Origin: Antedon mediterranea
Lineage: Eukaryota > Echinodermata > Crinoidea > Comatulida > Antedonidae
Direction: 5' to 3'
Assembly: GCF_964355755.1 (NCBI RefSeq)
Contig: NC_092675.1
Coordinates: 25,956,412 to 26,020,411 of the forward strand
DNA length: 64,000 nucleotides
Shown here: positions 1 through 64,000 of the stretch, in pieces
Position numbering within the stretch: the stretch's first letter is position 1
Layout: the number at the start of each line of letters is the position of its first letter
Made by a program: the position numbers and the translations under genes
The notes under the pieces: generated by a model
Seen by the model: only the letters and a program-made list of their open reading frames with translations
What the model was told of the DNA's origin: nothing
Databases searched by the model: none

Positions 1-3000
1 ATGCCTAGTTTTACTAGAACACCGCCACCTCCACCACCTTCTATTCCTCCTCCACCAATAACAACATCTGGAATGGAGACCAATGGAACTGAAGAAGTTG
101 TTACAGAGTTTGAGGATGTTACTAATGTTAATCCAACTGTAAGATTTTTGTTTTTAAAACTAATTTTAGAATTGTCTCAAAATTGTCACGTTAGTTTGTT
201 TTACAGCATACACTATGTCTCACCACCAACACTTTGTGTGATTAACAATGTCACTGACAAAGATAAATTTAAGTAGCCTCTATCAATAATTTAACAGAAA
301 CTATGAAAATCTGACATCATCGACAATTGACAATGTTTTTTCTTTTTGGTAGGATCTACCTCAATCTGAGACTCCAAGAACTCCTCCACCTCCACCACCA
401 TCTATCCCACCTCCATTATTGACAACATCTGGTAATTCAGAAGTTTTGACGGAAATGATAACTCCATCCTTGCGTCCTTCACTAGCACCAATAAGAGCAA
501 CAACATCATCATTTGATCCGTGTCAGAGCAACCCTTGCTTAAATGAGGCTACTTGTCAGTCCGACGATGGACAGTTTAACTGCATTTGTGCTGAGGGGTA
601 TACTGGAGCCTTATGTGAAAGAAGTATGTATACACTATAACATAACCATTCATATATGTATTGAAAGAGAAAACAATGGACCGAGTCATCGGCTTTCCTC
701 AGCTTTACCCAGTTAGAGTCAGTCAGGTAGAAGAATGATTATACAAGAATAATAATCATAGAAGAATTACACTTTTTAGTTTTAACAGCAAAAATCCCGA
801 AAGTTATTTTTAACAACTTAACAAATTTAATACCAAAAACCCTCCAGTCAAACAAATTGCAAAAGTTGATTTTGTTAATGCTGTGCACTAACAAATGCAT
901 TTTATAGAATAAAACAAATTTCCAATATTTTTTAGTTATTACAGTTATAACGCCATGTGATAGTGATCCTTGTCTGAATGGTGCAGTATGTACAGATGGA
1001 CTCTCAGTGTTTAGTTGTGTATGTTCTGTCGGTTGGATGGGACCTACTTGTGCAATACGTAAGTTTACTTTTAAGTGTCGGATCCAGAGGTTGATTTTTT
1101 GTTCGAATCCAATTTTTGGTCAAAGTAAATAACTATTATCACATTAAAATATTTATATTCAATAATTTTTTCTAAAGTTTTAGGAGGACAATATATCTTT
1201 TCATAAGCAAAATATTAAACATTATTTTTTCTTCGACAGCGGTTAATGCATGTAATGAATCTATATGTTTAAATGGTGGTGTTTGTGTTGACAGGCAGTA
1301 TTTTGCACTGTGCACATGCCCAGCTGGTTACTCAGGTGTCCAATGTGAAATTAGTGAGTATTAGTTATTACTACCTAATCACCATACAGTTGAGCCTCTA
1401 TATGGGGACAGCTTTGGATGTGTCAGTGTCACCTGAATAGGGTTGGCCATAGTTTTAAAGCTTGTATTGCTTTGTTCCTCTTAAGCATGGTTCCTGTGAT
1501 TCTTGTGATTGCTACTTTTCTTGTCATTGGTTAAAACGCTTGCATTGCGTTTACGTCCTTGCGTTACATTCTAGTGGAAACCAAGCTTTAGTAGGGGTTG
1601 GCCATACAAGTATCCCCTGAATGGGCATTATCCCAAAATAGAGGTTATACGTACTGAATCTCTTTTATTTGATTGTATGTATAAAGTCTTCAGTCCTTTA
1701 TTTGATGTAGTATGAGTTGCAACTTAATTTGGCATAATATCACACTTAAGTTATACTGGTACAAACATACATGTTGTATTTCAAATATTTTTCTTGCAAA
1801 ATGATCTATACATGTAATGACATACAAATTCACAATGTAAATGACTATCTATCCTAATACACAACTTGTTATCTTATTGTAGATATAGTATTGCACTGTA
1901 ATTCATTTTTGTTATCTTATTTCTGTATAGTGGCCATGCCATGTGCTAGTGCTCCCTGTTTTAATGATGCAACATGCGTAGAAGAAGGAGACCAGTTCCG
2001 ATGCGACTGTACTGATGGATTTAAAGGATCTCTATGTGCTCAGAGTAAGAGGATTCATTTTATACAACTGTTTTATATTATTGCAACTTTAATAAATAAG
2101 TAATGTTGTTTATTACTGTGAAGGAGCTTTGTGTCAGGGGGTAAGTTTATTGGTTAGATGTTTTGTCTTCTCTGACATAAATTGTACTTTTGTGGAGATG
2201 TGTAAACAAGTAATTCTTGGACAGGTGAACAAGTAATTCTTTTTCCTCCAGATCAGTAGCCTGGCATTCATGCCTCTAGATCACCAAGCTCAATTTAGGA
2301 TTTTAACCCAGTCACCAACAATTCACACTAAGGAAACACATTTAAAAATTCTCTTATCTAAGTAAATACTACATATGGATAAATCCTAAATATTTATTGT
2401 GAGAAATTAAATATTTAGCATCTAAGAGGAAACAGTAATACAAAAAAGACATTGGAAAAGTTTTCATACTAGATCTTTATTTGGCCTTAATGGAAGTCTC
2501 CCTGGTCCTTTTGTATATTTTTTGCTTTGTATTTTTTTTCTTTATGGATCAAATAAACTGACTTGTGACTTGTGTAACTTATTACTATCTGATGAAAAAA
2601 AATCCAATAAAATGATGTCATTGTCAAAAAGAACAATACACTTATTGTGAAAATATTATTTTTATCAAAGCCATGAAGTATAAGTGATTTACTGTAGTTG
2701 TACTTTTATCTTTTTGTTGCAGTTGCTGCTTGCTTTAGCAATCCCTGTATGAACGGAGGTGAATGTACAGAAACTGGGAATGAGTACTCTTGTAATTGTC
2801 CTCTGCCATTTAGTGGACAAGACTGCTCAATGGGTGCGTATTGGAGTATTATTGTGTTGTGTTTCAATTGATGTTTAGTTGCTATATATATTGTTTTGCT
2901 TTATCCGTTTGTTATAGTACCGTTTTATCTTGTCCTCACTTTACTGTCTCAAGGCAAGGTTACATTTTAACTGGTGTTTATTTAATCCTCTTTTTATCAA

Positions 3001-6000
3001 CATTCCGTAGAAGCTAAATTACACTGTTTTATTTGTGTGTGTTTCAAATCTGTGAAAATACTGTGGTTTAACTGCATGACACCACACTTGGTTGGTGGTG
3101 AGAATTTGCAGGATCGAATCTCACCTTTCTTTTTATTTTTAAAAGTTTTAACTTCGAACTAACTTTTTGACATCTTGTTCCAAATTAAGCACTGTTTTTA
3201 TATATTTTTTTGTTTATACATGTTTCGACTGTGTGTGCATTACTAATACTAATTTTAAAATTTTTTACTAAATAGCAATGTATCTCGTTTTTCCACTGAA
3301 CTGAAAATATAGTAGTAATAACAAAGATACTAATATTGCATGTTTTTCCAGAGAATGATCTTTGTTCATTCGTGCCTTGTCTAAATGGAGGCCAATGCTT
3401 CAATGGTGGCACTTTCACGTTTTGTGTCTGCACTCCCGAGTTTGAGGGAGTTGATTGTGCAACTAGAAGTAAGTAGCATTCATGTAGATAGCGCCCTCAT
3501 ACATAATGCATATGAATGCTCATTTTAGACTTAAATGTACAGACGTTGATATGTACATTAACACTTATAGTGACTTATATATAGTATAGTAGCCTATTAA
3601 CACTGCTGTAGTCAACTACGTAGCAATATAACGTACACTGTACAAGAATTCTTTAGCAGCCACATAACAGTAGTATGCTCATCTCTGAGATATGACATTA
3701 ATTTGTAGAGATGTACAAAATGTCCATGTAAGTTGCACTGTATGACATTCACTTGATAACACTGTCACAAACACCACATTTAGATACAATTCTTTAAGAA
3801 AACAAACATTTATGTTTAAAATGCTATTAAAGGCAAACACAACAGCACAAGTGTCACGTGTATGTGGTTTGTATATACAAATGCATTGTTCATATAGCAC
3901 TCAAACCAAACAGCAATAGCACCCAATGTTGGTACATGTTTGTTTTTACCTTGGTGTATTTGTAATGTTAGAAACTCGTGAAAAGTAGATTTTACTACAG
4001 GTATGTAATAATGTTGAACATTTGACGTTGCGATCATTTTCAAGGATCTGATGAGCTTAATTAAGTTTTTTTCCATTATAGTATACAAAAGTGCCAATGA
4101 AATTGATCAATAGTGGTTAATGATATCAAAGGAGTAATAATAAAATAATAATATAAACAGTTAATCGTTAAAAAACTAATTATGAAATAGCTGAAGTACC
4201 ATCTTTGGAATTTCATTAGAATTACATGGTTTAAATATTCGGACTACTTTATATTAAATCATTTGTGGTGAGTTTTAAATAACATGTCTATTATGTCAAA
4301 TATTTTGTTATTATTCTCCAAATTTTTATTAGAAGGTACAACAGAAGTTCCCCAACAGACAACTACTCCATCATCAGTAACCACCCTATCAGTAGAGCTG
4401 CAAACCAACAGCAGAGGAAATGCCAATACCCTTACTCAGAAGGCTACACCAACTGGTTCTGGATCAACACAGACTTCATCTGATGGTAGGTTTTCTTATT
4501 AGGATTGATGCCTTTATACAGAATGTTCTTTGTATCATACAATCTTTATTTATTATAATATCCAAGTTCACCTGTGAATCTAATCATATTCACTATTATC
4601 ATATATGTAATTTTTTTTCCTTACTTTAGTAATGTTGGCAAAAACACACTGCTTTTCTCTAAAAATGATACTATTAGACTTTATTATTTGAATTATAACT
4701 TTATATTTGTACAGGTTATATTAGATTTATCTAAATGTTTGTTCGGGTTGTCTAAGGTGGATCAGCAAGTCTGAGAGCTTCAGCTTCATTTTATTGCTTT
4801 TTCTAAATCTCTGTCTACACTAAAACTTTATGGAACAAAAAAATGTGATGTGCCCATATATGGACATGATGATGTCATATCAATACCATATCTGGGCATC
4901 ACATCACACTTTTTGTTTAAACTTAGTTTGATAGTGTAGACAGCTTTAGATTCTCATTTTGTTTTTCTGTTTGCTTTTTTTAATAATGAATAATAAATGA
5001 AATACTAAATAGTAGTATTATATGTCTGTATATTATTTGCAATACAGCTCAACCAAGCAATTTTACTGTAACCGGGGAAGCTAGTAGTGATACCGCCACC
5101 ATGACATGGTCATCTGAAGCAAACGCTACATTTTTCCAAGTTGACATTCGTGAAGTGGATTCACGTCGTAAGAGGCAGGCTGATGGTAATTGGATAAGCT
5201 CGCCGATTTTGCCTGCTAATGAAACTGAATATAGCTTTAATAACTTAAAATCAAACACAGTGTATATTACGCGACTTGTTACATATGATATGAAGATGAA
5301 TAAACACTTTAGTAAACAAGTACCATTCAAAACTGCAGGTATGAATAAAATTGAATCTTTAAAAAACATTATATTATCCAATTTTTTAAATCTATAATTA
5401 GACCATAAAAATAAATTTAATTACTACTTTCAAGCAAATAAAAAAATAAAGATTATCCAGATATTTACTTGTCAGATTATTTTTAAGAGCAGCTACAAAA
5501 AGCAATGACTGCAAACAAATTTATTTCGGTTTCTGAATGAAAAAGTGAAAATTAAGAAAATGAATGTTTCTAAATTATAGAATGGGTGTCCCCTACCATC
5601 TCCACTCACCACAACATCTATAAATCTGAATTCTGTTTCCAGTAAAGTTAAAAAAAATTGTTAATTTTCTCAACAGTTGCATCTGATGGCAATTTCGCTG
5701 CGTCAGATGATACTACGGACTCAAGCACAACGTCCAGCAACGCTATGCTGTTTGTCATGTTGGCTCTGGTACTGGTCATCTTAATAATTTTTGTTGTCAC
5801 TGTAATGTACATGACTGGCCGAACACAAAACAGTTCTTCATCATATTACCCAACGCGGCAGAAATCTGGAAAAATGGTATGTATTTATATGATACTAGTG
5901 GTGTAGGCTGTATAGCCAGCCTATAGATAAGTACAGGTTCCAATCAAGATAATTTTGTTTATTAAGACTTAATTCATTATCTATATATTTTACATCCATT

Positions 6001-9000
6001 AGGTACAATTAGCCTTCCATACACATTACAAAATATGAATGTTTAAAATATTAAAATTATATTGTTAATATTAAACTTTGAAACTGTTGTTTAAATACAT
6101 TTACTTGGATTGAAAATAAATAATAATAATTTTTCATTAATAGTCATGCATACATTGCCATAAAAAAAGCATAGGTACAATATAACATTATCACATGTTG
6201 CATATAACAAAATATAATGTTTAAACATTTTTAATCTAGGTTGATATCTCATATGATATTGAAGCAAACGTTGAGACAGTGGAGGTACAACAGGTGACCA
6301 TTGAAGTAGACGTATGGGAAATTCCCAGTGGAAAACTTGCAGTGGAAAATGTAAAAGAGTATGGATCATATACGGAATTATGTTATGGAACGCTGGACAC
6401 CAGAGGCACTGTTAAGCCAGTTTTTGTTAAGAAACTTAGAGGTATGTATGCTAAACCTTAATAGGTAGTTTTGATAGTTTCAAGAAGGTTTAACAAACGT
6501 GATCATAAACACTTTATATTTTGTATTGTGTACTTTTTGTAGATTAAATGTCTGTGTATTACTATTTTATTTACTTTTTTTGGTAAATTAGATATCTCCT
6601 CAGATGTTGACCAAAGGAAGTTGAAAGCTGAACTGGAGATAGTGTGTCAAGTTAGTCACCATCAGAATATTGTCAATTTAATTGGTGCTATTACTCAAGG
6701 TAATTCTTTTTATTATAAAAAAATGTAATTCGATGTAAAAAAGAATCCCTCCACTGTGATAGCTTAAAACTCCATGATTCAGATGTACTCAATGTTGTCT
6801 GTTTATATTTTTTTTAATAAAGTTCTTGTGATTGCTCAAACATTTATTAAGATTGCATGTGTATACTTTTTAATTAAAGATATTAATTGTATATGCAATT
6901 AGAGTTGTTGACACATTAAATCACAGTGAATTAAAATATTCAGACATGAATATGAAGATAAAGAGCACTTTACAAAGTAGTTTAATACTAATTATCTTTA
7001 GAATGTCATAATTCATGCAAATTACAGTAACTGTTGCTTGTGTTTTTTCTTTCTTGTGGCTTTATTAAATTTTACATTTTGCTTATTGTATTTATTTACA
7101 GATCAGATGACGCTTGTGTTTGAGTATTGCGAGCTAGGACGACTGAACGAATGGCTGACATCTTTACAAGAGATACATCAGCTCCTTATACATGACAACC
7201 CAGAGTTTGACATGCTATCACCCTTGATGCCTCATGCCCTGCACATTGCTTCTGATATATCCAAAGGCCTGGCTCATTTGGCCATCATGGGGGTTTGTAG
7301 ATTTTTAATTGTTCATTTATTCATCGTTTACTCTATTTGTTCCAGCTCACTAGCTCTTTGAGTAACATAATCTTGTGTATCACTGGCTTTGCTGCAGAAA
7401 AACTGTAGTACATTTCAATAAAAAGTACACCATTACATTCCTGTTTAAAAATGTTAACCTTTTAGGACACTGTCTGGTGGTATTTCATTCTATATGACAT
7501 TGTTAGAAAATTGTCTAGAAATTCTTTTTCAAAGAAATCTTCTCATAAAAAATCCTCTCAATCAAAATTTAAAACAGCTGGATTTAGATCTATATCGAGG
7601 TGTTCAAAATGTACTGGATTAAGATCTATCTATCAAGGTGTTCAAAATGTTAGGCATTTTTGTTTTATTATTTAGTTTTAACTGTAACAATATTCATCTT
7701 AAAATAGTTTGTATTATATTGTTTTATTTTTCTGTTTGTTTACTGTAATATGGAGTGAATGCAGAATCAGTTTAGGTTTTGCTTATTCTCACTCCTTGTT
7801 GTTTTGCATTGGGGACCAAAAATAATAATATTATTACTTATTATTATTATTAGTGCACAAAACATTGTTTAGGATCACACAACATAATGTTGACGAGTCA
7901 CCTGACAGCCAAGGTGTGTGATTATGGCATGAGTGCTTATTCAGATTTAGACATCTTTGCAGGTGCTAAAGTTGTACATGTAAGTTTTATTTATTTTTCT
8001 TTTAATTTTGAAACCTAGACACAATTGGCTCAATATTAAATTAGTTAAAGCTTGTATTGTTACTGAATAAACTTGTGTAAAGCCTTGTCTACACTATCAA
8101 ACTTTATGTGACAAAACAATTTGATGTGCCCATATATGGACATGATGATGTCACTACCCTATTTAGACATACCGCTACCATATTTGGTCAAATCACGCTT
8201 TTGTTTGTCAAACTAGTTTGATAGTGTAGACATAGCTTAAGGCCTTCAACTTCAACAAACATTTATTTCATTAAATGCCATACAAATAATTCAGATTATA
8301 AAAATGAGGACCAACCTAGAAGTAAATATGTCTCAGTTGGCCCTTTAACACTAGTAATGTTACTTTGCAAACTCTTGAGTTTTGCAAAACAGTTTCAGTT
8401 CAAAAACCACAGAAAACTAGTTAGCTCTGCATTTTACATATTTTTTCCTGTATGATAACAGACAGCATCAGATAGTTGGACAATACAATACCAGTCAGAG
8501 GTTCGATGTTTAAGAGTGGATGTCTTTATTTTCTGTTTGAAGTTATACATTAATAATTGCATTCTATAAATCTCTCTATCTACTATCAAACCAGTTTGAC
8601 AAAACTGTGGTAGTTATATAATTTGATATGGTAGTAATATGACATCATCATGTCCATATATGGGCACATCACATTTTGTTGTCACCTAAAGTTTGATAGT
8701 GTACACAGAGATTTAGACCTGCATTTCTACAGAAATAAAAAGTTAATTTGTTAGGGATCTTTTGTTTATATTATGTTGTTGTTGTTGTCACATACAATTT
8801 GATAGACGTGTAGAATGAGGTTAAAGAAAGTTTAGCAGAAATCAGTTTTGTTTCTTTATTTTACAGAGTTCTCCACATACAAGATGGATGGCATATGAGA
8901 CGTTATTGTATAATTCTTTCTCTGAGAAGAGTAATATGCAAGTGCTACATTTTGTTCAGAATAATTATTTGTAAAGCTGTATTATAAATATTGATCAAAT

Positions 9001-10879
9001 TAGTAGAGAAATATGTGAAGAAACTATACTGTTACATAACTATTGTAATGGCAACATAATCATTCTAATATAGGGATTAAGGATGTAATTTTGATGATAG
9101 TTATTATATGAATATGATTTTGATTTGATGATTATGACAATGTGATAGTGTTTATAAGGATAAATATTAATATATATAAATATTTATATTAACAGGATAA
9201 CAGAATAGGATTGGTAAATATTAATTATTAATCTTTTTTTTTTTCAAATAGCTGGTCATTTGGAATTATCTTGTGGGAAATTTTAACATTTGGTAAGTAT
9301 TGAGAATTATGCATTATTCATCTGTTTTCAACAATAATTATTTTGTGAAAAAAAAGTACAATAAAATAAATATATATTATTAATTACTAATTTCTGTTTT
9401 AATTTTAAATTGTAACCTGTCATTATTGTATGTTTCTTAGGAAATAAACCCTACAAGAATATTCAGTTGGACAAGTTACGAGGTCATCATAAGGAAGGAC
9501 TTCGACTTCCTAAACCTTCCACCATTCCTTCTGACCTGTAAGTACTGTATTTAACATAGCAATAAATAACTCTCAATTAAAGACCAAACTAGGAAATATA
9601 TAACAGTAGTCCAGAAGAACATTATGTGGTTTAAAACCTTATCAATAACAATGGAAACATCCTGCCAAAGCTTCATCTAGATTGGTTGTCAAATGGCAGC
9701 ATTCAGCAAAGAGGATATTATACAGTTTTATATTTGAGTTTTCATGAAGTAAAACGTTTTCTTTGGAACTTTAGTATTTTTCATAGTTTTGTTCGTTTCT
9801 GAATTTAGATCGACATTGTTGTCACAGTGTTGGAAGCTACAACCTAAAGACAGACCAAACTTCGAATACATCAATAATCTACTAGATAAACGGTGTGCTA
9901 ATATGGAATTACAGGTTGGTTTCAAATTTCGAAACTTTTGAATAATAATATATATTCAGATAATATTCAGATAATATTTATTTAGATAATAATGAATGAA
10001 TATATACAAAATAGAAAAAAGATATTAAAGTGAACATAGATAAAGCAGTAATTGGTAGTCATTATTATCATGGATCCCTTCTAGAAGTTAAAAACTTGTC
10101 TCGTAGGGACCCATAACAAAACACATTACTAAAAAAATAAAAATAACCTAGAATATATAATTATATAATTTAGGATAAAAAATTACAGTATAATAACATA
10201 ACTAACATCTTCTTTATAAAAATTATTTAAATTATATTTCAATAGTTTCATGATAATTATAAATGAAATAACTACCGATATTGGTAAATGAAAAAAAAAT
10301 ATGTATACATAAATTATAATTCCAGTATATATATAGTATATACTATATATACATTATATATAGTATAGATTAAAGATTGCAATAATAAACAACAACTAAT
10401 ATTTTGTGTAAGACATAAATAGTATATGAGTATAAATAATGATAATAATAAATTGACAAGTTATCAGTTACACTTACTGCTATGTTGTTCAGTAGCTGTA
10501 TTATGAATGAGTTTTTTTTATAGTAGAAGAGATACCTTCAGATCCCTTTCCTATGGGTTTCCGGCATCATTTGTTGAAAATGTCCCCTAATATGAGTGTT
10601 CCAAAGGAGCAGTCATATTGTAGTATACTCATAATTACCAGCATGACTCGATCTTTAAGAAAATAATTAGTTGTAAGTTGTTAAAGGTTTTATTTATTAG
10701 TTCTATATTTTAATCAATTTTCTCTTCATTTGTTTTTTTAGAATGTTAGTAAAAGAAAGGAGGTGTTTGCTTCCCTCACTAGGATTGGTTCAGCAAGTGA
10801 TCACATGACTGCTTCTCACATCAAACAACTCGAACACCTAACAAATACCAGTATTCAAAATGTAATTGTTAGTTGTTAG
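1..10879 (+). CDS. EGF/FN3 receptor with tyrosine-kinase-like domain, likely pseudokinase; 5' partial
   Basis: A type I membrane receptor entering the window mid-gene. Coding exons read: 1-138, 353-623, 945-1058, 1240-1353, 1931-2044, 2723-2833, 3352-3468, 4333-4485, 5048-5338, 5677-5876, 6240-6441, 6592-6699, 7102-7292, 7854-7979, 8867-8937, 9252-9292, 9441-9537, 9809-9914, 10742-10861 (or to a stop at 10877-10879). All phases agree. Domain order: proline-rich repeats, six six-cysteine EGF domains (five on their own phase 1-1 exons), a Ser/Thr-rich linker, an FN3-like domain containing RRKR, a membrane helix (LFVMLALVLVILIIFVV), then a kinase domain. Kinase signs: VKKLR (beta-3 Lys), AELEIV (alpha-C Glu), LVFEYCELGRL hinge, CDYG in place of DFG, WMAYE in place of the APE segment, WSFGIILWEILTFG, and CWKLQPKDRPNF. 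The catalytic loop reads KHCLGSHN instead of HRDLxxxN and the glycine loop is degenerate. It may continue into the ECM29-like exons downstream. I recognise no named orthologue. Confidence 0.82.
1387..1656. mobile_element. pogo/Tigger-like MITE carrying a nested element
   Basis: The ends are inverted: CAGTTGAGCCTCTATATGGGG on the left, and the complement of the right end reads CAGTACGTATAACCTCTATT. CAGT plus ACCTCTAT is typical of pogo/Tigger-type elements. It sits in an intron between EGF exons. No coding capacity. Confidence 0.5.
1452..1593. mobile_element. Small inverted-repeat element nested in the 1387-1656 MITE
   Basis: The termini TTTTAAAGCTTG and CCAAGCTTTAG are inverted, and GGGTTGGCCATA directly repeats on both sides (1440-1451 and 1595-1606). 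The interior carries CATTGGTTAAAACGC and the right end CTAGTGGAAACCAAGCTTT, which recur near 17460-17600 and 48925-49042. Confidence 0.4.
4808..4948. mobile_element. Palindromic MITE, family A, copy 1
   Basis: Ends CTCTGTCTACACTAAAAC and GTTTGATAGTGTAGACAGC are inverted; the core holds CCCATATATGGACATGATGA. Ten copies are present in the window. Lies in a receptor intron. Confidence 0.8.
8081..8240. mobile_element. Palindromic MITE, family A, copy 2
   Basis: Left end GCCTTGTCTACACTATCAAAC, right end TTTGATAGTGTAGACATAGC, with the family core CCATATATGGACATGATGAT. In the intron between two kinase exons of the receptor. Confidence 0.8.
8572..8716. mobile_element. Palindromic MITE, family A, copy 3
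   Basis: Opposite core orientation to copy 2 (ATCATGTCCATATATGGGCA), right end TTTGATAGTGTACACAGAG. Only about 330 bp from copy 2 in the same intron. Its right flank is shared with copy 9. Confidence 0.75.
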
Positions 10880-11253
10880 TTATAGATTGTAATGTTGTGA
10901 TGGTGGTAAAAAACATGATGATGATAATGATGATGGGGTTGATTGTCAACGGTTGTCACTGTAATTAAGCGCCTAAAGATGATTATACAAATATGATTGA
11001 TATTACAATGAAAATGATAGAGGTGATAGAAAACATTTTTGTCCAGTGTTCATAATGGTGATTTTGATGTTGTTTGAAAATGTCAGTGTTGATTGAATTT
11101 CAGCTGTGAGAAGGAAGAGGTGATTTCAGTTCACAATGTTGTTTGTCAATAATAATTATACTGGTTACATTGTCAATGTTACAATGATTTCTTGATGATT
11201 AGATTAAAGATTCAATACCTGTTCTTTCATGTAATTGTGATTATATTTTTCAG

Positions 11254-14200
11254 TCTTCTCCTGCTAGTCGCCTGATGGCAGTGCAGTATGCTGGTACAGT
11301 CTTCCCAGGGAATCATGTTCCATCTAAGTTTGTACTTCTTCTTGCCTGTGGTGATGAGTAAGTATACTTTTCTCTTTTACACTTTCTTTTCTCTTCTATT
11401 CATTTCCCTCTATTTGACATCTTTTTCCTCTTCTTTTCTTTTCTTTTTCCTTGTTTCTTTCAATTTTTTCTACTTTTTGCTCTTCCATTGCACTCTGTCT
11501 TTCCTTTTCATTTTTTTTAGCTTTCTTTTTTTCTCATCCTTTAGTTTGTCTTAGTTCTATTTTCTTCCTTTTCTTTTCCTTTAATCTTTCTTTTCTTTAC
11601 TATCTACTAAAATTTAATTGTTTTTTTTAATTTTTAAACTTTTTTTTATTAGGAATGATACAATACGTAGTGAAGCCGTAAACATTCTCCGTGCTCACAC
11701 AAAGGTCAGTGAAGCTGACATAACATCCCATCAGCCAGCTGGAACTTACATGCCATCATTTCCTGAAATGGCATTGCATCTGAGGTCAAAGGTAACAGTA
11801 AGTGGGAAATGTGGTGACTTTCAGAACAGAAATTGGAAAACACATTTCAACTGTTTTAATTTACAATTAACTTTAAAACAATTTAAACTGTTAAACATTC
11901 AATAATTGGTTGGCATGTGTTTGTTTATCTGTCCTGTCGGTTTTGTTTTTAGTGTTAATGACTGCATTATGAGGATGATTTGTTTAATTGTACGTAATTT
12001 TAATTCTTTTTGAATATTTTTCTAGGCTGCAGAAGCCATGAATGCTCCAAAGCTGAAGTCACAAGGCCCTCTTGGCACCTTTACAATCCCATTCCATCCT
12101 GGGTCTTTTGAGAAGGTAACGCATTATTGCTTGCGCTTTTGTAATCATCATTCATTATTATATTCTAAATTATGAAATTAGGTTAATTAATAGTTAAAAA
12201 TAAATAACACTTTATATTTTAAAATCTCAACTTTATTTTCAGAGGGTAACCCTCTGGCATCCAGAATGACAAACGTACTTAATTAAATTAAACTATTTAT
12301 GTGCTTTCTATAAATTTAATTTATCTTTTCTAGATATCGGTTTACTTACGAATGTGCTTAGCTTATTCTGCCGGTGTTACGCCAAATGTAAGCACCATCG
12401 AACAAAGGCAGAAACAAGGCCCTGCTCTTTATACATACATTCAAGGCCTTCTACAGAACTATAGTGGTAGTCGACACAATCCTCTCATGACATACCTAGG
12501 CCTACTGAGACAGTATGTATCAGCTATAGGAGGTGGGGCGGCTATGCTGCGTCTACTAGAACTAGCATCTATTGCACCGAGTAAAGTAGGGCCTGAGTTT
12601 GCTACCAAAACTGAGCATTTAAAGGTAGGTTTTTGATGTAGTACAAGAGTAAGTTGAGTGGCCGTGCGGTTAAGACAGTGGAACCGTAATTACATAGCCA
12701 TAACATCGGCAGGGGTTCGAGGCTCACTCACTCCATGGTTCTGGTGGTAGAACGAGTCTTCTCGGATAAGGACTATCAACCGTAGGTCCAGTGTACACAA
12801 CTAGCTCGTGTGCACTTTAAAAGAACCTAGTACATCTTTCGAGACGAGTAGGGGGTTACCCCGGTGTATTAGTACATCACAGCCACTGATCACCAACTGG
12901 GCCCTCTGGGAGACCAGTCTTTGACTGAAGAGGTCGCCCAGTATAAATATAAAACAAAACAAAACAAAAACTAGAGCAGCACCAGTATTTTCTAATTTTG
13001 TAAAGAGTAATTAACATTCATAATGCTGTTTTGTTTATATTTCTAGGCCCTAGTGGAGTCTACTGATGATAAAATGAGGGAATATGCAGCACAGATGTAT
13101 GGTATTGTTGCTTGCTATATGGAGAGGCCTAGCCTCAAGCAAGACCTTAAACATTTGATACACTCCATTGATCATGACGTAAGGGAATTGGTTATAACTA
13201 TTGCTGAAAGTTTACTTTACACCTCACTCAATAGGTTATTGGTTGGTTTGTGCATATTGATTTGTTAGTGAATTTTTGTTTTGTTTTATTTTGTTTCAGA
13301 ACTATGCTACTCAACATGGAGCCATATTGGCTCTTGGCTACATGATAAGTAAGCTGATCGAGAAAGAGAATAAGGATGGCAAAAGCTACATCCAACGTGA
13401 CAGAGACAGTCTTGATTCCTCAGAAGATGATGTTTATAACGATGCAATGAAAGCCATTGGTAAAACATGTTTTATTTTAAGAGATTGATTCTGTCAAAGT
13501 GGTGTTCAAATAGAGGAAAACCTGTAAAAATAAATGTTAAAAGTGTATAAAATTATTACAAACATTCTTTGGTTTTGTTATAGGGGCTATGCTTGAATCC
13601 ACCAATAAAGATTTAGTTTCTGCAGCCTGTGATGCCATTGCTGCTGTTGCCTCTCAAGGGGCACTGCCACTCAGTGGTGGTGGTAATGGTAGCTTCAAGG
13701 GCAAGAATAAGGGCAGTACATCAGTTACTAAGCATTATGTTGTGAAACAACTGACACAGTTGATCAGTAATGAGGGCTTTGCAGAACAGGTAAGAGCATT
13801 TAGGATTACTTCAACATTTTGTTTAAATGCCCCTCCTTTTGGATACCACTATTTAGGGTATATATGTTTTAACACTACCCCTATTATATTATTATTATCC
13901 CGAAGATATCCCCAAAATTGGGCATTCATTTTAACTGTACTTAAAACTGACCATAAGTTGTACTAGTATTAAAAAACTATCTTGGTTTTGATGATACCGC
14001 TAATTGTTTACTTTAGTTTCAAATACATTAAAATTATTATTATGTCTTAATATGTTTAGGTAAAAATAAAAGCTGCTAGAACACTTGGCAATCTTATTGT
14101 CGGTGAAGCAGATTTCCCATACAAAGAAATTGTAATGGAAGTATTAACTAATACAATTGAGGTGAGTAAATGTATTTGATCAAAGAGTCACAATAGTACT

Positions 14201-15820
14201 GTGATACTGTTATAATATTTTTACATTGTACATAGATGAGACAATTTAATTTGGTCATTATAGAACTATAATTGTAATGGATATCTCTTCCATCTTTCAT
14301 CAGAATTCAGCTGCCAAAAAATCAAACCACATTGAGCTTCACTTTGGCTTAGGAGATGCTTTGGGTACTGCCATGCAGGGAAGAAGTGCCCCAGAGGGGC
14401 GTGACCAGTGGCTTGAGGTGACAGCTTATGATGGTTTAGGAGACATAGTTAATGGAAACCTCAGTGAATGTATTGAAACATTGTTGATGGGTTTCAAGAA
14501 CAGTGACAATGAGAAGTACAAAGAGGTGAGTACAGCTCTGTCTACACTATCAAACTAGTTTGAAAAAAAGTGTGATATGCTTAAATATGATAGTGATATG
14601 ACATCATTATGTCCATGGGCACATCACATTTTTTTGTTTGATAGTGTGGACAGAGCTTTAGATGACCACGAGTAAAATGTTCATTTTATGGTTTTTGGTT
14701 AATAGCAGCTTTTCAAAATAGTGAACGAACTACTGTATTGTTTTTGATACTATCTTAAATATCAATTTGTTTTTTAGGCTGTATGTATCAGGCTTTTGAT
14801 TCTTGTAGAAATCTTTTATCAACGTGAGGAAATTCAGGTAAACAAAATTTAATTTTGATTTATAATTTTTAATACAAATATGCTATTACTATATTATTGG
14901 CTGTTTATATATAAATAAATCGAGTTTATTATCAATATTTACTAATGTTTAAAGCCATTAATTATATTTTGAGTGTCATTGAACCTTTTATTATAATTAT
15001 AATATTATTTCATATTTAAACTTTGTTTTAATTTAATTAACAGAGCCAGCTACCAGATCTTAAGAATATTATCACTCAAAAAGTTCGAGAGTGGGATGGT
15101 ATGTTCAACCGATTTATAAAAATATCTTCTTTGTACAGAAATTAAGTTCTTGATACAAAAGCAGATTTAGCCTTAAATTGTTGCTATTTGAACTCCTATA
15201 TGCAGTAGCGTACACAGGGGAAATGGTCCCTAGTTTAACACTTCTTGGGGCTGGAGAATTGCATTAGGGTTGTTTATGCTCTGGGGCACCTTAAGCTATG
15301 GTGCCCCTGGGTTTAGCCTTTTAGTGCTCATAGTTGATACGCCACTGCCCAATGTGAATTAAGTTATATTTTTTCATATTTTTTTTTCTCTTTTGGTTTT
15401 TGTTTGTTATTCATAACATATGTATGTTGAATCGACTATTATGTATTTTATCCGTTTATTTTATATTGACACTGTTGATTCGTCTATTTGTTTTTTAAAT
15501 ATTTTTATATAGTTTATTTTATATCATTGTTGTTACTTTGGGAGTACGGAACCTGAACTCTTGTTATAGTGATTAGGTTCACTTTTAGGTTCCTGCCTAC
15601 TCCCTTAGTTTCTGTGTTTTGTTTGTTTGTAACTGGTTTTTGGCAATAAATAATAATAATAATAATAATGTATAATTTTTGAAATGAACAATAATATAAT
15701 ATAGCTTATTTATTTATTTATATTCCAGGTTCTCAGCAGATACAGTATCTTCCTGAAGAGACCCAGTCTAGGTTACTTATAGCATTAAAGGCATTAAAGG
15801 CTGCTGAGGAGATTAACTAA
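11254..15820 (+). CDS. ECM29-like HEAT-repeat block, partial paralogue, probably 3' part of the receptor gene
   Basis: Twelve exons: 11254-11357, 11653-11797 (or 11791), 12026-12115, 12334-12624, 13047-13178, 13300-13459, 13584-13789, 14060-14161, 14304-14525, 14778-14837, 15044-15098, 15729-15820 with stop TAA. They give 552 residues in consistent phase. The sequence opens SRLMAVQYAGTVFP and contains ISVYLRMCLAYSAGVTP, both strongly like the middle of the proteasome adaptor ECM29 (ECPAS), a HEAT-repeat scaffold that binds the 26S proteasome. It matches residues from about 486 of the canonical ECPAS on the opposite strand, then ends early with a short unrelated tail (KALKAAEEIN). The N-terminal third and C-terminal half of ECM29 are missing. 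There is no clear start: the first Met is inside the first exon at 11275. The first exon is phase 0 and the preceding receptor exon has a phase-0 donor at 10862, so a fused transcript is the preferred model. A free-standing truncated gene or a decaying duplicate remain possible, although no stop or frameshift interrupts it. Confidence 0.8.
11360..11651 (+). repeat. Long polypyrimidine tract
   Basis: Almost the whole intron between the first two ECM29-like exons is C/T on the + strand. It is low complexity and open in one frame, but not coding. Confidence 0.75.
12655..12969 (+). mobile_element. tRNA-derived SINE with conserved body and (AAAAC)n tail
   Basis: A tRNA-like head (box A-like GTGGCCGTGCGGTTAAG, box B-like GGGTTCGAGGCTC at 12713-12725) is followed by a body with CTCGTGTGCACTTTAAAAG and ACGAGTAGGGGGTTACCCC, ending in AAAACAAAACAAAAC. 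It lies in an ECM29-like intron. The same body recurs without its head near 46631. Confidence 0.75.
14534..14660. mobile_element. Palindromic MITE, family A, copy 4
   Basis: Clean terminal repeats AGCTCTGTCTACACTATCAA and TTTGATAGTGTGGACAGAGCT. It starts 9 bp after the splice donor of an ECM29-like exon. Confidence 0.85.
15202..15348. mobile_element. Small inverted-repeat DNA element
   Basis: GCAGTAGCGTACAC at the left and GATACGCCACTGC at the right are imperfect inverted ends, with an inner hairpin GGGGCACC...GGTGCCCC. Resembles hAT-like MITEs starting CAGTGGCGTA; superfamily uncertain. Confidence 0.45.
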
Positions 15821-17060
15821 AACAAGACCAAAGTTATCGCCCATTTAATGATGAAAACCCCACCAAAGCAAGAGTATCTAACTTATAAACATTTTATTTT
15901 TATATGTAATTTTAATCATTTTTCCACCAACTTTTCATTTATTTTAGATTGTTAATTATTTACATATATAAATCCAACCTGTTTAGATTTAAATTTAAAG
16001 GTTAAAATATAGTAAAAAATAAGGAAAAAATTGAAACTGTTGGAACTTCAATACCCAGTATAGACACAATTTATTTGAGCATTGTAATGTTTGTAATTAT
16101 ATAAAATTGTATGTAGTTTTTATAACTCCTGACAAAACAATATTAAAGGGAAACCTCGGTCCACAGTGTTTATTTGTATACTGTATATGGGATAAGTGTA
16201 GTTTTTTTTTTAAAGATTTTTTATATTCTCAGGAAAATATTTTAAATACATTTTTATTGGTGTCTTTACAATATTGCAAATTTTACTTCATATTCATATT
16301 TTTGTATTATCAATTATAATATGATTTTTAGCTTTTGAAACATTCCATAGTGTAAATACAATTGGTAGGTTCATTTATTTTGTATTTTTAATTGCAGTAC
16401 TTGTAGAGAAGTAGAGGTTGTGTATTTTGTCAGCTGATTATTTATAATATTGATCTGATACATTTTATGTATGTACATTATAACCAATTTTAATCAAATA
16501 TAATCACCTGGAATCATAATTAGGCCAAGAAACTGGAAAAAGAAGTCGGTTTTACAGCGTCTAAATTGTACTGTGATGTGGTATGCTGTAGGTTTTATAG
16601 AGCAAGTCTTCCCTGATGCTTCGATCAATATACCTTACTTTAACATATTAATTTCGCCACTTTGCACTTTCGCTTGTCTAGATTTAGTCAAAGGAAGTAT
16701 AATATTTAACTAAACAGATGCTAGTACTTAAATAGAGCATAAAATAAATGCAGAAAATGAAATTAACAAATTAATAAGTAAATAACATTAGAACTGATAA
16801 ATAATATAGTACATTGTTTGGTAATGTTTTAGAATTTAAGGAAGGTGAGAAACATTGTTAAAGGGACATATTTTGCTGGCTGACACATGCTGGTCAGAAT
16901 GTTAAGTATACTGTAGTGTAGCATCTCATTTTATGCAAAGTAAATAAACAATTATATATGTTTTGTAATATGTTTTAGTTATGGTTTTATTTTGTAACTG
17001 TTCAAAAAGGGCATTAACCAAAATAATAATTATTAACAGTATCTTGTATCAGACTTTATT

Positions 17061-17180
17061 TAAAGCTCTGTTTACACTACCAAACTTTATGCGACAACAA
17101 AATGTGATGTACACATACAGTATATGGACAATGATGATGTCACATCACACTTTTTTTTTACTAGTGTGGAGAGAGCTTTA
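17061..17180. mobile_element. Palindromic MITE, family A, copy 5
   Basis: TAAAGCTCTGTTTACACTAC on the left, CTAGTGTGGAGAGAGCTTTA on the right, with a core matching the other copies. Confidence 0.75.
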
Positions 17181-17454
17181 CAGTGTATTGTAGTTTTGAA
17201 TACGATGTCCAATGTATGATTGTACTTTGTCTTTCGAGCAAATTAGCACACACTTATGAATTCTATATGAAGACAAAATTTTGGGTCACATCTTGTAACA
17301 AAAAAATATCTATATACATAAATCAAACATTCTTAATTTCTAGTTTGATTGTAGATTCAACAAGAGACACTCAGTTATTAGATGTAATAGAAATGTATCA
17401 ATTTATTATGAAAACATTCTAAAAATCACTTATTGTTAATGTCAATGTTTACAA

Positions 17455-17600
17455 AAGAATGCAACACGGACGTAAGTAAAACGCAAGTAATTTGACCAAT
17501 CACGACATGATGAATCACTATTCTTTACATTGTGATTGGTCGAATTACCTGTGTTGCGCTGACATGTTTGTGTTGCATCCCAGTGGGAGCCAAACATAAG
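17455..17600. repeat. Diverged copy of the GTGATTGGTCAA element
   Basis: ATTTGACCAATCACGACATG and CATTGTGATTGGTCGAATTA are mutually inverted around the centre, and the right side ends TGTTGCATCCCAGTGGGAGC. Related to 1452-1593 and 48925-49042; edges approximate. Confidence 0.4.
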
Positions 17601-17829
17601 TACTTGCCAAAGTACTTCGCCTTATAAGTGTCCATATAAGTATGTCCTAGATGATATTAGTTCAAGTATCTTTCAATAAAAGCCATATCTGTTTTTAGGT
17701 ATAGTTATACTGTATCTAAAATTCATTGAATAATTCCAAAATTAGACTATAATCTGGAAGTGATTGGTGGGAAGTAATGTATTTAAAAATAAATTAATTA
17801 AACTTAGTATTAAATAATAGTAATTTATA

Positions 17830-18169
17830 CACTTTTCAAATCTGCAAAATGTAACAACTTGTAAGAAGTTGTAACCAGGTTTGCATAGTGTGAATACAAT
17901 TTTGCGGAAAATCTCCTATGATTTCACATGGGTCGCTTGTAAAATCTCGGAAGAAAAAAACACCAACAAGACTCCTGTGTTTTTATTCCGAGTTCTTACT
18001 GCGTGCGTGTGTATTGCCCTGGTATTAACTGACCAATCATAGTAATCAAATACATAGCGCGCAACTATTCGATTTCACAAGGCTCGCATGTGCGTGTGTT
18101 AAAACATATAACAAGTCAGGAGATCAAACCTGGTTACAACTTGTAACAATTTATGCAGATGTGAAAAGG
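17830..18169. mobile_element. MITE with about 45-bp imperfect terminal inverted repeats
   Basis: The left end reads CACTTTTCAAATCTGC then GTTGTAACCAGGTTTG. The right end reads CAAACCTGGTTACAAC then GCAGATGTGAAAAGG, the inverted form. About 340 bp with no coding capacity. Confidence 0.65.
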
Positions 18170-18554
18170 TTATTAGTATTAAAGATACCAAAATAAACAA
18201 ATCCAATGCCATCCACAGCATTTAAAATTGATATAGTCTATTATAGTGATATAAAAACTAATATGATTATTACTATTTTCATTTTTAAATGTTCATTTAA
18301 CAGCAGCTGATATGTTTCATTGGTGATAATTCAATTTGAAAAAAAAATAAAATTTAATAAAATTAATAACATAAATCATATGATAATAGCCTATTATAAA
18401 AATAAATAAACTAATTAATATTTTGTTCTTATCAATTCAACATTGTAGCTGATATACTTAAGTTAAAATAACTGCATCAAAAAAGAATTGTGTAAAAATA
18501 ATATGAATGAAATCATACATCCTCTTATGGGATTTAAATGCTTAGTTTATTATT

Positions 18555-21500
18555 TTACTCTGTAACATCCCCTTGATCCTTCAGTTCTTGTTCAGCCTCT
18601 GCTTCTGTTGCCATTTCCTCCACCTCCTCTTCAGGTATGGCAGGCAAGCTAGAGATGGCCTTCCTGACATCTGCAGCATGGTCTCTCAATGGTCTGTCTG
18701 GATCAGCTCCCATCTTATTCAGAGCATCCAACAATTGACCACGTAAATTATTAGTTAAAAGAACAGTCACATCAGCACCTGGAAGTGACAGAATGAACAG
18801 ATAATTAATGTATACAAATAATTAATGTTTATGAGAAATGTGAAACCAGTTTCATCTGGTTTCAATGTAGTAATAAAAAGATATAGTTAATGAATTACAA
18901 ACTAGTGTAAAACCTATGTATATGAGTTGAAGGAGAAGAATATTTCTATGAGAAGAATAAATCAATTCTATTTAAGAAGGCGGAGACGAGTTGAATAGGA
19001 CAGTCAGAATTAAAAACGAAAATATATCAATGGTATGAAAAAGTCAGCATTAAAGTGTTAAAATACTCACTTGATAATCTAGCAACCATATCATCTATAA
19101 TTTTTACTGCTGATCTTCTAATAGCTACATACTTAATAATAGCTGAAATAAACAAATTGAGAATATATCACATATTTTGGTGTATAAGCTATATTAAAAA
19201 TAAAGTCTGAACTTCTTTATATACAGGTATAATAATAGGTATAGGTATATAATGCTATATTAAAAATGATTAAGCCTGGCATTGTACATAACCTAAAATA
19301 TACAGGAAATAATGCATTATTTTTGGTACCATCCAAACTTACCAAGTCTGCTACATAAAACTGGAACTATTTTGATCAAAATTGAACTAAGAACGACTTC
19401 ATCTTCAGAACTGAGATTACCTTGTAAATATACCAAACTGAATTGAAAAAAAAAAAATTTTAATTAAAAAATCTTTGTTTAGTCACCCCTACTTACAATC
19501 AAACGTATATTTCCAATTGATATATAACTTACCGTTGTAGGAATTGTGACATTGCCTTTAATATATGCACTTGTATCTTGAAGGTACTGATTTCTACACC
19601 AGCACACATTAAACCACAAAACCGTTCATGTTGAATTTCTAATATAGTAAATATAAAACAAAATGTTAGGTAATAAAGATATTAGAAAAATAATTAAACA
19701 ATAATTTAAATGAATTTCCTTCATAAATTTCTCAAATAAAATGTATGTAGATAATTAAGATTACGAATAATGGAATGTACCAATATTTAGTCAACCAGAT
19801 ACTATTGGGTATAGGACTAAACAGTTTTCAGGAAATCTCCATTTCAGAATGAAACTATATACAAGATTTTAGAAAATTAAAACTAGTTTTGTGAATGTTT
19901 GAGTTGAAATTTGAGTTGATAGAAAACTTTGAGTGTGGTTCATATTGAGATCAATAAGCTTACCTTTAATTTTGGTATATTACAGTATAACCACTAAAGT
20001 GTTCCTTGAATTGGGGTTCTTTGGTGTTTCATGTGAAATTGAATGAATAGGGGTTTCCTAAAGAAGAGGTATTATTTTTAACAATTGTATAGCATCATAC
20101 AGTACCTTGAGTGTGCCTTGTTTTGGGCCATGCTTTACCTAGACTTTCATAGGCAAACTCCTCAAGTATCAACTGCTCTTCTTGTGCTTCTCTGTCTTCT
20201 TCTTCCTCTTCTTCTTCATCATCATCTTCCTTTTTTGTCTGTCATTATTTTATTGTTGAAAACACAAATGTTAAACTTTTTGTATAAAAGGTGACTATAA
20301 TAGCATAACAAATTTTCATATATTTATTACAAGTACAAAAAATAAATAATAAATTGTGTAGCAAATAAAACACAATTGTCTTTACTGATGAGTTTATGGC
20401 CACTGGAAAAACAACATCGACTAGAGCCTTTATATATATATAAAACTCCACTCCCAAAGACTTTGTTTATGTAGAGCATCTTGTGTTTATGTTTTTCTTG
20501 TGAATGGGAGTGCCATATAAAGGATAGTGAATGAATTTACTTATGGTTATCCTTGGCAATTTGCCTAAATATAAATAAAAGGATTGGTAAAATCATTCTG
20601 GCAGTAGAGACTAGTAAATATCAACTTCAATATGGTTGTTTATTAAACAAAACAGACATACAATAATAATCATCAATAGTTTTCATTCACAAATGAAACA
20701 TTGCTGGTTTATACAGGACATACATACATACATACAGTATATAATTGAATAAGTAAATAGACACTATCCTACCTTATCTATAACAGGGTAGAGTATCTCT
20801 GCCAAGTCTGCAAACCTATCGATATCATGCGTTAGTAATATAGTGGACATACACTGTAAGGCCTCCACCTTGTAGCTAACTTTCTCTTTTTTACATTCCT
20901 TCAACAATGCTGCTAAGATATCTTCCATGGTTGGCTGATCTGATGATGTATCACCCTCAACTACCAATGAACCTCTAAACAAATATAATACACATTATTG
21001 TGACAACTGAAATCTATCTGAAAAACCACAGTAGTAAAATATACACAGTATATAAAAAGATAAACTAACGTTCCAGTTTAGTACTGTACTCAAATTAAAT
21101 TCAATTATATTGTAGAAGACACTAATGATGTTCACTTACTTTGATTTTGTACATAAGGATGTTAAAGCCTTCAATAACTCTTCCTGTGGATGACATTGTT
21201 AAACATAGCAATCGTAAATTATCAATTGATAAATACCAACTTTAATACAATGTATATCTAATAGTAATATTGCATTTGAAATGACATTTTGAACGTCAAT
21301 TAACTATTGAAAATCTAAACAGATTTTAATAATAGTTCGTTCTTATATAACACAAAGCAAGCTCTCAACGCGTTGCACATTTTAACCTATTTTAATCTAT
21401 ACATTTACAAACATATTACATATTATTCTTATATTATATTATTATTTTGTAAGCTTTGAAATAATAAAGATATCTGCAAATCTAAATTATTTCTGCCTAC

Positions 21501-24500
21501 CTTCCCATCCCATGTTCTACCAGCTAAGCCCTTCACAACCAACTTCAGTAGCTGGCCAAGATGTGGTTGAGTTAGGCTTGACCCTAGCTTACTAGCTATT
21601 GTACTTATTGCTCTTGCGCCCTGTGCTTTCCTGGGCCAGGATTGTGAAGCGAGTGCATCTTGGGTAATTGTGACAAGTTCTGGTAGATAAAGGCGAATGC
21701 CTCCCTCGGTGCCTGGTGTTGAATCAAGCCAAATGTCTTCCCATATAGACTCCACATGATCAGAATTTGCTGTTTGTTTGGAAAAATAAAATGTCATAAA
21801 AAACAACAGTATAATCATGTAGAATAAAATAATAGTACAGTATTGGGTTTTATTTATATTATTTTATTTATGAATACTTTTAAAGAATAACAGGTAACAC
21901 TCTAAAGCTCCGTCTACACTAACTTTATGTGACAACAAATACAATGTGCCCATATGGACATGATGATGTCATATCACCATATTTGGGCCTATTGCTACTA
22001 TATTTTGGCACATCACACTTTGATAGTGTAGACAGAGCTTAATAGTGTAGACAGAGGTTTAGAGTTTGAAATGGAAATACATTCATAACAAAAAATTAAA
22101 AGATTAAAGAAAACATATCAAACCTTTTTGTGGTTTTTCATGCATAGCTAAAAAGGTCAAAGGTAAAGCTACTGATGCATGATTCTTCAAAACATCTGAA
22201 TTGCTCCGTGAAATTGCATGAAGTGTCAAACCACAAGCATCTCTCAGTGAATCATCTATGTAACAAATTTGAAAAAAATGTTATCATAATTATTATTAAC
22301 AGTACATATTTATAGATACATATACACAGCAACAAATATTTGAAAAAAACCATACCATCTTTTTCCAGATACCAGGATTTAATACGGTTAAGAAGTTTTT
22401 CAACACTACTATCCTTTGCTACCTGAAAAAATAAATATTAAAGTTATTTCCGCAGAATGCATTATAAGATCCACTCATTTCTAAAACAATATTTTATGCT
22501 TCAAAGACTTTTTCTTTATATATATAAAACAAAGCAATACCTTAACTAGATGTCCAATTGCGGATGAATTACTCTTCCTGACAGCTGCGCTACGGTCACT
22601 GAAACCAGCTAGGAGACTGCTTAGAATCTTGCCTATATCAACAAACAAAAATGCATATTATGAACAGTTTTGAACCTTTGGTTTAAACTAATGATTATGG
22701 ATGACCATAACTCAAAGCTAAGAAATGGTCAATAATCTGTGTAGGTGCCGTATGTAATGGCAATGACAGTTTTCTGTTTCTTGTTCTCTTCAGCAGCTCC
22801 TGCACTTCCTGATGTTGTACTCCTTTTGTAAAGCCACTCTGTCAGGCTGGACATCCACAGTACACTTTTACTACCTCTTCCAATTGATGTTTCCAGTCAA
22901 AGGCCAAGTTCTTGATGCTGTCTTTTCTGATAATGTACTGTACAAGGGCAATGATGATATTAATGAAATAAGTCTTACTTGCATATTCTTCAAGATCTCT
23001 CGGACAATGGCTGCTAAGCATCACCATAAAATTAGCTGCCCCTACCTAGAAAGAATTCAAAATTAAGTAGAGGGAGGAAACAGACTTTCTTTACTGTACA
23101 GTAAGTCATAGTCAACACGGAGGAGCATCAGTATTAAGCATTTTCATAAAGCTTGACTGTCTACACTATCAAACTTTTATGACAACCAAATGTAATGTGC
23201 CCATATATGGACAACTTGACGTCACATCACTACCATATTTGGGCACATCACACTTCTTGTCAAACTAGTTTGATAGCGTAGCTTAAGAATGTGAAATTTG
23301 ATCATATTCATTTCAGTTTTAAACACTATTTATCACGTTGAAACCACTTACTTTTGTATTCACTCCTACTCCATACTTGATGACGTCAATAAGTCTAGGA
23401 ACAAGCTCTTTTAACACTTCACTATCGACATATTTTGTGCACTATAATAAACAGAATACAGAGTTTTTAGTAACTACATAGTTGCAAAAACAAGCAAAAT
23501 AATGTGAGGTACACATCATACTCTATATTTTTGCTGCATAAATATACGGTATACAAACATATTTAACTCACCAATGTTATGGTTTCCATCATTGATGAAG
23601 ATTTTGCAGCTGCTACTCGGATATCATCAAGCTTTTACAAAGAAAAAGTGTAAAATAGATGACATATTATTGTACATTAAAACATATAAACACCTAATAT
23701 ATAAATACCTAATGTACAGTTTTGTCACCTTGACTCTTTTTCCACTTATCATTATTAACACTTAAGCTCTCTCTACAGGAAACTTTATGTGACAACAGTG
23801 TGATATGGACATGATGATGTCATATCACTACCATACTTGCGCACATCACACAAATCAGTTCATACTTCAATATCAATATTTCTAGTTATTTAATTAGTAT
23901 TTCCTTTCTCTACTAACATAATATACATAATAGTCATCATCATATACTATAAATTACCTTTTCAACAACTCCTTGGTTTGCACTGACTCGTGATGATAAA
24001 TAATTCAAACGGTTATCTTCAAGTCCACTTAAAGATTCAAGCAATGCAATGACCAGTAGTGGGATGTGTGGTGTTAGCATTTTACCAGCATTCTTAGCAA
24101 TCTTTACAATCGTATCCAGGCTAATACATGAAAACATGAATTTATATAATTATAAAAAAAACAAGGCCAACAGCCATTAAGTCGCGTGCTACAATGCATA
24201 GTGATACCGGACCGACAGACAAACAGACCGACAGACCGACAGACAGACGGACCGACCGACATAGTGAACTATACTGACCGAAATTACTGAACATGTTTAA
24301 AAATGTTGAAATGTTTAAAAACATTTATATTTTTTTAATTTACACGTGCGTAGCCTGTCACTTTTGACGTGCTCGTATAACGTAATTTCGAGTTGAAAAG
24401 TAAGTCAAGAAAACAGAAATCGGGCAAGAAGAGTGCGCAATAACATTTAACGCGCAGTGCGCGCGCAAAAATCTGCGCACTCATGGCAATTTTGTAAACG

Positions 24501-27500
24501 CTTAAAATTGCCTGAAACGTACTCTTATTTCATCGAAAATAAATTTTGAAAATTTTAAGCGCGCTTACGCATGCGTTACATGCGCTACGCACGTAATTGT
24601 ATTGCCATATGATGATTTATGCCCTGAAATTTATGAGTACCAAATTTTATTTAATTGTGATTCATGGTTGTGAAGATATGATTACAAACGTGATTTCGTT
24701 AAATCGTGCGTAGACCGCGTAATTTTTTATTGCGCACCGTGAAAACATAACCACATCGATTCCTGGCCATAAGGAATATTCTGTGAAAAATTGACTTAGC
24801 TAGATTAAAATCATAAAGCGATAAAACGCATAGTGATACCGGACCGACAGACAGACAGACCGACAGACAGACCGACAGACAGACCGACAGACAGACCGAC
24901 AGACAGACAGACAGACAGACAGACCGACCGACCGACATAGTGAACTATAGAGTCGCTTCCACGCGACTAAAAACTATGTTACAACTAAATAACAATAAGT
25001 AGTCAAATACACTAAGTTTAACATGAACATTTAATGCACTACAGACGGTTTTATGAGAAGTACCTTAATCTTCAGGAGCTTGGCTATTGATTGTTTATAT
25101 AATATTTTAGAGTGTATACTGTAGAGGTACTGTAATCTTTGTCTGTTCATATGTATTTAAGAGTCAGAGTTTAAACTGGCAAATTAAAAAAATTGAAATA
25201 AATAAATTAAGGACACCAAACCATGGTCGAAAAACTAATATCGACAACAAACTAACTTACCAAATCTGTTTAGCCTTATCAATTCCACTTGAAAGACCCT
25301 TGAGTAAGCACGGTAAAACAGATGCAATGGCTTCCACTCCAAGCTTACCTCTATCAACATCACATAGTTTGATTGACACCTGTCATAAGTAATAGTATAA
25401 AATCAAAAAAAAAAAATACATTTTACTACAGTGTAAAATATATATCAAATGTTCCTTCTAATAATAAATGATTATCTAACTTTATTGTGGAAAACTCAAT
25501 GATATTATTTTTATTTATTTAAAATCATTTTTCGGAAAAAAAAAATGCAATGTTTTATTGTACCTTACTAAGTTGTCTACAAGCACCCTCAGCAGCCTCT
25601 CTCACCGTTGCCTAAAAGAAAACAGTATCATCACAAGTTTGGTGAATTCCAGGCCAATGATCTAGATTTCTAGAAGTTGTGGTCGTGGTTCAACCAGAGA
25701 AGTACTTTTTTTGCAAGTATTCTCAAATGTTATTATATACTCCTTAAATTAAAAAGTATGCTGAACCTGTTGGGTTTTTGTGTTTACAAATCATATACAT
25801 ACCATACTATAAGCATAATTAAAAAGGAAATTATAATTTTTTTAGAGAATTTTCCAAAGATTACAGAAATAATAAAGTGAAAATCATGTACCTTAATATC
25901 ATCAATGACTCTTAAACATGTACTCCATAATTCTGGAAGTTCACCAACCAAACTATCCAAATCTCGATTCCTCAAAAGATCCACCATTGCTCTGCAGCTA
26001 GATTCACGATTCCTCCACTGAGGGTTAGTCAAGTTTGCCTGAACATCCTTCAGTATCTCCAGTAAATACTGGTCTGTCACCTTCTTCTCGTCGGTTACAA
26101 GAGCAGACCAGATACTGGTCATAGCTTGCTGGATCTGTCTGTTAGGGTCGTACTGGTATCGGTACAGCCTGGGCACTATCTTTGGTAAATGCACCGCTAG
26201 TTGCTCACTGGCTTGCTTGGCAATTGTTCCAAATCCAAATGCAGCCCCCTAGATAGTAATACGATCGAATATCAATTATAAATCGACAATAGTTACCATT
26301 GTAAATGAACACTATTAATTATTTGAAAGAAATTAAAAGTATAGACACTTCTCAGTTTATTAATTACTGTATATCTACATGAAGCAATTTCAGAATTGCA
26401 ATTTTAACAATTTTATGCTTAATGGGGGAGATACGAGGTAAAATAATGCTAAATATATTTAAAATACCTTTCTAGAATTCCACATGGCATTGTGACTGGC
26501 CAGATGCATAAATTTGTACACCAAATCCGGTTGGTTGAGATCACTAGCCAATGAACAAAGCTCTTTATAGGTTGAAAGGCCACCTCTGAAATACATAATG
26601 AAACATTTGAGTTGGTCAAGCTATTTATTTATTATTTATTTTTTATTTATTAAATTTTCTGCCATTTACAATACAAAGAAGACAACAAAAATATAAAAGG
26701 CAAGGAAAGACCACCTATGCTAGTTGGTGGCAGCACAATATTTGTTAGGCTTAAGTATAAGTGAATGTTAACCTACCCTGTGGGGTTTTTACCAAGAGTT
26801 CCCTCATCGAACAGCTTGGTATCATCTGTCACGGTCTGCTTAGCTCTGGAATAAATTTAAAAAAATGCAAATTCAAGTTGTAACCGAGTGAATTTGCACT
26901 GGATATTGAATTTAACTAGTTTTGGTGTAAAGAAATAAACAGGTAATGTGATTTACACCTTTTCAAGGCTAAATCCAAAAATAACATTTTTTCTCCATTT
27001 TACCTTTTACCAGTCATAAGTCGATCCACTAATGCAGTAACCAATTCTTTGCGGCCCTCTTCACTGCTCTGCTCATAAACAAGACTTAGGCCTTTGGAAG
27101 CCACATCCTGTGTAAACTCTGTAAAAAGATATCCATCATTACTGTTAGTTTATACCACATTCAATATTTTGTTAACAGTGGCTGCTGTAAATGATAACTT
27201 ATTTTGTATATTTGTCATCTGTCTTCACTGCCATTATCTTTCTGATTATTGTTTCCCTTAATTAATAATTAATTTGTTTATCACTACATTTAACACAAAC
27301 AATCATAATTTATGAACATATTACCATCACCCTATTCTTATCATCAACATAATTTTCAACATTGTTATCATATTTGTTACCTTAATGTAATCCTTGTAAA
27401 ATACTCACCACTGTTTTCGCTCAGCAAGTCCATAAAGGCCTGTTGTAGTTCCTTAAATCTGCACTTTAATGCAGGATGGGCACCACACCTCTTTACCATT

Positions 27501-30500
27501 GACAACAGCCAAATACAAGCAGCCTATTAAATACACAAGAAACAGACGTCATTAATACTTGAAGAGAGATTAACAGTGGTGTAACTGCCCTAAAAATAAT
27601 GCGAGTGATATTCGTTATTCAAGTCCAACACCCAAGGTGCTCCTTTATTCCTGTTTCTTGAATGTGAACCAGATTACTAAAACAAAACATAACAATGACC
27701 TATAAATGCATGTCTAGCAATATATGTGGCTCCTTAAGCGTCAAACTGAAAAGTTTTGTATTTAAGTTAAAACAAACAATATAAAAGACGATCCCTTAAA
27801 CTAATTAAAAATGCAAAACCGTGTCGTCATAGCAACGGATAACAAAATCCTTGCGGTAAACTCCTCCTCCTACAACGACGCGACATGCCATTGACATTGT
27901 ACAGCTATACGTAAATCAATTAAAATGATCACATGAGCTATAAAGTTTTGCGAAGATTATCATAACTATAGTATCCAGGTGCTTAATGCAATGCAGTAAC
28001 TTTAACAATGAATTATTAATACTAATACTTAGTAAATAATTAAATTAAGGTACAACAGGTCAAAGCCATATCTCATCAATATATATAGGCCTAGGCCTAG
28101 CTAGGTAACATAACCGAAATTAATGGCGTCTCAATAGAACTTGGCCTAATAACATTAAATCTGTATGAGTTATTGATCAATAAATGTAGCGGAATGCAGC
28201 TTACCGAAAATAGCAAAGTCACCCGCTATCTGCAGTACATAAACAATTCAGGTAAATATCAAAAATTAAACAATATATGTCAATATCCTATAATTAAAGT
28301 CACTAGCTGTGATCATACATCCTCTCCTCCCTAATGCAAGATACCTCCTCACATGGTCCTAAAATGACGTCATTTTCTTAATAATGCGCCCTCTCTAAAT
28401 ATAAACTAGTTTGGGACCAAACAAGTGGTTTTTCAAAAAAGGTAAAAACTTTGTGGAATTTCCAAATCAACTGCACCGACTATCTTTTATCTACCTGTTT
28501 CTTATGTGGATTCTCGCATGTGACATATTCTTTCAAGATTTTTACTAAGGTCCACTCCACTTCATCTTTTGCTGCTTCTTCCACAGTAAGGTCAAGGGTC
28601 AGTTCTTCCTGTCTCCAGACATCTCTCCTGGCAGGACAATGGACTGCTAATGCTGCCTGGCTAATAGCTTCTCCGACAGTAAACTGTAGTTCTATCTGCT
28701 TGGTCTAGGAAAACAAATTCGAAGAGTACAGTAATTCAGTGTTTTTAATCATGGTAACATTTGCAGGACACTGTCTTCGCAATAAAAGAAGAAATCATTT
28801 CAGATGTTCTGCTGTGGTAGTCAAAACATGGGCTTGAAAAACAAGGAAGACCAGCACCGCATACATTGATGTACTAGAGATGGATACTGGTATGCAGAGA
28901 AATTAACTGGCTGTCACAATGGCTTATAGGAAGTTATAGAGGAATCTAGTCATAGTTAGAGTAGCAGGGCTCTTAATATCAAATAAGAAACTTTCTTAAA
29001 ACCAGAAGTTTATTAGTATACGTAAATTATTTTCCAAAGCTTACATTTGCAGTTTTCATCAGTAACATCAAAGCCTCTTGTGTATGAGGAAAATCAGGAT
29101 CTCCGATTGGTATAAAGCCAAGGTTCTTGCAAGCTCTCTCCTTTAACTACAAGACAAAAATTGTTACATTAATTTAGTATTAGTTAAATACATTTTGAAC
29201 AATTGTATCCAAATATTACACCACTGGTGCAATATCATTAAATTAATTGCATTTTTATTAAAATATTACTTTTAAGTAAGACAAAATTAATTATCAGCAG
29301 TCACATTACATAATGATTAAGCTTTAGTCATTAGGATGCAACAGAACAATGCAAACATTATAATCATCTAAACTGTCATTTGTGATTGGTCAATACTTCG
29401 CATGAAGTGGGGTTCTAGATGTAATATTTTATTACCTACCATACATTAGCATACTAATTAAAGTGTTGTGTTAATAAATTTACATTGGGGCAGATTTAAC
29501 ATTTTTTTTATCTATGCAGCTACTGTATTTTATTTATACTAATTAAAGTACCTTATGTGGGATTTTGATGGAGTAAAGTTTAGAACTAAGTTTCTTGACA
29601 ATAGAAAACAGATTTATTTCATCATCTTCATTCCCCTCTACTTTCATATCTTCTACTGCCTCATCTGTATCAATGATTTTATCTTTGTTGATATCATCTT
29701 TCTTGCTATTACTCTTTTTGGCTAATTGAGTTTTGCTTGCTCTTGGAACTGGGAGCGTTCCGTTGCGGCCAATTTCACCAATGGCTGTACAGGCACCTAG
29801 ACATAATATTTCTTGGTCTTTATCTAAAGTTTTTGCTGCAAAATGAAATAAATAGATTGAATGATTATTGCTTCTACAAGTATATGAAAACAATGGGACT
29901 GACACACCCAATGGTTACTATGTCTCAACAGTTCCCTTAATGGCCACATAATCATTTTTATTTGTCATTGATGATTGGCTGTACTTATAAATCATCACAA
30001 TTTTATTATTATTTATTACCATTACTGTAAATAGTCACTGTATATATTTTATAATCAATATTATTTTGTACAAATCAATGTACCAACACGTTATTTATGG
30101 TTATCATTAATATGAAAATATATTACGATTGATTGAATAAAGTCCACAAGAAACTTTAATTTTATATGCTCCTTATATTTCATTTTTCAAAGGTGGGACC
30201 TCTGTCATATATTAAAAAAAACTTCAATTTAAAGAAGTCAAACCTATAAAGACTACAGCTTGTTGTATAACTTCAGCTAGACTCTGTGAAGTAGCAGGCT
30301 CATCATCAACTTCCATATTTTCCACAACGATATCTTGCTTTCTGTCTAGTAGATATCGCCTACCAATGGTGTAGCCTAAGCCTAAAATGGCTCCATGCTG
30401 TACTTCAAGACTCTAAATTTAACGAAAATGATATTGCAAACACTATATAAATGTTACATTATACAGAGATAAATAGATACTATAACGGTATAGCCATTGT

Positions 30501-33500
30501 GAAATGCATTGAGCAATTTTTTTTGTACATACTGTATATAAAAACTAGTGGAGAAAAAAAAATGTGATGCGCCCAAATATGGTAGTGGATGCTTAAGTAT
30601 GGTAATGATATGACATCATCATGTCCATATATAGGCACATCACATTTTGTTGTCACAAAAAGTTTGATAGTGTAGACAGAGCTTTAGACCTGCATTTCTA
30701 TAGAAATAAAAATTTGATTTGTTAGGGATCTTTTGTTTATATTATTTGTATGGATGATAATAGGACTGAAATAAACAAATGTAATTGATTAATGCTTTGT
30801 ACATAGCTATGTTTTTCTGTGGGTTATAAATTCCAGAATGAAGTGTTTGCATTATTAAGTGAATTACTATTAAAAATTTACCTTTGTTTTTGCCAGACTG
30901 AGCATATCAGTAATGATGGCAGTTAGTTGTCTCTCATCAGATGCATTAGCCACGATTGACATCAACTGAGCTGAAAGATCACGAATGGCCTCGCGTCCAG
31001 ATTTCATAAGGTTCTGAATCACGAAAAAGATATCATGAATTTAATATTTACATTCAGGAAATAAAAACTGGTCGTAAGGGTCACAATACAGTAGTCTTTA
31101 TTTATTTATTTATTTACTTAACTTTTTTCAAAGGGTAGTTCTAAAATATAAGTAAAGTACCTGAAATGGGGGTTGTTTTTGCAATATATGGATACAGAAA
31201 AATAAAGATAATTTTTTAATTTTTATTTTATTTTTTCACTATTTTTTTTTTTTTTTTTAGAATGCTGAAAATATTGTTTTCGTTTACAACATAAGAAAAA
31301 TGGTTTTCAATACTTGGAACGCACAATATAAAAATTAATTGAAAATTAATTAATTAAAAATGAAAAATTAAATAAAAAAATGCAATAAAAATGAATAAAA
31401 AGGTAAAAACCGCTAATACCTTGATCCAGTCAAGCTTCTTTAAAAACATATCAGCAAACAGATCTGTAGCAATTGAAACGATCTCTACAAGACAGTACAT
31501 TGCTTGAGGTTCCGCAGACACCTTTAAAAGCTCCATGATGAGGTCGACATAATTAATTAAGGTCCCTCGTCCAGGCCCTTTGAGCATCTCCTGAACATGG
31601 CAGTACAGACCAGGGGCTTGATCTTGCATTTCCAGAGCATCCATTACAGGGGTCACACCTGTCTCATAAACTAGCGTTGACCTCAGGTAAAAGATGATCT
31701 CGTTAAAGACAATTGGTGTAAATGGAATAACCATTGTTCCAATGGTGACTCTAGACTTTCCTTTAAGTCGTAATTTAGCCTGTGAAATAATGTATAAGAT
31801 TTTATACAACTACCTACATTGATAATTCAATATTAAAAAAAGAAAGACAATCTGTTACATTTATTGATTCTACAAGATGATTAACCAATCATTTTTTAAA
31901 GTAAATGAAACCAAAAAGAACTCTTAAACGTGTTTAAAACATTGACATATTTTATTCCATTATAACAACTCAATTCGGTTATTAATTTTTGTCAGTATAC
32001 AATACAAGAACAGATTTCACAGGGCAAATGTGGAGATATTCTAGTCAACATAGGAAAGTGCTGGTTTTTGTGAGAAATATGCCTGAAACTTATGTTATTA
32101 TCTTATTTTAAGACACATTGCCAAAGATTATCGTGAGTGAATTTGTTCACGGTCCTAATACACAGGAGATAATCTCTTCACAAGACAAACACACAAAATG
32201 CTCTACAATTGTTGTTTTGTCATAAGAACAAATCCTGACATCCAACAGGGAGTGGCAGTCGAACATGTTAATCATTAATCCACCCCGATAAGATTTGTAG
32301 GCAAGTATCTCACCACCAGGCCCATGCATTCACTTACTTGTTGGTATGTATAATGAGCCATCTCCTGAAAACTAGGCATTAAATCAGAACCTTTTGGTGA
32401 GTCACTCGGTAAGGACAAATCATGTTTAATCCCAACATGCACTGCTTTCAAACACATCTGACGAATATCTTCTTTGCTGAAATAGATTATCAACATAATA
32501 AATAACTATAAAATATATATTTTGATATCTCATTTATGCATGCTATAAGTATAGAGTTATATAAACTAGACCTGAACATGTTTTAATTGAATCTTGACTC
32601 CTGGACTCACCTATCAGCGGTGTTGAGAAGTAGTACATATCTAGATGGGATATGATTAGAGGGAAACACTTGAGCTGCATACTGGGCAGCAGCTAGTCTG
32701 GCTTGTGGCTCAGCCTGAAAATACAAAATGATGGTTATCCTTGCATTTTGATATTCTTTAGTGCTGCCCATTTGAAATTAAAAATGGAACTCGATAAATC
32801 AGAGAAATAAATACATTGTTTGGACACTTAGCACTTAACATAGTTTTAAATCATTTGTCAGATTTGCTTCAGTATGGGAAAAACGATACAAGAAGTGCAA
32901 TGGTGGAAAAAAAACCAGAAATAGAACATATACTTGCCATTTATGTACCGCTAAGAAGGAATGCAGAGAGCAGACTAGGCCTAGGCCTCACAGTACAGTA
33001 GGTGGGTTTAATGTATATAACATATAATTCATTCATGTTTTGTATTTGTTGAATGGAGACAATATTTCATGAGTTGAAATACTGCTCTATTTATCTTGGC
33101 TTCACCTCGTTGAATAGAGCAGTCAATTTTTCAACTCATAAAAAAATCTCACCTCAACTAATAAACATATATATATTAAAAGTAAAAGGCCACTTTGACA
33201 CTTATGTTTAAAAAATCAGAACCTTTCAAACACAATAATACAATGGAGATAATCAAAACCAGACAAAAAAATTTAATCGAAAAAGAATTTAAAAAATATG
33301 TATCTGAAATAATATCTTCTTAATAAACTCATTTAATCACATTAGTAGAAATCTCATTCATTCTCAAATTCAATACAAATATTCTTTACCTTTTCTGCAT
33401 TAGTCATAATAATCGCTTCCATCGCCATGAGATTAGCTTTTGCCATGTTTTTAAAAGAATCGGCCATCATGGACAAAGACTCTTGGATATGCATACGCAT

Positions 33501-36500
33501 CTCTGGGTCTTCCTATAAAACAAAAAACATACACAACTATAAAAATATAAAAGTATCTCGTTTAATAAAAATAATCGGTGTTTAAACGGTCTGATGCAGG
33601 TACTGTATCTTGTTAGTACAAATATTAATTGCTTCGTAGGAACTATTTATATTCTGGACAGCAATTTGACCTCCTGCTATGCTTCATTGCTTGTCAGATC
33701 TGAAAGGTCATGGTTTGTCTGGCCTAAGATGACCTAGGCAAAGTTTACAGCTTTTGCTTTCTGCAGAAGAAATCAATTATTTCAGGTGACGAATGATTGT
33801 ACACTGCATAGTTCATGAGAGGTCTTTTGTCATCCAATGAGAAGCATTCTAATATCGGTTTGAGTCTTCAGGAGGGTCCTGCGTAATCAAAACCATCGTT
33901 ATGCTATAGATACTACTCGCAGCAATCACTTGCAATTTGACATTTCTAGTGTAAAAAAACGAATTGAGTACCTTGCACAGTGAATCAAAGAAGCTCTGTA
34001 TTATTGAGATGTCATTTGTAACTAGTTCTGGCAGCCTCCTGAAATTATAGAAAATGATAGGTAAACTTTTAACTCAAATAGGTGTAATTTACTCTCTATT
34101 AATATTAAAACATATTTTCACATTTGACACTGCAAAGGCCAATTTACAGTAAACGGTAATTGTAAGCGGAAAGCCGCATGACTTGTCCCATTTACACAGT
34201 GCGCGGAGTTCATGAGCGGTGTGACGGAAAGTAGGTGCTTGTAGACCTTGAGACTACTGCATGTTGCAAGCACGGCGCTGGCTTGAACTAGTCTAATATG
34301 ACTGACTGTCAGTAGGCCTAGCATAGTAGCCTACCACATACAGGCCTACGTTTAGAAGGACTTGTTGTCTAATAACAGGTAACATAGAATTATTTCCTAA
34401 AATTATCTCCTAGAATTACCTTCTAGATTATCTTTCGAGACTTAACCTTTTATTATGGGTTGCTTTTAAACAGGAAAAACATATCACAAAATAGATTTAA
34501 TTATAAGAATTTCATTTTAATTACTTTTGCTTACTTTGATAATTTAGCTACTGCTGTGTAGGCCAGTCCTTTCTGTTTGCTTTTCTGTGGGAAATAAAGT
34601 ATTTTGTATGCATGTTAGTAATGTGAAATTATTTGTTTGTAACAAAAGCTGGATATAGATATAAACAATATTCTATATGTTTTTAATAGTTGTATATACT
34701 GTATATACTCACTGTGATAGTTTGTGTACCTTCTATCATCATTGGCATTAGTACTGGTCCCACAGTGTTCAAGCTCGCCTCACTGCTGTACGTGAACACA
34801 TGGTGTACAAACTGGAGGCCCATAAGTTTTAGTTTATCATGACTAGTTTCTCCACTAACACATTCAGAAATCACCTGTTTACAGTATCCAGTAAATACAA
34901 GATAAAAATTAAAAACTATAAACCCATTTTATATCTTTTCATATAAAAGGAAGATCAAAACAACATGGATGGCAAAAATCTAAAAGGAAACAGAACTTTT
35001 CACATGCGGACATATACACATGCTTGCTCAAAAATGTTCACAAATACTTGGCAAATGTCATTTATAATTTTTTGTGTGTAATTTTTGAATTGTAAATTAT
35101 TTTTAAAATGTTTACAGCGCTTTGGTCTTTGGAAAAAGTGCTATATAAATCACTATAATAATAATAATCTTCTTTATTCTGTATTTCAACTGAACAGTCA
35201 CTGACGGCCTGGTGTCCTCAATCATGAGGACGGTTAACATAACAAGTAAGTATCTAGCCTTTAGTAACTGATGAGTATGGTTGGTTGCTTCCCTTGACTT
35301 GAGTAGGTATGGGAACAACTTTAACTTGATTCTTGTTGCCACTGCTGGTCGTTTGTCATCAGCTGGCATGTTTTCCTGAAATAAAAGAAAATCCTTGAAA
35401 CATTAATCCTAATAAATACTGTAGTATATTATTACTGAAAAAAGATATAAATAGATTCAGATTCGAAACAGATAAATAAACAAATAGAATAAACAAATAA
35501 GAGTGTATTTACCACTTTTGTTGTAACTTCATTGCCAAGAAATAAAGTGTAAAGCTGATCTATCACTTCAGAATCATTCCAGTCTACCTCACTAAAAATA
35601 AATAATAATATGATAAAAATTGGTGTCAAAATATAAATAAAAATTGAATTGAAAATTCAAAAGAAGTAGAACATTTTGTACCATTTATGTTCCAGTCTTC
35701 CGTAACAGAAAAAAGATAAAAAGAAATTTAAAAACAAGTTGAACATTTTTGATATTGTATTCCTATTTTCATGCTTACCTCTGAAATCGTTTAATTAAAA
35801 TTTCTGCCCCTGTTACTACTCTGAAAACAAAATTAGAGAGCATAAATCAAATTATGAAAAAAACCAATTTAATAAATTTACCATTGCAATCTACCAAATT
35901 AAAAAAATAGTTATTAATTGTTTTTAAAACAGAGAAATGGTTATGGTAATCTGGCAACTGAGGAGTAAAAGTATTAAAAGCTAACAAATATTTTTAAAAT
36001 CCACTCAGAACATAGAGATAATGTTATAAATACTAGAGGGACAACTAAGTGGCAATGAAGCTAGGTGGTAATTAGGAGGTCTAACATGGCTGTCATCTGG
36101 CACATCTAAGTGCCCATTAACTGCATGGTAGCATATACATTGTGGCTCACGTTTTGAGCTTTGCTTATTATAAGTTGTAGGTCTATACCAAGGTCTCTGT
36201 GAATTTACTCACTTGTAACGAGTGTCTGCTGTAGCCACAATCAAATGGCAAATCACATCTTTCTCTGGCAGGATATCTGCACTTAAAAATTTGACAATAC
36301 CAACTTTCCGCTAGAAAAGCAAATTGATTATAGTTGTTTTAGTATATGGAAGTAAAGGTACCGTAGGAAAATGTGAAAATAAAGCAATGTCTAACATTTT
36401 TCTGGGCCCCATTGATGTTTTCAAGTCTGATATTGTCATAAGTAGAGAAAAACTAGTTTTTGATGCATTTTGAACATTTGTATGCAAAGTTCCTAAAAGC

Positions 36501-39500
36501 ATAAATTAAAAAGTTTGGATTTCTAAAGATTTCCAGCAAATGGTGTCAGCCAAAAAAGTATTATTAAAACAAACTACCAATTCAATATCCTGACCATCTG
36601 GAATACGATCTCCAATCACTTTCTTGAGTGAATTGACACTTAGGCCTGGTGGGACATTCAGTTTTACAGTGTTGGTAGCCTCTCCAGCAGTAGCTGAGGC
36701 AGGTCTTACTGGTTCAACCACACCACCTGTAGATGTTACTGGTACTAAACTGTAAAGTAACCAAATGATTAATGGTTATACACACATAATGTTTTAAAGT
36801 AAACTGAACTGTTGCTGCTGGTAAAGTCTTTTAACTCTCAGGTTAAACAAATAACAATTATTTTTTGTTGAAGTGACAAATCGCAACTAACAACATGGTT
36901 CTCATCAGCACATTAATTATGAACCACTTCTAGGGATGATGGCCAAATTGTGACAGAAAACTACATAATTTTTATAGAACAATAAACATAATAAATTAGA
37001 TTAAACAATGGCATAAAAACAAAAAAAATAAAATGTTACCAGTCATCTTACCTGAATGTGTATGGCAATAAAAGATAGTCAAACATGAAATCCAGCATTA
37101 GTTTGGAAACCTCTGGTTTTCCCGATACCGGAAATAGAGCCTTCTTCTTGTCAACGTCTCTAGGCATCTCAATATTTGGCAATGCTGATACAATCATTTG
37201 CATAAGGCTGGAAAAATAATTTAAACAATAATTAATCAAAATCTAGTATTCAACTTTAAATACCAAAATCGGATTTGGGCTGGGGTTGTGTCTGGAAGTT
37301 AGAATGTGTTTAGTGTCTCATATCCACCTGTAGTATATTCAATTAATAAATTATGGTTGGTTGAAATAAATTGTGTACTTACAGATGTTGCTGGTGAGTT
37401 GGTTTATTATCTAAGCACTGGATAAGAGAGCTCACAAGAGCACCTTTTTTCTCATTTTGTAAACGACTGTAACCATCTTTTAAATACATAATTGTAAAAT
37501 TCTGTAAACAAAAATCAACTTAATTAAATACAGTATTTGTATTATATATGGTTAAAACTAATTTGTAATACTAATAATATTAAATTATTTCAGGATATAA
37601 ATTGCGGTGTACCACAGGGTTCAATTCTGGGGCCTCTACTTTTTATTTTGTACATTAACGATGTATTTAATTGCTCAAACTCGTTATCTTTTGTTTTATT
37701 TGCTGACGACACAAACATATCTGCATCTCACGAAAACTTGGATACGCTCATAGAACTAGTTAATGGTGAACTAAAAAATGTTTCGGATTGGTTCATGTGC
37801 AATAAACTATCAATTAACGTTAAAAAAACTAATTACATAATTTTCCGCAATCAGCGAAATCCAAGTAATTTAGAGAATGTAAATATTTATGTCAACAATA
37901 AAAGAATAGATAGAGTTAAATCGACTAAATTCCTTGGAGTACATATTGATGAATTTCTCACATATAAAAACCACATCAATGTTACAGCTAGGAAAAAAAA
38001 AAAAAAAAATATCTCGATATGTAGGCATACTATATAAAGTAAGACATTTTTTACCAACCTATGCTCTCTGGACAATATACAAATCACTCATTGAACCAGT
38101 ATTAAATTATTGCAACATAATATGGTGTAGCACATTTCCAAGTTATTTAGATGAGTTATTTAAACTCCAGAAAATGGCATTACGAGCTATAACATGGTCA
38201 AAGTTTAATGATTCAATGACTGAATGTTTCTATAAATTTAAACTTCTTAAAATTGCGGATATCAATAAGTACCAAATTGGGCTTTTCATGTATAATGTTA
38301 CTACTAATCAGGATGTGCGTTTTTCATCGCTCTTTATTAAAAATGGTTCTTACCATAATTATAATACAAGATCTAAAGACAAAATGAGACTCAGAAAACG
38401 TAATCGTACTTCTACTAGTTTTACTGTGTCATGTGTGGGACCCAAATTGTGGAATGACTTGAATTACGAACTACAAAGTACCAAATCAATATATATATTT
38501 AAATCATTGTTTAAAGAACATTTATTATCATTTTACAAATAATTTTAAAAATAATACTTGTTGCAGGATTTAGCTTTTTTTATTATTTATGTTTTAGTTT
38601 TTAGGCTAGTTTTTAGGGACATAGGGGGACACAACTAATCAAGCTCTTTTGAGTTTTTATGTGTTTCCTTTTCATCTTTTTTATGTTCTCATATATTGTT
38701 GTTGTATATTTTCATGATTGAGGATGAATAAAGAATATTTGAATTTGAATATATATCAATAATATTACTAAAGACAATTCTAGAGTCATATCTTTTGAGG
38801 CTTTATTCATTCAATAAGATTATGTTATTACATTATTAATAAATAAAATAATTAAGAAAATAATTCAAATTGAATTTATTAACCATTAATGGGATCATTT
38901 CTAGAAATAACTCTTTGCCATCTACCCAACACTGCACTTCGTAAACAAACAGTAAAATAAATGGTCACAACTGATTATTGTTATTGCTATACAAGAAGGC
39001 ATCTTTTAAAAAACGATTGAGTAATTATTGATTTACTTAAAAACAGAAACACTTACTGTCACAAAAGAGGTGTTAGCTGGATCCTTATACTGATTAAGTA
39101 ATGACTCCATTGGTAACTGAACCTGTGGCCTGCTCTTTAACCGTTTATTGATATGTGCCAATAACTGTATAACCTGTGGAAATACATATAAAAAAAGATT
39201 GACTTTTATTGAATAGATTTTTATGTAAAGATATAAAGATATAATAACAATGTTGGTGTTCAGAATTTGTTTTGTTTTAATGTGGATGGATGTATAGTTG
39301 AATATTTTTTTGAGTATTAATCTTCAATTACATTATACATTTTCTAAAATACTTTCTTTCAGAATATGTAATCTATGGTTATTGTTATTAAACACGACAT
39401 TTGACTTCGTTTTACACAGCACCAAATATTTATTTACCTTCTTGCGGACTCCAGCATGCTTACTTGCTAGTTTAAGTAAAACCGGTGGTAAAAATCTGTT

Positions 39501-40159
39501 AATAAACTTCTCCAATTCTTCATCCGATGTAACAGACCCAACACGTAGAAACACACGCTCTAATAATGCTATAAAAATAAATCATAATGTATTATTTTTT
39601 ATTTAATATATGAAAACACTATATAGTACTCAGACATTGTATTTTCTGAATATGTATTCCATTATATGTATTGTATCAGGATTTGTTTGTGCAATTTAAA
39701 TTTGTACACGGGTTCATTACCTTTTGCAATTATAATTGTGCATGTTTTGTTAATTAATCAAATTCAAATCGCACTGCACAATTTGAATACAAAGAGCTAT
39801 AATGTTAAATTGTTCGTCCAGCAGGCAGGGCAGGCGTAGCGAGTACACAATAGTAGTAGGCCGGTCTAACCTCTAGCCTAGCCCCTAGTTACTAGGGCCT
39901 AGTTAGGCCTACAGGTCTACTACTACTCTGAGGCATAGGCCTACTGTGTACTAGGCCCTACTAGCTAGCTAGCCTAGTAGTTAAGTTAGGCCTAGGCTAG
40001 GGCCTAGCTAGCTAGGCCTAGGAGTTATGTAGGCCCAGCCAGAGAGAGGCTATAGCTAGAGTAACAAGTAAGGTCTCCAAACTAGGCCTAAGCCTAATTA
40101 ATGCATTTCATAAACGTACAAAAATACTCCTACTTACCTAATTCATCTTGCGCGTTCAT
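18555..40159 (-). CDS. ECPAS: Proteasome adaptor and scaffold protein ECM29 (complete)
   Basis: ECM29 is a very large HEAT-repeat protein that clamps core and regulatory particles of the 26S proteasome and links proteasomes to endosomes, ER and motors. 44 exons, in transcript order by high-low ends: 40159-40138, 39568-39438, 39173-39057, 37501-37383, 37207-37052, 36749-36578, 36310-36213, 35820-35779, 35591-35513, 35375-35259, 34874-34713, 34584-34535, 34038-33972, 33512-33390, 32714-32611, 32476-32338, 31779-31420, 31013-30882, 30412-30244, 29835-29552, 29146-29045, 28704-28495, 27523-27409, 27118-27004, 26845-26777, 26585-26468, 26248-25892, 25611-25564, 25379-25261, 24120-23958, 23631-23572, 23441-23352, 23045-22979, 22632-22541, 22422-22356, 22255-22124, 21769-21501, 21183-21140, 20974-20773, 20238-20106, 19638-19533, 19437-19343, 19142-19071, 18778-18555. 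Every junction is in phase, giving 1,903 aa (human about 1,845). Landmarks: [18 protein letters not shown] start; [13 protein letters not shown] and [13 protein letters not shown], the most conserved region; [15 protein letters not shown]; an acidic run before [13 protein letters not shown]. The exon 10 donor is non-canonical. Confidence 0.95.
21904..22061. mobile_element. Palindromic MITE, family A, copy 6
   Basis: Starts AAAGCTCCGTCTACACT. The right end is duplicated: GATAGTGTAGACAGAGCTT, then AATAGTGTAGACAGAGG. In an ECPAS intron. Confidence 0.75.
23149..23287. mobile_element. Palindromic MITE, family A, copy 7
   Basis: Left GCTTGACTGTCTACACTATC, right AACTAGTTTGATAGCGTAGC. Between ECPAS exons 32 and 33. 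Confidence 0.75.
23764..23851. mobile_element. Palindromic MITE, family A, copy 8, truncated
   Basis: AAGCTCTCTCTACAGGAAAC and the core GGACATGATGATGTCATATC are present; the right terminal repeat is missing. Confidence 0.6.
24179..24969. mobile_element. Nonautonomous DNA element with GACA arrays near both ends
   Basis: The ends AAGTCGCGTG and CACGCGACT are inverted. Each side carries the same module, GCATAGTGATACCGGACCGA then a GACA array then CCGACATAGTGAACTATA, in direct orientation. The interior is rich in CpG and GCGC compared with its surroundings. No frame of note. It lies in the intron between ECPAS exons 29 and 30. Confidence 0.5.
24836..24937. repeat. (GACA)n microsatellite
   Basis: About 100 bp of GACA units interspersed with GACC. 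A shorter array of the same type lies at 24208-24262. Confidence 0.9.
27823..27836. promoter_or_regulatory. X-box (RFX) motif match
   Basis: GTCGTCATAGCAAC fits the RFX consensus RYYNYY-N2-RRNRAC exactly. It lies in the ECPAS intron between exons 22 and 23, in a CpG-containing stretch unlike neighbouring introns. A motif match alone is weak evidence. Confidence 0.35.
28365..28372. promoter_or_regulatory. Palindromic CRE in an ECPAS intron
   Basis: TGACGTCA sits inside the perfect 16-bp palindrome AAAATGACGTCATTTT (28361-28376). A candidate site for CREB/ATF factors. Downstream on the minus strand is a consensus donor (GGTAAGC ending at 28204) that could close a noncoding first exon of a shorter ECPAS transcript. 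Confidence 0.4.
30543..30686. mobile_element. Palindromic MITE, family A, copy 9
   Basis: Core ATCATCATGTCCATATATAG, right end TTTGATAGTGTAGACAGAGC. The left terminal repeat is degraded. The 60 bp to its right match the right flank of copy 3. Confidence 0.75.
37550..38755 (+). mobile_element. 5'-truncated non-LTR retrotransposon (LINE), antisense in an ECPAS intron
   Basis: Reverse transcriptase fragment between ECPAS exons 3 and 4. The reading frame begins in the palm with [20 protein letters not shown], carries the catalytic FADDTN, and continues to [20 protein letters not shown] and the C-terminal [13 protein letters not shown] typical of CR1/L2/Jockey-type LINEs, stopping at 38540-38542. 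A run of about 17 A residues near 37993-38009 shifts the frame between the palm part and the C-terminal part. A 3' tail of about 200 bp ends in GAATATTTGAATTTGAAT. The endonuclease and the fingers of the RT are missing, so this copy is dead. Its 5' edge is uncertain. Confidence 0.88.
39830..40085. repeat. AGGCCTA-rich palindromic cluster in ECPAS intron 1
   Basis: Dense repetition of AGGCCTA, CTAGGCCTAG and CTAGCTAG over about 250 bp, just downstream of the ECPAS start exon. Further clusters lie near 28085, 32975, 40670-40750, 40805-40890 and 43440-43500. Confidence 0.8.
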
Positions 40160-40628
40160 ATTATTATTTTTTGTCTTTCTTTCCAAAAAAGAAATGAGGA
40201 GTTTTAAAAGTGTGACATAGCAGAAAAAACGTCTGCTCTAATTCTAAGGCAACATATTGGAAAAGTGTATGTAAATAAATCTATAATATGTTTTAGTAAA
40301 TAAATTAATAGCATCAATTACTTACAAAATATTTATACATTATAAAATAATAAATTTGTTATATTTTGTATTTTTATTTATCATTTAAAACATAATTTTA
40401 TAATTTAAAATATATAGTTTTATGTATGAAAAGAACTTAAGTCATGCTTGAACAAGCATGACACATAACAAAGAAAAAGGGTCACAAGACACAAGACAGT
40501 AGTCCGAGACGACATTTTTACGCCAACGTAAAATTACTACGGAAATTATCAAATTATTTAAGGAAGACACATGAGTAGATACAGTCGTATTTGTGTATCT
40601 GTTCGCGATCATTACAATACAGACGACG
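40160..40628. promoter_or_regulatory. Divergent promoter region of ECPAS and mucolipin
   Basis: ECPAS starts at 40159 on the minus strand. On the plus strand a consensus donor (GACG then GTGAGT at 40629) probably closes a noncoding first exon of the mucolipin gene. The two starts would share less than 500 bp. No TATA box is evident. The evidence for the plus-strand exon is only the donor and position. Confidence 0.45.
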
Positions 40629-43600
40629 GTGAGTCTTTGTTTATTATCAAATGTTTTTAGCCTAAATTATTAGGTCCTATTCAGGCTAGCTTGGCTAGCC
40701 TACTAGCTAGGACTAGCTAGGTAGGCCTAGGCCTAGAGGCCTAGCTAGGCCATCTTCTACTTACACTTACAGTAACTCCGTGTTTAAACGTCATCTTTCG
40801 TAGAAGGCTAGGCCTAGCGGCATTGATTGGTATGTAGCTATACCATCGTCCATATGGAATGGGAAAATTGTTCCCTATAGGCCTAGGCCTAGTAATAATG
40901 TAATTTTTAGCTGTAATTTTTTTATAACAATCTGAATTTTATGCCTGCCGATAATGATATGTTTTTTTCTACCCTTTACCTATTTGTTGTCTTGTTTTGC
41001 CCTGCATATGCTTGGTCCCCCATGCTGTGACCCAGGATGCTTGTTACATTTTTTGTTTTTATTTGAAATGAAAGATGATTTTATATTCTGTATAAACAAT
41101 ATTTTCATACATTTCTTGGATTCTGATGATAATTAATAATCCTTTCTTTGTACTAATATTTCACTGACATTGTTTGTACAGTGTATTACAGTACATGCTT
41201 TGCCCAGGTGAAAATAAAATCCCATTGTTTAAAGTTTGACACATGACTGTTAATCAATCTTTTGTCAGCCAGGTCAGACCTCTTATCATTTATGAATGGT
41301 TACCCTATCTTGTTTATCTAATCTTGTACTTTGTACTAATTGCATGTACACCATTTTTGATAAACTAAAATAGAAAAAAACAGATTTTAAATGATAATAG
41401 AAATAGAAACAAAATATAACTTTCTATTGACTTATAAATATAAAGAATATTAGGAGTATTGAGGATACTACTGTAGTACTTAACTGTAGAAATGAAACAG
41501 GTTTATTCAACTTTTATTTTTAGACAATCTGTCTGATACATATTACAAAAATAAAAACATGTTGGTTTCTGTAACAACCATCGACAAATAGCACGAAGTA
41601 GAGAGGACCGTTGACAGTAAATGCCTCTCTCTATAATACATGCTGGAATCCATCAAGATACATATTATATTTAAAAAATTTTATCATTTTGTTTTTTACT
41701 ATTCTGTCAAGAAAACCAAAGATAGAAACCATGTATGACTAATAGGTAAAAAATTTAGGGATTTTTTTGTGTCTTATTTTTGACATTTTTAACTTTAGTT
41801 TTTTGTTTTTTTTATTAAACATCAAATCTAATTTAAGAAAAATTGTTATGCTATGTATATTTATAGTGAACATCTTTCTTTAATTTGTGTTGATGCTGTA
41901 TAGAAATAAAAGTCCTTTAGACACATTTTAAATTACATTTTTTTTACTGTGTACTGTACATAATTATTTTGGACAAAACTGGTTATTTTTTTCATTGTTA
42001 AACATCATCTAATATTAGGAATAAATTTTATTCTATGTTTTTTTATATATTGTAATTTTATCTTTAATAGGTTTGCACACTTTAGTAGAAATATTAAACA
42101 ATCTAATATAGTTTGTTTTGTTTTACTGTAGTAACACTAAAAGGCTCAACTTTCCTTCCCTTCGCAAATTTGATATTAGCGAATATGCTAAAAATAGAAA
42201 GAAATGAAATGTTGGTAGAAATAGGATACCTCTTAATGTTAAAATATCCAAAATAGAAACAATTTTATACAGTACAAGGAAATTGCTTCACATTTGGACA
42301 TTATAAGTATCTACTTTGGCTTTCGAGAATTGTAGGAGTTTGATTGAACAATTTGATAACATTTCCTGTAGCTTCAAATAACACTTAATTTGTGGGTTTA
42401 ATGTTTAGAAAGCAAAAACAAACAACACCATGCATTGTGCCCTTGTGTTGACATACAGTTCAGATTGGTAGTGTGCTGTATGTCATTCTGTCATGTATTT
42501 TAAGTGTATTAAAAAGCTATATTTACTATACAATTTCTACAGTACTGTACAGAGTAGTACTGTACAGTGGTACTGATCGTAACAGTGTAACCATTGTTTG
42601 ATATCCCTATAGTATCGCCCACACTATGTGGGAACAATTACTGAAGATTTTGTAATAACTTAATGTGCACTGAACAGATACTTTTACATAATTTTTTATT
42701 TTTGGATGCAGAAGGCTACAAAACAGCTTTTGCAAAACTAGCCTACCTCCTGTACCAGGGCTCGAAATTCACGCTAGCAAACTAGCATTTTGCTAGTAGA
42801 TTCTTGATAATTGCTAGTTGAAAATTTCAAAACTAGCAAATGTTTGCTAGTGTAATTTTTGAAAAAATACGTACTTTTTAGCTTAGCCACGCTAGCCGCA
42901 AATCGCTATGTCGACAACGGCTAATAGGAACCAATTTGGTGAAAACAATTGTTTCATTTACACGCCGCCAATTTACGTCAAGGAAACGCGAATAGCACCG
43001 TGAATCATGTGGTAGCATAGTTGTTAACGATGTGCATTATAAACAGCAAGCTTTTCCCCAACACAAAAGCATGTGCATTTAGTACGTCGCTAAGGATTAC
43101 ATCATCAGTCACGTGATTACAGAATACTCGATTATCAATTTAAGGATTTAACAAAATAAATATTTTGCCTACACAGTGGTCGAAGCGCGTATTTAATAGA
43201 TTCGTAAATAGTAAACACCCCCCCACAGTTTTGTCATCGGCAATAATATTTTATACATAGGCCTAGTCAATTTTATTCCGCTTCAAATTAAAAGTTTGAT
43301 GTTTCGACCTAAAAAAAAGTGGGCCGAAACATCTCGGGACGAATCGTCCATAGGCCGAAACGCCCTTGATTTGGCTAGCATGAAAGCATGTCTTGATCTT
43401 TTTTTAATTTGGCTAAAAAGGGTACTACTACTACTACAGCTTTGCCTAGCTAGCTAGGCCTACACCTAAAAGCTAGGCCTAGGTCTACACCTAACTAAAT
43501 TCAGATTTGTGTAGAATTTAACTATTTTACCGAAAAAAAATTGTGATTGCTAGTTATGCTGCTGATTTTGCTAGTTAATTTTTTTACAACTAGCAAACTT

Positions 43601-43864
43601 TGCTAGTCGAAAAAAAAAGTAAATTTCGAGCCCTGTGTACTGAAGTGGTTATAGGATTTGTACCAGTAACTTTAAACAAATTAATATATACCATCTTCTC
43701 TACTGTAAATGATACCTTTAATAGTAATTCTCTAAAATTACAAGGTCTTTTGAGGAGCGGAGAAAGAGCACCATCTAGAGTGGTTTGTCAAGTTGTTGAG
43801 TTGAGGATTCTTTTAAAGGGTTTTAAAGAAGTTTATACATTATGTGTTTTATATTTTCATACAG
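40629..43864 (+). other. Probable first (5' UTR) intron of the mucolipin gene
   Basis: No coding exon seen. It contains AGGCCTA clusters near 40670-40890, AT-rich sequence, TACTGTACAG palindromes near 42540-42570, and an 880-bp inverted-repeat element at 42756-43635. Confidence 0.5.
42756..43635. mobile_element. 880-bp DNA element with perfect 14-bp terminal repeats
   Basis: Starts CAGGGCTCGAAATT and ends AATTTCGAGCCCTG, flanked by TGTAC on both sides (42751-42755 and 43636-43640). Both ends are rich in GCTAGC and GCTAGT words. No transposase frame. The termini look hAT-like, but the 5-bp flanking repeat is shorter than the 8 bp expected of hAT. Confidence 0.75.
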
Positions 43865-43878
43865 AACTACCAGATATT

Positions 43879-46800
43879 ATGGATACCAGCAGAAGCGTCA
43901 CTGCGACAACCCGCTCAAGGGCAAACACTTATGAAAACCCACCTCAAAACGGCACTTTAAATTGTACTTATTTTGAGGGACATTCAAATGAGGTGGAATG
44001 CTTTCGACGCATGTTAAAGTACTTTTTTATGAACACATGGCAAAAGTATAAAGCAAAAGGAAGGAAACCATGGAAACTCGGTGTTCAATTATTAAAGATA
44101 ATATTTGTGACAGTTCAAGTAGGTTTTAACAATTTATATGTTTTTCTTACAGTACATACAGTATTCATATTTCTTTTCTTAGTTGTAATAATATATTGCA
44201 ATCATATGTTTAAGTGGTTATCATCTCTTCATAAAATGAGTTTCATTTTACAGAAGTACATTTTCTTAAAATGTTCATATTAATAAAGGGGATTCTGTTA
44301 CAAGATCATGTGATTACTTTTATACAGTACAAAACAGTACTTTGGATGATGCTTTCTGTCACTGTTTATTGACCTAGCTGTGAGGTTAACACCTACAGTA
44401 AATGTATTATTCATTCTGGTGATGGATACCAATATCGGATTAAATTCATTGTCACGTTTGTCACTTATTGTCACATGTTCAGTACAGTAAACATGCAATG
44501 AATCATTTGTCCACTGTCTCTCTGAAAACTCTCCTAAAATCAGATTTTTTTTTAGTTCCAAATCTTCCCATTTTCTTTTTTACCATTAAAAATATTCAGA
44601 ATAGAATTGACTTTTCCAAAGCCCTGCCATATTAGGTTAGCATAACAGTGTCTGGTATAGGGAAAGTTGACTGTAAATAGTTTTATTTACCTGTATTTGC
44701 TGTGTTAGCCTATTATCTAAAATTATATTGATTGAGGCAGGCAGCAGTCTGTACAAAGAGTTCAAAAGGATACCAAATTGAAAAAAAAACTGGTTTGCAT
44801 TCTTCAAACGTCTATTCTCAGTTTTTTTTTTTCAGCTATGCTTGTTTGGCTACAATCAATTCTCTCTTGTGACGTTCTTGGAAGGAAACCAATGGGCGTT
44901 TGAACACATGTTTATGTTGAAGTGGGACAATGCATATGATTCTTTTGCCTATCCGAATACTCGTAATCTTTATGCTATATACGAGAAAAAAGAATTTTAT
45001 GATCACGTGGATCATGCAGTGAATCAGGTATAGTAATGAATCCAAATGAACAAAAAAATAATATATTCACTAGAGGGCGATCTATTTGAAACTTACTGTG
45101 TAGAAAATAAATGAATACAAATTTTGGTAAATTAATCAAAACTAACTTTTTTAAAGAACTAACTGTACCACACTTTATACCATACGTTTTTAAATGGAAT
45201 AAACTTTGTATACTTTGTCAGAAAAGAAAGTGCCACTGTCTGATATAAATCTGTTGCAACCATTTTTTTTCTGCTATTACATTAAGAAAAACACTGAAAT
45301 ACCAGGGGCGGATCCAGCATTATAGATTCATAAATAATTATTTTAAAAAGCATGGTTAGCCCCCACCTTAATCTGCGCCTGAATTTGAAACAATCTCCTT
45401 TTCACATATCACAAAGCTGTGAAAATGAATGAAACATACAGTATGAAAAATAAAATAATATTTGTGAATAGTTTGTAAACTCTGGCTTCCTGCTACTAAA
45501 ACACATTTCTAGTACAAATTTCAATTGTCCTTTCTCGGGTATCATCGCAGGAAATGTCTAGATTAAGCTTAGTAACCACAGCATAATGTACAGTACTCTA
45601 CACTTTATAGTAACAGGTCAAAGTACATGCACTCGTCAGGCATTAAACTGCAGTATAATGATCTCTTTATTTAAATACAATAACATTACAACCTGGTTAT
45701 TCTTGATGATGTATGTATGGTAATTTCATCAAGGGATGCATAAGGACAGTAGTATGGACATTAGTATATACACGTTATAGTACTGATACTGAGCCATAGT
45801 ACAACCTCTCTTTGCTGAATATAATCATTGTATTTAACAGTTATTAATTCATTAATTAATTCTCTTTTAAAACTCTAGTTTGCCAAGCTAGAAGATCTTG
45901 CTATAGGATCGTATGAGTATGTGGATAATTCCACTGAACACCATCAGGTAGACATTTGCCAGACATATTATGCCAACATTACTGCATCTGAAAATACATA
46001 TTCTGTAGACCTAACAAAAAAAACAGGTAAGTAAAATTGCATTTTTATTGTATTTTACCGTAATAATAGAAATATTTTTGTGTTTTTTTTATCTAAAAAA
46101 TGTAAATAAAATTTCTTAATTATAAAATGATTGAAGAAACTTATCTATATATGTATTTCAATATTTATAAAAATTAAACAAATTATAACTGTATTGGTAA
46201 TATTCTTTGTACAATGAAATAAAGTTCAAATGATAAACTTAAACTGGAATAAATCACTGTGCTCTAATTTTATTTATTTTTTAATTTCAGAGTGTTGGCA
46301 AATTAAGGTTGATACTGCATCAAACTTCTCTTTTTTAGAATATCTGAGAAATCATAATGAACCAGAAATTAACTTTGACAGGTACTGTATAAGAATTTCA
46401 AAAGATTTATAAACTTTAGTAAAAATGTGAAAAAGAAAAAAGAAACTCACAATAATTTAATTAAAGTAGGACTATTTATAGGTACTGTATTATATAATAA
46501 AAATGTTTATGCATTGAGAATGCATTTCACCATGTGCATCTAGCCTAAAAATGAAAACTCCTCATTTAACCCTCATGCATGGGCCTTTATTTTGTACCTG
46601 AATTGGAAAATTCCTAGCAGAGTACTATAATCTAGCTCATGTGCACTTTAAAGAACCTAATACATTATTCAAAACGAGTAAGGGTTTACCCTGGTGTATT
46701 ACATTACAAGATACAACCAAACTACACATTATTAACAAATCACACCTTAGGAGTTATTTATCTTCAATACTTTTTTATAATTTAAAAAAATGTATTGTGC

Positions 46801-49800
46801 CTTGAATATGAACACTTAATAAGAAGTGGCTATTTTATTTATTTGTTAATCCCAGCAACAGGCAACTACCACTTATGGTTGACTTTATTAAAAAAAGTCT
46901 TCTTTGATGTTATTGCATTTCCTGTTTTGTCTTACTTAGTTTGGTAGAAGCAAAGGTAAATTTCTCTGTGAAAACTTTTCTTCTCAAGTTAGAGAAACAC
47001 CTATCCTCTCCAGATTGTGTATTATTCCATATACAAGTAAGTTGGAAGAAGAAGTAGGTAAACTAAAAGATGGATAAACATTTTAAACTAAGGATTACAT
47101 TTTATGTTATAAAAACAAAATCTAGTAGTAGTTAGATAATTCATGAAATATAAAATTAATTTGATGTCTTTGGTACAGACATTCCCTGGCATACCTCATC
47201 AGCATGAGTTCAATTTAAAGAGATGAGCTCTGTCAATAATATTTATTTATTTACAATAATATTTTGTTTATAAACACATTAGCTTGTACTGTTGATAACA
47301 TGTAATTTGAGATGAGCTGTTTCAATAATATTTAGTTTTGTTTCTTGTTGTTTTTTTTTTCAGATTTTATATTCCAATAGTGAACATAATGGCAGATTGA
47401 GGCCAGAAATTAGTCAAACACATGACTTCCAGCTCCAATGTAAAGGTAGCATTAAAGGAGGTAAGATTTATTAACTAGTTTTCCATGTTAAGCTATGTCT
47501 AAACTGTGACTGTGTTTAAAAGTGTGACGTGCCTAAATATGGTAGTGATATACCCAAATATGGTAGTGATTTGACATCATCACGTCCATATATAGCCATA
47601 CCACACTTTATTGTCACAAATTATAAATATTTAGAAAGATTTGCCACATAGTTTTAAAGATCTCTACAATGTTCAAAATCTCTGCTTAAGTATTCTGATG
47701 AGAATTCCTTTAATTTAAAGATTTACTTTTTAAACCATTTTTACATTGCTTATGGTAACTGGATTTGTCAAGACGAGTATAATCATAGATATTGTATATT
47801 ATTTATACTACAGTAGGTGAACTGTTGTGGTCACTTTGATTGGTGGTGGTCGCTATTAAAGTAGAGGGTAATTTTCCCCGCATCCCCACAAGGGAGTGCC
47901 TCACTGTAGGTGCTGACCAGTCGTGGGCGACCAATGCTTTTACCTTTTTGTACATAATTGTTGTTGTTGTATGTTGTATGTATGTACATGTAGATGTATT
48001 TAAATAATAGTTACCGAACTGAAAAGCACTTGCTTCTTTTTGGTGTACTGTTGGGTGGTGTTGTAAATGTAATTGTAATTGTGTATAAACATAAACTATA
48101 TGAACTCTTCAGTACAATACTTTTCACCCAGAGTAACTCTGATATTTGAGACAATCCCTCAAAAACTCTTTTTCAAATAGTGTCAATGTTGTTTCATAGG
48201 TACTGCGATAGGAGCTTGCTCTGCCAAGCAGGCAATTGAAGACTTGGTTATGTATACACATTTCCCATTGTTCATAATTGCTTATTTTGTATTCTTCATA
48301 GGCAAATTGAATTTCAGTACAACCAGAAACTTAATGATTATGTTTGACGTTGTTGTAACCTTGTTGTCCATCCTATCGCTGTTACTGTGCTTAAGGTCAC
48401 TGTGTAATGCTCACAAGATGAAAAAGGTATACTCATTTTGAAAAGTTTTAAATACAAAATTGAATATTATATTGTATTGTGCAATATTTCATTTATTGAC
48501 CTCCTTCAAATCAAAGCTTAAGACATTTATCATCAGCTCGGAATTTGACTTTAATACATGATTCATTCATTGCATTGTTGTGTCAATGCACCATGATCAT
48601 TCAAATTTGGGATGGAAACCGGTGCAATATAAGATTTCCTTATTAGTATTTATTTAAATAATTATTTGATTTTATTAGATAAGAACAACTCCAAGTCCAC
48701 TTAGCTGTAAATAAGGAAACTGGCCTACCACATAATGCCACAGCTTAGTACAATGAGCTCAGAATAAATATGGGACTTTACCTATTTTATTCAACTGCCT
48801 GTGTTTGTTTATTCATTTTAGTAATAAATTGAAGGAAAACTTTATTTGAATGTATTTTTTATTGTATTGGCATTTCAGGCTCCCCCTTTTTATGGCAACT
48901 CAACAAATTGAAACTACTATACAGTACTAAAAAAACCAATCACAAGCGATAGATTATTCGAACTGTCGGTTGTCATTGGTCAACACACTTGTGTTGCTTT
49001 TATGTCATTACGTTGTGTCCTAGTGGTAACCAAGCTTTACAATCAATCAAACAATCACTTTTATTTGTAATTTGCAGAAAACACTCAAGTTCTTTGAGAA
49101 ACATTTTGAGAAGTCTTTAACTTCAAGTGATCGACTGAAGTTTTATGATTTTTGGCTTATTGAGATTTTAATCAGTGATGTGTTGGTTATTTTTGGTTCA
49201 ATGTGGAAGCTACAAATTGAAGAGAAGGTGAGATTAAGTTTAAATCAAATGTGTAAGATAAACATTTTTCATGATCTGTTCCCATCATCAAATCTGCTGT
49301 TATACTGTATCAGATATGCAAGTTTGAACCTTAACTCATTATACAGTCACGCATCACTAGATATTGGTAAATGCGCAAGTTAATCATATCAACTCATTTT
49401 TTTTATTTTATATTGATGATCTTCATCATTTTATTACCATAATATATCCTATCATAAAAACTATACTTTATTAAACAAATGTTTTTGATTGTATATACTG
49501 TACTATTAAATAATATTTTGAACACATACGACAGCCATTTTGAGGATTCCCCGCCCTGCTAAAATCACTTCACTCTCTCCTTATTGACTCTCCATTTGTC
49601 ATATAACTCCATGGCATTTTTGTATCTAGTCTAAATCTAAAGCTGCGTTTCTATCTATTTTAATTCCCAGCTGATACTAATACGTAGAATGTTGGTAAGA
49701 TTCAATTACTGTATTGACTTGGGTATAATAATTATACTACTGCAAAATCCAACCCCCAAATTGACTATGAGTATGAGCTTATACCTTAGTCAGTATGGTA

Positions 49801-52800
49801 GTTCACATTTTTTAAAGTATAATTAGCATTGAGCTTAAATGATCCGCCTTCAGTGGTGGAGTAAATCACATCTTTTTTTTTGTAGAGAATAGTTAGTTTT
49901 CTGCTTTTTTGCTTTGTTCTTCTGCAGGATCTTTTAACATAAAAATGTCCATGATCATTTTCCTTCATCCTATAACAATAATGCAATTCAACTGTTTTGT
50001 GTATCACATGCAACATCGTCTATGTACAATGTTTGTAATTGTTTTACTGTACAATACTGTATCATCATCCTCACCAATCGTTTTTAACTTCATATTCAGT
50101 GATAATACACTTTTTTTTAAATGCAATGTGTTTTTGTATGCAGTGACAATATTTGATTATACGTTTCTAGAGGAATTAAAACAATTGCCATGAGCTGTTA
50201 AAATGAAAATGGCCACCAATATTCCTTTCGAATGGGATTATGAAGCCAATAATGTGTAGCACCATCTATGCACAGTTTCACTTTTTTAATCATTAAAATT
50301 ATCATCTAAACCAATTGTCTTTATAAATTATTTTCATTAAACTAATACTTAATAGAAGCGTAAGGTAAGTTGTAGCAGCTGCAAACCCCACCACCTCCAA
50401 AAAAATCCAAAAAGGTTTAGGCCTTAGCCTGCCAGTACTATCCTAGGCCTACATGAAAAATATGCAATATAACAGTAGAACTTAGTAAGTTCATAAAATT
50501 ACTTGCTCTTTTTATGAATAAACACTCCACTGTATTAAAAATAGACTGCTAAACTCTAAAATTCATTAGTATAGTTAAATATTTACAGGTGTTTAAAAAT
50601 AAATAACCTTAAATATAAATAAATAAAGTAGAAATTGCTACTATAAAAATGTTATGCTTTAAATGCATTATTTTAATTTCTTTTTGTTTCCTATTATTGA
50701 AGGCTTATCATAAATAGAAGGCTTATAAAGTAAAATCAACTGTCAGTCTAGTAGACAAAAACATTGTTTTGCATTGGATTTTTGCTATGCTACACTGGTT
50801 AAATTATACCCAGAATGAAGTCAAAACCATAATTTCATGTTTAAAATGTTTGCATACATTCAACCCACATAACAACCAGCATATGCCTTTAAAAACTAAC
50901 CAACATTATAGAAATATATAATGTAGAATATTTTTAATGAGTTAAAAGATTGACGGTTTTAATTAACCAAGATGAAGCCGAAACTATTAGGGCATTCAGG
51001 CCCTTAACTCATGATAATTTTCTGGCTTTTCAATGAACACAAAACATTATTTAATTAATCTCTAAAGAGTTTAACTGCACAATTCAAACAGGGACCAGTG
51101 GCCGTATTAAGTTAACTTAACTGAGATAGTTCCCTTACATAAATTTATATTTCACTTATAACTCAATAAAGTATTTCCCTTAAAATTGATTATCACTTTA
51201 GATAGGAGAGTGTTAGTGTTTTCCAAGTATGCTAAGTGTGAATGGTTAATACGGCCATTAAAGATTTGGTTATCTAACCATATTTAGTTGTATATATTCC
51301 AAGATGGATAACATTAACAGGGTTTATGTCATGGTTAAATTTTATAGGTGTAATAACTTTAAATCATAATTGCTAATATTTCTATATCATATCGGTATCA
51401 TTTCAATATTTTAACTAATATAAATAATGATTAATAATATTAATGATCATTTTAACTCATTCACATTCTCTAACTTATAGCATTTTGATTAATTTGATTG
51501 GTGGTGGAGAGAATTTAGAAGTTTGTTCCGTGAAACATGGATTTGATTCCTTTTTGCTCAACGCCAAAAGATTTGCTGTTGTGTCCAGTACCACCAGATC
51601 ATCTATGTTGTTGTCATGTACAGCATTGTAAATCCACTCATGTGCAACAGAAAGTCATGCTCCACATTTTATACCCCATTATATAACTTAAATTAAATAT
51701 ACACATAAGGTTTTATCTTTTGTCCACTCCCGACATAAAAAAATGGTTACAGACTGCATCAAAATCACCATCAAGTTTTTTACAGGAGTTATCTGTTATT
51801 TTATTTTTGTCTTATATTTATTTAACGCAAGCCAAGATTATGAGCTCTGTAATTTCCATTATATCGGATAATAATAGGAATCCGTATCTGTGTTTCGATG
51901 ACATGTCGCGCAAAAACTGTTTTTTTAATAGGAATTGACCCATAGAGTCCTGATGGGATCACCATTTCAAGAGAATCAAATGTTTGAGCTCATCCTTTAT
52001 TTTATTTTCAGCCCTTTTGAGTGAGTTATATTGTCTCTTTACATTTCTTTCTTTTGTATTTAAAAAGAATTCTTCAAGTTACGATTTATGCAGTATATTA
52101 CTTGGTATTGGGTGCCTACTTGTCTGGTGCGGAATCTTAAGATATTTAGGTTTCTCTTCTAAATACAATGTAAGTAGTAAACAATATTGTCCATTGAATT
52201 AATATAACATTTTTCTTATTCAAACTGTGTTTTTTAATCAAGTTATTTTTATTCAAATTATTGAATTATAAAAATACAATAAATATTGTGAATAAATTCA
52301 ATAACACTAAAATTGCACTCTTGATGACATAAGCGTTCAATGGAATAGTTATTGCATGACACACAATCCTCCAATCAAATGTAATGATCTACTGTACTCA
52401 GTTGTGTTGTATTTTTTGTATATTTGATTCTTGCAGATTTTGATCTTGACAATGAAGAATGCGATGCCTAATATGTTGAGGTTCTTGCTTTGTGCTGGCG
52501 CAATATACATGGGTTACGCATTCTGTGGTTGGATAGTTTTAGGTCCTTATCATTACAAAGTAAGTTATTGGTTGTAGATTTAGCATGGTTGCAGATTTAG
52601 AGTGGTTGCAGATTTAGAGAGATTTAGAGTGGTTGCAGATTTAGAGAGATGTAGAGTGGTTGCAGATTTAGCATTGTTGCAGATTTAGAGAGATTTAGAG
52701 AGATGTAGAGTGGTTACAGATTTAGCATGGTTGCAGATTTAGAGAGATGTAGAGTGGTTACAGATTTAGCATGGTTGCAGATTTAGAGAGATTTAGAGAG

Positions 52801-54287
52801 ATGTAGAATGGTTGCACATTTGGCATGGTTGCAGATTTAGCATGGTTGCAGATTTAGCATGGTTGCAGATTTAGCATGGTTGCAGATTTAGAGATATTTA
52901 GAGTGGTTGCAGATTTAGCATGGTTGCAGATTTAGCATGGTTGCAGATTTAGCATGGTTGCAGATTTAGAGATATTTAGAGTGGTTGCAGATTTAGCATA
53001 GTTGCAGATTTAGAGATATTTAGAGTGGTTGCAGATTTAGCATGGTTGCAGATTTAGAGTTTAGTGATCTTTGTTATAGCATCTCTCAACTTCATTAATA
53101 ATAATGGTATACTGTATGAAATGTTTAGCTAATTTTTTTTAAGAGATGAGAGAGCTAATAAGTTTGTATAATCATTATATTATATGCTTTTAATAATCAT
53201 GTTAATAACAATTTTTGTAACATTTTTTCCCTTTAGTTTCGAACCTTAATTCGGTCAGTGGAGTGTATGTATTCTCTTGTGAATGGAGATGATATGTTTG
53301 CTACATTCGCTGAAATGTCTGAAAAGAGTGTTATGGTTTGGTACTTCAGTAAGGCATATCTCTACTCCTTCATTAGTCTTTTCATATACGTTGTTCTCAG
53401 TTTGTTTATCGCAGTCATCATGGATACCTATGAAACACTGAAAGTAAGTACATAATTATAACACACATAAGTGTATCCTTGCCATTTGATTGGTTGATTT
53501 CAATTCACATTCATTATTTCCTATCATTTCAAAAATACTAATTGTACCATCACCTTTTTATAAATATCATTTTGTACAACACTGTAGGCTGGTGAAAATA
53601 ATCAATAACTAACCTGTAGTGTGCGCCGTACTCCCCAATATTTCCAATTGTTGAAAACCTGACTATCCTACTCGCTTAATATTTGTACCATTCAATGGAT
53701 AAAAATCATTATTTGAGCATGAAAATGGAATTTATTCAAGGACGTTTTCAAGAAATTCAGGAAATCAGATATTTTTTAATGTCATAAAAGATTTTGGTAG
53801 ATTTTCCAGTTTTTATAGAGTCTGATATTGTGAAAGTTGGCTGAATAGAACTAAATACAATATAATGTTGCATAAAGTTCCTGAATAAGATTCTGACATA
53901 TGCTTTTCTAGGATTACCAACAAAATGGATGGCCAACCAGTGAGTTGACATCATTCGTGGAAATGTGTACGGATCTTCCAGAATCTGGTACATTCAGAGT
54001 ACAGTCAGATGAATCAAGTTTATTTTCGTGTTGTCCTTTAAGGTCAGTTAAAATGATTTTCTTTTCATTTCTTTCAAATTTATCTAAATTAATTAACTTG
54101 CTAATTGCAATTGGCAGTTTGGAGTCTTTAATACTTCAACTATTTTCATAATAAAGGTTTAAATAAATAATAAACATCATTGAGAAACTTTATTTATTTA
54201 CTACCAAAACCTCTAAATTGATATCCTATTTATTCTTTTTATTTCAGGAGAGACAATGATACGCAACATGATAACCTTATACGGTGA
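43879..54287 (+). CDS. MCOLN: Mucolipin (TRPML) endolysosomal cation channel
   Basis: Thirteen coding exons: 43879-44118, 44836-45027, 45879-46026, 46291-46381, 46940-47036, 47364-47460, 48302-48426, 49078-49227, 52068-52169, 52437-52559, 53237-53443, 53912-54042, 54248-54287. The phases agree and give 580 aa, the length of human MCOLN1. Mucolipins are PI(3,5)P2-gated, non-selective Ca2+/Fe2+/Na+ channels of late endosomes and lysosomes with six membrane segments and a large lumenal S1-S2 domain. Visible marks: the polybasic N-terminal segment [12 protein letters not shown], where the family binds phosphoinositide; a lumenal domain with several NxS/T sites; FDVVVTLLS in S2; YDLCSILLG in S4; [17 protein letters not shown] near the pore helix; the selectivity filter [24 protein letters not shown] in S6; a cytosolic SCCPL pair like the palmitoylated cysteines of the family; and a tail ending DNLIR. 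The start is the ATG after an acceptor at 43864; a noncoding first exon probably ends near 40628. It cannot be assigned to MCOLN1, 2 or 3. Confidence 0.95.
45301..45385. repeat. Possible degraded transposon end
   Basis: CAGGGGCGGATCCAG is a common terminal word of hAT-type MITEs, and CTGCGCCTG about 80 bp on is a weak inverted partner. In a mucolipin intron. Confidence 0.25.
46631..46711 (+). mobile_element. Headless fragment of the SINE at 12655-12969
   Basis: CTAGCTCATGTGCACTTTAA, AACGAGTAAGGGTTTACCC and TGGTGTATTACATTACA match the body of the full SINE with scattered substitutions. In a mucolipin intron. Confidence 0.7.
47489..47620. mobile_element. Palindromic MITE, family A, copy 10, degraded
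   Basis: AAGCTATGTCTAAACTGTGA on the left, then the core TGACATCATCACGTCCATAT. The right terminal repeat is lost. In a mucolipin intron. Confidence 0.6.
48925..49042. repeat. Copy of the GTGATTGGTCAA element
   Basis: AACCAATCACAAGCG and TGTCATTGGTCAACACACTT, ending CCTAGTGGTAACCAAGCTTT, as in 1452-1593. In the mucolipin intron just before exon 8. Confidence 0.45.
49228..52067 (+). other. Longest mucolipin coding intron (2.8 kb)
   Basis: No exon or gene recognised inside. AT-rich, with one inverted-repeat element at 51098-51258. Confidence 0.6.
51098..51258. mobile_element. Small MITE with GGCCGTATTAA termini
   Basis: AGTGGCCGTATTAAGTT at the left and GGTTAATACGGCCATT at the right share 11 perfect inverted bases. 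About 160 bp, noncoding. Confidence 0.65.
52569..53062 (+). repeat. Intronic minisatellite of GGTTGCAGATTTAGCAT units
   Basis: About 490 bp of tandem units of two related types: GGTTGCAGATTTAGCAT, and a longer form with inserted AGAGATTTAGAGT. It fills most of the intron between the mucolipin pore exons. Confidence 0.92.
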
Positions 54288-54429
54288 TATCAATTATTTT
54301 TCACAAATATATTTTAGTATGAACTTAAGTAATGTATCATACCGTATGACTTTGATATTTGATAACTCTTTGCCACTAAGTTGTTAAATAATAAGCAATA
54401 ATTCCATAGCTTACTGTACAATACAATTA

Positions 54430-54765
54430 TTGGTAAGGAAACTGGTGTTCCGTGTACATTGTACAAATACAGCATAGACGCCAGTTTAAAAAATGTTGAA
54501 CATTAAAAAACTGAACATTTTTTCTTTCAATTCATATTTCAATGTATGATATATTGTAAAAATTATAAATTTTGAACAAATAGTATGTAGTCAGATAATT
54601 AATTATAGGTAAGGAGGAGACTGGTGTTCCACGTACACTGTACAATTACAGTATAGACGCCAGTTTAAAAAATAAAATGTTGAACATTAAAAAAAGAAAA
54701 AAACTTAAAATTATTTTCAATGTATGATATATTGTACAAATTATATATTTTGAACAAATAGCATG
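54430..54765 (+). repeat. Tandem duplication of about 175 bp in the mucolipin 3' UTR
   Basis: The first copy carries GACGCCAGTTTAAAAAATG and TTGAACAAATAGTATG. The second, starting near 54606, carries GACGCCAGTTTAAAAAATA and TTGAACAAATAGCATG in the same order. Confidence 0.85.
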
Positions 54766-56324
54766 TTCAACTATTAAAATTAAATTGCCATATTTGCCTT
54801 ATTAGATAAAGCAATATAATTCCATATTATATTATGTTTATGATAGATAGGATGGTGGACAATGTTTATATTTATGAATCTGCTTTAATATTCTGTACAG
54901 AAAAATATGTTTGTCTTCAATGTTTAACATGTTTGCATTCTTAAAACCTTGTTTCCAAATTAATGCTAAAATTGTTGATATTGTTGCCATTTTTCATTGC
55001 TTAAAAAAAACAGCATGAAAATTGAACCTGCCAAATTATCCTGTCCCTTGTTCTTTGATTTGTGTACTCATCAGCAACATATTTTATAAGAGCCTGGGCA
55101 GGTTAAATTATTTACCCGATTGTTTGCACATGAGTTTAGCAAATTGCCTTGTAACCTTATGAAATAAAAACTATTGGCCCAGTTAACCATGCATCATATA
55201 AATTCCTTATTTTCTATCAACATGGTCCATGTCCATCTAATGCTTTGTTTTGTAGTTTTTTTATCAGCAAATAACCTACTGTAATGCTCAGTAATGCAAA
55301 TAGAAAACATTATGTTAGATGGAAGGTCAACTGAGGTCAAAGGTCAACTGTGCTGATAGAAAATAATAGTTTACATGATAGTCAGTTGCTGTACACTTTG
55401 TACAAATGCCTTTAACTTGAAAAATTGTATAAGTTAAAGTTTGTGTTCAAATTCAAATTGTATAATTTAGGAGGTGTCCAATGTGATAATATGGTGCTAG
55501 AATAATAGTTTTGTACTGAATTGGAAGCAGGAATTCCAATATACATTTTAGAATAGAATATATCCATTTTTGGATATTCAGTATTAATCAGTTAGTTATT
55601 ACTAATACAACTAGAGAGTCAACTCCAACACAATCATTACTGAAAAAACAAACCACCATTGAGATGGACCATTAAATATTGGCAAATCAGATACTGTACA
55701 GTATGCCCACTAATTCATATACCACTACATCTGATTGTTGAGCTTTGGGTGCTACAGTATATTTGGTTTTCATACAATTTTCATCAAAATAATATTTTTG
55801 AACAGATACTATTTTTTAGGATTCTATGAAGCCATTACTTTGCTGTCACTTGGTTGACTCTCTAGTTTTATAAAATGTACACTATATGATAGATGCATCC
55901 AGATATTCCAAGGGAACAAATGTGTAAATCATATTGATTTTGTTACCATTTATATCTGCCCAAAGAGATTTAAAGAATAATCTTTACATTTATTTTGTGT
56001 TATGCATATTAAAATCTAAAATCTTTTATTGTATCTTTAGAACCTTATAAATGTCTTTTTATTTTCATTTTATCTGAAATAAATGTTAGGTATTAAAGTA
56101 AACACAACTTTATTGTAGTTATCATACCGTAATTGTAGTTAAACATGATATACTGTATTCTGCAATCTGTTTTAATGTAAACAACATACTGTAGGTTCCA
56201 TAAAAAACATAAGAATCATTTATTTTTGTTATGGCTCTTGTTTGTCTGATGTTGAGTTCTAGTTTGATAATTATAATTGATTCAGGGACAAATTTTTGTT
56301 TTGGAATTATACCTTAGGCTGTGT

Positions 56325-56613
56325 TCGGACGTAAAATCAGTTACATGTGTAATCGGTGATCGATCGGACGATGAACATATTTATACACGTGTAAACTAAC
56401 AAAAAAATACCCAGCAGGGTCATATTTCATGCATCTCTTTATACTATTAAGGTCAAATTGCTCCTTATCTTGCTGTTAATCAGCTTGCGGTTTAAGGTGG
56501 AATTGAAAAATCCACCTCATGAGGTGGATTTTTGAAACAGCAAGTTTATCTCAAAATTTACACCACACGCGGCCATTACACGTGTAAATTTGTTCCATCC
56601 GAACGGGCTCTTA
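56325..56613. mobile_element. Inverted-repeat element with a perfect central palindrome
   Basis: GTGTTCGGACG and CATCCGAACGGGC form imperfect ends, and ACACGTGTAAA occurs near both. At the centre, 56506-56533 is a perfect 28-bp palindrome around CCTCATGAGG, with outer arms CTTGCTGTT and AACAGCAAG. Confidence 0.6.
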
Positions 56614-56801
56614 GTCTTCCATTCCTCTGTGTGAAATCAGTCCCAGCCTCTTGGAGCAGAGGCTATTGTGTATGCTTTGACTGTAATTTCAAACACTAAT
56701 GTCTCTGAAATGTATTTGTGTTTGGGCCCATGTTGCGACCCTGATGTTATTGCATTTATATAATGCTATTTTTGTAATTTAAATAACTTTTCATCAATAA
56801 A

Positions 56802-58337
56802 AAAGTAAGTAAAACTCTTGTCTCTTGTAATCTTGTACTAACAATTTAAGATCACTTTAGATAGATTTTGATGTATTGAAATTATTCCTACAAAATTGAA
56901 TTGAAAATGTACATAAACTCCTGTAAAATCAGACCCTTTAGCAATTTAGCAATCGAGTCGAAAGAATTACTGTAATAGACAACATTTTGGTTTTGGAAGT
57001 TCAGAGAATCAGGGAGTAGGGATTTGATGTTTATTTAATGAAGTGCCCACTGTATGTACCGGTATATGAAACTTGGACATTAAACAACTTTTTTTTAAAT
57101 GGTGACGCTAGACTCTAAAATCAAATTCCAAAACGCAATATATATTTAAAAATACAAAAATGCATATGATTTATTTTCATCTAGCCAATAAAATTGATTT
57201 TAATACAATTTAAAAAATAAACACATTTCAGTAATACTCAATTTTAATCATTATACCAAAATACCTGTCATGAATACAGTACTCTTATTTATAATGAATA
57301 AGACCATACCACAAGGTACTAGTCAGTTTCTTTAAGTTTAATTTACTTAATTAAAATGTTTTCAAATACAAATCTATAATATTGCATTATAAATAAGTAC
57401 TTGTGTATCAAAGAGTTTGCTTTACTCTACTATAAATTTCAAAACATAGACTTTGTCAATTACTGGAATGTGTTCAATGGGTGTTGCACAAAATTGTACA
57501 AAGGATTTAGTTAAATAATATAATTTACATCTTTTACTTTTAGATTATTTATCTATTTATTATACACAATACAATTTTCATAAGTTAAATACTACAGTAT
57601 TAATGTCCTTAGTAACGAAAAATCATGTTGGATTATTGAATACACACTTTACATTGAACATATTGTTTTAAACGTGATAGCCTCTTAAAATCAATAAAAT
57701 TAAACTTCTAGCCTAACAAAATTTAGGGTGAATATTTTAAAAATCCTGTGTCCAGAACTGAATAATAAAACTGCATTGTTATTTTTTTATTACTAAAAGT
57801 ACTAAAAACATTTACAAAAGTAAAACTAAATTAATAAGTTGGCAGTTATGAATATATTCAAAATTAAATTCAAATGCATTCAAATATGCATTATCACATA
57901 CAATCATATGTTTTATCAATTCATTGCCTAAAATTATAAATTAAAACGTTAAAGTTTACTATGATTTAAATAGCACCTAAGTCGGTGACAAGAAATGTAG
58001 CAAACAATAGTTTCCATGAAAAAATGCAAAATAACAATTAGTTACTACTAATGTAAAGGACTTATAAAATCATGAAGTAAAAAGTTTCAAAGGGAATTAT
58101 ATGTTATTATGGCAAAATGAAAAGCTTAAACAATCAAATAATCTACAAACTGCAGCAAAGTAGTATTTATACAGTATTCCTTATATTAATGAAGTTTCTA
58201 GGAAACTAATGCAAGAGAACAACTTCTATTGTATATAAATACATTAAAGCTTTTAATTCTATTGCTTGTGATTGGTCAAATGTTGTGGGTACATTGTTGC
58301 ACCCTTGAACCAAACTCTAATTGGCAACTTCAAGTTA
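56802..58337. other. Intergenic sequence between mucolipin and the DED/TRIM-like gene
   Basis: AT-rich with no recognised gene; probably includes the 3' UTR of the minus-strand gene. Near 58265, GTGATTGGTCAAATGTTG recalls the repeat at 48925. Confidence 0.5.
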
Positions 58338-61275
58338 TTAGTACTGGTATATGTTGATTGAATTACCATAGACTACAGCGAGACGCCCATTGGAAGCTGA
58401 AAGTCCAAGTGAGCATTCCTCACTATAAATTGCCTTCACAAATTTAAAATCTTTGTCGTACATTAAAATACGACTTTTCATACCTAAGAAAATATTATAC
58501 TCTTCATCAACACAAACAGCATAATCACATTTCAAAGACTTGACACACATATTAGATTTCATATCAAGAACTTCAACAAAGCAAGTGTTGCTAGAAATCT
58601 CTGAGTCATCTTCATCACCTGATGATGAATGTGTGGCTTTGTTGTTACAAATAAACAATTTATCATTTGTATGTGTAACATCAAGAAACCAGGGTGATAT
58701 TGATACTGTTCTGTTATCAGGAGTAGAAAGAATTGTAATTTGTTTACACAATTTTTCGTTTATGTAATGATTAACGCAATTTCCTACATTGTTTGACACA
58801 TAAACATGGACATTCCCTGATTCTTTTGAAACTGCAATACCTTGTGGTATTCCTTTATCGCCAAAATCTCCTTTGCCAAATTGGCTTATTTCCCATTTCA
58901 TTTCATTTAACATATCGAGAACAATAATTTCTTTTGCATTTGTCTCTGTAAGGAAAATTTTACTATCAATGCAGCAAATATTAAAAAATTTACTCTTATC
59001 ACCTGTTGAAAAACATTCACAACTACTACTACGATCAAATCTGACAATTGTGTTTGTATTGTTGCAACAAAGAAGGTACTTTCTTTGAGAGGTGAAGCAT
59101 ACATCAAATACATGCTGAGGTTCTTGCCACTTCATGATTTCTGTCAAGTTGAAATCAATTGGTTTTGAAATGTTTTCACCACAAACATACGCTGGGCCCA
59201 ATCTCCACAATCCTGTATTTTTGCTTTTACACTTAAATTGTAGGGTACAACGGTTTTCCAACTGACTCTTATCCAATTCATAATTACCTTGATTCTCAGA
59301 GTTTTGCAGAATTAAATGTGCTGATACAGGTGTATCTTCATGACTTTTGGTTACAGGATTACCAGCAGAATCTCTTAAATCAACTTCTACCCTTATTGTT
59401 TCATTGTTTTCAAATTTACATATTTTAGGAAAGCTGATAGAACATTTACTAGTATCTACTGGTATATAATCAACACACTGACAATATTCATTAACCATGT
59501 CTTCAAATTTTTTCAAATCATCCTGAATATTACTTATTGGTTTGAAATAACCAATGCAATCTGGACAACATCCTTTAATTTCATCCATCAACGAATCAGA
59601 AATTGATGTCTTACTGATCTCTTTTAAAAAAAGTTCCAGTTGTTTAATTTTCTGTTCAAGTTTTGAAATTTTATTTTGTTTCGTTTTTTCAAGACCACGT
59701 ATGCGTACACTTACCACATCATCAATCTTATTTTTCATATCCTTGCCAGTCTGTACAAGGCGAACTCTACATTTTTCTGCTGTTTTATGTACACGTTTCT
59801 TTGTCTCTATACATTTTATTAGTTGTGTTTCTATCTGCTTCTGTAGCAACTGATGTTCATAGGGCAAACCTAACAAAATAGAGTGAACTATAAATGTTTC
59901 TATAAATGAAATAGAACAAAAAAACAAAGGCCTGCCTACAATTAAGAAATACGATAACAAAATTAACTTTTTCAGGCTTAACTAAAACAAGGCTGGATTC
60001 TGATTTTCATTATAGATATGGTGAGACCAAAACAGTATTTGAAAACAAAGTTTAAATTTGATAATTTTCAGTTAATAAAACAACAACTTCATGAAATAAT
60101 CTGTTCATTTTAAAAAGGAAGTAAAATTAATAAATAATTTTTGGCTTTTATTACACTATGTTAAAGTAAACAGAATATATTTTAAAGTTTTTTATTTTAA
60201 AATATTAAATAGTTATTTGAACAAGAACAAGATATTGATTGATTAAAAAAAAAACCGAAATATGCCAGTTTTTTTATGTCTCACTTACTTTGACCTATAT
60301 CTGTTGGATTGCTGCTATCTGCTATGTCAATATCTACAGTTTCTTGTTCTGTAACACCAATAAAACTACTCTTGAATTTTTTTGCAACTGAAAAAAGGTA
60401 TGGTTCATTATAATGGGTATTTTGCAAAATCATAGAATCACTTACTTTTACCCAGTTGAAATTCTGTTTTAAATAACAATATTAGCTCAAATAATTGATT
60501 TTCTACTCAAATTCTAATTTCATTTATTTTTTATCTTTTTATACCATTTATTTTAGAAACAAGTGGTTTGAATAACATTTAGTACACCATTAGATCAGCT
60601 CCATATCATTGGTGACTTGCAATTATTTTTAGGCCTTTTGTCTACTAAAATTCTAATTTAATTTATTCCATTTAAACTATATTTAGTTTGAATCATTATC
60701 AGCCTACCATATTTTTCAATTGTTATTGATCCTCTGGAGTCACCAACTTTTTGGAGATGTCTTTGAAACTTCTTCAAAGTTGACACATCAGACTGATTTA
60801 ATATCAATTTCTCATCCAGGTGTAACAGTAATTTCCAAATGCAACTGAAATCTTCTTTTAATTCATAAAGACACTTCAAAGCTGTCAAATCTCCTGTAAA
60901 TTGATGTCCAACTTCAATCAAAGCCAGACGAAAGTTAGAAAAGTGTTTTGACTCCTTTGTTACATCATACTTATAGTCTGGAACCTTCCCGTTATCAGCA
61001 ACCATTATTTCTTTGACTGATGTCCACAAGCGTTTGTTCCCAATCAAAAATAGAATCTCATACATCAGAGACACATCTTGGGTTGTAATTAGATTGTGAT
61101 TCAACAGTTTTCTAAAATAATCAAATGTGTTGCTTTTTGGGAACTTTTTCTCAAAAGCAAGCAAACTTAAAATGTCCTTTTCTTTCAGAGTTGTTTCCTG
61201 ATTAACATGAGTAATGGCACTTAACAAATTGTCCTTTTCCACCAAAGTTTCTTCAGCTTGTTCTGCTCGATCCAT
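58338..61275 (-). CDS. DED-like/coiled-coil/filamin-Ig/beta-propeller protein (TRIM-NHL-like without RING)
   Basis: Three exons in transcript order: 61275-60708, 60387-60289, 59869-58338, in phase, predicting 732 aa. The N-terminal exon holds two helical segments that read as death effector domains: about residues 15-90 (LKEKDILSLLAFEKK, then LITTQDVSLMYEILFLIG) and about 110-190 (FSNFRLALIEVGHQFTGDLT, then LILNQSDVSTLKKFQRHLQK). A short acidic linker exon follows. The third exon encodes a coiled coil of about 90 residues (HQLLQKQIETQLIKCIETKK onward), a CCPDC knuckle, a filamin-type Ig domain (VEVDLRDSAGNPVT, then TGLWRLGPAYVCGENISKPI) and a propeller region of about 260 residues with NHL-like strands (GIPQGIAVSKESGNVHVYVS). 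The layout matches the back half of TRIM-NHL/TRIM56-like proteins with RING and B-boxes replaced by DEDs. A role in death-fold signalling or innate immunity is inferred from domains only. An ATG at 59960 opens a longer frame across the last intron but would lose the DEDs. Confidence 0.78.
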
Positions 61276-62539
61276 TTTTGTTTTTCGTAGCTGGACAATT
61301 TTATCTGAATTTTATAACTTAATAATATTAAGATTGATGGAAATTGATTAATAATAATATTTATTTTATTCCTGTTCAAAAGAAGGTGTATTATTATGAA
61401 AAAGATTTTATTCAGATAAATGAACATGTATTACATGGCAAGCGTACTGTATGTTTGGCGCAATCTTTATTATATATTTCGTATTTTATAAATACATGGT
61501 TCCATGTTGCTGTCATATCCATCACATTTATGGAATATACAAAGATAGAAAAAATAATGGGTTAGGAATTATAACATTATTTCCATTATTAATTCTTTGA
61601 TACTATACAGTATTTTTTTCTCGATTAATCAAAAAAAGATTGTTTTAACATTTATTAGTATGATGTTATACATTCAAAACCATTTACTATTCCAAAAAGA
61701 CTGTCACTGATGTTTTACAAAATTCTGTTAAACTAATATATTACTATACCATTGACATAGTATAAGAATATTGTTTATATTTCAATTACAGTATACCACA
61801 TAATTAATTGCATTCATTACTGAAATATTTTAGGATCTAAAAGGATAAAATATCCATCTCCGTCACAACGAAACATAGGGAAATGTGACGGAGCTGACCG
61901 TGACGGAGATGATGTATTTAGCATAGGACAGCCCAGGATCACCTCGTAGGCATGTCTGACAGCGGAGACGGAGTACATACTTCTAGATACCGTAAATAAA
62001 TTGTACTTCCAGTTGAAAAAAAACCAGAAATTATAATTATTTTATACATGTGTTCTATACCGTTCGGATATGACATTCAATAAAGGTACGCAACTGTAAT
62101 TTTTCTAAAACCTCGTTTTATTAGCTTTTTTCCTCTTTTATTGAAAGTGCGACTAATTTTATTTTCATATCTTCGCATGTTTACAACGCACAATCAATTT
62201 TTTTCCCTGCCGTTCACTAAATTGTAGACGGTACTTTTAAATTATGTTACGGTATACGACACAAAACTGTGGGACAAGCTTTTTCCAAACAAAAACTTTA
62301 AAAGTTTGAGATTTATATGTATGTAGAGATGTATTTTGAATAATAAAATCGCATGAAATCATGATTAACTAACTTTTTACAATATTTTCATTAACAAAAA
62401 TGCTGTTATCAAATATATACGGCGATCATAAAATTGAAGATCTGATGAGGTTTTCTGAAACATATTTATAAAAATTAACAATATTAATGTTATTATCTTT
62501 TTTGGTTTATGTAATTAAATAGGCCTATTACTCTAGTAG
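61276..62539. other. 5' flank of the DED/TRIM-like gene
   Basis: No gene recognised. AT-rich; contains CTCCGTCAC and GTGACGGAG inverted words at 61857-61915, repeated again as CGTGACGGAGATG. Confidence 0.5.
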
Positions 62540-63235
62540 CTAGATCAACTTTCGTATGCACTTTGAGGTCCAGAGAATTTGACTTCAGAAATTGGTTTAG
62601 GGTGGTCAAACAATCATTTTTGGCTTGGTTACACATTTTGAAAATGTGGCGAAAGGTCAAAAGGTCAGGGTGAAAGGTCATAAGACCAAACACCAATATG
62701 TCCTTAAATCTCAACAACCACTGGTCACAGCGAAGTAATTTTGGTCTCAAATTGATCAGAAGGTATACATTCAGTCTAATGGGACATTTTAGTCAAAAAT
62801 GACCGGAAATGCCATTTCTGACCTTTGACCCACACCTCAGGGCATGTATGTATCTCCGTAACTACTGATCGTAGACACTTAAATTTGGTCTTAAATTGTT
62901 TGAAATAAATATTTATTATTTGTAGCAAATTTTTAAAAATGTTACAAAAGGTCAAAGGGTCAAGGTCAAAGGTTATATGAACAAATAAAAATAGATACTT
63001 GTATCTCGGCAACCACTCGCAGCAAGTCAACTTTAGTCTCAAAATGTTCAGAAGGCATGCTTTCATATTCAATCTAATGGGACATTTTAGTCAAAAATTA
63101 TCAGAAATGCCATTTCTGACCTTTGACCCACATATCATGGCATCTTCATATCTCTGTAAGTACTGGTCGTAGAAACTTAAATTTGGTATCAAATTGTTCG
63201 AAATATACATATTTACATTCAATGTAATAGAAAAT
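62540..63235. repeat. Tandem repeat of about 148 bp with nuclear-receptor half-sites
   Basis: Four clear unit starts at 62709, 62853, 63004 and 63151, for example TCTCAACAACCACTGGTC and TCTCTGTAAGTACTGGTC, each followed by a TTTGGTCTCAAATTG-like stretch. Higher-order pairs share GGGACATTTTAGTCAAAAAT. TGACCTTTGACCCA occurs at 62819-62832 and 63117-63130. Confidence 0.8.
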
Positions 63236-64000
63236 GTGGTTAAAAGATGAACAGAAATACTATTACTAATGTTTCAAACAAAAAACATATCTCTACATAA
63301 CTTATCCTTAGACAGTAATGTTATGCAATAACTGATACTTTAAATTGTTTCAATTTCAAGTACTAGTTATTGCTGTCCCCAAGAACATTTTGATAGAAAC
63401 GTCAAGCTCAACAGTTCTTTTCAGAATGCTAGAAGTAACTTGCCATGTGTATCCGATTAAACTCCCCGGGCATTTATTGTTCAAAGGGTTTTTAGGGGCA
63501 GGGGAGGCATCTTTATTTGTGGTATAATATGGTAATATGTATAATCAAATAAATACCATCTAGATGTAAAAAAAAATACAGCACAATTAATATCAAAAAG
63601 TGAAAAAAATGCTTGGTAAATTGTAGGTTATGGTAGTTAATGTAATGTGTTGTGATACAATTATTGTGTAAATGCATGTGGCGGGCGTATTCCACATGGT
63701 GTTCTATTAGAGGGAATGGTGGCGTTTATTTGAGAGAGGCTTTTATTCAAAGCGGGTGTTAATTCGAATAATTACTCTAATTTTAATAATTATAATTCGT
63801 TTCTCAGCTGATAAAAGGTACTTTACATGATTCGTTTTCTTCTTTATGCTTTTTAACGAAATGTTTCTGTCTTTTAGAATAAAAGTGACACTGTCATAGA
63901 TAACATTAAATGAATCTTCTCTTCCAGGTGCCAGTATAATGATTATAAAACAATGACATATCATTATCCTGACACAATTGCACTCATAATGGATCTTCAT
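63236..64000. other. Non-genic end of window
   Basis: No supported gene. Short open frames here show no recognisable domain, and no splice-supported chain was found. Confidence 0.5.

Follow-up and report, generated by a model that had tools for sequence, protein, structure and literature searches.

ECM29 (ECPAS, KIAA0368) is a proteasome adaptor and scaffold that binds the 26S proteasome (Rpt5, alpha7). Receptor tyrosine kinases combine an ectodomain, a single membrane helix and a tyrosine-kinase fold, and in the Tie receptors the ectodomain consists of EGF plus fn3 domains. A further set of membrane receptors, ROR, PTK7, RYK and ErbB3, are receptor pseudokinases that act as scaffolds and are expected to dock partners. 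We know of no receptor pseudokinase with an ECM29 segment or any other long HEAT segment, and we found no receptor-ECM29 protein among the open-licence papers listed in our literature searches.

In a 64,000-nt stretch of Antedon mediterranea DNA analysed as a whole (the window; contig NC_092675.1), a plus-strand receptor gene lies directly upstream of a partial ECM29-like block. The receptor has the receptor tyrosine kinase layout of ectodomain, one membrane helix and tyrosine-kinase fold, and the EGF, fn3, membrane-helix and kinase-like parts named by the first-pass annotation were all recovered. In our spliced model the ectodomain exons span 1–5338 on the plus strand (1–138, 353–623, 936–1058, 1240–1353, 1931–2044, 2723–2833, 3352–3468, 4333–4485 and 5048–5338) and encode, within the window, a Pro-rich stretch, six EGF-like repeats, a Thr/Ser-rich linker and one fn3 domain as assigned by Pfam; the upstream DNA, inspected by eye, indicates that the 5′ part of the gene extends beyond the window start. 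The membrane-helix exon (5677–5876, plus strand) encodes MLFVMLALVLVILIIFVVTVM, the most hydrophobic 21 residues of the receptor model, and is followed by the kinase-like domain at 6240–9914 on the same strand (6240–6441, 6592–6699, 7102–7292, 7854–7979, 8867–8937, 9252–9292, 9441–9537 and 9809–9914). This domain scores 183.3 bits against the Pfam profile PK_Tyr_Ser-Thr, and EGFR, VEGFR2 and the FGFRs stand at the top of the best 60 of 1287 PDB matches, the receptor query for the Pfam, genome and PDB searches having one wrong junction residue and including the 10742 exon discussed below. No close second receptor or copy of the block was present in the same genome among the matches listed. In the HMMER alignment to EGFR, HRD has become KHC and DFG has become DYG, and the set of catalytic residues is incomplete: the VAIK Lys (in VFVKKL) and the DFG Asp (in DYG) are present, whereas the HRD Asp is replaced. 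The receptor shares its general plan with receptors whose kinase domains are FGFR/VEGFR-like, but differs from them in the replaced Asp, the long repeat-rich ectodomain and the possible HEAT block after the kinase; like the receptor pseudokinase scaffolds, it is a membrane-spanning receptor whose catalytic loop has degraded.

The window also contains a canonical full-length ECPAS/ECM29 gene model on the minus strand (18555–40159; 1903 aa in 44 exons), in convergent orientation to the block; adjacent genes at 40.2–40.6 kb are, by eye, perhaps a few hundred bases apart. The block, at 10742–15820 on the plus strand, is homologous to residues ~445–1050 of the canonical copy, with ~30% identity. 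It resembles ECM29 in its match to ARM_ECM29 (PF23702; 186.9 bits against a cut-off of 27, with the canonical segment lower at 154.4 bits) and in its introns, 8 of 12 of which occupy exactly the canonical positions and phases; of the others, one falls in an alignment gap, one has the same phase but is displaced by ten codons and two are unmatched. It differs in lacking ~445 N-terminal and ~850 C-terminal residues, such that only the last ~66 of 497 positions of the ECM29_N domain remain and the C-terminal HEAT half is absent. Downstream of its first exon, the spliced model comprises the equivalents of ECPAS exons 15–24 (11254–11357, 11653–11791, 12026–12115, 12334–12624, 13047–13178, 13300–13459, 13584–13789, 14060–14161, 14304–14525, 14778–14837, 15044–15098 and 15729–15820, the last ending in TAA). 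As the first-pass annotation had noticed, the exon at 11254–11357 starts in phase 0 at a boundary homologous to that of canonical exon 15, which lies at 32714–32611 on the minus strand. The reading frame of the block holds 590 open codons where ~46 stops would be expected by chance (P about 2e-21), codon scores are positive in 13/13 exons, and splice dinucleotides are present at the modelled introns. No second copy of the ECM29 N terminus (485 residues queried) or C terminus (604 residues queried, the last ~280 left out) was found among the genome matches listed, although exons at 30% identity could escape such searches. In the PDB at E up to 1, the block had no relatives and canonical ECPAS had 8 weak matches only, such as importins and LAS1L, with no ECM29 chain among them.

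The exon at 10742–10861 (plus strand) bridges the two parts. It had been described as the last exon of the receptor, open in phase 0 with an AAT/GTAATT donor and followed after 15 bases by a TAG (VIVSC, then stop); these features are all present, but a match with canonical ECPAS exon 14 makes the assignment to the receptor the less likely one. Specifically, the two exons are nearly equal in length (120 and 123 nt), share the phases 0/0 and correspond in register. Their end-to-end alignment scores 26, the top value among 1865 canonical windows, obtained in the register that had been predicted; the canonical sequence in this comparison, as in the ECM29_N comparison and the genome search, carried a few provisional junction residues that the later spliced model replaced. 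Shuffles of the exon equalled this score in 4/20000 cases in one run and 1/20000 in another, and a score of 26 against exon 14 was reached by 0/299 windows of the cytoplasmic receptor, 0/511 of the other block sequence and 1/1783 of the other canonical sequence, while a gapped local alignment was equalled by 3.2% of shuffles. Inclusion of the exon raised the ECM29_N score from 15.3 to 24.4 bits, compared with 16.5–22.4 bits for 9 scripted shuffles and 19.5 bits for the kinase end; the whole 590-aa block scored 21.4 bits, just below the 22.3 cut-off. The exon is probably the homologue of ECPAS exon 14, and hence the first HEAT exon of the block, rather than the end of the receptor. Read in this way, the block corresponds to ECPAS exons 14–24 and the key receptor-to-ECM29 junction is 9914/10742, whereas 10861/11254, which had been proposed as the fusion step, is probably just one of the introns inside the ECM29 part.

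At 9914 the donor is CAG/GTTGGT in phase 0, with 30/71 used donors scoring equal or lower and a rank in the top 2.3% of 3598 plus-strand GTs; the acceptor at 10742 is strong, with 62/71 used acceptors equal or lower and a rank in the top 0.74% of 3240 AGs. Both sites lay outside the training set of the scoring. The ranks are somewhat flattering because the training exons were picked partly by splice signal. The gap between them is 827 bp, or 327 bp without a young 500-bp insertion, and the median intron is 312 bp (n=72). Against a fusion, the chance of a phase match alone is about one in three.

We place the probability that receptor, pseudokinase and HEAT block are made as one fused protein at roughly one half. 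In this reading, ECPAS exons 14–24 were long ago duplicated in inverted orientation to a place just downstream of the receptor gene. The first exon of this partial copy would have brought along the acceptor of ECPAS intron 13, of phase 0, and the phase-0 donor of the last kinase exon would have been able to use it. Translation of the resulting single transcript would give an EGF/fn3 ectodomain, membrane helix and pseudokinase, followed by a HEAT solenoid of 590 residues whose end lies at 15820. The sequence itself shows the anatomy of the locus, the homology of the block, its open frame and the quality of the splice sites. The idea of a fusion, first raised with the other junction, is strengthened by a pre-insertion gap of intron length, good splice sites, an ECM29-like bridging exon and the lack of an ATG exon in the scanned part of the gap; splicing across 9914/10742, expression and function are predicted here from genomic sequence.

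The principal alternative, which we consider unlikely while giving it real weight, is that the locus holds two genes, a receptor pseudokinase ending at the TGA at 9939–9941 and, behind it, a truncated paralogue of ECM29 that has a promoter of its own and is translated from ATG 10805 or 11275. If the donor is left unused, read-through on the plus strand (9915–9941) adds VGFKFRNF and then the TGA, a stop eight codons beyond 9914, and the pre-insertion sequence implied by the insertion flanks has an AATAAA five bases past it; a short receptor is therefore possible. The variant signal ATTAAA described earlier in this region is indeed present, at 11203. The block has its own downstream ATTAAA and AATAAA (321 and 922 bases past its stop), and its ARM_ECM29 score suggests function in its own right. 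Contrary to the first-pass annotation, the ECM29-like part does not lack a start codon, as both ATGs are in frame; nevertheless, both have C at −3, a poor start-codon context, and a start at 10805 would halve the first HEAT exon. The strong 10742 acceptor requires an exon upstream, yet in 9945–10700 no ATG start exon of a separate gene joins 10742 in phase at a donor score cut-off of 4.5, which two donors reach, neither with an in-frame ATG path. No CpG-rich stretch was seen in 9601–11400 (composition only; 0–5 CpG per 150 bases). The 327 bp available before the insertion also argue against a second gene, although so small a gap is compatible with two genes because neighbouring genes here may sit a few hundred bases apart.

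Somewhat less probable still is that one promoter serves alternative ends, a short receptor and a spliced long receptor-HEAT form, with the young insertion perhaps tipping the balance. At 9914 the donor is usable and read-through soon meets a stop, and a second means of shortening would be a possible cassette at 10524–10672 (plus strand), with good acceptors at 10524 and 10527 (8.8/9.3) and a donor after 10672 (6.4), the inclusion of which would place a stop codon behind the kinase and truncate the receptor. This cassette is, however, poorly coding in the receptor-continuing frame (−0.62 per codon) and is perhaps the remnant of an old repeat, with one 48-bp partial match elsewhere. The insertion itself (9951–10450) is very young and appears LINE-like: it has a (TTCAGAT)n end, a target-site duplication ATAATAATA at 9942–9950 and 10442–10450, and at least 39 other genome copies at 97–100% identity, 8 of which were used to set its edges. 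It brings AATAAA-type hexamers at 10024, 10136, 10369 and 10384 and, at its edge, 10447, but such hexamers are frequent in AT-rich DNA, with 148 AATAAA on the plus strand of the window.

We think it improbable that 10742–10861 is the receptor's own tail, in which case the fusion step, if any, would be 10861/11254. Coding sequence resumes past the kinase with this exon, in phase, and of 114 matches to the kinase query one besides the receptor's own locus (C4:18949227–18950156, 24% identity, with an HRDIKSPN loop in its kinase) continues through it, which keeps a receptor-tail origin possible. Three further loci were covered at the level of their open frames. This match was chosen from many after the fact and is weaker than that to ECPAS exon 14, which agrees in register, length and phases: its fixed-register score is 19, with 6/20000 shuffles as good, and its local alignment, made with the receptor copy that has one wrong junction residue, was equalled by 342/2000 shuffles. 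Finally, a decaying, unexpressed duplicate would fit the missing termini of the block, but is very improbable given its open frame, uniformly positive codon scores, retained splice dinucleotides and an ARM_ECM29 score exceeding that of the canonical copy.

In the fused protein, the solenoid would probably act as a scaffold on the cytoplasmic side of the membrane, in place of kinase activity, and its likely partners are those of mid-ECM29, either the proteasome or vesicle/motor factors. The precise Rpt5 site on ECM29 “has not been mapped” (PMC4908598), and we know of no mapping of proteasome contacts to the segment equivalent to the block. We offer only as speculation, and consider unlikely, that an extracellular ligand controls a receptor whose built-in ECM29 solenoid holds proteasomes (or the vesicle/motor partners of ECM29) at endosomes or the plasma membrane. 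A fused transcript, should there be one, would represent a receptor architecture for which we know of no counterpart, arising from a partial duplication joined to its neighbour via phase-matched introns, and would provide a natural test of whether mid-ECM29 suffices to place proteasomes at membranes. Were such a proteasome-docking receptor real, local protein degradation would be wired directly to a receptor.

The exons from 1 to 9914 on the plus strand, joined in a spliced model and searched against Pfam, form the final part of a large receptor that contains EGF repeats (six stretches), one fn3 domain, a membrane helix and a tyrosine-kinase-like domain. Because this domain reads KHC in place of the catalytic HRD motif and DYG in place of DFG, we refer to it as a pseudokinase. 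Within it, the intron between 8867-8937 and 9252 has an apparent GC donor (AT/GCAAGT), and the joined exons read SNIWSFG. By eye, the receptor gene extends into the DNA upstream of the window (L001), which has additional EGF-type text and carries tandem arrays of a 45-base unit (L001 1870-6228, ~103 copies, Ser/Asp/Glu-rich by eye) and a 249-base unit (L001 8697-9821, ~4.5 copies, with Pro-rich coding text or an exon within).

The canonical ECPAS gene is complete in our model (44 exons, 1903 residues, 40159-18555, minus strand), and the ECM29-like block, which ends at a TAA at 15820, sits between it and the receptor, convergent with ECPAS. With exon 10742-10861 matched to ECPAS exon 14, the block is read as ECPAS exons 14 to 24, spread over 13 exons. 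Of the 12 introns in the block, eight match canonical ones exactly. A further one sits where the alignment has a gap, another keeps the phase but is shifted by ten codons, and the other two have no match. Identity to canonical ECPAS is 30% over 572 aligned residues, which makes the duplication old. The frame stays open for 590 codons where 46 stops are expected, and codon scores are above zero in all 13 exons. The block also scores higher than the canonical segment against the Pfam domain ARM_ECM29 (186.9 vs 154.4 bits), which would be surprising in a decaying copy. Among the matches listed for the genome (354 Mb, 18 contigs; window at C6:25956412-26020411), there was no close second copy of either the receptor or the block.

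The first-pass annotation had assigned exon 10742-10861, which bridges the two parts, to the receptor tail. Placed end to end on ECPAS exon 14 (33512-33390), its 40 residues score 26, the top of 1865 canonical windows, and do so at the exon-boundary register; shuffles equalled this score in 4 of 20000 cases in one run and 1 of 20000 in another. Against exon 14, a score of 26 was reached by 0/299 receptor cytoplasmic windows, 0/511 from the rest of the block and 1/1783 from the rest of canonical ECPAS. The two exons are 120 and 123 nt long, each with phase 0 at both ends, and the per-residue score of 0.65 fits the 0.55 to 3.06 seen across five accepted exons of the block. Preceding the first two block exons with the bridging exon raises the ECM29_N score from 15.3 to 24.4 bits (canonical equivalent, 19.8 to 52.2), as compared with 16.5 to 22.4 for nine scripted shuffles, 17.3 and 18.6 for two hand-typed ones and 19.5 for the kinase end. 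Its codon score of 0.16 is the block's lowest, tied with exon 14778, and none of 356 stop-free 120-base receptor-intron windows scored as high.

Other results count against an ECM29 origin for this exon: ECM29_N over the whole block reaches 21.4 bits, under the 22.3 cut-off, and a gapped local alignment to exon 14 was equalled by 3.2% of shuffles. A receptor-tail origin draws on a kinase at C4:18949227-18950156 (24% identity, HRDIKSPN loop), whose BLAST alignment extends through the bridging exon; kept in this register, the exon has 7 identities and a score of 19 (6/20000 shuffles equal), and by local alignment 342/2000 shuffles do as well. As this kinase is a single match chosen among 114, we still prefer ECM29 exon 14 as the probable origin, by perhaps four to one.

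The last certain receptor exon ends at 9914, with a donor (CAG/GTTGGT, score 7.0) that 30/71 used donors do not exceed and that ranks in the top 2.3% of 3598 plus-strand GTs. The acceptor at 10742 scores 10.2, at or above 62/71 used acceptors and within the best 0.74% of 3240 AGs. The donor at 10861 is usable, as annotated initially (5.2; 14/71 no higher), as is the acceptor at 11254 (7.9; 37/71 no higher). The 827-base gap, 9915-10741, equals or exceeds 67/72 introns here, and includes a very young 500-bp repeat insertion (9951-10450). Alignment with 8 of its copies shows a (TTCAGAT)n stretch at one end, and the insertion has a 9-base target duplication; at least 39 other copies share 97-100% identity (40 of 202 candidates scored). 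Hexamers lie inside it (10024, 10136, 10369, 10384) and at its edge (10447). Minus the insertion, the gap is 327 bases, against an intron median of 312. Across 9945-10700, donors scoring 4.5 or more number only two (one lies within the insertion), and from neither does an in-frame ATG path lead into 10742.

Several observations speak against fusion. Read-through beyond 9914 gives VGFKFRNF and a stop, and the insertion flanks imply a pre-insertion AATAAA five bases past that stop. A cassette at 10524-10672 could serve as an alternative receptor end. The block has in-frame ATGs at 10805 and 11275, contrary to the original statement that the first ECM29-like exon (11254) has no start codon. On sequence grounds we favor a single transcript joining receptor, pseudokinase and block, at a probability of about 0.5 (0.55 before the C4 kinase-tail comparison). 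The original observation of a possible chimera stands in part and in improved form, with its receptor-tail assignment judged less likely and its start-codon claim corrected.

Several other features were seen in the window. A reverse-transcriptase fragment (RVT_1, 37528-38037, plus strand, 54.4 bits) lies in a canonical ECPAS intron. By eye, a plus-strand gene within 40159-44283 is head to head with ECPAS, its start placed ~0.4 kb upstream of that of ECPAS; it may resemble a mucolipin channel, and the single ORF tried gave no Pfam family. Also by eye, 12640-12970 in a block intron resembles a tRNA-derived SINE (ARAGORN found no tRNA genes in the window), and a short interspersed element resembling a MITE family (text such as 'tctacactatcaaact...gacatcatcatgtccatatatgggcacatcac') occurs repeatedly within introns and between genes (4800-4950, 8060-8240, 14530-14660, 17050-17190). 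A death-effector-domain match in the minus-strand open frame 60658-61311 falls short of threshold (18.5 bits against a cut-off of 35.9), and at E up to 0.01 Pfam gives nothing for the nearby 547-codon open frame 58338-59981.

ECM29 binds both the proteasome regulatory particle and the core particle, with suggested roles that include positioning proteasomes at membranes (PMC4908598), and its silencing in B cells moves proteasomes from the centrosome to the cell cortex (PMC8155528). By inference, a receptor-ECM29 fusion protein might act as a membrane scaffold; that it would be a putative membrane receptor docking proteasomes through its ECM29 segment we consider unlikely.
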